Positions 1-64,000 of a stretch of DNA of 64,000 nucleotides are shown here, one piece after another. The notes under the pieces are model-generated. The model was not told the origin of the DNA and did not search any database. It saw only the letters and a program-made list of their open reading frames with translations. Source of the stretch: Paenibacillus sp. URB8-2 (GTDB lineage: Bacteria; Bacillota; Bacilli; Paenibacillales; Paenibacillaceae); the NCBI RefSeq assembly GCF_013393385.1, contig NZ_AP023239.1, forward strand, positions 930,001 to 994,000, given 5' to 3'. A program made the position numbers and the translations under genes. Position 1 is the first letter of the stretch, and every line of letters starts with the position of its first letter.

Positions 1-1
1 G

Positions 2-1669
2 AACGGATACGGCATATTGATGGAGGGAGCGTCAGATGTTGTGGTCGACGGCGTCAAGACCGTTAATTTTACCGGAGACGGAATGGCGATCGGCGGCGTT
101 GGCACCTTGATCAAAGACTTGTATGAGGGAGGGTTTGTTCCCGGAGCGCTCGATGCCAAAGGATATGCCGTGAATAATAAGAACAAAATCCGCACCCAAT
201 CGCCGATCCCGCTTACCGCTCCCGTTCTTCAAACGGAAAAGATTTTTGAAATTTCAAACGTCAAAAAGCTGCCGTATACGTTTGAAGTCTATTTCTACCA
301 AAGCGGCGGAAAGTTCATCAAGAAGATATCGGCCAAGGCCCGTGACCAAATGGCCATTCCGCCCGGAGCCGCCTATTGTCATCTTGTGCTGAATCAGGCG
401 TCCTCCAAGGGCGGCTATCTGGAAGTGTGGAACCGTGTCGTAAGCCGGAACATTACGGTCCGGAACTCGGAGTCCGCATTCAACCGCCGCCAGGGCATTA
501 CGGTCGGCGGAGCCGACAATGTTCTGATTACCGGAAATCGGCTTCACGATATCAAGGGAACGGCTCCTCAGTCCGGTATTGATGTGGAGGGCGGATACGG
601 GGAGAACGGAAATCTGAACACCAACATTACGATTAAAAATAATCAGTTCTACAACAACGCCGCATATGACGCCATTCTTTACGACGGCCGGAACGCTTGG
701 GTGGACGGCAATCATTTTGCATCCAAGGGAACCATTGGACTTGCGATATCCCCGCCATTCAGCAACGCGTGGGTATCGGATAACCATTTTGACGGTACGC
801 GCATCTATGCCTACCATGATGTCTATTTGCAAAATAATGCCATGAACGATTCCGCAACCTTTTTCGAAGGGCCGAATATTGTTATTGATGGAATGAAGAT
901 CACGAACGGCATACTCGCCTTAAGCGCAAAAAAGGCCTATGGAATCAAGGTGTCCAATATCGATATCACAATTACGCAAAAAGTGGATGCGGGTTTAAGC
1001 GTCAACAATCAACCGGTGCGCCTGTCCAATGTCACGATAACCGGGGAGCCCTCCTTGCGGAGTCTTTCAGGAAACGCGGTTTCCGGAAGTGTGTTTGATC
1101 ATCTGAAGGTTATAGGCTACAACTCGGCTTATGGGTTGTCCCTGCCCCCTGGGACTTACAAAGACAGCCGGTTCGATGCGTCCGAGGGAGGAAAGTTCGG
1201 CACACTTTCAGCCGTTCAGGCCGGAGAGTATGTGTTTGATGGCTGTACTTTTAGAGGGAATACCGACGGTGCGGGCATGCTGTACGCCGAGAACAAGCAA
1301 TTAAAGCTGACGGTGAAGAACAGCGCTTTCGAGGTGCCCGGCAATATGCAGGCTATCAGTATTCAGGCGGCTCAAAGCGTCCTTGTGGAGAATAATGTTG
1401 TGAACGCGGAGCATCTGACTTCCAATAGTACGGAGATTGTTAAAATCAACGATTATTGGAAGCGGAACGAACCGTACGATGTGGGGAGCGCCGTGATCCG
1501 GAAGAACAAGATTACTAGCAATCTGCAGGCCGTAGGAATCTCGACGGAGTATGCCGGAATACAGGCGCCTCCTTATACAATAGAAGGGAACACTCTTATT
1601 AATGCGCAGCTCTCATTGAAAGCCAATGATAGAGTCAATAATAATATATTGCAGCAGCTTAAATATTGA
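2..1669 (+). CDS. Right-handed beta-helix protein, 5' partial
   Basis: The reading frame is open from base 2, and the residues before the first possible start (TTG at 17, ATG at 20) continue the protein naturally, so the gene begins upstream of the window. About 555 residues are visible. They show the pattern of the parallel beta-helix (pectate-lyase-like) fold: many short strands of the type 'NNVLITGNRL' and 'VENNVVNAE' with asparagine ladders at turns. Such proteins bind or cleave polysaccharides, which fits the EPS locus that follows, but no catalytic residues can be assigned. A hairpin terminator follows the stop, so this is the end of a separate transcript. Confidence 0.75.
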   Translation, partial: NGYGILMEGASDVVVDGVKTVNFTGDGMAIGGVGTLIKDLYEGGFVPGALDAKGYAVNNKNKIRTQSPIPLTAPVLQTEKIFEISNVKKLPYTFEVYFYQSGGKFIKKISAKARDQMAIPPGAAYCHLVLNQASSKGGYLEVWNRVVSRNITVRNSESAFNRRQGITVGGADNVLITGNRLHDIKGTAPQSGIDVEGGYGENGNLNTNITIKNNQFYNNAAYDAILYDGRNAWVDGNHFASKGTIGLAISPPFSNAWVSDNHFDGTRIYAYHDVYLQNNAMNDSATFFEGPNIVIDGMKITNGILALSAKKAYGIKVSNIDITITQKVDAGLSVNNQPVRLSNVTITGEPSLRSLSGNAVSGSVFDHLKVIGYNSAYGLSLPPGTYKDSRFDASEGGKFGTLSAVQAGEYVFDGCTFRGNTDGAGMLYAENKQLKLTVKNSAFEVPGNMQAISIQAAQSVLVENNVVNAEHLTSNSTEIVKINDYWKRNEPYDVGSAVIRKNKITSNLQAVGISTEYAGIQAPPYTIEGNTLINAQLSLKANDRVNNNILQQLKY

Positions 1670-1677
1670 TCGGGCAA

Positions 1678-1728
1678 AGAAGCGGCTCCAAATGTCATGT
1701 GGGGATGACTGGCGGCTGCTTCTTTTTT
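1678..1728 (+). terminator. Rho-independent terminator after beta-helix gene
   Basis: AGAAGC at 1678 pairs with GCTTCT at 1718, with further imperfect pairing inside the loop, followed by a T run. It separates the upstream gene from the EPS promoter. Confidence 0.7.
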
Positions 1729-1795
1729 GTGCGTGTAAACGAACGAATGATGATCTTAATAACAAACAAAATCAACATAATTAAGGGGATAATAG

Positions 1796-1824
1796 TTGAC
1801 ATGTTCTATATAAAGAACTAAAAT
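1796..1824 (+). promoter_or_regulatory. Sigma-A promoter of the EPS operon
   Basis: A perfect -35 TTGACA (1796-1801), a 17-bp spacer and a -10 TAAAAT (1819-1824) lie 49 bases before the first EPS start codon. Transcription would start near 1831. The spacer is almost wholly occupied by a 16-bp palindrome, so a bound repressor would block RNA polymerase directly. Confidence 0.85.
1803..1818. promoter_or_regulatory. SinR-type palindromic operator in the EPS promoter
   Basis: GTTCTATATAAAGAAC is an inverted repeat. Read from the right it begins GTTCTTT, an exact match to the known SinR half-site GTTCTYT; the left half has one mismatch. A further exact half-site, GTTCTTT, lies at 1836-1842 just after the expected transcription start. 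The same palindrome type occurs at 29006-29021 before the operon that encodes the SinR-like protein. Confidence 0.8.
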
Positions 1825-1872
1825 TAACGCACAACGTTCTTTATTAAGTTACTCTTTAAAGTGGGTGAAAAC

Positions 1873-2619
1873 ATGGAAGATGAGAACGCGGCATATGAAA
1901 AAGAATCTCCAGCGAGAGCCCCGGTCAAGGAAATCAATCTGAAAGAATGGGCTTTAGTCATCAAAAGGAGAATATGGATTATTCTCCTGCCGACCCTCCT
2001 TTTTGCCGTGCTGGGGGGACTCTACAGTTCACAGCCGGAAGTGCCCCTGTACTCCTCTTCGGCCAGAATCATGATTCCCGCGACTACACCCGAGCAGCTC
2101 AGCACAATCAAAGTATTCATTCGGGAACCGGTCGTTCTGGAACGAGTGATCCAGGAGACGGGAATCCCCAGATCGCCTGGAGGTTTGCGCGGTCAGATCA
2201 GTGTGGACAGTGTGGACAATTCCATCATTACGCTCATTTCGGTTGTCGACACGGACCCTGCGGTCGCGCCGCAGCTCGCCAATGCCGTCGTTCGCGTCTT
2301 TGCCGATGAAGTAAGCAAGCGTATGGGCTTTACCGGGATCAGTGTTCTTACGGAAGCGGCGGAATCGCCGAATCCCACGCCGATTAATCCGCCAAGCGAC
2401 CGTGCGCTGAAGGTAGGGTTGTTTGCCGGTCTTGTCATCGGTTTGGGTCTGGCCTTCTTGCTGGATTCGCTGGATGACACCCTGCGCTCCGAGAAAGACA
2501 TTGAACAGATATTAGGCATCGATTCACTGGGGCAGGTCTCCAAATTCCAGCGGAAAAACTTCTCGGGCAATTCCAGACGAAAAAATGAGTATATACGAGG
2601 TGAAGCCATTGGCTCATAG
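1873..2619 (+). CDS. epsA: EpsA-like chain-length regulator (Wzz family)
   Basis: A membrane protein of 248 residues that acts as polysaccharide co-polymerase and modulator of its partner BY-kinase. It has the Wzz layout: a short cytoplasmic N-terminus, a membrane segment near residues 34-52, an extracytoplasmic domain, the PxxP-type stretch 'NPTPINPPSD', and a second membrane segment near residues 180-198 followed by a cytoplasmic tail. ATG at 1873 is chosen over GTG at 1861 because the GTGGGTG ribosome site lies just before it. First gene of the EPS operon; its end overlaps the kinase gene by 35 bases. Confidence 0.85.
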   Translation: MEDENAAYEKESPARAPVKEINLKEWALVIKRRIWIILLPTLLFAVLGGLYSSQPEVPLYSSSARIMIPATTPEQLSTIKVFIREPVVLERVIQETGIPRSPGGLRGQISVDSVDNSIITLISVVDTDPAVAPQLANAVVRVFADEVSKRMGFTGISVLTEAAESPNPTPINPPSDRALKVGLFAGLVIGLGLAFLLDSLDDTLRSEKDIEQILGIDSLGQVSKFQRKNFSGNSRRKNEYIRGEAIGS

Positions 2620-3268
2620 GGAGAAAAAATTGGATTCGCGGTCGGTTCACGGCTGTCTTCTCGTTCATAATAACCCCGCGGCGGCTGCCTCCGAGCAGTA
2701 CAGAAGGATAAGGAACAACATTCGGATTGCTGCGGGTAAAAAAGAGCGGCTTTCACTGGTCATTACTTCTCCTTCGACTGGGGAAGGGAAATCGACTTCT
2801 GCCGTGAATTTGGCGATCAGCTTCGCCCAGCGGGGAGATAAGGTGCTGCTTGTGGACGCCAATGTCAGGAACCCGATTCTGAATCAGGTATTTGGCATCA
2901 AGCAATGGCCCGGGCTCTCCGACGGATTGGCCACCAGCATTGAATTTGACGAAATCGTATATCCGACGAACATTGATGGGCTAACCGTCATTCCTGGCGG
3001 GTCGCCTATGCCGGGAGCGGCCGATCTGCTGGATTCCCAGGCGATGAAGGAATTGCTGGAGCGGGCCAAAGCCGAATATACCGTTATCCTGATCGACAGC
3101 CCGGCGGTGCTGGATTCCCCCGACGCGATTGCGCTGGCGGGCCGGTGCGATGGGGTCGTACTCATTCTTCGCAGCGGAAAGACACAGCAGAAGAATGCCT
3201 TTGAAGCGAAGCGTCTGCTGGATTTCGGGAAAGTGAAAATTTTAGGCAGCCTGCTTAACCGGAGTTAG
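2585..3268 (+). CDS. epsB: EpsB-like bacterial tyrosine kinase (CpsD/CapB)
   Basis: Cytoplasmic BY-kinase partner of the Wzz protein, 227 residues. Visible motifs: Walker A 'TSPSTGEGKST' (residues 61-71), Walker A' 'LLVDANVR' (88-95) and Walker B 'VILIDSPAV' (about 161-169). The residues before Walker A include 'EQYRRIRNNI', typical of the family. Unusually, the protein stops at 'LGSLLNRS' and lacks the C-terminal tyrosine cluster that these kinases autophosphorylate. The Walker A' motif has Asn where Asp is usual in the DxD. Kinase activity is inferred from the family; the missing tail suggests altered regulation. Confidence 0.85.
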   Translation: MSIYEVKPLAHREKKLDSRSVHGCLLVHNNPAAAASEQYRRIRNNIRIAAGKKERLSLVITSPSTGEGKSTSAVNLAISFAQRGDKVLLVDANVRNPILNQVFGIKQWPGLSDGLATSIEFDEIVYPTNIDGLTVIPGGSPMPGAADLLDSQAMKELLERAKAEYTVILIDSPAVLDSPDAIALAGRCDGVVLILRSGKTQQKNAFEAKRLLDFGKVKILGSLLNRS

Positions 3269-3321
3269 GAATAGGGACGATAGCCGCACTTCATTTGTTT
3301 TAGGGAAGGGGTGAGTGAACG

Positions 3322-5166
3322 TTGTTTTATAAGCATCGTCTATCCGTTTTAATTGTTTTGGATTCGTTTATTGTGCTGACGGCTATATTTGCAAGCAGCT
3401 TTCTGGTAAACGCTACTCTTAACGTATTTACATATCCGGTGATTGTCAGTTCGGTCACATTGCTCTTCAGTCATCACATCTTCGCTTTTGTGTACCATCT
3501 CTATCGCAAAGCCTGGAAGTATGCGGGTGTTGAAGAAAGCCTCCTCATTGCGAAAGTGGTGTCTTTCTCCATGCTGGCGGCGGCTACCGTGCAATTCGTC
3601 TTCTCGTTTGACGTTCAATACCGGCTGCTGCTGGTAACCTGGATGCTTCATATGATGCTGATCGGCGGATCGCGTTTTTGCTGGCGGGTACTCAGGACCG
3701 CTCAGGCGAAGCAGGAGACGGGCAGCACGACGGACGGCGCCAAACGGACGCTGATCATCGGCGCGGGCTCGGCCGGAACAATGGTTGCAAGGCAGCTGCT
3801 GTCCGGATCAGACAAGGAGCTGAAGCCGGTCGCTTTTGTCGACGATCATTTGAGCAAGCTTGGTCTTGATATTATGGGGATTCCCGTTGCCGGCAGAATC
3901 AAGGATATTGAATATCTGGCCGGGCGGTATAAGGTTGACCATATTGTCATCGCCATTCCTTCACTGCCCAAAGACCGGCTGAAGGCAATCTGCGAAGAAT
4001 GCGCCAAGACCTCCGCCAAGACCCAGACGATTCCAATGCTTGAGGACATAGCGAGCGGCAAAGTGGCGGTCAGCCAATTCCGGGACGTTCAGGTCGAGGA
4101 TCTGCTTGGCAGAGAACCGGTGCGGCTTGATCTTGACAGCATTTCGGGATATGTAACGGGCAAGGTCGTTCTCGTCACGGGAGCGGGCGGCTCCATCGGC
4201 TCGGAGGTATGCAGGCAAATCTCCAGATTCCGGCCCAAAAAGCTGGTGCTGCTCGGTCATGGAGAGAACAGCATCTATACGATTGAAATCGAGCTTAAAG
4301 CGATGTTCCGGGACTCGGGCATTCAATTTTATACCGAGATCGCGGATTTGCAGGATGAGAGCAAAATTATCAGCTTGATGAAATTTCATCATCCGGATGT
4401 TGTCTATCACGCCGCTGCCCACAAGCATGTGCCGCTGATGCAGCGCAATCCCGAGGAAGCGGTCAAGAATAACATTATCGGTACGATGAATGTCGCGCAG
4501 GCCGCAAGCCTGTCGGGAGTGGGAACGTTTGTCATGATCTCGACGGACAAAGCGGTAAATCCGACCAGCGTCATGGGTTCGACCAAACGGATCGCCGAAA
4601 TGATCATCCAGCATATGGACCGGTTCAGCTCAACCAAATTTGTCGCCGTCCGGTTCGGCAATGTGCTGGGCAGCCGCGGCAGCGTGATCCCGCTGTTCCG
4701 GAACCAAATTGAACAGGGCGGACCGGTGACCGTTACTCACCCCGATATGGTCCGGTATTTCATGACGATTCCCGAAGCGTCGCGGCTGGTCATTCAGGCG
4801 GGCGCTCTGGCGCGCGGGGGAGAAATTTTCGTGCTGGATATGGGCGATCCGGTCAAAATTGTCGATTTGGCCAAAAATCTGATCCGCATGTCGGGATACT
4901 CCATCGAGGAGATCGGCATTGAGTTCACCGGCATGAGACCAGGAGAGAAGCTGTATGAAGAGCTGCTGAGGGATACGGAAGTTCATGATGGGCAGGTCTA
5001 TCCCAAGATTTATGTCGGCAAGTCATACGAAGTGAACTTTGAATCCATCAATCACCTGCTCAAGGTCTATGATTCGCTGTCCATCGAAGAGCTGAGAAGC
5101 CTGCTGCTCGATATTGCCAACAACCGGATTGAAAAGGTGCCTCTTATGAAAGCAACGGTCGTCTAG
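3322..5166 (+). CDS. epsC: EpsC-like membrane UDP-sugar 4,6-dehydratase
   Basis: A 614-residue protein of the PglF/WbpM/CapD family, which converts UDP-GlcNAc to a 4-keto-6-deoxy sugar, the first step to bacillosamine-type sugars. It has four N-terminal membrane segments (about 1-120), a first nucleotide-binding domain with 'IIGAGSAG' (about 144-151) and a catalytic Rossmann domain with 'TGAGGSIGSE' (about 283-292). The stretch 'TDKAVNPTSVMGSTKR' carries the SMK-type active site with Met in place of the usual Tyr. The start is TTG at 3322, preceded by AAGGGGTGA. Its product should feed the aminotransferase (epsN) and acetyltransferase (epsM-like) of the same locus. Confidence 0.9.
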   Translation: MFYKHRLSVLIVLDSFIVLTAIFASSFLVNATLNVFTYPVIVSSVTLLFSHHIFAFVYHLYRKAWKYAGVEESLLIAKVVSFSMLAAATVQFVFSFDVQYRLLLVTWMLHMMLIGGSRFCWRVLRTAQAKQETGSTTDGAKRTLIIGAGSAGTMVARQLLSGSDKELKPVAFVDDHLSKLGLDIMGIPVAGRIKDIEYLAGRYKVDHIVIAIPSLPKDRLKAICEECAKTSAKTQTIPMLEDIASGKVAVSQFRDVQVEDLLGREPVRLDLDSISGYVTGKVVLVTGAGGSIGSEVCRQISRFRPKKLVLLGHGENSIYTIEIELKAMFRDSGIQFYTEIADLQDESKIISLMKFHHPDVVYHAAAHKHVPLMQRNPEEAVKNNIIGTMNVAQAASLSGVGTFVMISTDKAVNPTSVMGSTKRIAEMIIQHMDRFSSTKFVAVRFGNVLGSRGSVIPLFRNQIEQGGPVTVTHPDMVRYFMTIPEASRLVIQAGALARGGEIFVLDMGDPVKIVDLAKNLIRMSGYSIEEIGIEFTGMRPGEKLYEELLRDTEVHDGQVYPKIYVGKSYEVNFESINHLLKVYDSLSIEELRSLLLDIANNRIEKVPLMKATVV

Positions 5167-5190
5167 ACGCCAAGGAAAGGAAGGCCGCCC

Positions 5191-6366
5191 ATGTCCCGAA
5201 AAGTGTTGTTTTGCGCAACCGTCGACTTTCATTTCAGAGCCTTTCATCTGCCTGTAATGGAATGGTTTAAAGAGCGAGGCTGGGAAGTTCATATCGCGGC
5301 ACGCGGAGAACTCGATCTGCCTTCTGTCGACAGGAAATTCAATATCTCCATTGAACGGTCGCCGCTGCGCAGCGGGAATTGGGCGGCTTACCGACAGCTG
5401 AAGGATATTATGAAGCGCAACGACTATGACATTATTCATGCGCATACGCCGATGGGCGGTGTTCTTGCCCGGCTGGCCGCGGCCGGCTCACGCAAGAAGG
5501 GAACCCGGATGCTGTACACTGCCCACGGTTTTCATTTCTGCCAAGGCTCTTCGCTTGCGAGCTGGCTGCTCTATTATCCGATCGAGAAAGGTCTTTCACG
5601 GCTGACGGATTGTTTGATTACAATCAACGATGAAGATTATCGTCTGGCCGTGGGCCGGGGGTTTAGAGCCGGGCAGATTGAACATGTGCACGGCGTGGGC
5701 GTAAATACGGACAAATTCAAGCCCGCTGCGCCCGCTGAAAAAGAACGGCTGCGGCAGCAGTCTGCATACGGAACGGAGGAGGTGCTGATGTTCTATGCCG
5801 GGGAGTTCAACGGCAACAAGAACCATCAGCTGCTCATCCGCGCTTTGGCCCGGATCAAGGATCAAGGAGCCGGAATCAAGCTTCTACTCGCGGGGGAAGG
5901 TCCGCTTCAGGAGCAGTGTCGCCTGCTGGCATCGGAGCTTGGGGTCGCGGGCCAGGTGGATTTTCTCGGCTACCGGAAAGATATTGACCGGCTGCTGCCC
6001 TTGTGCGACGCGGCGGTTTCGTCAAGCCTGCGGGAGGGGCTGCCGGTCAATATTATGGAGGCGATGGCCTGCGGCCTTCCCGTTATCGCCACAAGAAACC
6101 GGGGGCATGCGGAGCTTGTGAAGCCCGGGGAAAATGGATATCTTGTTGAACCCGGAACCGGGCAAGAAGAGCGGATGGCCGGATATATGCTTGAGCTTAG
6201 CCGATCCTCCGAACTGCGGAGCAGGATGGGGAAGAAGAGTTTGGAGCTTGTCCAAACGTATAATTTGACGTCGGTCGTCAAGGAGCTTGGTTCCATCTAC
6301 ATAGGGCATATGCGGGAGGAGGAGAGCTATGAAGCCGGAAATCAGCATTATCATGCCCATATATAA
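5191..6366 (+). CDS. epsD: EpsD-like glycosyltransferase, family GT4
   Basis: A 391-residue GT-B fold glycosyltransferase. The N-terminus 'KVLFCATVDFHFRAFHLP' and the motif 'LYTAHGFHFC' closely resemble B. subtilis EpsD as recalled. The C-terminal nucleotide-sugar domain carries the EX7E region 'REGLPVNIMEAMACGLPVI' (about 281-299). The expected role is addition of a sugar to the lipid-linked EPS repeat unit at the inner membrane face. The end overlaps the next gene by 38 bases, which suggests translational coupling. Confidence 0.85.
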   Translation: MSRKVLFCATVDFHFRAFHLPVMEWFKERGWEVHIAARGELDLPSVDRKFNISIERSPLRSGNWAAYRQLKDIMKRNDYDIIHAHTPMGGVLARLAAAGSRKKGTRMLYTAHGFHFCQGSSLASWLLYYPIEKGLSRLTDCLITINDEDYRLAVGRGFRAGQIEHVHGVGVNTDKFKPAAPAEKERLRQQSAYGTEEVLMFYAGEFNGNKNHQLLIRALARIKDQGAGIKLLLAGEGPLQEQCRLLASELGVAGQVDFLGYRKDIDRLLPLCDAAVSSSLREGLPVNIMEAMACGLPVIATRNRGHAELVKPGENGYLVEPGTGQEERMAGYMLELSRSSELRSRMGKKSLELVQTYNLTSVVKELGSIYIGHMREEESYEAGNQHYHAHI

Positions 6367-7516
6367 TATGGAAGCCTATTTACACCGTTCTCTGGACAGC
6401 CTGCTGAACCAAACCTTCAGCGACCTGGAGATTATCGCCGTTAATGACGGGTCGACGGACGGCAGCCTCTCCATCCTCCGGCAATATGCCGAAAGGGACG
6501 ACCGCTTGATCCCGATCAACCGGAACAACGGCGGCGTATCTTCTGCCCGTAATGAAGGCATCAGAAACGCAAGAGGAAGGTACATCGCCTTTGTCGATCC
6601 GGATGATTGGGTGCAGCACGATATGTTCATGGAGATGCGCGAAGCGGCGGAGCGGGAAGATGCGGACATCGTCATGTGCACTTATATGCGTGAATTCGGA
6701 ACGCATGCGAAAGAGAAAGTATTCCGGATTCCGGATATGGAGGTATACCGTCTCCAAGAGGTTCAGGATCGGATTACAAGACGGCTGTTTGGTCCGCTAA
6801 GAGAGGAATTGGCGGAGCCCGATTATCTGGACGCCTGGGGGACCGTGTGGGGCAAGCTGTACCGTGCGGATTTGATCGAGAGGGCGGCAGCCTCTTTTAT
6901 CGACCTGGAGACGATCGGAACCAACGAGGATTCGCTCTTCAACATCCATGTATGCCACCATGCCCGTTCCTTCGTCTTTCTGAGCCGCCCGTTCTATCAT
7001 TATTGGAAGGCCAACACTTCATCTATCACCTCACGCCACAATCCCTTGTTGGAGAGCAAATTCAATAATCTGTACGGCCACATGAAATCTTATATCCGGG
7101 AGCGCGGGCTGCCGGAGGAATATACGGCGGCGCTGCATAACCGGATTTGCGTCAATACCTTTGGGCTCGGACTCAATATTATAAGCGAGGATTACAAGGC
7201 GTCGGCATTCGCCAAAATCAAGGAGATCCGCGCGCTTGTTGCAAAGCCCGAGGTGGCATCCTCCTTTGCCGGATTTGAACTGCAATACTGCACCGGGGCC
7301 TGGAAGATCTTTTTTCTGATGGGCAAATGGAAAATGGCTGCAGGGATGTATCTCATGTTAAACGTAATCAACCGATTGCGTTTCAGGAAGACGGGAGGTG
7401 TGGATAATGGAGCCCGTTCGAATTCTGCAGGTCGTCACCGTCATGAACAGGGGCGGACTGGAAACCATGCTCATGAACTACTATCGCCAGATGGACCGCG
7501 CCGACATTCAGTTTGA
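6329..7516 (+). CDS. Glycosyltransferase, family GT2, with read-through tail
   Basis: A GT-A fold transferase of 395 residues. It starts 'ISIIMPIYNMEAYL', with 'AVNDGSTDGS' near residue 39 and the metal-binding 'FVDPDDW' near residue 90. It resembles the EpsH/EpsJ type more than EpsE. The last 37 or so residues are basic and low in complexity and are encoded by the first 110 bases of the next gene in another frame, so they look like a read-through extension after loss of an original stop near 7400. The start at 6329 follows GGAGGAGGAGAG. Confidence 0.8.
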   Translation: MKPEISIIMPIYNMEAYLHRSLDSLLNQTFSDLEIIAVNDGSTDGSLSILRQYAERDDRLIPINRNNGGVSSARNEGIRNARGRYIAFVDPDDWVQHDMFMEMREAAEREDADIVMCTYMREFGTHAKEKVFRIPDMEVYRLQEVQDRITRRLFGPLREELAEPDYLDAWGTVWGKLYRADLIERAAASFIDLETIGTNEDSLFNIHVCHHARSFVFLSRPFYHYWKANTSSITSRHNPLLESKFNNLYGHMKSYIRERGLPEEYTAALHNRICVNTFGLGLNIISEDYKASAFAKIKEIRALVAKPEVASSFAGFELQYCTGAWKIFFLMGKWKMAAGMYLMLNVINRLRFRKTGGVDNGARSNSAGRHRHEQGRTGNHAHELLSPDGPRRHSV

Positions 7517-8531
7517 TTTTATGGTACACAGGCTGGAAAGGGGGCACTATGACGACGAAATCGAGTCTATGGGCGGGGTCATCTATCGGATGCCGCCAAT
7601 CAAACCGGGGAATTACCGGCTGTATTTCAATAAACTGACGGAGTTCTTTCATGCGCATCATGAATACAGGGTGGTCCATTCCCATATCAACGAGAACAGC
7701 AGCTTTGTTCTGAGGGAGGCCAAAAGAGCCGGTATTCCGTGCCGGATTGCCCACAGCCACCTCAGCGATCTAAGGCTGGACCTGAAATTTCCTTTCCGCG
7801 TATACGCCAAATATGTGATGAAGGATAATCCCAACCGGTATTTTGCCTGCTCGAAGAAAGCGGGACGCTGGCTGTTCGGCAGAGAGATTGAGGAACGGAA
7901 CTCTCTCGTTGTGATGAATAATGCGGTCAACCTTCGGGAGTTCGCCTTTGACCCCGCCGTCCGCGAGAAGGTCAGGAGCGAGTTTCAGGCGGGCGAACGT
8001 TTGGTTATCGGCCATGTCGGGAGGTTCAACGAGCAGAAGAATCACTCGTTCTTGATTGACATCTTTCACAGCGTTTACCAGAGGAACCGCAATGTGCTCC
8101 TGGTTCTGGTCGGAGAGGGATATCTGGAGCCGGCGATCAGGCAAAAAGTCGAACAGCTCGGATTAAAGGATCATGTCGCCTTTCTGGGTGTCCGTTCGGA
8201 TATCCCAAGGCTGATGCAGGGCATGGACTTGTTCCTGTTCCCGTCCTTGTTCGAAGGGCTGCCGGTCGTTCTGGTGGAAGCGCAGGCGGCGGGACTGAGA
8301 TGCATCGCTTCCAGCTCGATTACCCCGGAGTCGGATTTGACGGGCAGGGTGAGGTTCATCAGTCTTCAGGAGCCGGCCGACCTTTGGGCGCGGGAGATTC
8401 TGGACAGTTCCTGTGAGCGTGCGGATACATCGGAGCAGCTGCGCGAAAGCGGATATGACTCCGCGAAGACCGCAGAGTGGCTGGCCTCTTTTTACCATAC
8501 GGAATGTCAGCCGATTCTTAATCAGAGGTGA
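7407..8531 (+). CDS. epsF: EpsF-like glycosyltransferase, family GT4
   Basis: A GT-B fold transferase of 374 residues. 'MNRGGLETMLMNYYRQMD', 'IAHSHLSDLR' and 'FPSLFEGLPVVLVEAQAAGL' match the pattern remembered for B. subtilis EpsF. ATG at 7407 is preferred to the in-frame GTG at 7398 because the GGGAGG ribosome site sits eight bases before it. The start lies inside the preceding gene and the stop overlaps the following ribosome-site region, as expected for a tightly packed operon. Confidence 0.85.
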   Translation: MEPVRILQVVTVMNRGGLETMLMNYYRQMDRADIQFDFMVHRLERGHYDDEIESMGGVIYRMPPIKPGNYRLYFNKLTEFFHAHHEYRVVHSHINENSSFVLREAKRAGIPCRIAHSHLSDLRLDLKFPFRVYAKYVMKDNPNRYFACSKKAGRWLFGREIEERNSLVVMNNAVNLREFAFDPAVREKVRSEFQAGERLVIGHVGRFNEQKNHSFLIDIFHSVYQRNRNVLLVLVGEGYLEPAIRQKVEQLGLKDHVAFLGVRSDIPRLMQGMDLFLFPSLFEGLPVVLVEAQAAGLRCIASSSITPESDLTGRVRFISLQEPADLWAREILDSSCERADTSEQLRESGYDSAKTAEWLASFYHTECQPILNQR

Positions 8532-8536
8532 GCAAA

Positions 8537-9484
8537 ATGGCCCCAACGCTTACGGTCTTTACCCCGACCTACAATAGAGCGCATACGCTGCATTTATGCT
8601 ACCAGAGCCTGATCAGGCAGTCCTGCAGCGATTTTGTCTGGCTGATCATCGACGATGGCTCGACGGACCGGACAAAGGACCTGGTAGAGGGTTGGATACG
8701 CGAGGGCAGGGTGCCCATCCGTTACCATTACCAGGACAATCAGGGAATGCACGGCGCGCATAACGCCGCCTATGAACGGATCGATACGGAGCTTAATGTA
8801 TGTATCGACTCCGACGATTATTTGGCCGATGACGCCGTGGACACAATCATCTCGTTTTGGAGGGAGCACGGAAGCGGGGAATATGCCGGCATCGTGGGCC
8901 TTGACGCCTCGCCTGACGGAGAGGTTATCGGAACGAAAATGCCGGAGAAGCTGAAGGCTTCCACGCTGAGCGGCCTGTACGCCAAGTGGAAGGTCAAGGG
9001 CGACAAGAAGCTGGTCTACCGCACGCGGGTGACAAGCGGCGTTCCGCCATACCCGATTTATCAGGGCGAGCGGTATGTCCCGCTCTCGTATAAATACTTG
9101 CTGATCGATCAGCAGCTTCCGCTGCTGGTTATGAACGAGGTGCTGTGCCATGTGGAATATAGAACCGACGGCTCAAGCCTGAACATGCTTAACCAATACC
9201 GCAAGAACCCGCAGGGCTTCGCCTTTTTTCGGAAAGTGGCGATGCAGTATGCGCCGTCGTTTAAAGAACGGTTCCGCGAAGCCGTTCATTATGTGTCCAG
9301 CAGCCTGATCATGGGGAACCGCCAGTTTGTTGCGGAGTCGCCCCGCAAGGGGATGACGCTGCTGGCGTCTCCGCTCGGAATCTTGCTGTACCTGTACATC
9401 CGGCGGACGCAGCGTTCCGCGCCGGTCTCCGCGCCGGAAACGCCGAATCCGGCCAGGCTGGTGCAGGAGAGTGACGCGCAATGA
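8537..9484 (+). CDS. Glycosyltransferase, family GT2
   Basis: A 315-residue GT-A transferase starting 'LTVFTPTYNRAHTLHLCY', with 'IIDDGSTDRT' and the metal-binding 'CIDSDDYL'. A similar gene with the same 'TVFTPTYNR' opening lies at 24253, so the locus holds two members of this subtype. ATG at 8537 is chosen because AGAGGTGAG lies just before it; GTG at 8528 lies within that ribosome site. The stop overlaps the epsG start as ATGA. The sugar transferred cannot be told from sequence. Confidence 0.8.
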   Translation: MAPTLTVFTPTYNRAHTLHLCYQSLIRQSCSDFVWLIIDDGSTDRTKDLVEGWIREGRVPIRYHYQDNQGMHGAHNAAYERIDTELNVCIDSDDYLADDAVDTIISFWREHGSGEYAGIVGLDASPDGEVIGTKMPEKLKASTLSGLYAKWKVKGDKKLVYRTRVTSGVPPYPIYQGERYVPLSYKYLLIDQQLPLLVMNEVLCHVEYRTDGSSLNMLNQYRKNPQGFAFFRKVAMQYAPSFKERFREAVHYVSSSLIMGNRQFVAESPRKGMTLLASPLGILLYLYIRRTQRSAPVSAPETPNPARLVQESDAQ

Positions 9485-10554
9485 CCGTGTTATGGATTCA
9501 CTTGGCATTTGCTTATCTGTTCTCGCTTTCGGCCAGGTATTTCTCCACCCCGGATGCGGCGCTTCCTGTAAACGTCAGACCGAATCGTCTTCTGTTCTTC
9601 CTGACAGCGTTGTGGTTCTGCCTCATTTCCGGGCTGAGAAAAAATATCGGAGACACGGAAACGTATATCCACACCTACCGGACCGCCGATTTCACCTGGG
9701 AGTACATCTGGAAGACGGGCGACATCGGGTTCAATATTTTTCAAAAGATCTTGAAGATGTATACGGGCAACCCGCAGTATATGATTCTGATTACGGCGTT
9801 TGTCACCAACATGCTCATTATTATGGTGCTCTACAAATATGCCCGGCTGTTCGAGCTCGGCGTATTTATCTATATCACTTCCGGCTCGTTTATTGTCTCG
9901 ATGAACGGAATCCGGCAGTTTCTGGCAGCTTCGATCGTTTTCGCCGCGATGAAATATCTTTTTGAAGGCAACTGGAAGAGGTATATCCCGGTTGTGCTGT
10001 TCGCCTCTTTGTTTCATCAAAGCGCGCTGGTTCTTATTCCAATTTTTTTCATCGTCCGCAGAAAAGCCTGGACCGTTTCGACCCTGCTGCTGCTGGGAGT
10101 CGCGGTCATCATCGTCTTCGGCTTCAACCAATTTTCGGAGCTGTTGTTCTCGGCGATCAAGGATACGAACTACGGCAAGTATGAGACCTTCTCGGAGGGA
10201 GGCGCCAACATGCTGCGGGTGGTCTTTTACGGATTGCCGCTGGCTGTTGCTTACCTCGGGAGGCAGAAGCTGAGCGCAATCTTCTCCGACATCGATGTGA
10301 TCGTGAATATGGCTCTGATCGGCTTCGTATTGATGCTCGTTTCTACCCAGAACTGGATTTTTGCAAGACTGGCGATCTATTTCAACCTTTATCAGATTTT
10401 GCTAGTGGCTTGGATCGTGAAAGCGTTCCGGAAGAAGGATCAGAAGCTGATCTACATGATTGTGCTGGGTGTGTACCTTGTCTATTTCTTTTATGAAAAT
10501 GTGCTCACTCTCGGCATTGAATATCGAAGCAATTTCATTACTTGGTTTAATTAA
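9481..10554 (+). CDS. epsG: EpsG-family EPS polymerase
   Basis: A polytopic membrane protein of 357 residues with about nine to ten hydrophobic segments. 'ISGLRKNIGDTETYIHTY' near residues 45-62 is the typical EpsG-family signature, where an Arg-containing loop precedes a D-T/F-x-x-Y motif. The family is thought to polymerise lipid-linked repeat units outside the membrane, taking the place of Wzy. It is the only clear polymerase candidate in the locus and sits in the position of B. subtilis epsG, after epsD and epsF. Confidence 0.85.
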   Translation: MTVLWIHLAFAYLFSLSARYFSTPDAALPVNVRPNRLLFFLTALWFCLISGLRKNIGDTETYIHTYRTADFTWEYIWKTGDIGFNIFQKILKMYTGNPQYMILITAFVTNMLIIMVLYKYARLFELGVFIYITSGSFIVSMNGIRQFLAASIVFAAMKYLFEGNWKRYIPVVLFASLFHQSALVLIPIFFIVRRKAWTVSTLLLLGVAVIIVFGFNQFSELLFSAIKDTNYGKYETFSEGGANMLRVVFYGLPLAVAYLGRQKLSAIFSDIDVIVNMALIGFVLMLVSTQNWIFARLAIYFNLYQILLVAWIVKAFRKKDQKLIYMIVLGVYLVYFFYENVLTLGIEYRSNFITWFN

Positions 10555-10566
10555 GGAGGCAGCCGG

Positions 10567-11310
10567 ATGAATTCTTCGGAGAAGATCCCCAAGGTTGTCC
10601 ATTATTGCTGGTTCGGACGCGGAGAGAAGCCGAGAAAGCTGCAGAAGTGCATCAAAAGCTGGCATAAGCACCTGCCTGAATTTCAATTCGTGGAATGGAA
10701 CGAGGACAACTTCGATGTGACGGTTAACCGGTATGTACAGGAAGCCTACGAACAGCGGAAATATGCTTTTGTCAGTGACTATGCCCGGCTGCATGCTTTA
10801 TATAGTCAGGGCGGAATTTACATGGACACGGATGTTGAGGTCATCAGACCGCTGGACCGTTTTCTGGAGCTGGAGGCTTTTTCCGGATTCGAGGATGGGC
10901 ATTTTCTGCAATCCGGCACGATGGGGGCGGTCGCCGGGCATCCCTGGATCAAGGAACTTCTGGATTATTACGAAACCCGGAGCTTTCTTCTGCCGGACGG
11001 CTCGCCCGATACGACAACGAACACCGCGGTGATCAGCGAGATTTGTATGCGGCACGGTTTGGAGCTTAACGGACAGTATCAGGTGACGGAGAACGGCGTA
11101 AGCTTTTTTCCCCGGACTTACTTCAGCCCTTACGACTACATAAACGGCGGTAGCTATCTGACCGGAGAGAGCTATACGATTCATCATTTCGCGCAGTCCT
11201 GGCTGCCGCTTCACGTCAGGATCAGGAGCGGCGTGAAGCGGACGGTCAGCCGTGTGGTGGGTCCAAATAATATCGCGAGAATGCGAAAGCTATTTTCTCA
11301 AGGGTCGTGA
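10567..11310 (+). CDS. GT32-type glycosyltransferase (DXD sugar transferase)
   Basis: A protein of 247 residues. It begins '[16 protein letters not shown]', typical of Gly_transf_sug (GT32) enzymes of capsule loci, and holds the acceptor/donor motif '[11 protein letters not shown]' with the catalytic DXD. It has no membrane segment and would act at the cytoplasmic face. GGAGG lies eight bases before the ATG. B. subtilis has no clear counterpart at this position, so the repeat unit should differ. Confidence 0.8.
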
Positions 11311-11315
11311 AGAGG

Positions 11316-11930
11316 ATGAAAAGATGGTTTGATCTCGCCGTGTCGGTGCCGGTATTGCTCCTGTTCTCTCCCGTTATCGCGGCGACGGCGCTGCTGGTCC
11401 GTCTGAAGCTCGGCTCGCCCGTTCTGTTCAAACAGCAGAGGCCCGGACTGCATGGTCAGCCGTTCGATGTCTATAAATTCAGGACGATGACGGATGAGCG
11501 GGACGAATCGGGACAGCTGTTGTCCGACCATATCCGCCTTACGCCGTTCGGACTATTTCTCCGGAAATACAGCCTTGACGAGCTTCCTCAGTTGTGGAAT
11601 GTGGTCAAAGGCGATATCAGTCTGGTCGGCCCCAGGCCGCTGCTTATGAGCTATCTGCCGCTGTATACGGAAGAGCAGGCCAGACGTCATTTGGTCAAGC
11701 CGGGAATAACCGGATGGGCCCAGGTGAACGGACGCAACGCGATTTCCTGGGAAGAGAAATTCAAGCTCGATACGTGGTATGTCGACCACTGGAGCTTCGC
11801 TCTGGATCTGAAAATTTTGGTCTTGACCCTGCTTAAAGTAGTCAAATCGGAAGGCATCAGCAGCGGAAATCACGTGACCATGCCTGTATTTCAGGGAGGC
11901 GTGAACAAAGAAGAAGGAAGTCGAGGTTGA
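11316..11930 (+). CDS. epsL: EpsL-like initiating phosphosugar transferase
   Basis: A monotopic membrane glycosyl-1-phosphate transferase of about 204 residues that loads the first sugar onto undecaprenyl phosphate. It has an N-terminal hydrophobic re-entrant segment, '[20 protein letters not shown]', '[11 protein letters not shown]', '[12 protein letters not shown]' and '[15 protein letters not shown]', all typical of the PglC/EpsL class. The start is uncertain: ATG at 11316 has AAGGG eleven bases upstream, while GTG at 11307 has the same site too close. The neighbouring dehydratase and aminotransferase suggest a bacillosamine-type first sugar. Confidence 0.9.
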
Positions 11931-11935
11931 TGATG

Positions 11936-13099
11936 ATGGCAAAAGAACGGATATTTCTGTCCCCGCCCCATATGAGTGGCCGGGAGCAATTTTATATTGA
12001 TGAAGCGTTCGAGACGAACTGGATTGCTCCGCTCGGCCCCAATGTCGACGCCTTTGAAAGGGAGATTGCCGAATATACCGGCGCCCTCGGAGCGGCTGCG
12101 CTGAGCTCGGGCACGGCCGCCATTCATATCGCGCTCTCCCTGCTTAATATCGGACCCGGGGACCGGGTGTTCTGCTCAAGCTTTACGTTCATAGCGAGCG
12201 CCAATCCCGTGCGTTACGTCGGGGCCGAGCCGGTCTTCATCGATTCCGAGCCGCAGACCTGGAACATGTCGCCCGAAGCGCTGGAAAGGGCCTTTGAGGA
12301 CGCCGATCGGGAGGGCCGTTTGCCCAAGGCGGTCATCGTTGTTCATTTGTACGGGCAGAGCGCCAAGATGAACGAAATCCTGGCCGTATGCAACCGGTAT
12401 GAGGTGCCGGTAATTGAGGATGCCGCGGAATCGCTGGGCTCCACCTATGAAGGAAAGGCGAGCGGCACGCTCGGCAAGTTCGGCATCTACTCGTTCAACG
12501 GCAACAAAATCATTACGACCTCCGGCGGAGGCATGATCGTTTCCGATGACGAAGAAGCGTTAAACAGAGCGCGCTTCCTGGCGACGCAGGCGAGAGACCA
12601 GGCGCCGCATTACCAGCACAGCGTCACGGGATATAATTACAGGCTCAGCAATCTCCTCGCGGGAGTGGGCCGAGCCCAGCTTCAGGTTCTGGAAGAGCGG
12701 GTGGAGGCTAGAAGAAAGATATTCGAGAACTACCGGGCGGCTTTCGGTGAGCTGAAGGGCATCGAGTTCATGCCGGAACTGCCGAATACGCACTCCAACC
12801 GATGGCTGACCGCCCTTACTGTTGACGAAGAGGAAGCCGCGGTCAAAATAAGCGATCTGCTTCAAGCGCTTGCCGCCGATAATATCGAAGCCAGACCGCT
12901 GTGGAAGCCGCTCCATCTTCAGCCGGTGTTCGAAGGCTCGCGCTTTTATCCGCACAGCGAGACGTTATGCGTATCCGAGCGGCTGTTCCAGTCCGGAATT
13001 TGTCTTCCTTCCGGCTCGAGCTTAAGCCTGGATCAGCAGCAGCGGGTGATTGAATGCATTCAGCGCTCACTGGGGAAGGTAGCGAACCCTGCCCGTTAG
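11936..13099 (+). CDS. epsN: EpsN-like PLP sugar aminotransferase
   Basis: A DegT/DnrJ/EryC1 aminotransferase of about 387 residues. 'LSPPHMSGREQFYIDEAF', 'SSGTAAIHIAL' and 'VIEDAAESLGSTYEGK' agree with remembered EpsN. The PLP-binding lysine lies in 'SFNGNKIITTSGGGM' (near residue 195). Four in-frame starts (TTG, then three ATGs) lie at 11927-11936; the last ATG is best placed for the GAGG at 11923. It should aminate the keto sugar made by EpsC. It is the last gene of the first EPS block. Confidence 0.9.
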   Translation: MAKERIFLSPPHMSGREQFYIDEAFETNWIAPLGPNVDAFEREIAEYTGALGAAALSSGTAAIHIALSLLNIGPGDRVFCSSFTFIASANPVRYVGAEPVFIDSEPQTWNMSPEALERAFEDADREGRLPKAVIVVHLYGQSAKMNEILAVCNRYEVPVIEDAAESLGSTYEGKASGTLGKFGIYSFNGNKIITTSGGGMIVSDDEEALNRARFLATQARDQAPHYQHSVTGYNYRLSNLLAGVGRAQLQVLEERVEARRKIFENYRAAFGELKGIEFMPELPNTHSNRWLTALTVDEEEAAVKISDLLQALAADNIEARPLWKPLHLQPVFEGSRFYPHSETLCVSERLFQSGICLPSGSSLSLDQQQRVIECIQRSLGKVANPAR

Positions 13100-13229
13100 G
13101 CGCCCGGATTTCCGGACGGTCCCGCTGTTCGCGAATCCGTAACCTTGCGGAATCGGGAACAGGCATGGATTATCGCCGTGATCGGAGGAACGGGCAAACA
13201 TGTGGTTCGATACGAGCTGCAGCGAGGTG

Positions 13230-13340
13230 CTACGAACCAAACGAACCAAACGAACCAAACGCACTCATGAACCAAATGAACCCATGAACCCATGAACCCA
13301 TGAACCCATCAACCAAACGAACTCATGAACCAAATGAACC
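13230..13340. repeat. Short tandem repeats of AACCAAACG / AACCCATG type
   Basis: Just after epsN the sequence breaks into short repeats: AACCAAACG in several copies, then AACCCATG in four copies, then mixed forms. It has no convincing coding potential. It forms the first part of the 748-base gene-free stretch between epsN and the converging epsM-like gene. Confidence 0.85.
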
Positions 13341-13560
13341 CAATAATGCAAAAACCTGAAATTGTACATCTTTTTTCGGACTTGGAGCTTTCACTGGATG
13401 GGATGCCTGCAAAAATACAGTTATTGCCGGTTCAACTCTCCAATCCAGCCGGAAAAGCCTGAAATTCCTGCACCATAGCAGGTTTTTCCCGCTGACTCTC
13501 GTTTCTGCTCGAAAAAACCTGCACTTTCGCCGTTTTGCAGCAGGAGACCAAAACTAATCC
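13340..13560. repeat. Gene-free stretch with CCTGCA-rich dispersed repeat
   Basis: This part holds several CCTGCA or CCTGAA motifs each followed by a short AT-rich segment and a T run or a partner TGCA/GCAGG. The same kind of sequence occurs at 31240-31435 in another gene-free stretch. No gene is seen. It may be a dispersed intergenic repeat family of this genome. Confidence 0.5.
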
Positions 13561-13564
13561 GTAA

Positions 13565-13796
13565 CCAACGGGATTCTTGCGGTGTCGCCGCCAACGAGAT
13601 CTTGCGGTGCGGCTGCCAACGGGATTCTTGCGGTGTCGCCGCCAACGGGATTCTTGCGGTGTCGCCGCCAACGAGATCTTGCGGTGCGGCTGCCAACGGG
13701 ACTCTTGCGGTGCGGCCGCCAACGGGATCCTTGCGGTGCGGCTGCCAACGGGATTTTTGCGGTGTCGCCGCCAACGGGATCCTTGCGGTGCGGCTG
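13565..13796. repeat. Nine tandem copies of a 25-26 bp GC-rich unit
   Basis: Units start CCAACG at 13565, 13591, 13616, 13642, 13668, 13693, 13719, 13745 and 13771. Seven are 26 bases and two are 25. Units end in either GTGTCGCCG or GTGCGGC(T/C)G, so two subtypes are interspersed. There are no variable spacers, so it is not a CRISPR array. The 25-base units shift the frame, which argues against translation. It lies between converging genes. Confidence 0.9.
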
Positions 13797-13847
13797 CACC
13801 GCGCATCCCCGCCGCGCCGCTCCCCGTTCATCCCTGCCGCTACAAAT

Positions 13848-14507
13848 CTACAAATACCGCTCGCCCGCGGCGCGCGATCTTGCGATGACGGCAGGCGTTC
13901 CGTAGGCCACGGCGTATCCGCCGATATCGGCAAGCACGGTGGCCCCCGCCCCAATTACGGTATGCTCCCCGATGCGAACGGAGTGAATGACGTTCGCCCC
14001 CAGAGAAAGAACGCTGTATTCGCCGATCGACACGTTCCCGCCGGTCGTGGCGCCCGGCGCCAGCGTGGCATAATCCCCGACCCGGCTGTCATGATCGACC
14101 GATGCCTTCGGATACAGCACGCAGTGTTCGCCGATGACCGTGTCGCTGTTAACGACAGCCCCCGCCATCACGACGGTGCCTTGTCCCAATACGGCTCCCC
14201 TGGCGATCCAGGCGCCCGGATGGACAGCCGTAACGAAGGGGAAATCCGGGCAGAGGGAGGAGATGCGGTCGACGATGCCTGCCCGGCCCCAGTTGTCTCC
14301 GATGGCGACGATGCCGCCGTCTATTTCCTCCCGGTGCTCCAAAAGATATTGTTCGTTTCCGAGAATCCGGTATCCATAAACTTCGGAGCCGGCGGCCTTG
14401 TAGCTGTCGAGCAGCCCGGCGATCCGGTACCGTCCTTCTCGCTCAATGGCATCAGTCACCGCTTTGGCATGTCCTCCCGCTCCGAATACGACGATGTTTT
14501 TCTTCAA
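13848..14507 (-). CDS. epsM: EpsM-like NeuD/PglD sugar O/N-acetyltransferase
   Basis: A 219-residue acetyltransferase. It has an N-terminal nucleotide-sugar-binding domain ('IVVFGAGGHAKAV') and a left-handed beta-helix of hexapeptide repeats ('VIGEHCVLYPKASVDHDSRVG'), with the probable catalytic His in 'SVDHDS'. This is the NeuD/PglD/EpsM architecture, and it should acetylate the amino sugar made by EpsC and EpsN. The start is TTG at 14507 with AAGGGGG upstream; an extended -10 (TGC-TATATT, complement of 14532-14540) suggests its own promoter. It lies on the strand opposite to all other EPS genes, which hints at a local inversion. Confidence 0.85.
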   Translation of the reverse strand: MKKNIVVFGAGGHAKAVTDAIEREGRYRIAGLLDSYKAAGSEVYGYRILGNEQYLLEHREEIDGGIVAIGDNWGRAGIVDRISSLCPDFPFVTAVHPGAWIARGAVLGQGTVVMAGAVVNSDTVIGEHCVLYPKASVDHDSRVGDYATLAPGATTGGNVSIGEYSVLSLGANVIHSVRIGEHTVIGAGATVLADIGGYAVAYGTPAVIARSRAAGERYL

Positions 14508-14588
14508 ACCTCAGTCCCCCTTTCTGATTTCAATATAGCATACCGCCAACGATCCCGGATCAATTTATAGTTTTGTGCAACTTAGCAA

Positions 14589-14618
14589 TTGACAACTTTC
14601 AGGCAGGAGTGTTACGCT
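14589..14618 (+). promoter_or_regulatory. Promoter of the second EPS block, shared type with 31535
   Basis: TTGACA (14589-14594), an 18-bp spacer and TACGCT (14613-14618). Twelve of the 18 spacer bases, including TTTC, GGCAG and GTG, also match in the same positions at the promoter of the paralogous gene at 31602. Downstream at 14627-14642 lies GTTC-N8-GAAC, a degenerate version of the SinR-type palindrome. Confidence 0.6.
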
Positions 14619-14638
14619 TTACTTGTGTTCGTTAAATA

Positions 14639-14718
14639 GAACAAAAATGATAATTTTTGTTCGCTATGTTCTCGTTCGCAATGTTCTCGTTCGCTATGTT
14701 CTCGTTCGCTATGTTCTC
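14639..14718 (+). repeat. Inverted repeat and four 15-bp tandem repeats in leader
   Basis: GAACAAAAAT (14639) and ATTTTTGTTC (14653) form a perfect 10-bp inverted repeat with a 4-base loop. It is followed by four copies of GTTCGCTATGTTCTC (14659-14718, one base differing in copy two). Each copy contains GTTCTC followed by G, one base short of a SinR half-site. The array ends just before the ribosome site of the next gene and gives the frame an artificial repeat-coded N-terminal extension. Confidence 0.85.
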
Positions 14719-14737
14719 GATAGTAAGGAGATATCCC

Positions 14738-15919
14738 ATGGGAAATCTATTTGCCCTGAAGACGGAAGTTCTGTCAACCGAAATGCGTCTTCTGCTGGCG
14801 CTTCTCGCGGCGGAGAAGACCTGGGACTTGCCGGATCGCTTCCCGGACCTGTTCCGCACGGCGGATTGGGAAGAGTTTGTAAAGCTCGCGCTGCATCACC
14901 GCGTATATCCCAATCTCTATCCCAAGATGAAGAATCTGGGGGAGGATGCAGTGCCCGCCGAAGTGATCGGCTGCCTGTATGCGCACTACAGCCGAAATAC
15001 GTTTCAGATGCTTCATTTAAGCGCTGAAATGGAATTTCTCGACGGAGAGCTGGCCCGGAGAAATATCCGCGCGCTCTTTCTTAAAGGGCCTGTCATTGCC
15101 AAGGATCTGTACGGGGACATCTCCCTGCGGACCTCCTGCGATCTGGATCTCCTGATCCCGATGTCTGAACTGTCCGGTGCAGAATCCATGCTGTCCAGTC
15201 TGGGGTATATCAAGGACGATTATATCCATACCGTTCTGAACGATTGGAAGTGGCGGCATCACCACACGACCTTCACCCATCCGAAAAAAGGCGTCAAGGT
15301 GGAGCTTCATTGGAGGCTGAATCCGGCTCCTTCCGGAGAACCCGATTTCGAGGAGCTGTGGGGACGAAGACGGATCAGCGGGCTGACCAGCCGGCCGGTT
15401 GCCTATTTGGGGAAGGAAGACCTGTTTCTGTTCCTCGTGTCCCATGGGGCGCGGCACGGATGGTCGAGACTGCGGTGGCTGCTGGATATTAAACAGCTGC
15501 TGCTTCAGCGGCCGGATGCCGGCAAGCTGACCGCTCTGCTTCGCAAGTACCGCTACTACCACGTCGGCGGACAGGCGCTAACTCTGGCCCAGGAATTGCT
15601 GGACGCCGAGATCGCAGGTGAGCTTGGGCGAATGGAGCGCGCTCCGAAATCGCGGGCGATGGCGCAGGCGGCGATGTTCTATCTGGAACGGATGGTTAAT
15701 CTGCATTCGCTCCCCGTTCCCGACGATGTGGCCTCCTATCACAAGCGGCATCAATTCGCGCTGTTTGCGCCGGTTCAGAAGCTCGTATTCATCCTGAGCT
15801 TTCTCTTTCCCTACCCGGAGGATGCGGAGACGCTGCCGCTGCCCAAACCGCTGCATTTCTTGTATGTTCCGCTCCGGCCTTTTTTATGGGCCTGGAGGAA
15901 GAGCAAACGCTTTACCTGA
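14738..15919 (+). CDS. Nucleotidyltransferase-fold protein (NTP_transf_5), copy 1
   Basis: A 393-residue protein of the uncharacterised nucleotidyltransferase family often seen in Firmicute lasso-peptide and capsule loci. The N-terminal core carries 'LFLKGPV' and 'LRTSCDLDLLIP', the latter with the metal-binding DxD; then 'VELHWRLNP' and 'SHGARHGWSRLRWLLDI'. ATG at 14738 is chosen because AAGGAG lies nine bases upstream; a longer frame from 14657 would only translate the leader repeats. A close paralog lies at 31602. First gene of the second EPS block. Substrate unknown; a sugar, lipid or peptide could be modified. Confidence 0.75.
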   Translation: MGNLFALKTEVLSTEMRLLLALLAAEKTWDLPDRFPDLFRTADWEEFVKLALHHRVYPNLYPKMKNLGEDAVPAEVIGCLYAHYSRNTFQMLHLSAEMEFLDGELARRNIRALFLKGPVIAKDLYGDISLRTSCDLDLLIPMSELSGAESMLSSLGYIKDDYIHTVLNDWKWRHHHTTFTHPKKGVKVELHWRLNPAPSGEPDFEELWGRRRISGLTSRPVAYLGKEDLFLFLVSHGARHGWSRLRWLLDIKQLLLQRPDAGKLTALLRKYRYYHVGGQALTLAQELLDAEIAGELGRMERAPKSRAMAQAAMFYLERMVNLHSLPVPDDVASYHKRHQFALFAPVQKLVFILSFLFPYPEDAETLPLPKPLHFLYVPLRPFLWAWRKSKRFT

Positions 15920-15960
15920 TTTCGGCTTCGGCCGCTTAACGAAGGGAGATGAGGCTACAG

Positions 15961-16605
15961 ATGATTGGAAAAGTGTTGAAGACGGTCTACAGGCAGTACC
16001 GCGAACGGGGCCTGTTAAGTACGCTGGCCATGAACCTGTCTCATTTCATCGGATTTGTGCGGGGGCTGTTCTATAAGCTGATATATTTCGGCAGCATTTC
16101 ATATGCCCCGTTCTCCATGCAGGGCAACAGCACGATCGAGATCTTCAACAGGAACTCCAGACTGAAGCTCGGCAGCTTCGTTTTTATCCGCAAGAATGTC
16201 AGCATCCGGCTGGATCACGGCGGCGAGCTGAGCCTGGGGGATAAGACGTTCATCAACGATAACTGTACGATCAACTGCGTTCACCGCATCGCGATCGGCG
16301 ATTATGTAAAAATCGCCCCGAATGTCTGCATCAATGATCATGACCATAATTATAAGCCGGATTCGGAAAGCCATCTGCTTCAGGATGAGGTCATTATTGG
16401 CAGCCATGTATGGATCGGGGCGAATACGGTGATTTTGCGGGGAACCGTGATCGGCGACCATTCAGTGGTTGCGGCCGGGAGTGTGGTCAAAGGGACGGTG
16501 CCGCCGTACACCTTGTTCCTTAACAAGCGGGAGAACAGCTATAAAGAAATTGCAGGGGCGAACGTATTCGCTATGGCGCCTGCCGTATCGGGAGGACAGC
16601 CATGA
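15961..16605 (+). CDS. Hexapeptide-repeat acyltransferase
   Basis: A 214-residue acyltransferase of the LbetaH superfamily. After an N-terminal basic helix region, the beta-helix runs from about residue 50, with 'IGDYVKIAPNVCINDHDHNY' (likely acceptor-activating His) and a C-terminal 'GSHVWIGANTVILRGTVIG'. It probably O-acetylates the growing repeat unit. ATG at 15961 is preferred to ATG at 15949, which touches the AAGGGAG site. The stop overlaps the next start (ATGA). Confidence 0.8.
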   Translation: MIGKVLKTVYRQYRERGLLSTLAMNLSHFIGFVRGLFYKLIYFGSISYAPFSMQGNSTIEIFNRNSRLKLGSFVFIRKNVSIRLDHGGELSLGDKTFINDNCTINCVHRIAIGDYVKIAPNVCINDHDHNYKPDSESHLLQDEVIIGSHVWIGANTVILRGTVIGDHSVVAAGSVVKGTVPPYTLFLNKRENSYKEIAGANVFAMAPAVSGGQP

Positions 16606-17798
16606 AGAAGAACATCCTCATATCGGTGTACGATCTGGAAATCGGCGGAATCGAGCGAAGTCTGATCAATATGCTGGAAGCTTTCGATTACGAGCGTTAC
16701 GAGGTCGATCTGCTCGTGTTCCGTCACCAGGGAGACTTTATGGAGATGATTCCCCGGGACGTAAATCTGCTGCCGGAAAAGAAGCCGTATACCGTGCTCC
16801 GAAAGTCGCTTCGAGAGTGTCTTACGGACGGAAGCTATCTCGCCGCTGGCGTGCGGCTGGTCTCGAAGGCCATGGCCCGCATCCGGGCTATGCGAAGAAA
16901 GCTGAACGAAGGTCCCGGCTATATCCAGATGCAGTGGGAGGCCAAGCTGTCTTCCTATTATTTTCCCGGTCTCCGTAAAACGTACGATCTAGTTATCAGC
17001 AACGGCTGGCCGCATGACATCACCCTCAAAAAGGTGAAGGCGCGAAAAAAACTCGCCTGGATTCATACGGATTACAGCAAGCTGGAAATCGACAACAGGA
17101 TGGATCTCAAGGTGTGGCGGGAGTTCGATTACATCGCTTCCATCTCAAACGACTGTACGGCCTCTTTTATAAGTACATATCCGGAGCTCCGCCACAAAAT
17201 TGTCCAGATCGAAAATATTATCTCTCCCGAATTCATCAAGAAGATGTCCTCTGCGGAAGATGCGCCCGAGGTTACGAACACGTTTAACGTTGTGTCTGTC
17301 GGCCGGCTATCCTATGTCAAGGGTTACGACATGGCCGTTCGGGCTTTAAAGACGCTGCACGACCGCGGGATGACCGACATCCGGTGGTATGTGATCGGAT
17401 ATGGAGGCTATGAGCAGGAGCTGAAGGAGCAGATCGCCCGAAACGAACTGGAGGAGAGCTTCATCCTTTTGGGCAAAAAATTAAATCCCTATCCCTATAT
17501 CAAAAGATGCGACGTGTACGTCCAGCCGTCCCGCTATGAAGGGAAAGCCATAACGATTACGGAAGCGCAGATTCTGGGCAAGCCCGTCATCATCACGAAT
17601 TACCCCACGGCGCCAAGCCAGGTCACAGACGGAGTCGACGGAAGAATCTGCGAGCTCAGTCCGGAAGGGATTGCGGAAGCCATTCAAAGCCTGTACCAAA
17701 GCCGCGAGACGAGAAACGTCCTCATTCATAATCTTAAAGATAAAGACTACAGCAACAGCTATGAATTGAACAAGCTCTATGAGCTGATCCCTTCCTAA
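16602..17798 (+). CDS. Glycosyltransferase, family GT4, paralog A
   Basis: A GT-B transferase of 398 residues. The N-terminus 'ILISVYDLEIGGIERSLINM' binds the acceptor side; the C-terminal half has 'SVGRLSYVKGYDMAVRAL' and the EX7E-like 'PSRYEGKAITITEAQILG'. It shares length, layout and motifs with the two genes at 20039 and 21238 but is the most diverged of the three. GGGAGGACAG precedes the ATG. Confidence 0.8.
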   Translation: MKKNILISVYDLEIGGIERSLINMLEAFDYERYEVDLLVFRHQGDFMEMIPRDVNLLPEKKPYTVLRKSLRECLTDGSYLAAGVRLVSKAMARIRAMRRKLNEGPGYIQMQWEAKLSSYYFPGLRKTYDLVISNGWPHDITLKKVKARKKLAWIHTDYSKLEIDNRMDLKVWREFDYIASISNDCTASFISTYPELRHKIVQIENIISPEFIKKMSSAEDAPEVTNTFNVVSVGRLSYVKGYDMAVRALKTLHDRGMTDIRWYVIGYGGYEQELKEQIARNELEESFILLGKKLNPYPYIKRCDVYVQPSRYEGKAITITEAQILGKPVIITNYPTAPSQVTDGVDGRICELSPEGIAEAIQSLYQSRETRNVLIHNLKDKDYSNSYELNKLYELIPS

Positions 17799-17825
17799 AT
17801 GAATGCGAAGGAGCCGCCTAAACCT

Positions 17826-18857
17826 ATGAGTGTTAAAGTGAGCGTTGTTATTCCGGTATATAATGCGGGCTCCCATCTTAGAGAATGCATAGAATCTCTG
17901 ATGAAGCAGACGCTCGGAGAGTGCGAGTTTATTTTTGTGAATGACGGGTCTACGGATGACAGCAGAGCGATTATAGAAGAACATCTTCCGCTTGACCCGA
18001 GAATTCGATTCATCAATCAGGAAAATGAGGGAGTCAGCATCGCGCGCAATGCGGGCCTTAAGGCAGCCAGAGGACAATATATCGGGTTCGTGGATGCCGA
18101 CGACACCGTGGAACCCGATATGTTTGAGGTGTTATATACCGGCGCCGTTCAATGGGGCTGCGATGCCGTCATTTCCGATTTTGAAAGCAGCGCAGGTTCT
18201 CATCGCATCGTTACGAGTTTTCCGCTGCCCCGAAACGTAAAGCTTGACCGGGGATATATCCGCGAGCAGCTGTTGCCCGAATTTATCAAATCGGATGTGC
18301 TCAATTCCGTATGCAACAAGCTGTATAAGGCGGAGGTTGTAAAAGAAAACCGGGTCGCTTTTCCCGCAAAGGTTGCGCTGGGGGAGGACGGATACTTTAA
18401 TGTCCTTTTTTTCAGCGGGGCGGACAGTGCGGTATACATCGATTATTGCGGGTACCACTACAAAGAAACGGCAGGCAGCGCTACCCGGAATATAGCGGAG
18501 AAGGATTATTTCGCCAGGGCGGTTCAGGTTTATGAAGCCCGGCTGCCGCAGATTTATACGGGCCTGCTGGGCGAGAAGGAAATTGCCGAATTGAAATCGG
18601 AGAAGCTGATCAATACGGTGATGTCCATCATTCATCTATATTTTGAGCCTTCCCGGGAGATGGGGCTGCGCCAAAGATACAAGTATATCAGGAACATGAT
18701 CGGCAGCCGAACCGTGAGGGAAGCACTGCCCATCTATTTGGAGAATCATTTCAGCAACTCGGACCGGTACCGGAGAATGCTGCTTGGAATGATCCGAAGG
18801 AAGGTCGTGCCAGGCTTATATTTAGCAACTGCATACAGCAGAATGCGAAACAGATAA
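17826..18857 (+). CDS. Glycosyltransferase, family GT2
   Basis: A GT-A transferase of 343 residues with 'VSVVIPVYNAGSHLRECIES', 'FVNDGSTDDS' and 'FVDADDTVEP' and a C-terminal extension of about 140 residues found in capsule GT2 enzymes. ATG at 17826 is chosen because AAGGAG at 17808 precedes it; the in-frame ATG at 17799 has no ribosome site. It belongs to the second EPS block, 28 bases after the preceding gene. Confidence 0.8.
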   Translation: MSVKVSVVIPVYNAGSHLRECIESLMKQTLGECEFIFVNDGSTDDSRAIIEEHLPLDPRIRFINQENEGVSIARNAGLKAARGQYIGFVDADDTVEPDMFEVLYTGAVQWGCDAVISDFESSAGSHRIVTSFPLPRNVKLDRGYIREQLLPEFIKSDVLNSVCNKLYKAEVVKENRVAFPAKVALGEDGYFNVLFFSGADSAVYIDYCGYHYKETAGSATRNIAEKDYFARAVQVYEARLPQIYTGLLGEKEIAELKSEKLINTVMSIIHLYFEPSREMGLRQRYKYIRNMIGSRTVREALPIYLENHFSNSDRYRRMLLGMIRRKVVPGLYLATAYSRMRNR

Positions 18858-18872
18858 CGAGGAGGCGGAGCC

Positions 18873-20030
18873 ATGAAGATCATGATGTTTTTACATGGCG
18901 GGAGTTTAAACAGGGGATGCGAGGCGATTGTACGCTCCTCCACAACCATCATCAAGGAGAAAATCAATGATTCCAAAGTCTATCTGGCCTCGAACCGGCC
19001 GGAAAGCGACCGGGTGATCACGGCTCTGGACGGGATTTACGACGGGTCTGACAAGTCGATCAGGAAGTACTCGTATGACTGGCTCCTGTCCTCGTTTAAA
19101 GTGAAGTTTTTTAAAGATGAATCCTTTATTTTCGGTAAAATCCATCACAACATTATTAAGCACATCAACGATATGGATGTCTATCTCTCGATTGGCGGGG
19201 ACAACTACTGCTATGGCGAGCAGCCGGGGTGGTATGAAATTGACCGTAGAGTCAAGGAAGAGGGCAAGAAGCTTGTCCTGTGGGGCTGCTCCATCGGAGA
19301 GGAGGATATGACCGCTCTGAAATTGGAGGATCTGAAACGGTTTGATCTGATCCTGGCCCGCGAATCGCTGACCTATGACATGCTGAGGGGCAAGGGACTG
19401 CACAATGTCCGTTTATGCGCTGATCCGGCTTTTACGATGGAAAAAGAAGAGCTGCCCTTGCCCGAAGGCTGGCAGACCGGAAATACGGTCGGCTTCAACT
19501 TCAGCCCGCTGGTGATGAACCGCAACAAGCAATCCGGTACAGCCGCCCGGGAACTGATCCGTTACATTTTGGACACTACAGATATGACGATTGCTCTCAC
19601 TCCCCATGTTATCGAGAACGGGAATAATGATTATGAGGTATTGAAGCAATACTTCGAGGAGTTTAAGCATACCGGCCGGGTGATCCTGCTGCCCGATCAT
19701 CTAACAGCCATCCAGTATAAAGGATATATCGCGAGAATGAGATTTTTCATCGGAGCCCGGACCCATGCCACGATAGCCGCTTATTCCAATTTGGTGCCGA
19801 CCATGGTACTGGGCTACAGCGTGAAGTCGAAGGGCATCTCCAAAGATATTTTCGGCGAGGAGAAGCTGGTGCTCGGGATCGAGGAAATATCCAGCGGAGC
19901 CAAGCTGATTCATAAATTTGACGAAATGCTGAGAGAAGAGGACCGGATCAGGCACACCTTGCAGAAGTCCATTCCCCAAATCAAAGCCATGTCATACAAA
20001 GCCGTCGATTATTTAAAAGAACTGGCGTGA
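18873..20030 (+). CDS. Polysaccharide pyruvyl transferase family protein
   Basis: A 385-residue protein of the WcaK/AmsJ/CsaB type, which adds ketal-linked pyruvate to sugars and so gives EPS negative charge. Visible: 'GGSLNRGCEAIVRS' at the N-terminus, 'LSIGGDNYCYG', 'VLWGCSIGEEDM' and the C-terminal 'FFIGARTHATIAAYS', typical of this GT-B-like family. B. subtilis carries family members at epsI and epsO. GAGGAGGCGGAG precedes the start. A GT-like function cannot be excluded. Confidence 0.8.
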   Translation: MKIMMFLHGGSLNRGCEAIVRSSTTIIKEKINDSKVYLASNRPESDRVITALDGIYDGSDKSIRKYSYDWLLSSFKVKFFKDESFIFGKIHHNIIKHINDMDVYLSIGGDNYCYGEQPGWYEIDRRVKEEGKKLVLWGCSIGEEDMTALKLEDLKRFDLILARESLTYDMLRGKGLHNVRLCADPAFTMEKEELPLPEGWQTGNTVGFNFSPLVMNRNKQSGTAARELIRYILDTTDMTIALTPHVIENGNNDYEVLKQYFEEFKHTGRVILLPDHLTAIQYKGYIARMRFFIGARTHATIAAYSNLVPTMVLGYSVKSKGISKDIFGEEKLVLGIEEISSGAKLIHKFDEMLREEDRIRHTLQKSIPQIKAMSYKAVDYLKELA

Positions 20031-20038
20031 GGCCCGTT

Positions 20039-21241
20039 ATGAAAAAGAACATACTGTTCGTCATGCCCAGTCTGTCCGCCGGCGGAGGAGAAAAAAGCTT
20101 GGTTAATTTGCTCTCCCAGATTGATTTCGAGCAATATGCCGTCGACCTGTTCCTCTTCAACCACGAAGGGATTTTTATGGAGTTCCTGCCCAAAGAGGTA
20201 AATGTGCTGCCGCTTCCGGAGAGCTTCAAGCTGTTCAATCTGCCGCTTGCCCGTTCCGTCAAGGAGCTGGTGCTCCGGCAAAAGCTCCCTCTGGCATACA
20301 GCCGGGCGATGTTTGCTTTCAAGAATGCCACCTCGCAGAGCCACGCGGTTACCGAGCAATACAGCTGGAAGTATATTTCAAGGTCGGTGGAGCCCTTGGA
20401 GAAACGATACGATGTTGCTATCGGCTTCCTTGAGAAGACATCTACTTATTTCTGCGTCGATAAAGTGAGCGCTGTCAAAAAGATCGGCTGGGTTCACATC
20501 GATTACGACAAACTGGGCATGGACCCGGAGTTTGACAAAGGGTATTTTCAGCGGCTGGACCACATTGTCACTGTGTCGGAGGAATGCGCCGACATTCTCG
20601 GCAGACGGTTTCCGGAGCAGCGGCACAAAATTGAATTGATCTACAATATTATTTCCCCGAGAATCATCCGGCAAATGGCCGATCAGGCCAAAGGTGACGT
20701 CTACGGACGGTCCGGGAATGAAATCGTGATTCTATCCATTGGCCGCCTGCATCCCCAGAAGGGCTATGAATTGGCGATTGCGGCTTGCAAGCTCCTGGTT
20801 ACCCAAGGATACGATATCCGCTGGAATATTATTGGAAGCGGAGAGGAGAAGGCCAAGCTGACAAGGCTCATCCGGGAGAACGGTCTGGAGAAGAATTTCA
20901 AGCTGCTGGGGCTTATGACCAATCCGTACTCCTATATCAAGCATGCCGACTTCTATGTGCAGACCTCCCGGTTCGAGGGCAAATCCATTGCCATTGATGA
21001 GGCGAAAATCCTGAATAAACCGATTCTCGTCACCAATTTCAGCACCGCCAAGGATCAGATCAGACATGAGCATAACGGCTTGATTGCCACAATGAATCCG
21101 GAGGATATCGCCCGCGGAATCGTGCGGCTGATTGAGGACCCGGAGCTGAGAACCCGGCTGTCCCGCAATCTTTCCTGGGAGAAGCTGGGCACGGAGGAAG
21201 AGATCGATAAACTTTATAAGCTTGTAGGTGAGGCGCAATGA
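20039..21241 (+). CDS. Glycosyltransferase, family GT4, paralog B
   Basis: A 400-residue GT-B enzyme: 'ILFVMPSLSAGGGEKSLVNL', 'LSIGRLHPQKGYELAIAACK' and 'TSRFEGKSIAIDEAKIL'. It is closely similar to the next gene across its whole length ('KPILVTNFSTAKDQI' here, 'KPIVVTNFSTAKEQI' there), so the pair looks like a tandem duplication. ATG at 20039 follows GTGAGG; GTG at 20027 is part of that site. The stop overlaps the next start. Confidence 0.8.
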   Translation: MKKNILFVMPSLSAGGGEKSLVNLLSQIDFEQYAVDLFLFNHEGIFMEFLPKEVNVLPLPESFKLFNLPLARSVKELVLRQKLPLAYSRAMFAFKNATSQSHAVTEQYSWKYISRSVEPLEKRYDVAIGFLEKTSTYFCVDKVSAVKKIGWVHIDYDKLGMDPEFDKGYFQRLDHIVTVSEECADILGRRFPEQRHKIELIYNIISPRIIRQMADQAKGDVYGRSGNEIVILSIGRLHPQKGYELAIAACKLLVTQGYDIRWNIIGSGEEKAKLTRLIRENGLEKNFKLLGLMTNPYSYIKHADFYVQTSRFEGKSIAIDEAKILNKPILVTNFSTAKDQIRHEHNGLIATMNPEDIARGIVRLIEDPELRTRLSRNLSWEKLGTEEEIDKLYKLVGEAQ

Positions 21242-22437
21242 AGAAGAAGCTGCTGTTCATTATGAATAATCTTCACTGCGGCGGCGCGGAGAAGTCCCTG
21301 ATTTCTCTGCTGCAGACATTGGATTATTCCCGCTACGAGGTCGACCTGTTTCTGTTCAGGCATGAGGGCTTGTTCATGTCCCAGATTCCGGGGTCCGTGA
21401 ATTTGATGAAGCCGCCTCCGGATAATCTTTATTTTAATATGTCGATCAAAACGGCGTTCGCCGACTGCTTCCGTAAAGGCAAGCTCAAGGTGGCCCTTGC
21501 CCGGCTGTTCGCGCAGTACATCTTTGTAACCGAGAAGAATGAAGCCCGCTCCGAGCAGCGGGCGTGGAAATATGTTTCCGCTTCGATCCCCCGGATTGGC
21601 GGCAAATATGATGCGGCCATCGGTTTCCTTGAGAAGAATCCGATCTATTGCGTCATCGACAAGGTGGATGCGAAGGTCAAGATCGGCTGGATTCATACCA
21701 ATTACGCCAGCCTGCGGATGGATGCGGCGATCGACAGGCCTTTTTTTGACCGGCTGGATTATATCGTTACCGTCTCTGACGAATGCGCCAGCGCGCTGCA
21801 CAAGGCGTTTAAGAATCAAACTAGCAAGATCAAGGTGATCCATAATATCGTTTCACCATCCATTATCCGGCGGATGTCCGATCTGGCAATGCCGAAGCCG
21901 CCCGCTTCCGGCAAGGATTGTACGAATATTACAACCGTGGCGCGGCTCAGTCCAGTGAAGGGAATCGACATTGCGATAGAAGCCTGCCGGATTCTGGTGG
22001 AGCAAGGATACCGAATCCGCTGGAATGTTCTCGGTTACGGGACCGATCAGGAATTGCAGGAATGCACCCGGCTGATCCGGCAATACGGTCTGGAAGAATG
22101 CTTCAAGCTGCTGGGAACGGTCGATAATCCCTATCCTTACTTGAAGTCGGCAGACATTTACGTCCAGCCCTCGCGGTTCGAGGGGAAATCCATTGCCGTC
22201 GATGAAGCCAAAATCATGGCGAAACCGATCGTCGTCACCAATTTCAGCACCGCCAAGGAACAGATTGAACATCGGCTAAACGGCTGGATCGCCGGGATGA
22301 ATCCGGAAGAGCTTGCCGAGGGAATACGGAAAGTCATCGAGGACGTACCGCTGAGGACCCGTTGGGCGGAACGTCTGTCCCGGGAGAAGCTGGGGACGGA
22401 AGCGGAAGTGAATAAACTTTATGAATTGATCTCGTGA
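21238..22437 (+). CDS. Glycosyltransferase, family GT4, paralog C
   Basis: A 399-residue GT-B enzyme and the tandem copy of the preceding gene: 'LLFIMNNLHCGGAEKSLISL', 'VARLSPVKGIDIAIEACRIL' and 'PSRFEGKSIAVDEAKIM'. Acceptor-side residues differ between the copies more than the donor-side C-terminal half, as expected if the same sugar donor is added at a different position. Four-base overlap with the preceding stop. Confidence 0.8.
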   Translation: MKKKLLFIMNNLHCGGAEKSLISLLQTLDYSRYEVDLFLFRHEGLFMSQIPGSVNLMKPPPDNLYFNMSIKTAFADCFRKGKLKVALARLFAQYIFVTEKNEARSEQRAWKYVSASIPRIGGKYDAAIGFLEKNPIYCVIDKVDAKVKIGWIHTNYASLRMDAAIDRPFFDRLDYIVTVSDECASALHKAFKNQTSKIKVIHNIVSPSIIRRMSDLAMPKPPASGKDCTNITTVARLSPVKGIDIAIEACRILVEQGYRIRWNVLGYGTDQELQECTRLIRQYGLEECFKLLGTVDNPYPYLKSADIYVQPSRFEGKSIAVDEAKIMAKPIVVTNFSTAKEQIEHRLNGWIAGMNPEELAEGIRKVIEDVPLRTRWAERLSREKLGTEAEVNKLYELIS

Positions 22438-22449
22438 AGGGGTGAGCCC

Positions 22450-23013
22450 ATGTTCGAGAGAGTTAAGAAAGCCATCGCATTTCGGCTGGGGAGAATCAGC
22501 GCGGAGGAATTGAACATCAATGCATGTATCAACCAGGGAATGACGGTCGGACGGGGCTGCCACGGGTTAGGCGCCGCCACAATCGACTACGCGCACTGTT
22601 GGCTGATCGAAATCGGCGATAATGTCACTTTCGCTCCGCAGGTGTATTTATTGGCTCACGACGCAAGCACCAAGCGGCATCTGGATTATACGAAGATAGC
22701 GAAGATCGTCATTGAAGACGGGGCCTTTATCGGAGCAAGAGCTTTGATAATGCCGGGCGTAACCGTAGGAAAGAACTCAATCGTGGCCGCAGGCAGCGTC
22801 GTGACCAAATCCGTGCCGGAGGGCATGGTCGTTGCAGGCAATCCTGCAAGAGTTCTGTCCACAACCGAGGCGTATATTCAAAAGCATAAGGAGAAGATGG
22901 AACAGTCGGACTTGTACGACGAGACTTGGACGATCGGCCGCCGGATTTCGCCGGATATGTGCAGACAAATGTCGGATCAATTGATGGACGGCTCCGTCGG
23001 CTATGTGAAGTGA
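22450..23013 (+). CDS. Hexapeptide-repeat acetyltransferase (WbbJ/maa type)
   Basis: A 187-residue LbetaH acetyltransferase. Signature stretches are 'AQVYLLAHD'-like 'PQVYLLAHDASTKRH' (catalytic His), 'IEDGAFIGARALIMPGVTVG' and 'AAGSVVTKSVPEGMVVAGNP', as in maltose/galactoside acetyltransferases. Probably decorates the EPS repeat unit with acetate, as the second acyltransferase of this block. GAAGGGGTGAG precedes the start. Confidence 0.85.
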   Translation: MFERVKKAIAFRLGRISAEELNINACINQGMTVGRGCHGLGAATIDYAHCWLIEIGDNVTFAPQVYLLAHDASTKRHLDYTKIAKIVIEDGAFIGARALIMPGVTVGKNSIVAAGSVVTKSVPEGMVVAGNPARVLSTTEAYIQKHKEKMEQSDLYDETWTIGRRISPDMCRQMSDQLMDGSVGYVK

Positions 23014-23053
23014 GCCTTGAGCCTAAATACGATCCCGAAAGGATTTGCCCGAG

Positions 23054-24256
23054 ATGGTTATACAGCTTCTGCTTTATCTCATTCTTGCTATTGTTGTCAT
23101 CGCCGTTGCCATTGATCTTATCCCTGTCTGGAAAAGCTGGTTTGGGCGGATACATATCGGCCGCTATAGCGACAAGCAGGTCTGGAGCCGCGCTCTGACC
23201 GTGAGGGGCTTATTCTGGCTTAGCAGAATGCCCGCGATTAAAGTCACCGATAATACCCGCCTCATCGTGCTGGATATGCTCAGGGGGAATTATACGAAAA
23301 GCGCGATCCAGCATTGGCAGGAGGCCGCCCTGCTGCTCGGCCTCAGCGAATATTTGCGGCATAACGACGATCCTGCCGCCAGGCAGAGCATCATGAAATT
23401 CCTGGATTCGAAACTGGACGGCGGCGGCCGATGGAAAGAACAGCCGAAGCATGTGGACACCGCTATTCTTGCCTACGCGATCATGAGCCTTGATTTTATC
23501 GATTCTGACCGGTATGAGCCGGCAGTGCACGCCATCTGGGAACTGATCCGGGAGCATCTGGGCGGCGACGGGACCGTAAGCTACCGCCAATCGATGGAAG
23601 GGTACCGCTATGTGGACACGGTCGGTTTCATCTGCCCTTTCCTTGTGGCCTACGGCTTAAAGTACGATCAGCCGGAGTGCGTTGATCTGGCGGTTAAGCA
23701 GATTGCCGAATACGAGCAATACGGGATGCTTGACTCCCATCATATCCCGGTGCATGCCTACAAAGTAGAGAACCGTATCCCGCTTGGGCTGTACGGATGG
23801 GGCCGGGGGCTCGGCTGGTTCGCCATCGGACTCATCGACGCCTGGAGCCAGCTGCCCCCGGATCACCGGCACAAGTCCGCTCTTGAACGCAGCGTAGAGA
23901 GGTATGCCCGGGCGGTCATGCGCTTCCAGCATCCGGACGGCAGCTGGAAATGGACGGTTACCCGCGGCGAATGCCGGCCGGACTCTTCAGCGGCGGCTAC
24001 CCTGTCCTGGTTTCTCATGGGGGCTTCCGCCATCGAACGCATTTCTGCGGATTGCCGTTTATCGGCAGAAACCGCCATGCAGTACCTTATGGGGGTGACG
24101 AGACGCAGCGGAGCCGTCGATTTCTCGCAAGGAGACACGAAAGATATCGGCGTCTACTCGATGCTGTTCGATGTTCTGCCCTTTACCCAAGGCTATGCGA
24201 TCCGCACGGTCAACCGGTATCTGAACACTTTCCATGAGAAGGGGGAGCCGAGATGA
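23054..24256 (+). CDS. Membrane-anchored GH88/GH105-like glycoside hydrolase
   Basis: About 400 residues. An N-terminal hydrophobic segment (roughly residues 3-22) anchors it in the membrane; the rest is an alpha/alpha barrel of the unsaturated-uronyl hydrolase type. 'YRYVDTVGFICPF' carries the expected catalytic Asp, and 'PLGLYGWGRGLGWFAIGLID' matches the conserved GRGxGW region. The family removes unsaturated uronic acids left by lyases. In an EPS operon it could trim or turn over the polymer. The start is uncertain (TTG 23045 or ATG 23054). Its stop overlaps the next start. Confidence 0.75.
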   Translation: MVIQLLLYLILAIVVIAVAIDLIPVWKSWFGRIHIGRYSDKQVWSRALTVRGLFWLSRMPAIKVTDNTRLIVLDMLRGNYTKSAIQHWQEAALLLGLSEYLRHNDDPAARQSIMKFLDSKLDGGGRWKEQPKHVDTAILAYAIMSLDFIDSDRYEPAVHAIWELIREHLGGDGTVSYRQSMEGYRYVDTVGFICPFLVAYGLKYDQPECVDLAVKQIAEYEQYGMLDSHHIPVHAYKVENRIPLGLYGWGRGLGWFAIGLIDAWSQLPPDHRHKSALERSVERYARAVMRFQHPDGSWKWTVTRGECRPDSSAAATLSWFLMGASAIERISADCRLSAETAMQYLMGVTRRSGAVDFSQGDTKDIGVYSMLFDVLPFTQGYAIRTVNRYLNTFHEKGEPR

Positions 24257-25134
24257 AAATAACCGTCTTTACCCCGACCTATAACCGGGGGTATATCCTC
24301 CCCGAGCTGTATCAATCGCTGCAGGCCCAGACCTTCGCCGATTTCGAATGGCTGGTGATCGACGACGGCTCGAACGACCGAACGCATGAGCTGTTTGACA
24401 CCTGGCTGCGAGAGCAGAACCGGTTCTCTGTCCGCTATTACAGGGTGGAGAACGGGGGGAAGCACCGGGCGATCAACAAGGGGGTGGATCTGGCGGAAGG
24501 CGAGCTGTTCTTTATCGTCGATTCGGACGACCGCCTGACGCCGGATGCGCTGGAGAGCATCATGAAATGGGAAGAGGGGCTTACGGACAAGAGCCGTTTT
24601 TGTGGCGTCGCCGGAAACCGGGGAGCGAATGAACAGCATGTTTTGGGGACCACTTTCGAGGGCGAATATGTGGACGCCACCTCGCTGGAAAGAACCCGGC
24701 TCGGCATTACCGGCGATAAGGCCGAGGTTTTTTATACAGAAATTTTAAGAAATTACAAGTTCGACGAAATCGAGGGCGAAAAATTCATTACGGAATCGAC
24801 GGTGTGGGACCGCATGGCCTACGACGGTCTGAAGCTGAGGTGGTTTAATCAAACCATTTATATTTGCGACTACCTCGAAGATGGGTTGACCCATAATATG
24901 AAACGGATTTTTTCAGAAAATCCGCAAGGAACGGCTCTTTATATCAAACAGCAGATTAAGCATTATGACTATGATTTGCGGGGAAGGCTTTCCAACTACA
25001 ACTTGTACTACGATTTTGTGGGAGGCAGAACCGGTCTGAGAAAGGCGGCCCGCTATTTGGAAATACATCCTTTGACTTTATTCACCGCCACATGTCTGGT
25101 GCGGCTGAGGAAGCTTATGCTGCAGCGGCCCTAG
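24253..25134 (+). CDS. Glycosyltransferase, family GT2
   Basis: A 293-residue GT-A transferase with 'ITVFTPTYNRGYILPELYQS', 'VIDDGSNDRT' and 'IVDSDDRLTPDALESI'. It is the same subtype as the gene at 8537. AAGGGGGAG precedes the start, which overlaps the previous stop as ATGA. Confidence 0.8.
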   Translation: MKITVFTPTYNRGYILPELYQSLQAQTFADFEWLVIDDGSNDRTHELFDTWLREQNRFSVRYYRVENGGKHRAINKGVDLAEGELFFIVDSDDRLTPDALESIMKWEEGLTDKSRFCGVAGNRGANEQHVLGTTFEGEYVDATSLERTRLGITGDKAEVFYTEILRNYKFDEIEGEKFITESTVWDRMAYDGLKLRWFNQTIYICDYLEDGLTHNMKRIFSENPQGTALYIKQQIKHYDYDLRGRLSNYNLYYDFVGGRTGLRKAARYLEIHPLTLFTATCLVRLRKLMLQRP

Positions 25135-25172
25135 CTCGTTCAAGCACACTGAAAAGGATATAGGGGATGGCC

Positions 25173-26720
25173 ATGAGAGTAAAAAACTCCATCATCAACA
25201 TAACGGCGGGCATCGGCAATCAACTGGTAATAACCCTGCTGAGCTTTGTATCCAGAACCGTCTTCATTAACAGCCTCGGCATCGAGTATCTGGGCGTGAA
25301 TGGACTGTTCACGAATATTCTCGCGATGCTGACGCTGGCGGAGGCGGGAATCGGAACAAGTATTATGTACAGTCTATATAAGCCGATTGCGGAGAACGAT
25401 TACGAGAAGATCAACAAGCTGATGCGGCTGTACCGCAGCGCCTATCTGGTCATCGCACTGGTCGTCACGGCGCTGGGCCTGTCCCTTCTCCCTTTTCTTG
25501 ATGAAATCGTCAAAAACACAAGCATACATCATCTATATCTTATCTATCTAATATTCCTGCTCAATACGGTGACGCCTTATCTCTTCTCTTATAAAAATTC
25601 ATTCCTGAATGTGAACCAGAAGAGCTATATCGTGACTGTGGCGTATTCCGCATCCTCCATTCTTTCAACCAGTCTCAAAATAGGCATCCTGTATTTTACT
25701 GCGAATTATATCCTGTTCCTGATCATCGACAGCATCCTGACTATCGTTACCTCGGTATTTCTGACCATGACCGCCAACCGGAAATATCCCTATCTGAGGC
25801 AAAAGGCCGCAGGCAAGCTCGACGCGGAAACCAAAGGCGGAATCATCAAAAATGTCAAAGCGATCGTCATCCAGAACATCGGCAGCTATCTGGTGCTCGG
25901 GACGGAGAATATTCTGATTTCCACCTTTGTCAGCATCGCGGCCGTGGGCCTGTATTCCAACTATAAAATGCTGATCGATATTGCCAGAACCTTTATCAAT
26001 CAGGTGTTCAGCAATTTGTACCACAGTGTCGGGAATCTCGTATCCAGTGAGAGCGGGGAGAAGATATACAGTGTCTATAAAGTGATGCTGCTGCTCAGTT
26101 TCTGGCTGTATTCCTTGCTCACGATCCTCCTGTATCTCCTGATCGAACCGTTTATTGCGCTCTGGATCGGCGGAAAGTTCCTGATGACCGGCGGGGTTCT
26201 GCTCGTCCTGCTGCTGCTGTTCTATGAACGGGGAATGCGCAATCCAATCAGCACAGTGAAGACGACGGCCGGTATTTTTCATGAAGACCGCTTCGTTCCG
26301 CTGGCCCAGGCCGTCCTCGGACTTGGCGTTTCCATTATTCTTGTGCGGCAGATCGGCATTGCCGGCGTCTTTATCGGCTCCCTGTTCGGCACCCTGGCCA
26401 TGCCCTTCTGGACGACGCCCTATCTGGTCTATAAAAAGGTGTTCCATCTGCCCGTCGCCGACTATTACCTGAAATATGCCTATTATTCATTGATTGGGAT
26501 AAGCGCTTTTTTTGCGGCGTACTATACAAGCGGTTTTATCCATGCGGGGAATTTTTCACAACTGATAGTGAAAGGAATTGTCGCGTTTGCAACCGTCAAC
26601 CTGATCTACTTCGCGGTATTTCATCGGAAGGAAGAATTTAAATACCTTCAGGGCATTACCAAGATTATGTTTGGCAAAGTCACCTTAAAGTTCAAGCCCC
26701 ATTTGAAGAACGGAGGATGA
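25173..26720 (+). CDS. Wzx-type polysaccharide flippase (EpsK role)
   Basis: An integral membrane protein of 515 residues with about 12-14 hydrophobic segments, of the MOP superfamily. The N-terminus 'ITAGIGNQLVITLLSFVSRT' and 'LGIEYLGVNGLFTNIL' are typical of Firmicute polysaccharide transporters that flip lipid-linked repeat units. It is the only flippase candidate in the locus and pairs with the EpsG-like polymerase. ATG at 25173 is chosen over 25167, which abuts the AGGGG site. Confidence 0.85.
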   Translation: MRVKNSIINITAGIGNQLVITLLSFVSRTVFINSLGIEYLGVNGLFTNILAMLTLAEAGIGTSIMYSLYKPIAENDYEKINKLMRLYRSAYLVIALVVTALGLSLLPFLDEIVKNTSIHHLYLIYLIFLLNTVTPYLFSYKNSFLNVNQKSYIVTVAYSASSILSTSLKIGILYFTANYILFLIIDSILTIVTSVFLTMTANRKYPYLRQKAAGKLDAETKGGIIKNVKAIVIQNIGSYLVLGTENILISTFVSIAAVGLYSNYKMLIDIARTFINQVFSNLYHSVGNLVSSESGEKIYSVYKVMLLLSFWLYSLLTILLYLLIEPFIALWIGGKFLMTGGVLLVLLLLFYERGMRNPISTVKTTAGIFHEDRFVPLAQAVLGLGVSIILVRQIGIAGVFIGSLFGTLAMPFWTTPYLVYKKVFHLPVADYYLKYAYYSLIGISAFFAAYYTSGFIHAGNFSQLIVKGIVAFATVNLIYFAVFHRKEEFKYLQGITKIMFGKVTLKFKPHLKNGG

Positions 26721-26724
26721 TGGC

Positions 26725-27759
26725 ATGGCTATTCTAATTACCGGAGGCGCCGGCTATATCGGCAGCCATACTGCGGTGGAACTGCTCGAAGCGGGATACG
26801 AAATTGTGATTGTCGATAATTACGCCAACAGCCATCCCGAGGCAATCCGGCGGATCACGGAGATCACGGGCCGGACATTTCCATTCTATGAGCTCGATTT
26901 ATTGGACAGTGAAGGGCTGGACGACGTATTTGCCCGGCACCCTATCGAGGCCGTGATTCATTTTGCGGGGCTTAAAGCGGTGGGGGAGTCGGTGGAGAAC
27001 CCGCTCAAGTACTATCATACGAATCTGCTGAGCACCCTGACGCTGTGCAAGGTGATGCAGAAATACGAGGTGTTCCGCATTGTCTTCAGCTCATCGGCGA
27101 CCGTATACGGCGCTCCGGAGTCTGTGCCGATTACGGAGGATTCTCCTGTCGGCGCCACCAATCCTTATGGACGCACCAAAGAAATGATCGAACACATTCT
27201 GCGTGATGTTGCGGTGTCCGATTCCCGCTGGGCCATTTCGATCCTGCGCTATTTTAACCCGATAGGAGCCCACAAGAGCGGGCGGATCGGCGAGAATCCG
27301 AACGGCATTCCGAACAATTTGCTGCCCTATATTTCCCAGGTAGCCGTCGGCAAGCTGGCCACGCTCAGCGTATACGGGAATGACTATCCGACAGTCGACG
27401 GCACGGGCGTAAGAGATTATATTCATGTCGTGGATCTGGCGCATGGCCATTTGAAGGCGCTGGAGCGGATTATGGGGCGCACCTCTGTGGATGTGTACAA
27501 TCTGGGAACGGGCCGAGGCTTAAGCGTGCTGGAGATGGTGAGGGCCTTCGAGAAGGTGTCGGGCCAGGCCATACCTTACCGGGTTGCAGAACGAAGAGCG
27601 GGCGATATCGCCGTCTGCTACGCAGATACGTCCAGGGCGAATGAAGAATTGCAATGGCAGGCTGTCCGCGGAATTGAAGAGATGTGCGAAGATACGTGGC
27701 GGTGGCAATCGGTGAATCCCGGAGGCTATGCGGAGAGTGAACTGGAAAAAGCGAAGTAA
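26725..27759 (+). CDS. galE: UDP-glucose 4-epimerase
   Basis: A 344-residue extended short-chain dehydrogenase: NAD-binding 'TGGAGYIGSHTAVELL' at the N-terminus, 'SSSATVYG' with the catalytic Ser/Thr, and the catalytic Tyr in 'NPYGRTKEMIE'; C-terminal 'GTGVRDYIHVVDLA' is the GalE signature. It interconverts UDP-Glc/UDP-Gal (or the N-acetyl forms) to supply sugar donors. Last gene of the EPS locus; GGAGGATG precedes the start and a terminator follows. Confidence 0.95.
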   Translation: MAILITGGAGYIGSHTAVELLEAGYEIVIVDNYANSHPEAIRRITEITGRTFPFYELDLLDSEGLDDVFARHPIEAVIHFAGLKAVGESVENPLKYYHTNLLSTLTLCKVMQKYEVFRIVFSSSATVYGAPESVPITEDSPVGATNPYGRTKEMIEHILRDVAVSDSRWAISILRYFNPIGAHKSGRIGENPNGIPNNLLPYISQVAVGKLATLSVYGNDYPTVDGTGVRDYIHVVDLAHGHLKALERIMGRTSVDVYNLGTGRGLSVLEMVRAFEKVSGQAIPYRVAERRAGDIAVCYADTSRANEELQWQAVRGIEEMCEDTWRWQSVNPGGYAESELEKAK

Positions 27760-27764
27760 AACAG

Positions 27765-27807
27765 AGCCGTCTCGAAGGCGTAATTGCTGGAGAGAGGGCT
27801 TTTTTTT
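27765..27807 (+). terminator. Terminator ending the EPS locus
   Basis: AGCC-G-TCTC at 27765 pairs with GAGA-G-AGGGCT ending at 27800, followed by seven or more T. It lies between converging galE and the sinR gene and could act weakly in both directions. Confidence 0.8.
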
Positions 27808-27837
27808 GAAATATCAGAAAGTATAAGTTCACGCTGG

Positions 27838-28167
27838 CTACCGTCGTTCCATCCTCCATTTGTTGTACTCCAGGAAGTCGCGAAACTCTCTTTTGCTGAT
27901 GCCGGAGTGCATTGCTTCCTTAATTAAGTCGTTCCATTCCATATCCGTCTGCTCGGCGTCTTCCTTCCGCTGATCCGAATGCAGGAATTCTTCTACGGTT
28001 ATGCCCAGAACGGAGCCGACTTTTTCCAGAAACTGAATGGAGGGATTCTTCTGGATTCCGCGTTCGATCGAGCTTAAATAAGATTTGGCAACTCCGGCTC
28101 TTTCGGACAATTCCGTAAGGGAATAGTTCTTCTTTTTACGAAGCTGTTGTATCCGTTTACCGATCAT
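27838..28167 (-). CDS. sinR: SinR-like biofilm repressor (XRE family)
   Basis: A 109-residue DNA-binding protein. The N-terminal helix-turn-helix domain ('IGKRIQQLRKKKNYSLTELS', 'AGVAKSYLSSIERGIQ') is nearly superposable on remembered B. subtilis SinR. The C-terminal 'EWNDLIKEAMHSGISKREF' and 'FLEYNKWR' are the SinI/SinR dimerisation domain. SinR represses eps genes at GTTCTYT sites; such sites lie in the EPS promoter and before this gene's own operon. No SinI-like antagonist gene is visible. Third gene of a leftward operon, 16 bases after the B2-like gene, with GGAGGTC before the ATG. Confidence 0.92.
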   Translation of the reverse strand: MIGKRIQQLRKKKNYSLTELSERAGVAKSYLSSIERGIQKNPSIQFLEKVGSVLGITVEEFLHSDQRKEDAEQTDMEWNDLIKEAMHSGISKREFRDFLEYNKWRMERR

Positions 28168-28183
28168 AGCTGACCTCCGTTAC

Positions 28184-28642
28184 TTAGCTGGTACCCGCAG
28201 ATTTGGCGAATTTGTCGACAACAACGAACTGATCCATGACTTCCGCTCCGGAAATATAATAAGGACCGCTGCGAAGCCAAGCATGGGCTATCAGATTTCC
28301 GTCCTTGTCCTTGGCCGTTCCTAAATAAAGGGTGCTGCCGATGCCCCTTCTCTCCAGCATTTTCATACCCGCTATAGCCCTTACCAGGCATTTGCTGTCC
28401 CACGGTGTATATTTGCTGATCGTATTAATGGAATTGGCAATATGCCTCATGGAGGGAGTATGTTCTGAATCGCTGTCCCGATCCGTCTCTTGTCCTCTTT
28501 CACCGAGCGAAGGCGCCACTTTGGAGAACTTGTAGAAGAGGAGGGTGCGGGCCCATCCCAATAGCACAAAGGCTTCCAAATAAAACAAAAGGGTAGTCTT
28601 GTCCAATGTGAACAACAACCGGAGTTTGCTTACGAGCTTCAT
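28184..28642 (-). CDS. Lasso-peptide B2-type transglutaminase-like protease
   Basis: A 152-residue protein of the transglutaminase-like cysteine protease family whose members (B2) cut leader peptides from lasso and related precursors. The N-terminal third is hydrophobic ('LLFYLEAFVLLGWARTLLFY'); the catalytic Cys is C85 in 'WDSKCLVRA' and the His is H120 in 'LIAHAWLRSG'. The third catalytic residue is not evident, as in some relatives. It overlaps the PqqD-like gene by four bases (ATGA), as usual for B1-B2 pairs. No precursor peptide or macrolactam synthetase is found nearby, so the substrate is unknown. Confidence 0.8.
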   Translation of the reverse strand: MKLVSKLRLLFTLDKTTLLFYLEAFVLLGWARTLLFYKFSKVAPSLGERGQETDRDSDSEHTPSMRHIANSINTISKYTPWDSKCLVRAIAGMKMLERRGIGSTLYLGTAKDKDGNLIAHAWLRSGPYYISGAEVMDQFVVVDKFAKSAGTS

Positions 28643-28941
28643 TCGGCATCAGCCACACGGATCAGATCTTCTTTCAGCAGATGCTGTAAAAAAGGAATGA
28701 CGTCCTGCTCGCAAATGTCAGCGTCAATTTCATAGATTTGCTGAAGAGATTCTATAATTTCCTTTACAGACCGGGGAGTGCTGATTGCGCTCCAAATATC
28801 TCCTCCAACCTGTCCCAGGTTAAAATACTTTCCTTTTTGTACGCTCAGCATCACCTTTTCGCCATCCATATCGCTGACAATGTTTCCTTCGCATTGAACA
28901 AGAACGGTATCTATCGATAAAATCTTTGGCTGTTTCATCAT
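28639..28941 (-). CDS. PqqD-like RRE protein (lasso B1 type)
   Basis: A 100-residue PqqD-family protein, the RiPP recognition element that grips a leader peptide for the partner protease. 'GKYFNLGQVGGDIWSAISTP' followed by 'VKEIIESLQQIYEID' and a C-terminal helix 'VIPFLQHLLKEDLIRV' are characteristic. AAGGAG lies ten bases before the first of two adjacent ATGs. First gene of the leftward operon with the B2-like protease and sinR; a SinR-type palindrome lies 65-80 bases upstream. Confidence 0.85.
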   Translation of the reverse strand: MMKQPKILSIDTVLVQCEGNIVSDMDGEKVMLSVQKGKYFNLGQVGGDIWSAISTPRSVKEIIESLQQIYEIDADICEQDVIPFLQHLLKEDLIRVADAE

Positions 28942-29005
28942 TGATAATCCACTCCTTAATAGGAAATTTGGGAGGATAAATCAAAGGAATTCAATACGAT
29001 TCCAT

Positions 29006-29021
29006 GTTCTTTATAGAGAAC
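29006..29021. promoter_or_regulatory. SinR-type palindrome before the RRE-protease-sinR operon
   Basis: GTTCTTTATAGAGAAC is an inverted repeat whose two halves read GTTCTTT and GTTCTCT, both exact matches to the SinR half-site GTTCTYT. It differs from the EPS operator at 1803 by only two bases. A possible minus-strand promoter upstream (TTGACT, 17 bp, TAACTT, around 29041-29066) has a weak -10; the site would then lie just after the transcription start. This suggests autoregulation. Confidence 0.75.
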
Positions 29022-29102
29022 GTTATTATAATAATAAGTTAACATTCAGCTATACCAAAGTCAACTGTCCACAGGGGTAATTTTAGATTCGACTTTAGGA
29101 TA

Positions 29103-29131
29103 TTGACCTCATTTTATGAATGTGGTATATA
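29103..29131 (+). promoter_or_regulatory. Sigma-A promoter of htpG
   Basis: TTGACC (29103-29108), a 17-bp spacer, and TATATA (29126-29131). It sits directly before the CIRCE element, so the operator covers the expected transcription start. Confidence 0.8.
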
Positions 29132-29141
29132 AAAATAGGGA

Positions 29142-29168
29142 TTAGCACTCAATGAGTTAGAGTGCTAA
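29142..29168. promoter_or_regulatory. CIRCE operator (HrcA binding site)
   Basis: TTAGCACTC, nine bases, GAGTGCTAA: an exact match to the CIRCE consensus bound by the heat-shock repressor HrcA. It lies 11 bases after the -10 and 55 bases before the htpG start, so htpG should be under HrcA control here. Confidence 0.95.
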
Positions 29169-29223
29169 AATATACATTACAACGAACCGTTCATTTGTAT
29201 TTTATCTTGGAAGGAGACTAGGC

Positions 29224-31104
29224 ATGGTCAAAAAGCAGTTTCAAGCGGAATCCAAACGATTGCTGGAAATGATGATCAACTCGATTTACACGCAGCGCGA
29301 GATTTTTCTCCGCGAACTCATTTCCAATTCCAGCGACGCCATTGACAAGATTTATTACAAAGCGCTGACCGACGATACGCTCACATTCAACAAAGAGGAT
29401 TATTTCATTAAAATCACTGTCGACAAAGCGAACCGCACCCTGAGCGTCTCCGATACTGGAATCGGCATGACGCAGGAAGAGCTGGAGAGCAATCTCGGCG
29501 TTATCGCGAAGAGCGGCTCGCTTGCCTTCAAGAAGGAGAACGAAGCGAAGGACGGCCATAATATTATCGGCCAGTTCGGGGTAGGCTTTTATTCCGCTTT
29601 CATGGTAGCCGACAATATTACGGTGATCAGCCGGCCGCTCGGCAGCGATACGGCTCTCAAATGGGAGTCCGAAGGCGCGGATGGCTATACGATTGAGCCT
29701 TGCGAGAAGGCTTCGGTCGGCACCGATATTATTTTGAAGATCAAGGAGAACACCGAGGAAGACAACTACGACGAATATCTGGAAGAGTACCGGCTGAGAT
29801 CGATCATCAAGAAATACTCCGATTTTATCCGCTATCCGATCAAGATGGACGTTACCCGTAGCGTGCCGAAGGAAGGCGCGGAGAACGAGTACGAGGAAAT
29901 TACGGAAGAGCAGACCGTCAACAGCATGGTCCCGATCTGGCGCAAGAACAAGAGCGAGCTGAAGGACGAGGACTACGAGAACTTCTACCAGGAGAAGCGC
30001 TACGGTTTCGATAAGCCGCTGAAGCATATCCATATCAGCGCCGACGGCGCGGTGGTGTACAACGCGATCCTGTTCATTCCGGAGAATACGCCTTTCGATT
30101 ATTACACCAAGGAATATGAAAAAGGCCTCGAGCTGTACTCGAACGGCGTCCTCATCATGAACAAATGCGGCGACCTGCTTCCCGACTATTTCAGCTTCGT
30201 GAAAGGCATGGTCGATTCCGAGGATCTGTCGCTGAACATCTCCCGCGAGCTGCTTCAGCATGACCGCCAGCTGAGCCTGATCGCGAAGAACATCAAGAAC
30301 AAGATCAAGAGCGCTCTGCTAAGTCTGCTCAAGGACGAGAGAGAGAAGTACGAATCTTTCTACAACGCGTTTGGCAGAGGGTTGAAGTTCGGCGTATACA
30401 ATGATTATGGCGTCAACAAGGATACGCTTCAGGATCTCCTGCTGTTCCATTCCTCCAAGGAGAAGAAGCTGGTCAGCCTGGACGAATACGTATCGAGAAT
30501 GCCCGAGGATCAGAAATACATCTACTACGCTTCCGGCGAGTCCATCGAACGGATCGAGAAGCTGCCGCAGACGGAGCTGGTGGCCGATAAAGGCTACGAA
30601 ATCTTGTATTTTACCGACGATATCGACGAATTTGCCATCAAAATCCTGATGAGCTACAAGGACAAAGAGTTCAAATCCGTCTCCAGCGGCGACCTTGGCA
30701 TCGACACGGAGGAGCAGGAGAAGGCGGCGGAAAGCGCCGATACCGAGAACAAGGATCTGTTCGAAGCGATGAAGGACGTGCTCGGCGGCAAGGTCAAGAG
30801 CGTCAAGGCGTCCAAACGGCTGAAATCCCATCCGGTCTGCCTGTCCTCTGAAGGCGATCTGACCATCGAGATGGAAAAAACGCTCCGGGCGATGCCGAAC
30901 GCCGGCGATGTCCAGGCCGACAAGGTGCTGGAGATCAACGTGAACCATGACGTCTTCAAGTCGCTGAAGGATGCCCAGAACAAGGACAAGGAGAAGCTGG
31001 CGCTCTACACGAATCTGCTGTACAACCAGGCGCTGCTTATCGAAGGGCTGCCGGTCGGCGATCCGGTGGAGTTCACAAACGATATTTGCAAAATAATGGT
31101 GTAA
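29224..31104 (+). CDS. htpG: Chaperone HtpG (Hsp90)
   Basis: A 626-residue Hsp90, close to the usual bacterial length. The GHKL ATPase domain has '[14 protein letters not shown]', '[13 protein letters not shown]', and '[16 protein letters not shown]'; the middle domain has '[20 protein letters not shown]' and the catalytic Arg region '[14 protein letters not shown]'; the C-terminal dimerisation domain follows. AAGGAG precedes the ATG. It is a single-gene transcript from a promoter overlapped by CIRCE, ended by the hairpin at 31141. In B. subtilis htpG is not HrcA-controlled, so regulation differs. Confidence 0.97.
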
Positions 31105-31140
31105 GGCAGTCCGCCATTTCCAAAATGAAACGACAGCTTC

Positions 31141-31181
31141 AACCCGTATTCGGTCTAAACGCCGGAGCGGGTTGTTTTTTT
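31141..31181 (+). terminator. Terminator after htpG
   Basis: AACCCG (31141) pairs with CGGGTT (31168), with inner pairing TTCGG/CCGGA and a following T run. It closely resembles the terminator at 32820. Confidence 0.85.
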
Positions 31182-31534
31182 ACATAGCTTGATCCCCTTC
31201 AAGGCAAGGTGGCCAAAGTGGCGGCAGTTGCGAGGAATGCCTGCAGGTGTACACCTTTTTTTCTATAAGCTTCTACTCCAAACCCAATACCTGCAAAGAT
31301 GCATGCATTACACTTCCATTCTCCTCATTCCGGCGTGTATGCATCCAATGCCTGCACGATCGCAGCTATTTCCTTCTTTCCAAGTAAATCAGCCGACAAA
31401 ACCTGCAGGTTTGCAGGAAAACACAGGCTCCGCCTGAACAGCCGATCCGCTGAGGGGGCCATGGGAATTAGACCAGGCGGAATTAGTAGCCTAGTAATGA
31501 TTAGTAGCCAGCTAATGCAAGAGAGGCATAGAGT
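31182..31534. repeat. Gene-free stretch with CCTGCA-rich repeat
   Basis: No convincing gene. At 31240-31435 there are several CCTGCA motifs each followed by short partner TGCA/GCAGG sequences and T- or C-rich tracts, the same style as at 13340-13560. At 31481-31515 TTAGTAGCC is directly repeated. Confidence 0.5.
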
Positions 31535-31564
31535 TTGACATATTTCTGGCAGCGGTGATACGCT
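31535..31564 (+). promoter_or_regulatory. Promoter of nucleotidyltransferase copy 2
   Basis: TTGACA (31535-31540), 18-bp spacer, TACGCT (31559-31564). Both hexamers and 12 of 18 spacer bases match the promoter at 14589 before copy 1, so the duplicated genes kept a common control region. Confidence 0.65.
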
Positions 31565-31601
31565 CTCTTCAAAAGACATCGCGGCAGAAGGAGAATTCCC
31601 T

Positions 31602-32786
31602 ATGGATGAACGGAATGTGATAGATCACGGGATTTTATCTAAGGAACTATTGCTTCTTCTTGCTCTGCTTGCCGCGGACAAAGTTGACGAGGTGGCAGAC
31701 CGGCAGTCGGAGATGTTCGCGGACATCGATTGGAAGCAGTTCATGCGGCTTGCCATGCATCATCGCGTGTATCCTTTTCTGTATCCCAAGCTTAGCCGCA
31801 TGCGTGAAGGGCGGATTCCTTCAGAGCTCGTCCAATGGCTGAAGCAAGAATACTGTAAAAATACCGTTCAGATGCTCCACCTCAGCGGCGAAATGGGCAG
31901 GCTGGCCGATAAGCTGGCTGACGCGGGCATCCCGGCCCTTTTCCTGAAAGGGCCGGTGCTGGCGCAGGATTTGTACGGCGATATCTCGCTCCGCACGTCC
32001 CGCGACCTCGATTTTATCGTGCCCATTGGCAAACTGGCCGAAGCGGAAGCCCTGCTAGTCAGGCTCGGCTATGTAGAGGAAGAAGAATTCGAGACTATTC
32101 TGGGAGATTGGAAATGGAGGCAGCATCATAAGACGTTCCACCACCCCGGCAACAATATTAAGGCCGAGGTCCACTGGAGACTGAATCCGGCGCCTTCCAG
32201 AGAGCCGGACTTCGATGAACTGTGGGAGCGGAGGGGGACCAGCAACCTCCTGGGCCGGAATATTCATTATTTGGGACCGGAGGATTTGTTTCTGTTCTTG
32301 TCCGCGCACGGAGCCAGGCACGGCTGGTCAAGATTGAGATGGCTGCTGGATATCAAGCAACTGCTGCTGAAGCAGCCGGACCCCGGCACATTGACCCGGC
32401 TTCTTCATCGGTATGGCTATGATGATGTCGGAGGACAGGCCCTTCTGTTGGCCGCCGATTTATTGAAGGCGCCGATCGATCCCGGCCTGTCCCGCTTGGC
32501 GGAGAGGCCAAAAGCCCGCCGCCTGGCCCGGCTTGCCATGTTCTACGTGGGGCGAATGGTCAATCTGCATAATCCGCCGCTGCCGCCTGAAGTAGAGCGG
32601 CATTACCGGTATTATCAGCCGGCGATTTTGTCGTGGGGGCAGCAGCTTCTATACGCGCTCGGATTTCTGCATCCTTATGCGGCGGATGCGAAGACGCTGC
32701 CGCTGCCGAGGCGCCTGCACTTTCTTTACTTCGCTTTGCGGCCCTTTTTATGGACATGGAGAAAAGCATTTGGCGAGGAGAAATGA
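31602..32786 (+). CDS. Nucleotidyltransferase-fold protein (NTP_transf_5), copy 2
   Basis: A 394-residue paralog of the EPS-locus gene at 14738, similar over the full length: 'MHHRVYPFLYPKL', 'LFLKGPV', 'LRTSRDLDFIVP' with the DxD, 'EVHWRLNPAPS' and 'AHGARHGWSRLRWLLDI'. It stands alone between htpG and an ABC transporter, with its own promoter and a terminator. Family members accompany lasso-peptide genes in Firmicutes; here the B1/B2-like pair is 2.7 kb away. AGAAGGAGAAT precedes the ATG. Substrate unknown. Confidence 0.75.
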   Translation: MDERNVIDHGILSKELLLLLALLAADKVDEVADRQSEMFADIDWKQFMRLAMHHRVYPFLYPKLSRMREGRIPSELVQWLKQEYCKNTVQMLHLSGEMGRLADKLADAGIPALFLKGPVLAQDLYGDISLRTSRDLDFIVPIGKLAEAEALLVRLGYVEEEEFETILGDWKWRQHHKTFHHPGNNIKAEVHWRLNPAPSREPDFDELWERRGTSNLLGRNIHYLGPEDLFLFLSAHGARHGWSRLRWLLDIKQLLLKQPDPGTLTRLLHRYGYDDVGGQALLLAADLLKAPIDPGLSRLAERPKARRLARLAMFYVGRMVNLHNPPLPPEVERHYRYYQPAILSWGQQLLYALGFLHPYAADAKTLPLPRRLHFLYFALRPFLWTWRKAFGEEK

Positions 32787-32819
32787 GCAGCGCGCCTTCT
32801 GAGAAGCCTACAGAACTAA

Positions 32820-32858
32820 AACCCGCATTCGGCCCAAACGACGAAGCGGGTTATTTTT
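32820..32858 (+). terminator. Terminator after nucleotidyltransferase copy 2
   Basis: AACCCG (32820) pairs with CGGGTT (32847), followed by T's. The loop reads almost the same as that of the htpG terminator at 31141, so two near-copies flank the gene. Confidence 0.8.
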
Positions 32859-32901
32859 GACTACGTCCCTGGACCGAGTCCAAAATCGGCTTGCGGACGG
32901 T

Positions 32902-32930
32902 TTGGGCCATTTCGGCCTTCGGATTATAAT
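32902..32930 (+). promoter_or_regulatory. Promoter of the ABC transporter genes
   Basis: TTGGGC (32902-32907), 17-bp spacer, perfect TATAAT (32925-32930), 40 bases before the ATP-binding gene. Confidence 0.65.
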
Positions 32931-32970
32931 AGAGCTGAATTGCAGAAACGGAGATATGGGAGGGGTACCA

Positions 32971-33900
32971 TTGACGATCCTTGAGGTTAAAAACTTGAGA
33001 AAATATTTCGGCGAGGTCAAGGCTGTTCAAGACATCAGCTTCACGGTGGAAGCGGGAGAAGTCTTTACGATTATCGGACCGAACGGAGCGGGCAAGACGA
33101 CAACCCTGGAGATGATCGAAGGCTTGCAGCCGCCGGATGCCGGCAGTATTGCCATTGCGGGACTGTCCTGGGGCAAGGACGAGAGCGAGATCAAGACGCG
33201 GATCGGCGTACAGCCCCAGTCGAGCGCCTTGTTCGATCTGCTCACCGCCGAGGAGAATCTGGACTTATTCGCTTCATTTTACCCTAAGCGCAAATCGACT
33301 GCAGAGGTGCTGGGAATGATCAATCTGACCGAGCACCGGAACAAGCGGGTTAAATCGCTGTCCGGCGGGCAGCGACAGCGTCTGGCTATCGGCCTTGCGA
33401 TGATCAACGACCCGCAGGTGATTTTTCTCGATGAGCCGACAACGGGACTCGACCCTCAGGCACGCCGCAACATTTGGGATATTATTCTCCAATTGAAGCA
33501 GCTGGGCGCGACGATTATTTTGACGACGCACTACATGGAAGAGGCGGAGAAGCTGAGCGACCGCGTCTGCATCGTCGATCAGGGTACGGTGATCAGTCTC
33601 GACACGCCGGCGGCTCTAATCGGCAAGCTGACGCGGGAGCGGGAAGTGCGGCTGTCTTTTTTCGATGGGGAAGATGCGGCTGCGCGGACCGAGCAAGCGC
33701 TAAGGGACCTTCAAGAAATTGTAAGGATGGAACGGGACGGCGCGAACCTGACGCTCTGGTCGCCTGAACCGGAGCAGGCGCTGTACGGACTGCTTGGATT
33801 CACCAAGGAGCAGGGTTACCGGGTCGAGCATGTATCCATTCGCGAAATGAGCCTTGAAGATGTCTTTATTGCCTTCACGGGCAAGGAATGGAGGGATTGA
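32971..33900 (+). CDS. ABC transporter ATP-binding protein (ABC-2 exporter)
   Basis: A 309-residue ATPase with Walker A 'IGPNGAGKTTTLEMIEGLQP', the Q-loop 'GVQPQSSALFDLLTAEEN', signature 'LSGGQRQRL', Walker B 'VIFLDEPTTGLDP' and the switch His in 'LTTHYMEEAE'. The C-terminal 80 residues form the accessory domain of drug/lipid exporters. TTG at 32971 is chosen because GGGAGGGG lies five bases upstream; longer in-frame starts (32857, 32956) lack a good site. Coupled to the permease gene that follows. Substrate unknown. Confidence 0.9.
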   Translation: MTILEVKNLRKYFGEVKAVQDISFTVEAGEVFTIIGPNGAGKTTTLEMIEGLQPPDAGSIAIAGLSWGKDESEIKTRIGVQPQSSALFDLLTAEENLDLFASFYPKRKSTAEVLGMINLTEHRNKRVKSLSGGQRQRLAIGLAMINDPQVIFLDEPTTGLDPQARRNIWDIILQLKQLGATIILTTHYMEEAEKLSDRVCIVDQGTVISLDTPAALIGKLTREREVRLSFFDGEDAAARTEQALRDLQEIVRMERDGANLTLWSPEPEQALYGLLGFTKEQGYRVEHVSIREMSLEDVFIAFTGKEWRD

Positions 33901-33902
33901 TC

Positions 33903-35024
33903 ATGAACGCAGGCACCCAGCTCAAGAAATTATTTATTGCTCAATTGAAGACGATGTTCCGCGAGAAGGCGGTCTGGTTCTGGAATTTATTTTTCCCGGT
34001 TATTCTCATGGTGCTGTTTATGGTTATTTTCGGCGGAGGCGGGGACGGCGGAGACTTCAAGGCGAAGGTGGCGCTGGTTAAGCCGGCGTCTAGTGCGGCC
34101 AGCGATTCTCTGGAGGCCGGACTGCGGAAGATTCCGGTCTTCGAGTGGAAGTCGGAGCAGGCCGTGGATAGTGCCCAGGCTGATAAGTGGGTGAAGGGCA
34201 AGGATGTGGACGCGGCCATCGTTCTGCCGGAGAACGGCAGCGGCGGCGACATCCGCCTGATCGTCAATGCCGAGAATGAGAGCAACGCCACCACCCAGGC
34301 AATCCGGGGCATTCTGGACCGGTACGTCCAGGAAGCCAGCTTTGCCGCGGCGGGAATCGAACCGGCTTACCGGCTGCAGACGTCGTCGGTGTCCAGCGGC
34401 AGCAAGGACATCAGCAGCGCCGATTTCCTTCTGACCGGCATGATCTCCCTGTCCATCGCCCAGGCCGGACTGTTCGGGATGGTCGACATGGTCGAGATCC
34501 GCAGGTCCGGCCTGCTCAAGCGGCTGCGCATGACCCCGATGCGGATGGGGCTGTACGGCCTCGGCGGGATGATGGTCCGCTTCGTGCTCAGCTTCGTGCA
34601 GATTGTCCTGCTGACCGTCATCGGCGTCTTCGGCTTCGGCGCGAACCTGCATCTTAATCTGCCGGTGCTGATAATCGCCTTCTTCATCGGGGTTCTGGCC
34701 TTCAACGCCCTCGGCTATCTGATTTCTTCCTTCAGCAAATCCCTGGAGTCCTACATGGGCGTGGCGAACATCACCAGCTTCCTGATGATGTTCATCAGCG
34801 GCGTCTTCTTCACCACCAGCAGTCTGCCCGATTGGCTGAAACCAGTCACCCGGGTGCTGCCGCTGACCTATTTCGTGGAAGGGATGCGGGACGGCATGGT
34901 ATATGGTTCCGGCCTCTTCAACGCCGCGTTCTGGAGCGGCATCGGCATCCTCACCCTGTGGGGCGCGGCGGCGTTCTCCCTCGGGGCGCTGATTTACCGG
35001 AAGGCTAAGGTGGAGGTACGGTAG
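33903..35024 (+). CDS. ABC-2 type permease
   Basis: A 373-residue membrane protein with one N-terminal membrane segment ('FWNLFFPVILMVLFMVIFGG'), an extracytoplasmic domain of about 150 residues, and five C-terminal segments, the ABC-2 layout. 'LPLTYFVEGMRDGMVYG' near the end is the ABC-2 signature. ATG at 33903 has GGAGGG seven bases upstream and lies just after the stop of the ATPase gene. The pair probably exports a drug, lipid or peptide. Confidence 0.88.
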   Translation: MNAGTQLKKLFIAQLKTMFREKAVWFWNLFFPVILMVLFMVIFGGGGDGGDFKAKVALVKPASSAASDSLEAGLRKIPVFEWKSEQAVDSAQADKWVKGKDVDAAIVLPENGSGGDIRLIVNAENESNATTQAIRGILDRYVQEASFAAAGIEPAYRLQTSSVSSGSKDISSADFLLTGMISLSIAQAGLFGMVDMVEIRRSGLLKRLRMTPMRMGLYGLGGMMVRFVLSFVQIVLLTVIGVFGFGANLHLNLPVLIIAFFIGVLAFNALGYLISSFSKSLESYMGVANITSFLMMFISGVFFTTSSLPDWLKPVTRVLPLTYFVEGMRDGMVYGSGLFNAAFWSGIGILTLWGAAAFSLGALIYRKAKVEVR

Positions 35025-35069
35025 GGTTGAGGCAACAGTTATACGGGAAATGCATGGCTATACATGAAC

Positions 35070-35105
35070 GGGTGGCTGTCCCATAAGGGGTGGCCGCCCT
35101 TTTTT
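35070..35105 (+). terminator. Terminator after ABC transporter genes
   Basis: GGGTGGC (35070-35076) pairs with GCCGCCC (35093-35099) with one G-T pair, followed by a T run. Confidence 0.8.
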
Positions 35106-35177
35106 GCTTTGATCCGAAAAAGCGAGCAATATCTGACTCCCCCGTTTTACATAAAGAGCCCTGTTTTAGTGCGAATG

Positions 35178-35206
35178 TTGAGTCCTGCCCCGGACTAAGC
35201 TAAAAT
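35178..35206 (+). promoter_or_regulatory. Promoter of the HEAT-repeat-like gene
   Basis: TTGAGT (35178-35183), 17-bp spacer and TAAAAT (35201-35206), 41 bases before the start codon. Confidence 0.65.
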
Positions 35207-35247
35207 ATCCCTATCACAAGATTGATCACAGAAGGGGATTGTGCCGT

Positions 35248-35715
35248 TTGAATAATGAAGAAATGAACGTTGAGGAAATAAGCACCGAAGAAGCGAGCAA
35301 TGGACTGCCTGAGAATTATGCGGAATTGAAAAAGGCTGCAGGACGTTCCGCGGATTGGAGAGCCCGTCTTGCCGCGGTCGAGGAGCTGGGAAATTACCCT
35401 CACAGACAGGTTATCGACATCCTGACGCGTCTGGTGGAAAGCGATCCGGTGTACACTGTGCAGGAAGCGGCTTACCGGAAGCTTGAAGCATTCGGTGAGA
35501 GTGTGGCGGCGCCTTCCAAGGACAAGCCCGAGCTGTTCAAAGGCTTGGCCAAAATTCTGCTGCGGATCAAGAAAAGCCTTCCCAGGGAACATACGTATGA
35601 AGAGTTCAAAGAGAAGCTGAAGAAGATGAGAATCGACGTGTATGACGCCTATGAAGGCGAAAAGGGCGAAGGCTTCGACAAGTGGCTGGAAAGCAAATGG
35701 TCTTCGGTAAAATAA
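35248..35715 (+). CDS. Small HEAT-repeat-like protein
   Basis: A soluble, all-helical protein of 155 residues. The segment 'SADWRARLAAVEELGNYPHRQVID' and the following 'DPVYTVQEAAYRKLEAFGE' look like two HEAT-type helix pairs; the C-terminal third is basic and then acidic ('KGEGFDKWLESKW'). TTG at 35248 is chosen because AAGGGG lies about ten bases upstream; ATG at 35263 is an alternative. Function unknown; HEAT repeats usually bind other proteins. Confidence 0.6.
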   Translation: MNNEEMNVEEISTEEASNGLPENYAELKKAAGRSADWRARLAAVEELGNYPHRQVIDILTRLVESDPVYTVQEAAYRKLEAFGESVAAPSKDKPELFKGLAKILLRIKKSLPREHTYEEFKEKLKKMRIDVYDAYEGEKGEGFDKWLESKWSSVK

Positions 35716-35805
35716 CCGAACCAGATTTTAAACAGGGATGTGCCTGGCAGCCAGAGAGCAGCTCCAGCCTGCGGTTAAGTATCTCCAGCAAAGGAGGAAA
35801 CAGCC

Positions 35806-36270
35806 ATGATTCTCGTCAGCTCTTGCCTTGCCGGTGTCGAGTGCAGGTATGACGGCTCACATAATGTGCAGGAGAAAATTCAACAATTGACCCGTGAGAA
35901 CAAGGCTGTGCTTGTCTGCCCTGAAGTGTTCGGCGGCTGTCCTACGCCGCGCGAGCCGGCCGAGATTGCCTTTGGAACAGGAGAAGACGTTTTAGCCGGG
36001 AAGGCCAAGGTCATTGACCGGTTCGGCAAGGATGTAACCGGGCTTTTTGTCGCGGGGGCCTATAAAGCTCTCGAAACGGCGCGGGAGCACCATGCTTCGC
36101 TCATCGTTCTAAAAGAAAACAGCCCCTCTTGCGGCAGTAACATGATTTATGACGGCTGGTTTGCGGGCAATAAAATCCCTGGAGAAGGCGTAACGGCGGC
36201 TTTGCTGAGACGGGAAGGGTTCAAGGTGATTTCGGAGAACGAGTTTGCTTCGGGAGAATATGGTGTTTGA
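35806..36270 (+). CDS. DUF523 family protein (TudS-type desulfidase-like)
   Basis: A 154-residue DUF523 protein: 'VSSCLAGVECRYDG', 'CPEVFGGCPTPREPAEI' and 'KENSPSCGS'. Characterised relatives (TudS) are Fe-S enzymes that remove sulfur from thiouracil; C7, C38 or C45, and the Cys of 'SPSCG' are the likely cluster ligands. AAAGGAGGAAAC precedes the ATG. Monocistronic, ended by the strong hairpin at 36292. Confidence 0.8.
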   Translation: MILVSSCLAGVECRYDGSHNVQEKIQQLTRENKAVLVCPEVFGGCPTPREPAEIAFGTGEDVLAGKAKVIDRFGKDVTGLFVAGAYKALETAREHHASLIVLKENSPSCGSNMIYDGWFAGNKIPGEGVTAALLRREGFKVISENEFASGEYGV

Positions 36271-36291
36271 TAGGCTTATCTTCATATAATG

Positions 36292-36336
36292 CAAAAGCGC
36301 CCCGGTCATCATAAGCTCGGGGCGCTTTTTTGCGTA
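36292..36336. terminator. Bidirectional terminator
   Basis: AAAAGCGCCCCG and CGGGGCGCTTTT form a long GC-rich stem with T runs on both strands, serving the DUF523 gene (plus) and the small gene at 36378-36506 (minus). Confidence 0.85.
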
Positions 36337-36377
36337 AGGTCCATTACCATTCGCTAACGCTACAGCCATAGCGCATG

Positions 36378-36506
36378 CTATTTGTTCGTGCTGTGCTGCT
36401 TGTTCGGGAGCTTGCTGCCTTGATTGCCTTTTGCGCGGTGCTTGTTTTTTTCGTCTTTTTTCTGAGTGTCGTGCAATTTTTCTACAAATTCATGGGTACT
36501 GTCCAT
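36378..36506 (-). CDS. DUF4023-like 42-aa protein
   Basis: A very small, highly charged protein: it starts MDSTHEFVEKLHDTQKKDEK, then a Lys/Asn/Gly-rich stretch, and ends LPNKQHSTNK. This is the pattern of the short DUF4023 proteins of Bacillales, whose role is unknown. A strong ribosome site, AAAGGAGGAG (complement of 36511-36520), lies four bases before the ATG. A hydrophobic plus-strand frame over the same DNA is its shadow. Confidence 0.75.
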   Translation of the reverse strand: MDSTHEFVEKLHDTQKKDEKNKHRAKGNQGSKLPNKQHSTNK

Positions 36507-36686
36507 GGTTCTCCTCCTTTAGGCGATAAGCATGGTATTAATGTAACCCGTTTACTTGTAATCCATGTGCTCTAAAGCATCCGGTTAGGCAATTTACTGT
36601 CCTTTTAAATCTCTTCATAGTAAGTAGTGAGTGGTATGATAGAGCGAAAAGAAAGTCTACATCCTGATAAGAAGGGAAAACACAAC

Positions 36687-37544
36687 ATGGAACTTGTTTT
36701 TGTATACGGAACATTGCGGCAGGGTGAGGAAAATCATCATCTATTGTGCAACGCCCGGCCGATTGCGCTGATGGCGCAAACCAAGGGAGTTTTAATGGAT
36801 ACGCGGCAGGGCTATCCGGCTATGGTACAGGAAGGCTCCGGCGTGGTGGCAGGCGAGCTGTATGAAGTGTCACCGGAAGTGCTGGCCCGGCTGGATGAAC
36901 TGGAGGATTATTACGGCCAGGGGGATCCGGCGAATGAATATGAGCGGATTAGAGCGGTTGTGACGACGGACAGCGGACAGCAGGAAGCCTGGGTGTATGT
37001 ATACCTGAAGCGGAAGCAGGACGACGTGATTGCCCACGGGGACTGGAAGCTGCATCTGGTGAGGCAGAATTCGCATGTGTTTTATTTTGCCTATGGAAGC
37101 TGCATGGACTTGGAAAGAATCACTCACGCAGGAGCTGCAGGATGGTTTGAGGATGTGAAGGGGCGTGCGGCAGCGGACGGATTCAATCTTCTATTTACGT
37201 ATAGGGCCAAGGACGGCGGGCGGGCCGATCTCGTTGAAACCGGGGGCAAAACGGAGGGGAAGCTTTACCGGATACCAACGGAATGTCTTGATGAGTACCT
37301 ATATCTCAGGGAAGGCGTAGACAGCGGGATGTATCGTCCAGCGGTTCTGCCTGTTCAGTGCGAAGACGGAAGCGTGCAGGATGCGGTAACGTTCGTTGTT
37401 GTGGACAAAAACTTAGAGATGTCCCCGCCAGGGCACTATCTCCGGGAAATTTTGCGCGGAGCCCGCCCAGTCGTCTCTCCGGAGTATTATACCGAATTGG
37501 AAGAACGGTTCTGGACGAGGTATGGATTTCAGCTTGCGGAATAA
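36687..37544 (+). CDS. Double gamma-glutamylcyclotransferase-like protein
   Basis: A 285-residue protein with two AIG2/GGCT-type domains in tandem. Domain one starts 'VFVYGTLRQGEENHHLL' with a probable catalytic Glu in 'RLDELEDYYG'; domain two starts 'FYFAYGSCMDLERI' near residue 133. Such enzymes cyclise gamma-glutamyl amides. ATG at 36687 is chosen because AAGAAGGGA lies upstream and the YGTLR motif is usually close to the N-terminus. Confidence 0.75.
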   Translation: MELVFVYGTLRQGEENHHLLCNARPIALMAQTKGVLMDTRQGYPAMVQEGSGVVAGELYEVSPEVLARLDELEDYYGQGDPANEYERIRAVVTTDSGQQEAWVYVYLKRKQDDVIAHGDWKLHLVRQNSHVFYFAYGSCMDLERITHAGAAGWFEDVKGRAAADGFNLLFTYRAKDGGRADLVETGGKTEGKLYRIPTECLDEYLYLREGVDSGMYRPAVLPVQCEDGSVQDAVTFVVVDKNLEMSPPGHYLREILRGARPVVSPEYYTELEERFWTRYGFQLAE

Positions 37545-37577
37545 CGAGTGGCCCTGAAGTCAAAATCAAATTAATGC

Positions 37578-37606
37578 TTGCATTCATTTTGAGTTCATGG
37601 TATATT
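37578..37606 (+). promoter_or_regulatory. rRNA operon promoter P1
   Basis: TTGCAT, 17-bp spacer, TATATT. The same two hexamers and spacing recur in P2, 84 bases downstream. Confidence 0.8.
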
Positions 37607-37661
37607 CTAATTCCGGCCAAGAAATACGAGTTCTGCTTCAAAAAGAAATTAAAAAAAGAGC

Positions 37662-37690
37662 TTGCATTAAACGGCCCGATATGATATATT
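37662..37690 (+). promoter_or_regulatory. rRNA operon promoter P2
   Basis: TTGCAT (37662-37667), 17-bp spacer, TATATT (37685-37690). A long leader follows, with the antitermination-like stretch TTGATCTTTGAAAACTGAAC near 37738. Confidence 0.85.
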
Positions 37691-37911
37691 ATAAAAGTTG
37701 CTGCTGAGACATTAAGTTGAACGGCGACAAACAAGTTTGATCTTTGAAAACTGAACAACGAGTGAGTGGGAATTCGCTTCTGGCGAGTTCCAAAATGAAG
37801 AGAATGCAAATTCTCGTCAGATGTTTCAAAATGAGCGAATCGCTCTATCGATAAACTTTTCGGATGGTTATTTTCTCGGAGTGATTCGGGTGGTAACCGC
37901 ACGAAAAAACC

Positions 37912-42641
<4,730 letters not shown>

Positions 42642-42763
42642 TTTCTAAAATGCAAGATTCGTTTCGGTCCAGTTTTCAGGGAGTAAGATCTCTGTAGCGC
42701 GTTTTCTGTAGTCGATGATTTTCCTGAAGAGATTCGGGAGGCGAAGCGACCGGAAAACATCCG

Positions 42764-42880
42764 TTTGGTGGCGATGGCGGAGGGGTTCCACGCGTACCCA
42801 TCCCGAACACGACCGTTAAGCCCTCCAGCGCCGATGGTACTTGGACCGAAGGGTCCTGGGAGAGTAGGACGCCGCCAAGC
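42764..42880 (+). rRNA. 5S ribosomal RNA
   Basis: Begins TTTGGTGGCGATGGCGG and ends GGACGCCGCCAAGC, with the internal CCCATCCCGAACACG. About 117 bases. Confidence 0.92.
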
Positions 42881-42943
42881 GGACAGTCATATATTTTCGT
42901 TGGGGTATTTTTTTTGCCCGCAACGTTTACATATTATCCAAGA

Positions 42944-43021
<78 letters not shown>

Positions 43022-43023
43022 GG

Positions 43024-43096
43024 TCCCTGATAGCTCAGTTGGTAGAGCACTCGACTGTTAATCGAGTTGTCACAGGTTCGAGTCCTGTTCGGGGAG
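43024..43096 (+). tRNA. tRNA-Asn (GTT)
   Basis: Acceptor TCCCTGA/TCGGGGA, anticodon GTT in CTGTTAA, T-loop GGTTCGAGTCC. CCA is not encoded. Confidence 0.93.
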
Positions 43097-43168
43097 TTAC
43101 CTCTCCGGAAAGCAATAAATGGACAGCAATGTTTATTTACCCGCTTTCCGGGGTACCTTACACATCAT

Positions 43169-43257
43169 GGAGAGGTGTCCGAGTTGGCCGAAGGAGCACG
43201 ATTGGAAATCGTGTAGGCGTCAAAAGCGTCTCGAGGGTTCGAATCCCTCTCTCTCCG
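43169..43257 (+). tRNA. tRNA-Ser (GGA)
   Basis: Type II tRNA with long variable arm; acceptor GGAGAGG/TCTCTCC, anticodon GGA in TTGGAAA. CCA is not encoded. Confidence 0.93.
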
Positions 43258-43301
43258 TTGGATTCTCGTCGGATGGGATAATGATGGCATATTTATAGCA
43301 T

Positions 43302-43376
43302 GGCCCGTTGGTCAAGGGGTTAAGACACCTCCCTTTCACGGAGGTAACAGGGGTTCGAATCCCCTACGGGTCACCA
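43302..43376 (+). tRNA. tRNA-Glu (TTC)
   Basis: Acceptor GGCCCGT/ACGGGTC, anticodon TTC in CTTTCAC, encoded CCA. Confidence 0.94.
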
Positions 43377-43390
43377 ACTACTATTTATAT

Positions 43391-43466
43391 GGAGGCTTAG
43401 CTCAGCTGGGAGAGCATCTGCCTTACAAGCAGAGGGTCGGGGGTTCGATCCCCTCAGCCTCCACCA
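43391..43466 (+). tRNA. tRNA-Val (TAC)
   Basis: Acceptor GGAGGCT/AGCCTCC, anticodon TAC in CTTACAA, encoded CCA. Confidence 0.95.
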
Positions 43467-43498
43467 TGATACTACAAAATAAATACTTGTATTACTGA

Positions 43499-43578
<80 letters not shown>

Positions 43579-43600
43579 CTTCTTAGAGAAGAAGCCTCGT

Positions 43601-43677
43601 GGAACCGTGGTGTAGAGGCCTAACATGCCTGCCTGTCACGCAGGAGATCGCGGGTTCGAATCCCGTCGGTTCCGCCA
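43601..43677 (+). tRNA. tRNA-Asp (GTC)
   Basis: Acceptor GGAACCG/CGGTTCC, anticodon GTC in CTGTCAC, encoded CCA. Confidence 0.95.
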
Positions 43678-43725
43678 TTAACTTACCTATTCTTGAACAA
43701 CCATTACACCGAATCATTTTACTAT

Positions 43726-43802
43726 GGCGGTCGTGGCGAAGGGGTTAACGCACCGGATTGTGGCTCCGGCATTCGTGGGTTCAAGTCCCATCGATCGCCC
43801 CA
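43726..43802 (+). tRNA. tRNA-His (GTG)
   Basis: Acceptor GCGGTCG/CGATCGC preceded by the extra G-1 at 43726 facing the discriminator C, a His hallmark; anticodon GTG in TTGTGGC; encoded CCA. Confidence 0.94.
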
Positions 43803-43829
43803 TTAATTTAAAAATTTACGTATCGTTGT

Positions 43830-43904
43830 TGGGGATTAGCCAAGCGGTAAGGCAACGGACTTTGACTCCGTCACGCATAGGTTCGAATCCTATATCCCCA
43901 GCCA
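43830..43904 (+). tRNA. tRNA-Gln (TTG)
   Basis: Acceptor TGGGGAT/ATCCCCA, anticodon TTG in CTTTGAC, encoded CCA. Confidence 0.94.
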
Positions 43905-43974
43905 CTTCACCCCAAAAAGTGAAGTTAAGCTTAGATGATGACTCCGAGTACTTTTCGGGGACCCCATCTTACAC

Positions 43975-44050
43975 GAGCCATTAGCTCAGTTGGTAGAGCA
44001 CCTGACTTTTAATCAGGGTGTCGAAGGTTCGAGTCCTTCATGGCTCACCA
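43975..44050 (+). tRNA. tRNA-Lys (TTT)
   Basis: Acceptor GAGCCAT/ATGGCTC, anticodon TTT in CTTTTAA, encoded CCA. Confidence 0.95.
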
Positions 44051-44064
44051 TGTTTCATTCTTTT

Positions 44065-44152
<88 letters not shown>

Positions 44153-44160
44153 TATTTATT

Positions 44161-44235
44161 GCGGACGTGGCTCAGCGGTAGAGCATCGCCTTGCCAAGGC
44201 GAGGGTCGCGGGTTCGATTCCCGTCGTCCGCTCCA
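44161..44235 (+). tRNA. tRNA-Gly (GCC)
   Basis: Acceptor GCGGACG/CGTCCGC, anticodon GCC in TTGCCAA, encoded CCA. Confidence 0.95.
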
Positions 44236-44241
44236 TATTTT

Positions 44242-44318
44242 GCGCCCTTAGCTCAGCTGGATAGAGCGTTTGACTACGAATCAAAAGGCCGGGAGTTCGA
44301 ATCTCTCAGGGCGCGCCA
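44242..44318 (+). tRNA. tRNA-Arg (ACG)
   Basis: Acceptor GCGCCCT/AGGGCGC, anticodon ACG in CTACGAA, encoded CCA. Confidence 0.95.
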
Positions 44319-44330
44319 TTATTATATTAA

Positions 44331-44404
44331 CGGGATGTAGCTCAGCTTGGTAGAGCACCTGGTTTGGGACCAGGGGGTCGCATGTTCGAATCGTGTCATC
44401 CCGA
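44331..44404 (+). tRNA. tRNA-Pro (TGG)
   Basis: Acceptor CGGGATG/CATCCCG, anticodon TGG in TTTGGGA. CCA is not encoded. Confidence 0.93.
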
Positions 44405-44414
44405 TTTTACACCT

Positions 44415-44485
44415 GCGGGTGTAGTTCAATGGTAGAACTTCAGCCTTCCAAGCTGATAGCGTGGGTTCGATTCCCATCACCCGCT
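44415..44485 (+). tRNA. tRNA-Gly (TCC)
   Basis: Acceptor GCGGGTG/CACCCGC, anticodon TCC in CTTCCAA, T-loop GGTTCGATTCC. CCA is not encoded. Last tRNA before the prophage, so its 3' part or the sequence just after it is a candidate attachment region. Confidence 0.93.
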
Positions 44486-44504
44486 TTGCCCTAAACTTTT
44501 ACTG

Positions 44505-44530
44505 AAACCCTTGTGGCGCAAGGGTTTTTT
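44505..44530 (+). terminator. Terminator of the rRNA-tRNA operon
   Basis: AAACCCTTG (44505-44513) and CAAGGGTTT (44519-44527) form a perfect 9-bp stem followed by T's, 20 bases after the last tRNA. Confidence 0.9.
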
Positions 44531-44580
44531 CTTTGCGCATTTTCGACAAATGACAGACGACTTTGTGCTTATGGGGCAAT

Positions 44581-45807
44581 TCATGGGGCAATTTTCTGCT
44601 TTCTTGGATTCATGTCTTCGAGTGGAGAAATTAGGCTGCGGTGGACAGTTTCTTTCTCATGCGTATAACGATCGGTAGTCTCCAATTTTGCATGTCGCAA
44701 AAATTTCTGGATACTCCGTTGATCGGCCCCATGCTCCCGGAGCAAAGTTGCAGCTGTGTGCCGTAGGCCGTGCAGCTTTACATGAGTGAAGCCGTTCCGT
44801 TTTAAGAACTTCGCCCAAGTATTGGTTGCAGTAGAGGGGTAGTACATAACGCCCTTACCGCTATGAAAGAGGTACTGCTTATCTCCGCCTAACCACTTAC
44901 GACATTGCAGCTTTTCTTTTCGCCACTGGCGCTCATAAGCCCGCAATTCTTCCATATACCATTGAGGCATCGGAACCCATCCTTCGGATTCAACTGTTTT
45001 GACTTCACTTTCGACCTTCTGACCTTCTTCGTCAATCGTGATTTGATTTTCGATATAGATCATTGATTCCTCATAATTCAAACAAGGTAACTCGACGGCT
45101 AAATATTCACCGCGCCTGAATCCTCCCAACATAACCCCAGTAAAGTATAATCTCCATCTGGTAGGCAGTTTGTACATAGTAAGCAGCAGCTCGGCAACTT
45201 CAGTTTTTGTATAGTTCTGCTTTACATCCTTGATTCTCTTCTTCTCCTTCTTATTCATGGAGGGCCGATCAACGCCATCTATCGGGTTTTCTGTTATCAC
45301 TCCCCATTCATGAGCTTTATCAAATATTGACTTTATGCATTTATAAATATTTAATTTGGAGTTTGTAGCAAGCAAATTGCCATTCTTCAAATTTCGAAGG
45401 TCGGCAAACCATTCAGCAAGCTCAAGTGTTGTAATCTCATCAAGCCAAGAATCACCGAATTCAGGAATTAATCTTGATTCGATAATGTTATTGCTGTTAA
45501 AAATGGTTTCCCCGCTCATATTCTCTTGAGCATAGACCTTTTTCCATGTAGGAATAAATTCTTTAAAGGTTTTCTTTTTCGAGCGGCTTCTATTCTTGCC
45601 TTTGTCCTGGTACTTTCCAGTTGTCACGAGCTGGCTCCATTTGTCTTCTTGAACGGCCAGCCAATTATCTCTTTTTTTGTCTGACCGTGCGTTGACGATC
45701 TCTGGTGGCATCTCCACAACCATAGATCGTTTGGGCCTGGATGCTTTTGATGGGTCTCGCTCGACAAGCTTATACTTATTTCCTCCAAGATGTTCGCTCC
45801 AAGCCAT
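44581..45807 (-). CDS. int: Phage integrase (tyrosine recombinase)
   Basis: A 408-residue site-specific recombinase. An N-terminal arm-binding part (basic, to about residue 70) is followed by the SAM-like core-binding domain and a C-terminal catalytic domain. Catalytic residues are visible as Arg in 'GGFRRGEYLAVE', His/Arg in 'LHGLRHTAATLLREHG', His in 'LRHAKLETTDRYTH' and Tyr in the same block. It reads toward the tRNA array. The direct repeat ATGGGGCAATT occurs twice around its stop codon (44571-44595) and may belong to the attachment region. Confidence 0.93.
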   Translation of the reverse strand: MAWSEHLGGNKYKLVERDPSKASRPKRSMVVEMPPEIVNARSDKKRDNWLAVQEDKWSQLVTTGKYQDKGKNRSRSKKKTFKEFIPTWKKVYAQENMSGETIFNSNNIIESRLIPEFGDSWLDEITTLELAEWFADLRNLKNGNLLATNSKLNIYKCIKSIFDKAHEWGVITENPIDGVDRPSMNKKEKKRIKDVKQNYTKTEVAELLLTMYKLPTRWRLYFTGVMLGGFRRGEYLAVELPCLNYEESMIYIENQITIDEEGQKVESEVKTVESEGWVPMPQWYMEELRAYERQWRKEKLQCRKWLGGDKQYLFHSGKGVMYYPSTATNTWAKFLKRNGFTHVKLHGLRHTAATLLREHGADQRSIQKFLRHAKLETTDRYTHEKETVHRSLISPLEDMNPRKQKIAP

Positions 45808-45808
45808 C

Positions 45809-45958
45809 CTAATTCACCATCCTTACATATGCGATTACGACTCTGCGGTTCGTGTTTTCCATGATGGCAATCAATTCATTTCCTTCACGGATAATGCGCC
45901 TGAAGACAGGGACTTCTCTGGAAATCCCGACATTCATCATTTCATTTTTGTAATACAT
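45809..45958 (-). CDS. Small phage protein (49 aa) before integrase
   Basis: A 49-residue frame with a near-perfect ribosome site (AAAGGAGGTGA, complement of about 45969-45979). It starts MYYKNEMMNVGISREVPVF and ends in a beta-rich, basic stretch with 'NRRVVIAYVRMVN'. It sits directly upstream of the integrase with the same orientation, stop and start almost touching. It could be a small regulator or recombination directionality protein, but no family is recognised. Confidence 0.6.
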   Translation of the reverse strand: MYYKNEMMNVGISREVPVFRRIIREGNELIAIMENTNRRVVIAYVRMVN

Positions 45959-46039
45959 TGTCTTTTTCACCTCCTTTCAAGAACTGGTGTTCGGTTTAAC
46001 GGCATATGTAAATAGCCTTGCGGTTGTCATCACGAAAGG

Positions 46040-46456
46040 TTATATGTAAAATTGCGACATTTCAATAGGGATGCTGTTACGGCGCAATATATCGTATATG
46101 GCTTCTCCAGCTGTTAAGCTATCATCGCCGATTAAGAGTTGAACAGCGAATCTGTTAGCCTCTCGTTCAAAACGACCAGTACAGAAGAAGGAATGCTCAT
46201 CTATCCAGAACCTACTGATCCCGGGATGAAGTAAGGCGTGTGCCAATTCATGAGCGCAGATAAATCGTTGCCACTGCTCAGACATCCCGGAATGAATCAC
46301 AATATATTTCCTGCGCAGTGTACGCCTGAACATACCACGTGTATTTTCACCTAAGTCTCTGAACCATACTTCTATATTTAAAAACTCCGCTAGTCGGAAG
46401 GGGCAATTTGTGTTGTATTTGCGGAGAAGCCTTCGGATCACGGGGTTTATTTCCAT
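46040..46456 (-). CDS. immA: ImmA/IrrE-type metalloprotease
   Basis: A 138-residue zinc protease with 'ICAHELAHALLHPG' (HEXXH) and the downstream 'FEREANRFAVQLL' supplying the third ligand. In ICEBs1 and phi105-type elements ImmA cleaves the repressor ImmR to trigger induction. It lies just after the repressor gene in the same leftward direction with a five-base gap, the usual immR-immA order. Confidence 0.88.
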   Translation of the reverse strand: MEINPVIRRLLRKYNTNCPFRLAEFLNIEVWFRDLGENTRGMFRRTLRRKYIVIHSGMSEQWQRFICAHELAHALLHPGISRFWIDEHSFFCTGRFEREANRFAVQLLIGDDSLTAGEAIYDILRRNSIPIEMSQFYI

Positions 46457-46461
46457 GTAGT

Positions 46462-46890
46462 TTAATCACCCTTTTTCTTCCGTCCATACGTCTTCTTATT
46501 TTTCTCTTTAGCGTCCCAGAACATTGCTTCCATAACGCGCTTAATTTTCTCTTTATCTTCGTCGCTGATCGGCACGCCATCGAACATGACTGGAGCATCT
46601 TCCTCCAGCATCTTCTTAAAGTCACGCTTATCTTTGGTCGTGGCCCACTCAGGGGCAGGCTGAGCGTCTTCATTCACGTGTCCGGCTGCCGCCATCAATT
46701 CGTCGTAGTCTATTTTGAGTGCTTGCGCCAATTTACGAAGAGTTTCTGGTTTAGGTGGTTTCCGCAGACCATTTTCAATCCGGGATATTTGGGCGTTGCT
46801 AACCCCTGAATAAAGTGCCAACTGATTGATACTTAAATCTCTTTCCTCTCTCAATGCGCGTAAATAATTACCGAATTCCTTAGCGTCCAT
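46462..46890 (-). CDS. immR: ImmR-like phage repressor (XRE family)
   Basis: A 142-residue repressor with an N-terminal helix-turn-helix ('LRALREERDLSINQLALYSG', 'SNAQISRIENGLRKPPKPET') and a charged C-terminal part. It has no S24 self-cleaving peptidase domain, so lysogeny is probably relieved by the ImmA protease next door. ATG at 46890 is chosen because GGAGGTT precedes it; the longer frame has no ribosome site. The presumed operators lie directly upstream. Confidence 0.88.
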   Translation of the reverse strand: MDAKEFGNYLRALREERDLSINQLALYSGVSNAQISRIENGLRKPPKPETLRKLAQALKIDYDELMAAAGHVNEDAQPAPEWATTKDKRDFKKMLEEDAPVMFDGVPISDEDKEKIKRVMEAMFWDAKEKNKKTYGRKKKGD

Positions 46891-46907
46891 AAGCAACCTC
46901 CAGTTTG

Positions 46908-47090
46908 TTACCTGTTGGTAATAAATATAATCGAATTGTCCCAAAAGGTAAAGGTATTTGGTGAAAAACTATTACCAAAAGGTATTATAAGTGAAATTTC
47001 AATGAATATGCAGGAATACGAGGAAATTCGACGAAAAAGTGATGTTTACCATTTGGTATCGTTCGGGGTATCATACATACCATAAGGTAA
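46908..47090. promoter_or_regulatory. Lysogeny switch with TTACC-N4-GGTAA operators
   Basis: The 219-base divergent region holds four 14-bp palindromes: 46908-46921 (TTACCTGTTGGTAA, perfect), 46972-46985, 47046-47059 and 47077-47090, the last three with one mismatch each. Extra GGTAA/GGTAT half-sites lie near 46944-46961. They flank the leftward and rightward start regions, as expected for a repressor/Cro switch. A TATCAT -10 for rightward transcription lies near 47069. Confidence 0.8.
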
Positions 47091-47109
47091 CAGAGAGGAG
47101 GTAATACTC

Positions 47110-47352
47110 TTGAGGCTTGAGCTCAACGTGAAGGCGGTAGAGAAATTCATGAAGCGTAAAGGTTGGGATGACAAGGATCTGGCGAATAATATCGGAGTTT
47201 CCAAGGTACAAGTCTACCGTGTTTTTAAGGGACAGCGCTCGCCCGGAAATGAGTTCATAGCCGGTTTACTCTCTTGTGAGGGGGCAGGGCTGAGTCTATT
47301 TAGGTTTGAAGGATCGTTACCAAAAGGTATAGAGATTGAGGAGGACGGCTGA
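47110..47352 (+). CDS. Cro-like XRE regulator
   Basis: An 80-residue helix-turn-helix protein: 'VEKFMKRKGWDDKDLANNIG' and 'VSKVQVYRVFKGQRSPG'. TTG start at 47110 with GGAGG eight bases before. First gene rightward of the switch, so a Cro-type antagonist is likely. A fifth operator-like palindrome (TTACC-AAAA-GGTAT) sits inside its 3' end at 47317-47330. Stop and next start overlap. Confidence 0.75.
   Translation: MRLELNVKAVEKFMKRKGWDDKDLANNIGVSKVQVYRVFKGQRSPGNEFIAGLLSCEGAGLSLFRFEGSLPKGIEIEEDG
47317..47330. promoter_or_regulatory. Fifth repressor-type operator inside the cro-like gene
   Basis: TTACCAAAAGGTAT has the same layout and the same AAAA centre as the site at 46972. Its place inside a coding region suggests a roadblock or looping site. 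Confidence 0.6.
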
Positions 47353-47633
47353 TGCCAAACACGAATGATCTGATCGAAGCTCTACGCGCCGACATCCGGC
47401 AGGGGCTCCGCGAAGAAATCCTGGCCGAGCTTCAGCCCGAGATTGATCAGCGCTTGTACAGCAACATCTTTGATGTAAAGGAGCTCTGCCGATATCTGAA
47501 GGTTTCCGATCGAACCATTCGGCGAATGGTTAAAGATGATGAATTGCCGCACTTCTGGCAGCGTGGGCAGATGTATTTCCGGCAGACTTCGGTGGACCAA
47601 TGGGTCGCCAAACGAGAGCAGAAAGGAGAATAA
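47352..47633 (+). CDS. Excisionase-family HTH protein
   Basis: A 93-residue protein with a charged N-terminal helix and a MerR/excisionase-type winged helix: 'IFDVKELCRYLKVSDRTIRR', then 'DELPHFWQRGQMYFRQTSVD' and 'QWVAKREQ'. Such proteins bend DNA or regulate early phage genes. Its start overlaps the previous stop. Confidence 0.75.
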   Translation: MPNTNDLIEALRADIRQGLREEILAELQPEIDQRLYSNIFDVKELCRYLKVSDRTIRRMVKDDELPHFWQRGQMYFRQTSVDQWVAKREQKGE

Positions 47634-47638
47634 CCATC

Positions 47639-47851
47639 TTGGATATGGATAACGAATTGACTGTGAAAGACCATCTAGCCCTCGCAAAATGGCATCTGGA
47701 CAAGGCCATCGAAGCCGAACTGGCCGCCCGAAGAGTACAGCACCTTGGAAAGCTCGGGGCAGCCAGATACGAGATCGCAGAAGTACACGCTATCCGCGTA
47801 AAGGAGGAGGCTGGCCGTGAAAGTCAGTTGCAATTCTCAGACGTCGGCTGA
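47639..47851 (+). CDS. Hypothetical phage protein (70 aa)
   Basis: A helical 70-residue protein ('HLALAKWHLDKAIEAELAAR' then a charged tail). TTG at 47639 is preferred since AAAGGAG lies ten bases upstream; ATG at 47645 is the alternative. No family recognised. Its 3' end overlaps the next small gene by 35 bases. Confidence 0.55.
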   Translation: MDMDNELTVKDHLALAKWHLDKAIEAELAARRVQHLGKLGAARYEIAEVHAIRVKEEAGRESQLQFSDVG

Positions 47852-47987
47852 TACGACTTGGCGCCGGCTTGAGCTCAAGCGTTTGAAATGGCAGATTAAC
47901 AACGGACGCGCCAAGTGCAATCCGGAGGTGACGCCGGCAGCATTGGATTGGCTGGACGGCGAGATCGCAGAGCTTGAAGGGAGGTGA
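47817..47987 (+). CDS. Hypothetical phage protein (56 aa)
   Basis: A 56-residue frame starting GTG at 47817, with AAAGGAGGAG about eight bases upstream. It contains 'RRLELKRLKWQINNGRAKCN' and ends 'LDWLDGEIAELEGR', a likely two-helix protein. Its stop overlaps the ribosome site of the next gene. Confidence 0.6.
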   Translation: MKVSCNSQTSADTTWRRLELKRLKWQINNGRAKCNPEVTPAALDWLDGEIAELEGR

Positions 47988-47992
47988 ACCAT

Positions 47993-48223
47993 TTGAGCAA
48001 AGTGACGAAGCTGGCCGAAGTCATTGACTTCTGCGCCAATCCAAAATGTCAGGCTGAAATTATGTTTGGCCAGAGAGTAGTCAGACACGGCAAGGATTTG
48101 TATTGCGGGAATAACTGCTTATGCGAAGGCATTGGCGCTGTAGTAATCAAGGCAGACGACAGCCCTGAAAGGGGTGATGCTTCAGAAAACGAAAAAGACG
48201 ATTCTCAGGCTCCTACCCCTTAG
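47993..48223 (+). CDS. Small putative zinc-ribbon phage protein
   Basis: A 76-residue protein with paired cysteines 'CANPKCQAEI' and 'YCGNNCLCEG', a probable metal-binding knuckle, and an acidic tail. TTG at 47993 follows GGGAGGTGA; GTG at 47984 lies within that site. Function unknown. Confidence 0.6.
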   Translation: MSKVTKLAEVIDFCANPKCQAEIMFGQRVVRHGKDLYCGNNCLCEGIGAVVIKADDSPERGDASENEKDDSQAPTP

Positions 48224-48287
48224 AATCGTCCGCAATACAAACCACTATTATGAGGTCAGTTTAGCACTGATCGAGAGGAGAGGCAAG

Positions 48288-49112
48288 ATGTCAAAAGGTT
48301 ACAAAGCGTTTGGTAAAGGTTTGGTTTGCCGGAATTTTCAGTACAAGGAGAATGAAGTATTTGAGCACACAGGCCGTATCGAGCCGTGTGATTCCGGCTT
48401 CCACTTCTGCGAGAACCCACTGGATACCCTGGATTACTACCCGCTGATCGACAGAAACGGTGATCTCACCGAGTTTACGGAAGTGGAAGCCGTAGGTGAT
48501 GTTAAGACGGAAGACAACAAGTCCGTGACCAATAAACTGCACGTTGGCGCAAAGCTGGGTCTTCCTGGATTCGTTAAGGCTTCATTCGACTTCCTTTGGG
48601 AGAAATGCTCTTCCAATCCTTCTGAGCCGGATTCCGGATTCAATGCCCAGCTCGCCAGCAGCGGAGACTCTGCCCAGCTCGCCAGCAGCGGAGACTCTGC
48701 CCGGCTCGCCAGCAGCGGACGCTATGCCCAGCTCGCCAGCAGCGGACGCTATGCCCAGCTCGCCAGCAGCGGACGCCATGCCCAGCTCGCCAGCAGCGGA
48801 GACTCTGCCCGGCTCGCCAGCAGCGGAGACTCTGCCCAGCTCGCCAGCAGCGGACGCCATGCCCAGCTCGCCAGCAGCGGAGACTCTGCCCAGCTCGATC
48901 TGAAAGGTTCTGATTCCGTCGGCGCTGCTATCGGATCGGGAGAGAACCGGATTCGCGGCACAGTGGGATGCTGGATCACCTTGGCCGAATGGGGCTGGGT
49001 CGATGATAGGCTTGTCCCGCTGTGCGTCAAGACAGTTCAAATCGACGGCGAGGTCATCAAGGCGGATACCTGGTACAAACTCGAAGACGGTCAGTTTGTT
49101 GTAGTCGAATAA
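48288..49112 (+). CDS. DUF7666-like phage protein with 9-residue repeats
   Basis: 274 residues. The N-terminal 110 ('KGYKAFGKGLVCRNFQYKEN', 'EPCDSGFHFCENPLDTLDYY') resemble a domain found in phage proteins that often carry repeat stretches. It is followed by nine perfect-length 9-residue repeats of A(Q/R)LASSG plus DS, RY or RH, and by a C-terminal domain of about 70 residues. The regular repeat suggests a beta-solenoid like pentapeptide-repeat proteins. GGAGAGG precedes the ATG. Function unknown. Confidence 0.65.
   Translation: MSKGYKAFGKGLVCRNFQYKENEVFEHTGRIEPCDSGFHFCENPLDTLDYYPLIDRNGDLTEFTEVEAVGDVKTEDNKSVTNKLHVGAKLGLPGFVKASFDFLWEKCSSNPSEPDSGFNAQLASSGDSAQLASSGDSARLASSGRYAQLASSGRYAQLASSGRHAQLASSGDSARLASSGDSAQLASSGRHAQLASSGDSAQLDLKGSDSVGAAIGSGENRIRGTVGCWITLAEWGWVDDRLVPLCVKTVQIDGEVIKADTWYKLEDGQFVVVE
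48645..48887 (+). repeat. Nine 27-bp coding tandem repeats
   Basis: Nine exact-length units starting GC(C)C(A/G)GCTCGCCAGCAG. Variation is confined to codon 2 (CAG or CGG) and codons 8-9 (GAC TCT, CGC TAT or CGC CAT), so the array looks recently expanded or exchanged by recombination. Any gain or loss of units keeps the frame. Confidence 0.95.
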
Positions 49113-49140
49113 CCAATTTTACTTATAGGAGGACTTATAT

Positions 49141-49557
49141 ATGTCAGTTCAAATTACGATTAATGGCGAAAACGCCAGTGAAGCCATCTCCGAATTTGCC
49201 GTTCTTTCTGCTGCCTTCACCGGCTCTGCTCCTGCTGCTCCCGTAGTGGACAAGCCTAAGACACGCAGTAAAGCAACGCAAAAGCAGGAAGAACCTGAAA
49301 TAAAGACCGCGGATTCGGAACCAGAGATCAAGCAGGAAGCCGCCAATTCGGAGCCCGAGACTAAGCAAGAGGATCCTGATCCACTGCAAGAGGTCACCGT
49401 CGAAGATATCCGTGCGAAAGCTGGAGAGGTCGGCCAAATGGGCAAGAAGGCAGAGGTTAAAGCTCTGCTGGACAAGTTTGGCGCGAAGACCGTCAGCACC
49501 GTTCCCGCTGAGAAAAGAGCCGAGTTTCTCGCTGCGTTGAAGGCGCTTGTGGAATGA
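49141..49557 (+). CDS. Hypothetical phage protein with acidic repeats
   Basis: 138 residues. After a beta-like N-terminus the middle has imperfect repeats of the type 'SEPEIKQEAAN'/'SEPETKQED', very acidic and probably disordered, and a C-terminal helical domain 'VEDIRAKAGEVGQMGKKAEV' resembling small phage proteins placed before DUF2800. AGGAGGAC precedes the ATG; the stop overlaps the next start. Confidence 0.6.
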   Translation: MSVQITINGENASEAISEFAVLSAAFTGSAPAAPVVDKPKTRSKATQKQEEPEIKTADSEPEIKQEAANSEPETKQEDPDPLQEVTVEDIRAKAGEVGQMGKKAEVKALLDKFGAKTVSTVPAEKRAEFLAALKALVE

Positions 49558-50738
49558 CGGCCGATCACGCCAATCGGGCGCATGCGAAATTGTCTGCCAG
49601 CGGCTCCAAGCGCTGGCTCTCCTGCACCCCGAGCGCGGAGCTTGAGGCTCAATTCGAAGATAGTACATCAAGTTTTGCCGAAGAGGGTACGGCAGCACAT
49701 GAGCTGTCTGAAATCTGGCTCAAATACCACCTTTCCCAAATCAAGGCTTGGGATCATGGCGAGCTGTGGAAGCAGGCTCAGAAAGGTAAGTATTACTCGC
49801 GGGAAATGGAAGATTACGTTCAAGGCTATGTGTCCATCGTGCTGGAACGGGCGAATGAAGCTTTCAAACGATCCAAGGATGCCATCGTGCTACTGGAACA
49901 ACGACTCGATTTCAGTGAGTGGGTTCCTCACGGTTTCGGCACGGGTGACGTGCTGATCATTGCAGACGGGATAATGGAAGTCATTGATCTGAAGTATGGG
50001 AAAGGAGTACCTGTTTCAGCTGAGGAGAACAGTCAGATGCGTCTTTATGGTTTGGGCGCTCTTGATGGATACGGGTACCTCTACGACATTCAGACCGTTC
50101 GAATGACTATCGTTCAGCCACGCCTAGACAGCGTATCAACAGAGGAATTGACTGCCGATGACCTGCTTTCCTGGGGTGAGGATTACGTGAAGCCCCGGGC
50201 AGCTATGGCAGCAGCCGGAGAAGGAGAGTTTGCTGCTGGCGACCACTGCAGATTCTGCAAGGCCCGGGCAACATGCCGGACTCGTGCAGAAGATAATTTG
50301 AAGCTAGCAAAATATGAATTCCGTGACGGTTCTCTGCTTTCACTCGATGAAGTAGGGGACGTACTTGGTCGGATCGATCAGCTGCAGAAGTGGGCCGAGG
50401 ACATCAAGAAACACGCCCTGGATCAAGCCGAGAAGCACGGAGTGCGTTACCCAGGCTGGAAGCTGGTCGAAGGACGCAGTAACCGAATCTATTCAGACCG
50501 TGATGCTGTTCAGGCCGCGCTGCTGGCTGTTGGGTTTGTAGAAGATAAGATCCTGACGCCTCGGGAGCTGCTTGGTATCACAGCGATGGAGAAGGCCGTA
50601 GGCAAGAAAAAGTTCGAAGAGTTACTGTCCGAACTTATTATCAAGCCTACGGGTAAGCCGACTTTGGCGCCGGAGAAAGACCCTCGGCCAGAACTATCAT
50701 CGACTGCATCTGCCGCTGCGGATTTCACTGATGACTGA
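49554..50738 (+). CDS. DUF2800 protein (PD-(D/E)XK nuclease-like)
   Basis: A 394-residue DUF2800 protein. 'RAHAKLSASGSKRWLSCTPS', 'EEGTAAHELSE' and the nuclease core 'GTGDVLIIADGIMEVIDLKY' (D...DxK) are characteristic of Cas4/RecB-like nucleases. 'HCRFCKARATCRTRAEDN' supplies cysteines for a possible iron-sulfur cluster. It commonly sits before DUF2815 and the DNA polymerase in phage replication modules, as here. The stop overlaps the next start. Confidence 0.85.
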   Translation: MTADHANRAHAKLSASGSKRWLSCTPSAELEAQFEDSTSSFAEEGTAAHELSEIWLKYHLSQIKAWDHGELWKQAQKGKYYSREMEDYVQGYVSIVLERANEAFKRSKDAIVLLEQRLDFSEWVPHGFGTGDVLIIADGIMEVIDLKYGKGVPVSAEENSQMRLYGLGALDGYGYLYDIQTVRMTIVQPRLDSVSTEELTADDLLSWGEDYVKPRAAMAAAGEGEFAAGDHCRFCKARATCRTRAEDNLKLAKYEFRDGSLLSLDEVGDVLGRIDQLQKWAEDIKKHALDQAEKHGVRYPGWKLVEGRSNRIYSDRDAVQAALLAVGFVEDKILTPRELLGITAMEKAVGKKKFEELLSELIIKPTGKPTLAPEKDPRPELSSTASAAADFTDD

Positions 50739-51471
50739 GCGTTATGGTATTTGGAGCACCTGGTCTAAGCAGTTCTGTTTTGGAATTGACCAACCAACAA
50801 AGAGAAAGGCTTGGAAGGCTCTTTTCAATAAAATCGGCAAGGACGCCTATAAATGGCGTTTTGAAGTAAGGAAAATCCCACAACCAACTCAAAGGAGAGA
50901 TATACACATGGCGGTTACTAACAAAGATACAAAGGTAGTTACAGGAAAGGTACGTTTCAGCTACTGCCACATTTTCAAGCCGCAGGCAATGGAAGCCGGT
51001 CAGGACCCGAAATACAGCCTGTGCCTCTTAATCCCCAAATCGGACAAGGAGACGCTGAAAAAGATCCAAGCCGCGATCAACGCCGCCATTGAAGCCGGGA
51101 AGAGCAAATGGGGCGGAAAGATCCCGCCAAATCTGAAGAAGCCGCTGCGCGACGGGGATTCGGAGAAAGATACGGACGATTACCCGGAATATGCCGGTCA
51201 CTACTTTATCAACGCAACCAGCAAGCAGAAGCCGGGCGTGATTGATCGGGACAAGCAGGAAGTGCTTGATTCCACGGAGGTATATAGCGGCTGCTTTGGG
51301 CGCGTCAGCCTTAATTTCTATGCCTTCGATACGAAAGGCAACAAGGGAATTGCCGCAGGCCTGAACAATGTTCAGAAGCTGTCTGATGGCGATTACCTGG
51401 GTGGCCGCAGCTCAGCTGAGGATGATTTCGACGACGAATTTGCCAGCGACGATGAAGACTACATGAACTAA
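50731..51471 (+). CDS. Small phage domain fused in frame to DUF2815
   Basis: One open frame holds two proteins. The first 59 residues ('YGIWSTWSKQFCFGIDQPTK' and 'IGKDAYKWRFEVRKI') look like a small phage protein usually encoded separately. The rest, from ATG 50908 with its own AAAGGAGAG site, is a 187-residue DUF2815 protein ('GKVRFSYCHIFKPQAMEAGQ', 'PEYAGHYFINATSKQKPGVI'), thought to be a single-strand-DNA-binding-like protein. A full-length 246-residue fusion and a separate DUF2815 could both be made. Confidence 0.7.
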   Translation: MTERYGIWSTWSKQFCFGIDQPTKRKAWKALFNKIGKDAYKWRFEVRKIPQPTQRRDIHMAVTNKDTKVVTGKVRFSYCHIFKPQAMEAGQDPKYSLCLLIPKSDKETLKKIQAAINAAIEAGKSKWGGKIPPNLKKPLRDGDSEKDTDDYPEYAGHYFINATSKQKPGVIDRDKQEVLDSTEVYSGCFGRVSLNFYAFDTKGNKGIAAGLNNVQKLSDGDYLGGRSSAEDDFDDEFASDDEDYMN

Positions 51472-51550
51472 ACGGATACAGGGGATGCCGCAAGGGTCCC
51501 CTTTTCTTAACCGATAAAAACGCAAAAACCTTGGAAACGGAGGAATCGGT

Positions 51551-51928
51551 ATGCAAATTAACGATATGGTAAAAGCCGCTCATGACAATGCGGTCAGTAA
51601 AGGCTGGTGGGAAGAAGATCGCAGTTTCGTGGAGACCATCGCTCTGATTCACTCCGAGGCATCGGAGGCTCTGGAGGATTTCCGAAACGGGTATCAACCG
51701 GCAAAAATGTTATATACGAGACCGGACAGTACGGGATCTGTACTCACTTTAGACTATCAAGCAGACGAGAATTGGAAGCCCTGCGGCATACCGTCCGAGT
51801 TGGCTGATATTGTCATCCGCGTGTTTGATGCCTGCGGTCGTTACGGCATCGATCTGGAACAGGCGATCACAGAGAAGATGGCCTTCAATGCTACGTGGCC
51901 GCAACGGCATGGTGGGAAAGTGCTATGA
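51551..51928 (+). CDS. MazG-like nucleotide pyrophosphohydrolase
   Basis: A 125-residue all-alpha NTP pyrophosphatase-like protein: 'VETIALIHSEASEALEDFRN' gives the ExxE half and 'GIPSELADIVIRVFDACGRY' the ExxD half of the metal site; it ends 'NATWPQRHGGK', typical of phage members. It may clean up nucleotides or lower ppGpp. Stop overlaps the polymerase start as ATGA. Confidence 0.8.
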   Translation: MQINDMVKAAHDNAVSKGWWEEDRSFVETIALIHSEASEALEDFRNGYQPAKMLYTRPDSTGSVLTLDYQADENWKPCGIPSELADIVIRVFDACGRYGIDLEQAITEKMAFNATWPQRHGGKVL

Positions 51929-53868
51929 CTGTTCTCCAAATTGACATCGAAACTTTTTCCAGCGTGGACATCACCAAATGTGGTGTTTACCCCTATGTCG
52001 AGGCGTCTGACTTTGAAGTTCTGCTGTTCGGCTACGCTTTTGACGATGAGCCGGTTCAGGTAATTGACCTGGTTGATTTTGAGGATATTCCGCAGCGCGT
52101 CCTGGATGCACTCTGGAATCCTGACGTGATCAAGACGGCATATAACGCTAATTTCGAACGAACGGCGCTGGCCCGACACTTCGAAAAGCCGATGCTGGCA
52201 GAACAATGGCGCTGCACATCTGTTTTGGCACTTACGATGGGTCTGCCTGGCACACTGGATCAGGTTGCTAAGGTGCTGAAGCTGGAGCAACAGAAGGACT
52301 CTTGGGGGAAAGCACTCATCAAATATTTCAGCGTTCCGTGCAAGCCGACAAAGACGAATGGACAACGGACGCGGAATTTCCCACATCATGATCCTGACAA
52401 ATGGGCAGGGTTTAAGTCCTACTGCGGGCAGGACGTCGAGACTGAACGTGATGTGCGCAAGAAGCTCCTCAAATATGAACCTTCAGAATTTGAACACCGC
52501 CTATGGGTTCTCGATCAAAAAATTAACGATAGCGGAATCCGAATTGATCCTCTGCTGGTTGAGCGGGCTATTGAATGCGACGCCGACTTCCAGCGACGCC
52601 GGACGGAAGAGGCGCGGGAGCTGACGGGATTGGAGAATCCGAACAGTGTAACGCAGCTGAAGACCTGGCTGGAAGAGCAGGAGGGAATAACCGTTGAGGG
52701 GTTGACCAAAGATACGGTTCCCGTACTTTTGGAGCAGGTAAAAGGAGAGAACAGCCGGCGCATGCTGGAGCTGCGGCAAGAAATGTCCAAAACCTCCGTC
52801 AAAAAATACGAGGCCATGTCCCGGGCACTTTGCCAGGATAATCGGGTGCGGGGACTGCTCCAGTTCTACGGGGCGAACCGGACCGGACGCTGGGCGGGGC
52901 GGCTGGTCCAGGTACATAACTTGCCACAGAACAAGCTGAAGGATCTGGAGCTTGCCCGGGATCTTCTCTTAGCCGGTGAGTATGAACTGCTGGAATTGTT
53001 GTTCGATAGTGTGCCCGGTGTTCTGTCTCAGCTCATCCGGACAGCGTTCATTCCGCTGGATGGTAATCGATTCATTGTTTCCGACTTCTCGGCCATTGAG
53101 GCCCGGGTAATTGCTTGGCTGGCGGGAGAGCAGTGGCGGATTGATGTGTTTAACTCCCACGGCAAGATATATGAAGCCTCTGCTGCGCAGATGTTCCACC
53201 TGCCCATTGATGAGATTACGAAGGATCTACGCGGGAAGGGTAAGATCGCGGAATTGGCTTTAGGGTATGGCGGCAGCGTGGGTGCTTTGGAAGTGATGGG
53301 CGCTCTGAAAATGGGATTGTCAATTGAAGAACTGCTGCCGCTGGTGAAGTCCTGGCGAGCAGCTAATCCGAAGATTACAAAGCTCTGGTGGGATGTGGAC
53401 GCTGCGGCAATGGCTGCTGTGCAGGACCGGAAGCGGGTAAAACTGCAATTCGGAATCTCCTTCCTCTATGAGTCCGGTTATCTCTTCCTTCAGCTTCCTT
53501 CGGGGCGCCGACTATCCTACGCCAATCCGCAGATCAAAGAAGGAAAATTCGGCAAGCCCGCGCTGACCTACGATGGAGTGGATCAGACGAAGAAGACCTG
53601 GGGCCGTATCGACACATATGGACCGAAGCTGGTGGAGAATATCGTCCAAGCCATCGCCCGGGATTGCCTGGCGGAGAGCATGCTTCAACTGGACGCGAGA
53701 GGATATCAGCTCCGTATGCACGTTCATGATGAGGTCATTATTGATGAGCCTGAGGAACAGGACTCACTGGAAGAAATCGCCGATATCATGGGCAAGCCTA
53801 TTCCTTGGGCGCCAGGATTGCCCCTGCGGGCAGATGGCTTCGAAACAACCTTCTATAGAAAAGATTAA
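51925..53868 (+). CDS. Phage DNA polymerase, family A
   Basis: A 647-residue polymerase. The N-terminal 3'-5' exonuclease domain starts 'LQIDIETFSSVD' (Exo I) with 'YNANFERTAL' (Exo II) and 'YCGQDVETERDV' (Exo III). The polymerase domain has motif A 'VSDFSAIEARVIAWLAGE', motif B in 'GKGKIAELALGYGGSVGA' and motif C 'MHVHDEVIIDEP'. It should replicate the prophage genome together with the VapE protein downstream. Confidence 0.92.
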   Translation: MTVLQIDIETFSSVDITKCGVYPYVEASDFEVLLFGYAFDDEPVQVIDLVDFEDIPQRVLDALWNPDVIKTAYNANFERTALARHFEKPMLAEQWRCTSVLALTMGLPGTLDQVAKVLKLEQQKDSWGKALIKYFSVPCKPTKTNGQRTRNFPHHDPDKWAGFKSYCGQDVETERDVRKKLLKYEPSEFEHRLWVLDQKINDSGIRIDPLLVERAIECDADFQRRRTEEARELTGLENPNSVTQLKTWLEEQEGITVEGLTKDTVPVLLEQVKGENSRRMLELRQEMSKTSVKKYEAMSRALCQDNRVRGLLQFYGANRTGRWAGRLVQVHNLPQNKLKDLELARDLLLAGEYELLELLFDSVPGVLSQLIRTAFIPLDGNRFIVSDFSAIEARVIAWLAGEQWRIDVFNSHGKIYEASAAQMFHLPIDEITKDLRGKGKIAELALGYGGSVGALEVMGALKMGLSIEELLPLVKSWRAANPKITKLWWDVDAAAMAAVQDRKRVKLQFGISFLYESGYLFLQLPSGRRLSYANPQIKEGKFGKPALTYDGVDQTKKTWGRIDTYGPKLVENIVQAIARDCLAESMLQLDARGYQLRMHVHDEVIIDEPEEQDSLEEIADIMGKPIPWAPGLPLRADGFETTFYRKD

Positions 53869-53881
53869 GGAGCGATTATTC

Positions 53882-54484
53882 ATGGATCATAAAAAAGTGC
53901 TTAAGCAAACGCTGTATAACTTTGTGGAAAAAAAAGTTAAATTTCAAAAGGAAGAAGCGCGGAAGGAAATTGAAGCCTTAATTAGTGCAACCATTAACCC
54001 TATTTTGAATGAATGGATTCAGGTTAAACAGATCGAAACGGATGCAAGCAATTTAGCGGATCGGTTGACAGAACTGTCAGAGCTTTACCCTTGCGCGATT
54101 TCATGGGATGTCAAGAATGTAATTCGATCTTTAAACCGGACGATTTTCCCTCTTGGTACCGACATGCGGAATCGCATCTTGGATGACATTTGTGACTATG
54201 TGCACCATCCTACTCGGTCCGAGGTCAATCTTAATAATGAAGCCTTGGAAAATGCAACTCGTCAGCTCCAAAAGGACGTTCAGCCCCTTTCTAAAAAGCT
54301 CGCAGATTTATCAACTCTGGAAAATGAGCTGAACCGCGTTATTGGTGCAGAAGCTAATGGGGCGAGAGCTTACAAAGCTCTTGTAGCGCTCGGGGTGGAC
54401 TTGTCGGAGGTTGAGGACGTATCTCCCAATTTACCGGCTATTGTAAAACTGTCGGTTGACCCTGCAATGCTTGCTCAGGCATAA
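53882..54484 (+). CDS. Hypothetical phage protein (200 aa)
   Basis: A helical 200-residue protein with heptad-like stretches ('EEARKEIEALISATINPILN', 'DVQPLSKKLADLSTLENELN'). AAGGAG lies nine bases before the ATG at 53882; a longer frame upstream overlaps the polymerase and is ignored. No family recognised. Confidence 0.65.
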   Translation: MDHKKVLKQTLYNFVEKKVKFQKEEARKEIEALISATINPILNEWIQVKQIETDASNLADRLTELSELYPCAISWDVKNVIRSLNRTIFPLGTDMRNRILDDICDYVHHPTRSEVNLNNEALENATRQLQKDVQPLSKKLADLSTLENELNRVIGAEANGARAYKALVALGVDLSEVEDVSPNLPAIVKLSVDPAMLAQA

Positions 54485-54488
54485 GCCT

Positions 54489-54671
54489 ATGAAGGAAGAC
54501 CCTTATTTTCAAGACATACCATGGGACATTATTACAGATGACAGCGGCAAGGTGCTTGGAGAGGTCTTCATGACTCTCCCGGCAGCTCCACCAAGGAGGC
54601 GAAAAGGAAAATGCCTTATGAGTTCTACATTACACCCGAAGAATACGAACGGGCTGAAGCGAACGGAGTAA
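54489..54671 (+). CDS. Hypothetical phage protein (60 aa)
   Basis: A 60-residue frame beginning MKEDPYFQDIPWDIITDDSG. It starts four bases after the previous stop without a clear ribosome site, so translational coupling is assumed. It overlaps the next gene by 61 bases. The N-terminal half looks like real protein; the C-terminal part may be spurious. Confidence 0.45.
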   Translation: MKEDPYFQDIPWDIITDDSGKVLGEVFMTLPAAPPRRRKGKCLMSSTLHPKNTNGLKRTE

Positions 54672-55129
54672 GCCGAATGCGTCTTGAATACCGTATCCGC
54701 TCGTGGGCTTGGGAAAAAGAACGTGCGATCACAACGCCGCCGCGTCCAATGCAAGACCGGTCCGAGTGGCGAAAGGTAGCCGAAGCCAACGACATTCCTC
54801 GTAAATTGTTCTATCAGCGCATTTTGAAATACGGATGGAGTGAGGAGCGGGCGGCCACTCAGCCGATTGCTACGGATGTAGATCGTGCAAGGCATGGCCG
54901 TTTGGGTATGGAGGCTGCTAGGGTTCATCCGGCTGAATACATCGATTTGGCCCGGAAGAACGGTGTACCATACAAGCGCTTCGCTTGGCGGGTGCGTCAC
55001 GGATGGAGCTATGAGCGGGCAGCTACAGAGGGAAAGGTTCCGCCGCAGGAGGCAGGCCGGAGAGGAAAGCAGAGAACACAAGAGCTTCATGGCGACATTG
55101 GAGCACCTATCTTTCAGAAAAGAGGTTGA
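54611..55129 (+). CDS. Hypothetical phage protein with three W-x-x-ERA repeats
   Basis: 172 residues with three repeats of about 45: 'RIRSWAWEKERAITTPP', 'ILKYGWSEERAATQP' and 'RVRHGWSYERAATEGK', each preceded by a short HTH-like helix pair ('RRKLFYQR', 'PYKRFAWR' style). This suggests a DNA-binding protein with three homeodomain-like units. AAGGAGG precedes the ATG by eleven bases. Confidence 0.6.
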   Translation: MPYEFYITPEEYERAEANGVSRMRLEYRIRSWAWEKERAITTPPRPMQDRSEWRKVAEANDIPRKLFYQRILKYGWSEERAATQPIATDVDRARHGRLGMEAARVHPAEYIDLARKNGVPYKRFAWRVRHGWSYERAATEGKVPPQEAGRRGKQRTQELHGDIGAPIFQKRG

Positions 55130-55132
55130 CGG

Positions 55133-56503
55133 ATGGAGTACGAATCATTCATTCAAAGCAAGAAAGTCATTGCGCTGCCGTCCGGTTTTGATATTGACCG
55201 TAACAGTCTGAATTCTGGTCTGTTCAACTTTCAGAAGGATATTGTCCGCTGGGCACTAAAGCGCGGTCGGGCAGCGATCTTCGCTGGAACAGGGCTAGGA
55301 AAGAGCCGGATGCAGGTTGAATGGGCACAGAAGGTTCATGAGCTGTCAGGCGGTGATGTGCTGCTGTTGGCTCCGCTGGCTGTGGCAGCCCAGACTATTC
55401 GAGAAGGCGCAGAGATCGGAATCACCATTCATTTCTGCCGGAGCCAAGATGACGTTCAGCCCGGGCTTAATATCACCAATTATGAAATGCTCCATAACTT
55501 CGAGCCTATTCTGTTCTCCGGCGTTGTGTTGGACGAGTCCTCCATTCTTAAATCATTTGCTGGCAAGGTCCGGACAGAGCTGATTGAGTCTTTCGCTTAC
55601 ACTCCCTACCGACTCGCTTGTACGGCGACTCCTGCGCCCAATGATTATATGGAGCTTGGCAATCATGCCGAATTCCTGGGCGTCATGAGCCGTTCCGAGA
55701 TGCTGTCCATGTACTTCGTCCATGACGGCGGGGACACGGCAAAATGGCGGCTGAAAGGTCATGCAGAGGATGTTTTCTGGGAATGGGTATCTTCCTGGGG
55801 TATCGTTCTCGAAAAGCCGTCTGATCTCGGTTATGAGGACGGAGCTTATATTCTACCACCGCTTACGGTCGAGGATCTAGTGATTGAAGTCGATGGAGAA
55901 CCGGCGAAGACGCTCTCTCAGCGGCAGAAGGCGCGACGCGAGACGGTGGAACAGCGTGTATCGGCCTGCGCAGAGATCGTCAACGCAACCGATGAGCCCT
56001 TTTTGGTCTGGTGTGACTTGAACATCGAGTCGGAGCTGCTGACAGCGGCAATCCCAGGAGCGGTGGAGGTTAAAGGATCAGACAAGCCTGGCCATAAAGA
56101 ACGGGCGCTTCTTGACTTCGCAGAAGGTAAGATTCGCGTTCTAGTGACCAAGCCCAGTATTGCCGGGTTCGGAATGAACTGGCAGCATTGCGCGGACATG
56201 GCCTTCGTAGGATTGTCAGACAGCTTTGAACAGGTCTTCCAGGCGATCCGGCGTTGCTACCGCTTTGGACAGACGCGCCCTGTCACTGCCCGAATGATCA
56301 CGACGAGCCGAGAAGGCGCCACGGCAGAGAATATCAAGCGCAAGGAGGCTGACTTCCGCCGGATGGTCGCCGAGATGGTTCAATATACACAGAAAATTAC
56401 ATCTGAGAATGTCCGGTCTACTGAGCGACAGGTTACGGCCTATGTTGCAAAGCGGGCTATGACAATCCCGAAATGGTTAAGAGGTGAGCAGTATGCAGGT
56501 TAA
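55133..56503 (+). CDS. Phage SNF2/DEAD-like helicase
   Basis: A 456-residue helicase: motif I 'FAGTGLGKSRMQ', motif II 'VVLDESSIL', motif III 'CTATPAPND', and the C-terminal motif VI 'QAIRRCYRFGQ'. It resembles the helicase part of DNA-methylase-linked phage helicases and lies directly before a DNA methyltransferase gene whose start it overlaps. A second SNF2-type helicase is at 60310. Confidence 0.85.
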   Translation: MEYESFIQSKKVIALPSGFDIDRNSLNSGLFNFQKDIVRWALKRGRAAIFAGTGLGKSRMQVEWAQKVHELSGGDVLLLAPLAVAAQTIREGAEIGITIHFCRSQDDVQPGLNITNYEMLHNFEPILFSGVVLDESSILKSFAGKVRTELIESFAYTPYRLACTATPAPNDYMELGNHAEFLGVMSRSEMLSMYFVHDGGDTAKWRLKGHAEDVFWEWVSSWGIVLEKPSDLGYEDGAYILPPLTVEDLVIEVDGEPAKTLSQRQKARRETVEQRVSACAEIVNATDEPFLVWCDLNIESELLTAAIPGAVEVKGSDKPGHKERALLDFAEGKIRVLVTKPSIAGFGMNWQHCADMAFVGLSDSFEQVFQAIRRCYRFGQTRPVTARMITTSREGATAENIKRKEADFRRMVAEMVQYTQKITSENVRSTERQVTAYVAKRAMTIPKWLRGEQYAG

Positions 56504-57413
56504 TACATTAAACGAGACCGTGACCGACGACTTCGCTTTATATCACGGTGATTGTGTGGAGGTCACGCGCGGCATCCCCGATAACAGCATTCATTATTCT
56601 ATTTTCAGTCCGCCGTTCTCTTCGCTCTACACCTACTCTAACAGTGAACGGGATATGGGCAACAGCGCCAGCGATGAGGAGTTTTATACACACTTCTGTT
56701 TTCTAGTTAAGGAATTGTTCCGTATCACGATGCCGGGACGATTGGTCAGCTTCCACTGCATGGATGTACCGGCCATGAAGTCCAGAGACGGGTTCATCGG
56801 AATCAAGGACTTCCCGGCACAGATCCGGCAGTTGTTCGAAGATGAGGGTTTTATCTATCACTCGAAGGTGACCATTTGGAAAGATCCGCTGGTCGAGGCG
56901 ACCCGTACCAAGGCGCTCGGACTGCTACACAAGCAGCTCATGAAGGACTCGAATCTTAGTCGGCAAGGCCTGCCGGATTACGTGTTCACTATGCGAAAGC
57001 CTGGAGATAACCAGGAGCCTATCACTCACCCGGAGGGCCTGACTGAGTTTTATGGTGAAGATGAGCCGGCTGGAGAGGTCTATTCGCATCAAGTGTGGCG
57101 TCGATATGCAAGCCCTGTTTGGATGGATATCCGGCAAAGTAACACGCTTCAATATCGATCATCCCGGGAGGAAAAGGACGAGAAACATATTTGCCCGCTG
57201 CAGCTCGATGTGATTGCACGGTGCGTGGAGCTATGGAGCAATCCAGGCGACGTCATCTTCTCGCCTTTTGCTGGCATCGGCAGCGAAGGCTATCAGGCGA
57301 TCAAAATGGGCCGGCGCTTCGTTGGCGTTGAGCTTAAGGAAAGTTACTACCGGTCAGCAGCTATGAATCTGGAAACCGCGGCACAAGAAGCATTTGACGA
57401 CATGCTGCTTTAG
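56493..57413 (+). CDS. Phage DNA methyltransferase (N4/N6, beta type)
   Basis: A 306-residue amino-methyltransferase. Motif IV is 'FSPPFSSLYTYS' (SPPF) and precedes motif I 'FSPFAGIGSEGYQAIKMGRR', the order of beta-class enzymes, with a large target-recognition region between. ATG at 56493 is chosen since AGAGGTGAG precedes it. No partner endonuclease is present, so it probably masks phage DNA from host restriction. Confidence 0.85.
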   Translation: MQVNTLNETVTDDFALYHGDCVEVTRGIPDNSIHYSIFSPPFSSLYTYSNSERDMGNSASDEEFYTHFCFLVKELFRITMPGRLVSFHCMDVPAMKSRDGFIGIKDFPAQIRQLFEDEGFIYHSKVTIWKDPLVEATRTKALGLLHKQLMKDSNLSRQGLPDYVFTMRKPGDNQEPITHPEGLTEFYGEDEPAGEVYSHQVWRRYASPVWMDIRQSNTLQYRSSREEKDEKHICPLQLDVIARCVELWSNPGDVIFSPFAGIGSEGYQAIKMGRRFVGVELKESYYRSAAMNLETAAQEAFDDMLL

Positions 57414-57427
57414 GAAGGGCGACCGCC

Positions 57428-59800
57428 ATGTTAGATATATCGTTTGGAAAAAATCGATCAGACACCAACTGGAAACCTGAATACCTATCTTGGGAAGAGT
57501 TCACTGAAAAGCTCAAAAAGGTGCGGCGGACCGGGGAGACGATGGCCGAGTATGATCGAATGACCAATGCCGAGAAAGGGAAGATCAAAGACGGCAAGGC
57601 TTTCGTCGGCGGGCTGGTTAAAAGCGGGCGCCGCAAGAAGGAGAACGTGGAGTCCCGCTGGCTTCTAACGCTAGATGCAGATAATGCGGACGACGACTTC
57701 TTGTTTAACGTAGAGCTGGCTTTCGGAGCGTCGGCATACGCCGTCTATTCCACGCACAGCAGCCGCCCGGATAACCGCAAATATCGGGTTGTCTCTCCTA
57801 TGGATCGTGCCATGTCGCCGGACGAACATGCTGCCGTAAGCCGGCGTAGGGCGGACGAGATCGGGCTGCATTACTTTGACCGTACGACATTTGACGTTCA
57901 CCGCTTGATGTATCTGCCCAGCTGCAGCCGGGATGCGGAGCCAGAGCTGCATATCGCGGATGGTCCGCCGACAACGGTGGACGAGTTATTAAGCGAGTAT
58001 GAGGACTGGCGAGATCCGGCGCAATGGCCACGTCATCCGGATGACGTGAAGCATCTGGAGGCATTGCGGAATAAACTCGGAGATCCGACGGAAAAGCCGG
58101 GTGTCATCGGCGCATTCTGTCAGGTGTACAGTATGATCCAAGGACTGGAGAAATTCCTATCTGAAACTTATGAGCCGACTACCCATGAGGACCGATACAC
58201 TTTTACAGGCGGTACGTCCGTCGGCGGGATGCGGGTATACGATGATTGGTGGGCGTATTCCGAACACCAAAGCGATCCGGCGAACGACGGCCATTGCCAT
58301 AATATTTTTGATCTTATCCGCATTCATAAATTCGGTGATCTGGACGACGAGGTCAAACCCAATACACCGGGGACTAAACGGCCAAGTCATCAGGCCATGC
58401 TCGATTTTGCAGCCAATGATCCGGCCGTAAAAAAAGTGCGGCTAACGCAGGACTTCGGCGATTTTGAAGACGACGATCCGGATTGGATGGCTCAATTGGA
58501 TGTTCACTCCAAGACCGGGAAGCCTCTCTCTACAGCCAAGAATGCAGAGCTTATTTTACGAAATGGCGTTTTTCAGGGTGTTCTGGCGTATGATGCGTTC
58601 GGTAATACAGAAGTGATCCGAAAAGCGTTGCCTTGGCGAGAAAGGGAACGGCCGCAGCGGGAATATGAGCCTTGGCTGGGGGCAGATGATAAGCGAATGC
58701 TGCACTATTTTGGAAAAATGTACGATTTCAAATCTGCGACAACGATTCAGAATGCTTTTACGGAAGTCGTTCATACCAATACGTTTCACCCTATCAAGGA
58801 GTATCTGGAAACGCAGCACTGGGACGGGGTTAAACGACTCGACCGCGTTTTTGTGACCTACCTGGGGGCGCCGGATGACCATTACACGCGTTCTGTAACG
58901 CGCAAGATGATGGTGGCTTCCGTCAAGCGGCTGTATGAACCTGGATGCAAATTCGACAATATGCTGGTGCTAGTCGGTCCACAAGGCGCGGGAAAGAGTA
59001 GTCTGCTGGCTAAGCTGGGGCGGAAATGGTTCTCTGACTCTTTGCGTACGTTTGAGAATAAAGAGGCTGGAGAACACCTTCAAGGGGCCTGGATATTCGA
59101 GATTGGCGAACTGTCAGCCATGAAGAAGGCGGAGGTTGAAGAGATCAAGGCGTTTCTGTCGAAGACGGATGACCGGTACCGGGTGGCGTATGATCGACAG
59201 GTATCCGAATTTCCACGTAAATGCGTCTTTTTCGGGACCACTAATAATCATAATTTTCTTCAGGACCCGACGGGGAACCGCCGTTTTTGGCCGGTTAATT
59301 GTGACCCGAGTATGCGGCAGGAGAGCCACTGGGACCATCTCACAGATGAGCTGGTAGGGTTAATCTGGGCGGAGGCACTACACCTATATAGGGGCGGGGA
59401 AGCCTTGGAGCTGGATAAGGAAGCCGCTGACGAAGCGGAGCGGATACAAGGCTTGCATCTGGAGGAGGACCCACGCGAAGGTCTGATAATGAAGTTCCTG
59501 GATACACCGCTACCAGAAGACTGGGAAAGCTTAAATACTTGGCAGCGCCGCGAGTATCTGGATGATCCGGACGGAAGCGTTCCGCGTACCCGTGTCTGCG
59601 CTGCGGAGATTTGGGCAGAAGCCTTGGGGCAGGACCCTGCCAAGTTTGGCCGATGGGAAGCTAGGGGGATTTATGACATCCTACGAAAGCTTCCGAATTG
59701 GTATGAAAGGGAGAAAGGCAGGGTTAATTTTAAGCTTTATGGTAAGCAGACTGCATTTGAAAATAGAGGACAAGAAGGCAGGACATTACCTGAAAAATGA
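57428..59800 (+). CDS. VapE-type primase/helicase
   Basis: A 790-residue virulence-associated-E protein. The N-terminal part ('SRWLLTLDADNADDD', 'YAVYSTHSSRPDNRKYRVV') is a primase-polymerase-like domain; the C-terminal part is a superfamily 3-like ATPase with Walker A 'LVGPQGAGKSSLLAKLG' and Walker B-like 'WIFEIGELSAM'. It ends in a typical 'KLYGKQTAFENRG' tail. It would prime and unwind prophage DNA. Just at its 3' end starts a cluster of repeated GGACA motifs. Confidence 0.88.
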   Translation: MLDISFGKNRSDTNWKPEYLSWEEFTEKLKKVRRTGETMAEYDRMTNAEKGKIKDGKAFVGGLVKSGRRKKENVESRWLLTLDADNADDDFLFNVELAFGASAYAVYSTHSSRPDNRKYRVVSPMDRAMSPDEHAAVSRRRADEIGLHYFDRTTFDVHRLMYLPSCSRDAEPELHIADGPPTTVDELLSEYEDWRDPAQWPRHPDDVKHLEALRNKLGDPTEKPGVIGAFCQVYSMIQGLEKFLSETYEPTTHEDRYTFTGGTSVGGMRVYDDWWAYSEHQSDPANDGHCHNIFDLIRIHKFGDLDDEVKPNTPGTKRPSHQAMLDFAANDPAVKKVRLTQDFGDFEDDDPDWMAQLDVHSKTGKPLSTAKNAELILRNGVFQGVLAYDAFGNTEVIRKALPWRERERPQREYEPWLGADDKRMLHYFGKMYDFKSATTIQNAFTEVVHTNTFHPIKEYLETQHWDGVKRLDRVFVTYLGAPDDHYTRSVTRKMMVASVKRLYEPGCKFDNMLVLVGPQGAGKSSLLAKLGRKWFSDSLRTFENKEAGEHLQGAWIFEIGELSAMKKAEVEEIKAFLSKTDDRYRVAYDRQVSEFPRKCVFFGTTNNHNFLQDPTGNRRFWPVNCDPSMRQESHWDHLTDELVGLIWAEALHLYRGGEALELDKEAADEAERIQGLHLEEDPREGLIMKFLDTPLPEDWESLNTWQRREYLDDPDGSVPRTRVCAAEIWAEALGQDPAKFGRWEARGIYDILRKLPNWYEREKGRVNFKLYGKQTAFENRGQEGRTLPEK

Positions 59801-60045
59801 GGACATTAAGGACAAGAAGAGATTTCCAGAAGGACAACAATGGACATTACATGACATTAAAAAAATGGTTTGTTGTCCTACCTGAAACCCTTGCGGCAGT
59901 AAGGAAAAATTAACTTTAGGACAACAAGGACATTAAAAACCTTCTATATAAGATAATTAGTATATTAACCCTATATATAGGAGGAAATATAACTTAAACG
60001 CGTTTTTGAACGCATACGCGCGTAATAATGTTCTTGTTGTCCAAA
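59766..60045. repeat. Cluster of GGACATTA / GGACAACAA repeats with AT-rich tract
   Basis: About ten short motifs, GGACATTA or GGACAA(G/C)AA, occur at 59768, 59781, 59801, 59810, 59832, 59842, 59919 and 59928 on the plus strand and at 59870 and 60034 on the minus strand. An AT-rich tract (59943-59980) lies among them. The 259-base interval has no other gene. The layout resembles an iteron-type replication origin, next to the presumed initiator gene. Confidence 0.55.
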
Positions 60046-60059
60046 GGAGTGATCATAAT

Positions 60060-60320
60060 TTGCGAGAGTCAAAATTGGAACGAGACTTGGTCAAAGCTAT
60101 TCGTGAGCGTGGCGGAAAGTGCTGGAAGTGGGTGTCACCGGGAACGGCAGGCGTGCCGGACCGATTGTGCTTCTTGCCTGGCGGAAGACTGGTAATTGTC
60201 GAGATGAAAGCTCCAGGCGAGCAGCCACGACCGCTGCAACTCAAACGGCATAGAGAGCTTCAAGATTTGGGATTTGAGGTTCGGGTGATTGATTCGGAGG
60301 CGGGCATCCATGAAATTTAA
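60060..60320 (+). CDS. VRR-NUC domain nuclease
   Basis: An 86-residue phage nuclease: 'KLERDLVKAIRERGGKCWKW', 'GTAGVPDRLCFLPGGR' and 'LVIVEMKAPGEQPRPLQ' give the E...D...ExK pattern of the VRR-NUC family, which acts on branched DNA. TTG at 60060 is chosen because AAAGGAGTGATC lies eight bases upstream. Confidence 0.85.
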   Translation: MRESKLERDLVKAIRERGGKCWKWVSPGTAGVPDRLCFLPGGRLVIVEMKAPGEQPRPLQLKRHRELQDLGFEVRVIDSEAGIHEI

Positions 60321-61689
60321 ACCTCACGGCTATCAGCAGTATGCCATACAGCATGTTATCGACGTCCCTGGGTCAGCGTTGTTTCTTGAAATGGGTCTCG
60401 GCAAAACAGTAATCACGTTGACGGCGCTGGAGGCTTTGAAGAATGACTATTTTGACGCTGACAAGATTCTGGTGATTGCCCCTTTACGGGTGGCCGATGA
60501 CACATGGGCCCGGGAGTCGAAGAAGTGGGATCACCTGAAGCATTTACGGATCAGCAAGATTCTGGGAACCGCAAACCAGCGAAAAAAAGCCCTGACTACT
60601 GATGCTGACATATACGTGATCAATCGGGAGAATGTCCCATGGCTAGTAGCACAGACGGGAAGCAAATGGCCTTTTGATACGGTGGTGATTGATGAGCTCT
60701 CTAGCTTCAAAAACGGACAGTCGCAGCGTTTCCGGGCTCTCCGGCGGGTCCGCCCATTGATCAACCGGATTGTCGGGTTAACCGGGACGCCAGCTCCTAA
60801 CGGATTGCAGGACCTGTGGGCGCAAATGTACCTGATCGACCAAGGAGAGCGTTTGGGTAAGACGGTTACCGGGTTCCGCGACCGATATTTGACCGCAGGG
60901 CAGCGGGATAAAGCCAATCCGCATGTTGTATACGACTGGAAGGCAAAGCCGGAAGCAGAGGATAACGTGTACTCCAAAATTTCGGATATCGCGGTGAGCA
61001 TGAAGGCAGAGGATTGGCTGGACATGCCAGACCGGATTGACCGCACGGTTCCCGTGAAGTTGAACGATAAAGCCCGGGAGCAGTACAAGCAGCTAGAACG
61101 CGATCTGCTGCTGCCTTTCATGGATGCGGATGTTGTTGCGAATACGGCTGCCGTTCTGAGTAATAAACTTTTGCAGATGGCGAATGGAGCGGTATACGAC
61201 GAGATCAAAGGCGTTCGTGAGATTCACGAATCCAAGCTAGATGCCTTAGAGGACGTGATCGAGGCAGCAAACGGGCATCCGGTTCTTGTATTCTACGCCT
61301 ACAAGCATGATCTGGAACGTATCCAGAAACGTTTCCCGCAGGCTCACAGTCTTGGTAAAGGAGCTGAGGGCGTGAAGGATATCGAGAACTGGAATGCCGG
61401 GAAAATACGGCTTCTGGCGGCTCATCCGGCTTCTGCTGGACACGGGCTTAACCTTCAGGACGGGGGGAACATCATCGTCTGGTACGGGCTGACATGGAGC
61501 CTTGAACTTTACCAGCAGGCTAACGCCCGGCTGCACCGCCAGGGACAGCAGCGCAGTGTGATCATTCACCATCTGGTGACCGAGGGCACGATGGACGAGG
61601 ATGTCATGGCAGCGCTGAAGGGAAAGGCAGTAGGACAGGACGCCTTGATGGTCGCAGTCAAGGCTCGAATAGAAAGGGTGAAATTATGA
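60310..61689 (+). CDS. Phage SNF2-family helicase
   Basis: A 459-residue DNA translocase: Q-motif/N-terminus 'FKPHGYQQYAIQHVID', motif I 'LEMGLGKTVITL', motif II 'VVIDELSSFK', motif III 'GLTGTPAPNGLQDLW', motif VI 'QQANARLHRQGQQ'. ATG at 60310 follows GGAGGCGGG. The pair VRR-NUC plus SNF2 helicase is common in phage replication modules. Stop overlaps the DUF3310 start. Confidence 0.9.
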   Translation: MKFKPHGYQQYAIQHVIDVPGSALFLEMGLGKTVITLTALEALKNDYFDADKILVIAPLRVADDTWARESKKWDHLKHLRISKILGTANQRKKALTTDADIYVINRENVPWLVAQTGSKWPFDTVVIDELSSFKNGQSQRFRALRRVRPLINRIVGLTGTPAPNGLQDLWAQMYLIDQGERLGKTVTGFRDRYLTAGQRDKANPHVVYDWKAKPEAEDNVYSKISDIAVSMKAEDWLDMPDRIDRTVPVKLNDKAREQYKQLERDLLLPFMDADVVANTAAVLSNKLLQMANGAVYDEIKGVREIHESKLDALEDVIEAANGHPVLVFYAYKHDLERIQKRFPQAHSLGKGAEGVKDIENWNAGKIRLLAAHPASAGHGLNLQDGGNIIVWYGLTWSLELYQQANARLHRQGQQRSVIIHHLVTEGTMDEDVMAALKGKAVGQDALMVAVKARIERVKL

Positions 61690-61925
61690 ACGATCCAGTG
61701 AATCATCCGCAGCATTACACTGCGGGGAACATAGAGTGCATCGATGGTATCGAATCGGCGATTGAGGGGTTGCCGCCAGATGAAGCGTATTGCATAGGCA
61801 CAGCGATTAAATATCTTTGGCGCTGGAAGCGTAAAGGTGGCGTCGAGGACTTACGTAAAGCTCAATGGTTTATAAATCGTGTAATTGCGAAGGAGGACAA
61901 TCATGAGCAGCGTGACGTGGATTGA
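61686..61925 (+). CDS. DUF3310 phage protein
   Basis: A 79-residue DUF3310 protein: 'DPVNHPQHYTAGNIECIDGI', 'AYCIGTAIKYLWRWKRKGG' and 'DLRKAQWFINRVI'. These are common in phages and sometimes labelled nucleotide kinases, without firm function. GAAAGGGTG precedes the ATG. Confidence 0.85.
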   Translation: MNDPVNHPQHYTAGNIECIDGIESAIEGLPPDEAYCIGTAIKYLWRWKRKGGVEDLRKAQWFINRVIAKEDNHEQRDVD

Positions 61926-62355
61926 AGATCTGATCAGGCAATATGCTTCCGAGACGCATGTCCTGGAACGCTACCGCGATTCGCTGGACGTGGCCGATCC
62001 GGCAGCGGCAGAGGAGGCTGACGTTGTCTCTGGCATGCTGGCCGATATGCGATACGCCTTGTCTTGGATGAAACGGGGACGTCGCCCAGGGAGCCGTCGA
62101 GGGGCCGAGCGGACTGACGTGTATCGGCAGCGCGAGTTGTTCATAAAGCTATCCGGCACGAAGATGGGCAACGCCGAGCGCCTACAGATGGTTGAGGCAC
62201 TTCTTGCATTGAGCGACCGGGAGCGAACATGTTTTCTGCTTCACATGGCGCAGGGCTTGACTTTGCAGGAGATTTCACATAAGCTTGGGATATCAAGAGC
62301 TTCGGTTCAGGACTATGTGAACCGGGCAAAATGCAAGATTAAGCAAGATTTTTAG
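61903..62355 (+). CDS. Sigma-70 region-4-like phage transcription regulator
   Basis: A 150-residue protein whose C-terminus is a sigma region 4 helix-turn-helix: 'LLALSDRERTCFLLHMAQGL', 'TLQEISHKLGISRASVQDYV'. Its place at the end of the early genes and before the terminase suggests a late-gene activator of the ArpU/Xpf kind. AAGGAGGACAATC precedes the ATG; it overlaps the DUF3310 end by 23 bases. A terminator follows at 62426. Confidence 0.8.
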   Translation: MSSVTWIEDLIRQYASETHVLERYRDSLDVADPAAAEEADVVSGMLADMRYALSWMKRGRRPGSRRGAERTDVYRQRELFIKLSGTKMGNAERLQMVEALLALSDRERTCFLLHMAQGLTLQEISHKLGISRASVQDYVNRAKCKIKQDF

Positions 62356-62425
62356 CAGGCTTGCCCTACGTATTGCCCTACAACGAGCCATACAACATGC
62401 AGTGCTATAAGTCTGTCTATATACA

Positions 62426-62452
62426 AGAGTCGCTTTCGAGCGGCTCTTTTTT
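62426..62452 (+). terminator. Terminator after early/replication genes
   Basis: AGAGTCGCT, loop TTCG, AGCGGCTCT with a T run: a stable 9-bp stem (one G-T pair) closing the early transcript. Upstream at 62358-62400 GCCCTAC and CCATACAAC-type motifs repeat. Confidence 0.88.
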
Positions 62453-62486
62453 GCGTTCAAAATCAAATTCCAAGGAGACGATCCAG

Positions 62487-62702
62487 ATGGCACATATGGC
62501 AAATCCGCAAATCGAGAACAATTTCAGTTACCATGCCCCGAAGGAAGGCCAGCCGGAAAAGTACGAAACGATCCGCAGTAAGGCGAAGGAACTGGCGTAT
62601 TTGATCGATCAGGAGTGTCCGAAGAGCCGCGAGGCCTCAGTGGCCATGACAAAGCTGGAAGAGGCTGTGTTCTGGGCTAATGCTTCTGTAGCGAGGAATT
62701 AG
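62487..62702 (+). CDS. Acb2/Tad1-type anti-defence protein
   Basis: A 71-residue helical protein: 'NPQIENNFSYHAPKEGQPEK', 'YETIRSKAKELAYLIDQECP' and 'SREASVAMTKLEEAVFWANA'. This is the conserved pattern of the Acb2 family (Acb2/Tad1 hairpin proteins), small oligomeric sponges that bind cyclic nucleotide signals and block CBASS, and in some cases Thoeris, immunity. It stands alone between the early terminator and terminase, with AAGGAG nine bases before the ATG. The family call is from memory of the motif; activity is inferred. Confidence 0.8.
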   Translation: MAHMANPQIENNFSYHAPKEGQPEKYETIRSKAKELAYLIDQECPKSREASVAMTKLEEAVFWANASVARN

Positions 62703-62775
62703 AAAATCAAAGAATCCGGAGCTTTCACGGCTCCCATGCAAAACAACTTAACCCGCGGGGGTGGTGAACGTGTAA

Positions 62776-63495
62776 ATGACTGAAACATCCAAGCTCGCCG
62801 AGCAGGATTACCAGGCCGGCATGAAATATAAGGCGATTGCTGAAAAATACGGCGTTTCCCTCAATACGGTCAAGAGCTGGAAGCAGCGTCACGGTTGGGA
62901 TCGAAAAAAGGGCGCACACAAACCGAAAGGGGCGCACACCAATAAAGGCGGTGCGCCTCCGGGCAACCGGAATGCAGTCGGCAATAATGGCGGAGCCCCG
63001 AAGCGTAATAAGAATGCCGAGAAGCACGGCCTGTTCAGCAAGTATCTTCCGGCGGAATCGTTGGAGATCATGGAGCAGCTGCAGACCAAGTCGCCGATCG
63101 ACATTGTTTGGGACAACATCATGTTCCAGTACGCGGCGATTATTCGGGCGCAGCAGATCATGTACGTCCATGATCGGGATGACAAGACCATTGAGCGTAT
63201 CGAGTATAAGGACGGGAATGTTATCGGTGAGAAATGGGAAGTGCAGCAGGCCTGGGACAAGCAGGCGACCTTCCTCCAGGCACAGAGCCGCGCTATGGGC
63301 ACACTGGAAAGTCTCATCCGTCGTTATGATGAGCTGTTGAAGTCCGATCTGGCCACGGAGGAGCAGCGGGCCCGCATTGAGCTGATTCGCTCCAAGATTC
63401 CGAATCAGGGCGGCACGGATCCTAATGAGCAGATCACCGCACTTGCCGATTTGATAAACAAGCCGGTTCCGGAACGGGTGATTGACGATGATTGA
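62776..63495 (+). CDS. terS: Terminase small subunit
   Basis: A 239-residue terminase small subunit. The N-terminal HTH ('[20 protein letters not shown]', '[12 protein letters not shown]') binds the packaging site; a basic Gly/Asn-rich linker ('[20 protein letters not shown]') and a helical oligomerisation domain follow. GGTGGTGAACG lies before the ATG. It overlaps the large-subunit gene by eight bases. Confidence 0.88.
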
Positions 63496-64000
63496 GTATG
63501 CGCCGCTAACGGGCAAGCAGGCTGACTACATCCGCCGCTGCACAGATTCTTGGCTGAACGTCGCAGAGGGCGGCAAGCGGGCAGGCAAGAACATTATCAA
63601 CCTAATCGCCTATGCGATGATCTTGGAGGTTCACCCGGACAAGTTGCACCTGGTTGCTGGCGTTTCCCTAGCAGCCGCCAAGATGAACGTCATTGACTCC
63701 AACGGATACGGCCTACAATGGCTGTTTGCGGGCCGATGCCGTGAGGGAGAATACAAGAACCGGGACGCGCTGTTCATCCAGACCAAGACCGGCGAGAAGA
63801 TCGTCATCATTGCCGGCGGCGGGAAGGCGAACGACGCGGCTCGGATCAAGGGTAACTCATACGGTACGGTATATATCACCGAGGTGAACGAGTGTCATCA
63901 ATCCTTCGTACAGGAGGTATTCGACCGGACACTGGCAAGCTCGAAGCGGCAGCTGTTCTTCGACTTGAACCCGAAGCCGCCGGCGCACTGGTTCTATCGG
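63488..64000 (+). CDS. terL: Terminase large subunit, 3' partial
   Basis: The first 171 residues of the packaging ATPase; the frame is still open at the window end. '[20 protein letters not shown]' is the Walker A region, '[15 protein letters not shown]' the Walker B region with catalytic Glu, followed by '[15 protein letters not shown]', the coupling motif usual in phage TerL. Start ATG at 63488. Confidence 0.88.

Follow-up and report, generated by a model that had tools for sequence, protein, structure and literature searches.

Putative SinR control of a divergent paeninodin-like lasso peptide cluster and its neighbouring exopolysaccharide genes in Paenibacillus

Introduction

Paeninodin-like lasso peptide clusters are located inside polysaccharide loci, and in Paenibacillus alginolyticus DSM 5050 the expression of pbaB1 and of an exopolysaccharide (EPS) gene rises synchronously in the stationary phase (Popov et al. 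2026, PMC13381572). The same paper states that the role of these peptides is unknown and presents a part in biofilms as an untested speculation; none of the pba or lpp products was detected there in native cells or medium. The term SinR is absent from its main text, and full-text searches of the open-access literature yielded no paper on SinR together with lasso peptides. A second family from the same source, the linear polyphosphorylated peptides (LPP), likewise has polysaccharide loci nearby and shares with the locus described below an NTP transferase, a discrete RiPP recognition element (RRE) and, judged by best matches, an HprK-like kinase (PMC13381572).

The SinR repressor of Bacillus subtilis binds an inverted repeat with the same 2-bp spacing as the repeat considered in this study, with a Kd of 300 nM (Colledge et al., PMC3163267). 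Its operators include those of eps and tapA-sipW-tasA (PMC3163267, PMC5733473), and its recognition helix carries Ser at position 33, where SlrR has Lys (PMC3163267).

Here, we analysed a 64,000-nucleotide stretch of the genome of Paenibacillus sp. URB8-2 (positions 930001-994000 of contig C1 of genome G000, the genome of the window), hereafter referred to as the window. An original prediction, made from the letters of the window, had noted a SinR gene in one operon with a lasso-type RRE and a B2 protease.

Results

The B1-B2-sinR operon

Three leftward genes are packed together on the minus strand: a SinR-type repressor with a helix-turn-helix and the SinI/SinR two-helix dimerisation domain (27838..28167, 109 aa), which we named SinR-L for the lasso-linked paralogue; B2, the lasso leader peptidase of the Transglut_core3 type (28184..28642, 152 aa); and B1, a discrete PqqD-like RRE (28639..28941, 100 aa). 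The B1 and B2 genes overlap by 4 bases and the gap between B2 and SinR-L is 16 bases, as given in the original prediction. B1 matched the NCBIfam model lasso_PqqD_Bac (NF033536) with 128.4 bits against a cut-off of 80, as a discrete Bacillota lasso-type RRE, and B2 matched lasso_biosyn_B2 (NF033537) with 97.8 bits against a cut-off of 33. The conserved Cys and His of the peptidase are present in B2 as Cys85 and His120, which are invariant in an alignment of 15 sequences and which we take to be the catalytic residues. The Pfam domains Transglut_core3, PqqD, HTH_3 and SinI dimerisation were all found above cut-off in the three window proteins. Residues 1-107 of SinR-L align collinearly with B. 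subtilis SinR (1b0n) at an E value of 3.5e-37, giving the full SinR architecture, and Ser33 of the recognition helix is retained in the alignment. Searches of the one-contig, 5.58-Mb genome gave a single match each for B1, B2 and the precursor A described below.

Between B1 and htpG, we observed a perfect inverted repeat, TTAGCACTC-N9-GAGTGCTAA (29142-29168), approximately 55 bp before the htpG start. We take this repeat to be a CIRCE-like element, and its position suggests that htpG may be under HrcA control.

The remaining lasso genes and the EPS cluster

The original prediction had stated that no precursor or macrolactam synthetase was in reach of the B1/B2 pair. This holds inside the window. 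Beyond its left edge, however, at a distance of 5.5-10.6 kb, G000:C1:919382-924525 contains the genes C, K, A and D, with the EPS cluster between them and B1-B2; C was missed because it begins 10.6 kb outside the window. An orphan status of the B1/B2 pair was ruled out by genome-wide searches for Asn_synthase, B1, B2 and A. The Asn_synthase-like cyclase gene C (C1:919382-921349) is followed by the HprK-like kinase gene K (C1:921346-922263) and by A (C1:922461-922595), which encodes a 44-aa precursor with a WEKP leader motif; the ABC exporter gene D (C1:922804-924525) is convergent to C-K-A. Assignment of these genes to curated families was less firm than for B1 and B2. C had the lasso cyclase model NF033535 as its best match, with 356.6 bits, below the cut-off of 525, and was above cut-off for PF00733; the sole match of A was the PadeA-family model NF033524, with 13.2 bits, below the cut-off of 27; and the best matches of K were HprK-related, with scores below the curated cut-offs. 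The WxKP leader, a Gly, an Asp eight residues on and a final Ser are constant in eight precursors (that of the window genome and those of seven relatives), a pattern that would fit a Gly1-Asp9 macrolactam whose C terminus carries a phosphorylation site. The cleavage site and the 9-residue ring of A are predictions from this pattern, and with them leader position -2 would be Glu, instead of the Thr that is usual at this position of lasso leaders (PMC10368454).

The EPS cluster (1861..27759, plus strand) occupies the space between D and the SLH-domain surface protein on one side and SinR-B2-B1 on the other. It encodes Wzz, a ParA/tyrosine-kinase-like protein, Polysacc_synt_2, glycosyltransferases, Bac_transf, DegT, a pyruvyltransferase, GH88 and an NAD epimerase/GalE-like protein; a flippase-like protein, without a family match, was named by eye. 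An NTP_transf_5 protein (PF14907; NTP1, 14657..15919, plus strand, 190.8 bits) is also encoded here and is a candidate tailoring enzyme by analogy with the paeninodin and LPP clusters (PMC13381572). A second NTP_transf_5 copy (31602..32786, plus strand, 198.5 bits) is 57% identical to the first, and its relatives adjoin lasso clusters of the genus.

Several further features of this region were recorded. Translated, a 15-bp repeat, GTTCGCTATGTTCTC, at 14659-14719 would give FAMFS repeats where NTP1 appears to start, and the true start is therefore probably further in. A tandem-repeat array of 26/77 bp lies between two genes at 13565-13794. The start of the EPS cluster is flanked by two related-looking beta-helix-type proteins (positions 15229-19275 of L038 and 17-1669 of the window), one of which has SLH domains, and a SinR box precedes the first of them. 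Directly behind another SinR box lies the gene of a 108-aa protein (L038 14761-15087, i.e. G000:C1:924761-925087) that has no Pfam match, looks secreted by eye and is a candidate matrix or surface protein.

Comparison with described clusters

Like the paeninodin-like clusters, including pba of P. alginolyticus, the locus contains a B1 RRE, B2, an Asn-synthetase-like C, a putative HprK-like K, D and an NTP transferase, together with a WxxP leader and polysaccharide surroundings. Unlike them, it is split by EPS genes, has sinR in the B operon, has C and A that fall below the NCBIfam cut-offs, and has Glu rather than Thr predicted at position -2. In contrast to LPP clusters, the locus has a cyclase-like C and the peptidase B2, and its leader carries WxxP instead of YxxP, so the pathway looks like that of a lasso peptide; the LPP pathway was set aside on these grounds. 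Judged by its gene content, the three-gene unit is the predicted B1-B2-sinR operon of a divergent paeninodin-like lasso cluster, in which the EPS cluster splits C-K-A and D from B1-B2-sinR.

Conservation of the layout in relatives

We identified a B2 relative in 72 and a SinR relative in 64 of 100 same-genus genomes. Fourteen of these SinRs share at least 74% identity with SinR-L, and all 14 are encoded 0.35-2.32 kb from B2. The conserved PqqD-B2-sinR order that the original prediction had proposed to look for was thus borne out, with B2 no more than 2.4 kb from SinR-L in every same-genus genome holding SinR-L (14/14). The window layout (C-K-A and D, surface proteins and the EPS cluster, SinR-B2-B1, htpG) was also found in G045, G049, G054, G018 and G025. 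A suspected loss of the lasso genes in G019, based on 60 kb of sequence, was ruled out when C was found 5 kb further left.

Proximity of sinR to the EPS genes raises another reading, namely, that sinR is a gene of the EPS cluster whose position next to B1-B2 is due to chance. In 12 of the 14 genomes with SinR-L, sinR does adjoin galE/EPS genes. In the two sister genomes G090 and G051, however, an uninterrupted C, K, A converges on D, followed by SinR, B2, B1 and then htpG; here sinR stands between B2 and D, no EPS genes are found at the locus, and no relative of the EPS pyruvyltransferase was detected at E 1e-20. SinR-L thus accompanies the lasso genes in genomes in which the EPS probe has no match. 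In G097, G098 and G075, which have another lasso cluster type, SinR is located behind D with an EPS cluster beyond. The lasso cyclase gene of G098 (G098:C10:4170-6110) contains one in-frame TAA and may be broken or missequenced.

SinR-L, core SinR and SinI

A second, core SinR, with 52% identity, is encoded elsewhere in the window genome, and a 50-aa SinI homologue (C1:393889-394041) is convergent with it. This homologue scored 36 bits against the Pfam cut-off of 31.4, and 32.8 bits against the NCBIfam equivalog cut-off of 80. The statement in the original prediction that SinI could not be found is thus true of the window but not of the genome. Compared with the B. subtilis SinR/SinI system (PMC3163267, PMC5733473), the locus has a full-length SinR homologue, the same operator and spacing and an EPS target; it differs in the extra lasso-linked paralogue, in the inclusion of the lasso cluster among the predicted targets and in the position of sinI, which accompanies the core sinR instead.

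In a tree of 58 SinR rows (53 of them different, since some genes were entered twice via two sources), 34 of 36 lasso-linked SinRs clustered together (97/87), and the 19 proteins of the main core group formed a separate cluster (100/99). The SinRs of one Ammoniphilus and one Bacillus locus fell outside the lasso-linked group; long branches are flagged in the tree. Apart from that of the window, 35 lasso-linked rows were compared at position 33 of the recognition helix: 34 have Ser there and one has Thr, whereas the core SinRs sampled within the genus have Asn (19/21) or Arg (2/21). SinR-L and core SinR may differ in affinity. A standard box is nevertheless found before the G067 sipW operon that adjoins the core sinR gene, despite the Asn/Arg33 type of the sampled core SinRs.

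SinR-type boxes in the window genome

We searched for the known binding sequence of SinR, the inverted repeat GTTCTYT-N2-ARAGAAC, by sequence match; this repeat is hereafter called the box. An exact box, GTTCTTTATAGAGAAC, is located at 29006..29021, 64 bp 5' of the B1 start; the 5.58-Mb genome has just one other exact site. With one mismatch, a box at 1803..1818 lies 5' of the first EPS gene and exactly fills the 17-bp spacer of a promoter-like TTGACA(1796-1801)-N17-TAAAAT(1819-1824); its 16-mer was also found 5' of Wzz in G045, G049, G054, G018 and G019. A box with two mismatches (14627..14642) precedes the NTP1 ORF; when stretches from 12 other genomes were scanned, six contained its 16-mer. 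Two-mismatch boxes were likewise detected before C and before an AMP-binding (acyl-CoA-ligase-like) gene, and the box before A has three mismatches. By sequence match, the paired GTTCTYT operator is thus present at the putative target promoters.

Twelve boxes with at most one mismatch, including the two exact ones, were found in the whole genome, and four of the 12 fall between C and B1, a distance of 40.6 kb (binomial 1.3e-6). Five of the 12, both exact ones included, lie within 46 kb, an interval whose edge is the outermost site and was chosen post hoc. These five are located before B1, before the first EPS gene, in the intergenic region between D and the secreted-protein ORF, before the SLH protein and, at the left edge, at the start of a malic-enzyme ORF. 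At three mismatches, the whole window was weakly enriched (16 matches against a mean of 7.7, with 4 of 100 shuffles reaching 16), and the 20 kb to its left contained 12 matches against 2.4 (0 of 200 shuffles).

SinR-type boxes across the genus and related families

Across 100 same-genus genomes, we identified 50 exact boxes, compared with 13 for a reversed control pattern. Of these 50, 22 have a lasso B2 and 16 a core SinR at a distance of no more than 5 kb; three are in the wider lasso/EPS locus and nine elsewhere. In G067, the one core-SinR case inspected, two exact boxes stand directly before an operon of an unnamed ORF, SipW (237.9 bits, cut-off 190) and two TasA-like proteins (SipW-type signal peptides, scores below the TasA cut-off), next to the core sinR; the first ORF of this operon gave no match to a TapA model. 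The classical SinR target has this layout, and the G067 operon thus provides a positive control for the box.

We then considered the best 80 of 285 B2 loci in named genomes, which include Paenibacillus, Cohnella, Bacillus, Neobacillus, Cytobacillus, Lederbergia and Alkalihalobacillus; one locus (L091) comes from a metagenome-assembled genome labelled Thermincola, and the other named loci carry Bacillales names. These 80 loci (1.56 Mb) contain 165 boxes with at most one mismatch, 54 of them exact, against 2, 2 and 1 (none exact) in three Markov resamplings. C is present in 75 of these best 80 of 285 loci, as the stretches examined for L085-L087, L097 and L104 contain no C. Sixty of the 75 have a box with at most one mismatch in the 400 bp 5' of C, rising to 68 at two mismatches, while random windows gave a mean of 2.9 and a maximum of 6 of 75 (31 draws). 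Among the 24 loci with Wzz from this set of 80, 18 have a box in the 400 bp 5' of that gene. Without an assumed motif, the top de novo 8-mer 5' of C was GTTCTTTA, detected in 66 of 93 regions against 4.9 expected. The information content of the box was derived from rows preselected at one mismatch or fewer, and only the spacer and flanking columns are unaffected by this preselection. Fifteen of the 75 loci with C (again among the best 80 of 285) had no box at one mismatch or fewer, and seven of these had none even at three; among the box-less loci, the stretch of L100 is incomplete and L145 has boxes further upstream.

The presence of boxes was compared with that of SinR in 49 genomes (50 of the best 80 of 285 loci were chosen, L133 being left out). 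All 35 genomes with a box at one mismatch or fewer have a SinR at E 1e-31 or better, and 12 of the 14 genomes without a near-exact box have a SinR too. The two genomes lacking a convincing SinR (L091, best E 6e-9; L160, none) have no box at three mismatches or fewer within 400 bp of C. Within the genus, lasso loci without a local sinR in SinR-bearing genomes have a box (one mismatch or fewer) in 18 of 37 cases, with 37 of 39 such genomes counted and G056 and G089 outside that count. The corresponding figure for SinR-negative genomes is 1 of 19, a contrast confounded with lineage, since in 18 of the 19 the C query had no match and the cluster type differs. In G093, where a search at E 1e-10 gave no SinR, the lasso locus (L182) has an exact box before C.

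In the P. alginolyticus DSM 5050 locus (L128), C (6563) is preceded by boxes at 6409 and 6497. Two more, at 13527 and 13589, stand in front of a run of glycosyltransferase genes, in which one protein shares 75% identity with the pyruvyltransferase of the window. The eps gene measured in that strain was not located in L128; judging from the order of locus tags, it is probably on the other side, next to the LPP genes.

Discussion

The operator sequences described above make control of both lasso and EPS genes by SinR likely. Boxes stand before the lasso operons and before the EPS operon, and SinR therefore most likely represses peptide and matrix together, which suggests that one biofilm switch may govern both. 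Several results weigh against this reading: in the window genome the boxes before C, NTP1 and A have two or three mismatches, enrichment over the whole window is weak at three mismatches, near-exact boxes are missing from part of the loci with C and from 12 SinR-bearing genomes, fewer than half of the counted same-genus loci without a local sinR have one, G093 has an exact box but gave no SinR match, and A and C fall below the curated lasso cut-offs. We propose that SinR-L is most likely an autoregulated repressor that would bind the boxes before B1-B2-sinR, before C, in the intergenic region between D and the secreted-protein gene, before the SLH surface protein and before the EPS operon. Once SinR is antagonised, presumably by the SinI encoded elsewhere, lasso peptide and polysaccharide would be switched on together. 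B1 would then present the WxxP leader of precursor A and B2 would cut it off, C would close the Gly1-Asp9 ring, K would phosphorylate the C-terminal Ser, the NTP_transf_5 protein may decorate the phosphate, and D would export the product.

The main alternative concerns which SinR acts at the boxes. Core SinR, instead of SinR-L, may be the binder, with SinR-L as a redundant or modulating partner, for instance, through mixed oligomers, such as those formed by SlrR in B. subtilis. This reading accounts for the boxes at loci without a local sinR, given that the 35 box-positive genomes of that kind searched have a SinR elsewhere, and for the exact boxes at the core SinR locus of G067. The B. subtilis-type Ser33 kept by the lasso-linked SinRs but replaced in the core proteins, and the retention of SinR-L with lasso genes in genomes where the EPS probe has no match, argue against it, and we regard it as possible but the less likely arrangement. 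The chance neighbourhood of sinR and B1-B2 is very improbable in view of the EPS-free loci of G090 and G051 and of the boxes before lasso operons in many genera. Very improbable, too, is the original model, in which B1/B2 process a peptide or protein that antagonises SinR in place of SinI: B1-B2 and sinR do adjoin on one strand and are co-conserved, but a WxxP precursor, a cyclase-like gene, a kinase and an exporter are nearby, and the SinI homologue beside the core SinR leaves a replacement of SinI unsupported.

The original prediction was right to place a lasso RRE/peptidase pair and a biofilm repressor together and so to link peptide maturation to the control of EPS, but the evidence favours the reverse direction, the boxes pointing from SinR to the lasso and EPS genes. 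A return path can be imagined for our preferred model, SinR-L as the repressor of both gene sets: the SinR regulon of Bacillales would include paeninodin-type lasso peptides, made at the biofilm stage, and in the lineage with SinR-L the peptide, once processed or exported, would relieve SinR-L, closing a self-timed matrix switch of peptide, EPS and repressor. We consider this circuit improbable. Our analysis found nothing showing an action of the peptide, B1 or B2 on SinR.

The conserved SinR operator before lasso clusters of Bacillaceae and Paenibacillaceae gives the speculation on a part of these peptides in biofilms a mechanism that is directly testable. Lifting SinR repression could switch such clusters on, and would thus offer a practical route to their products.
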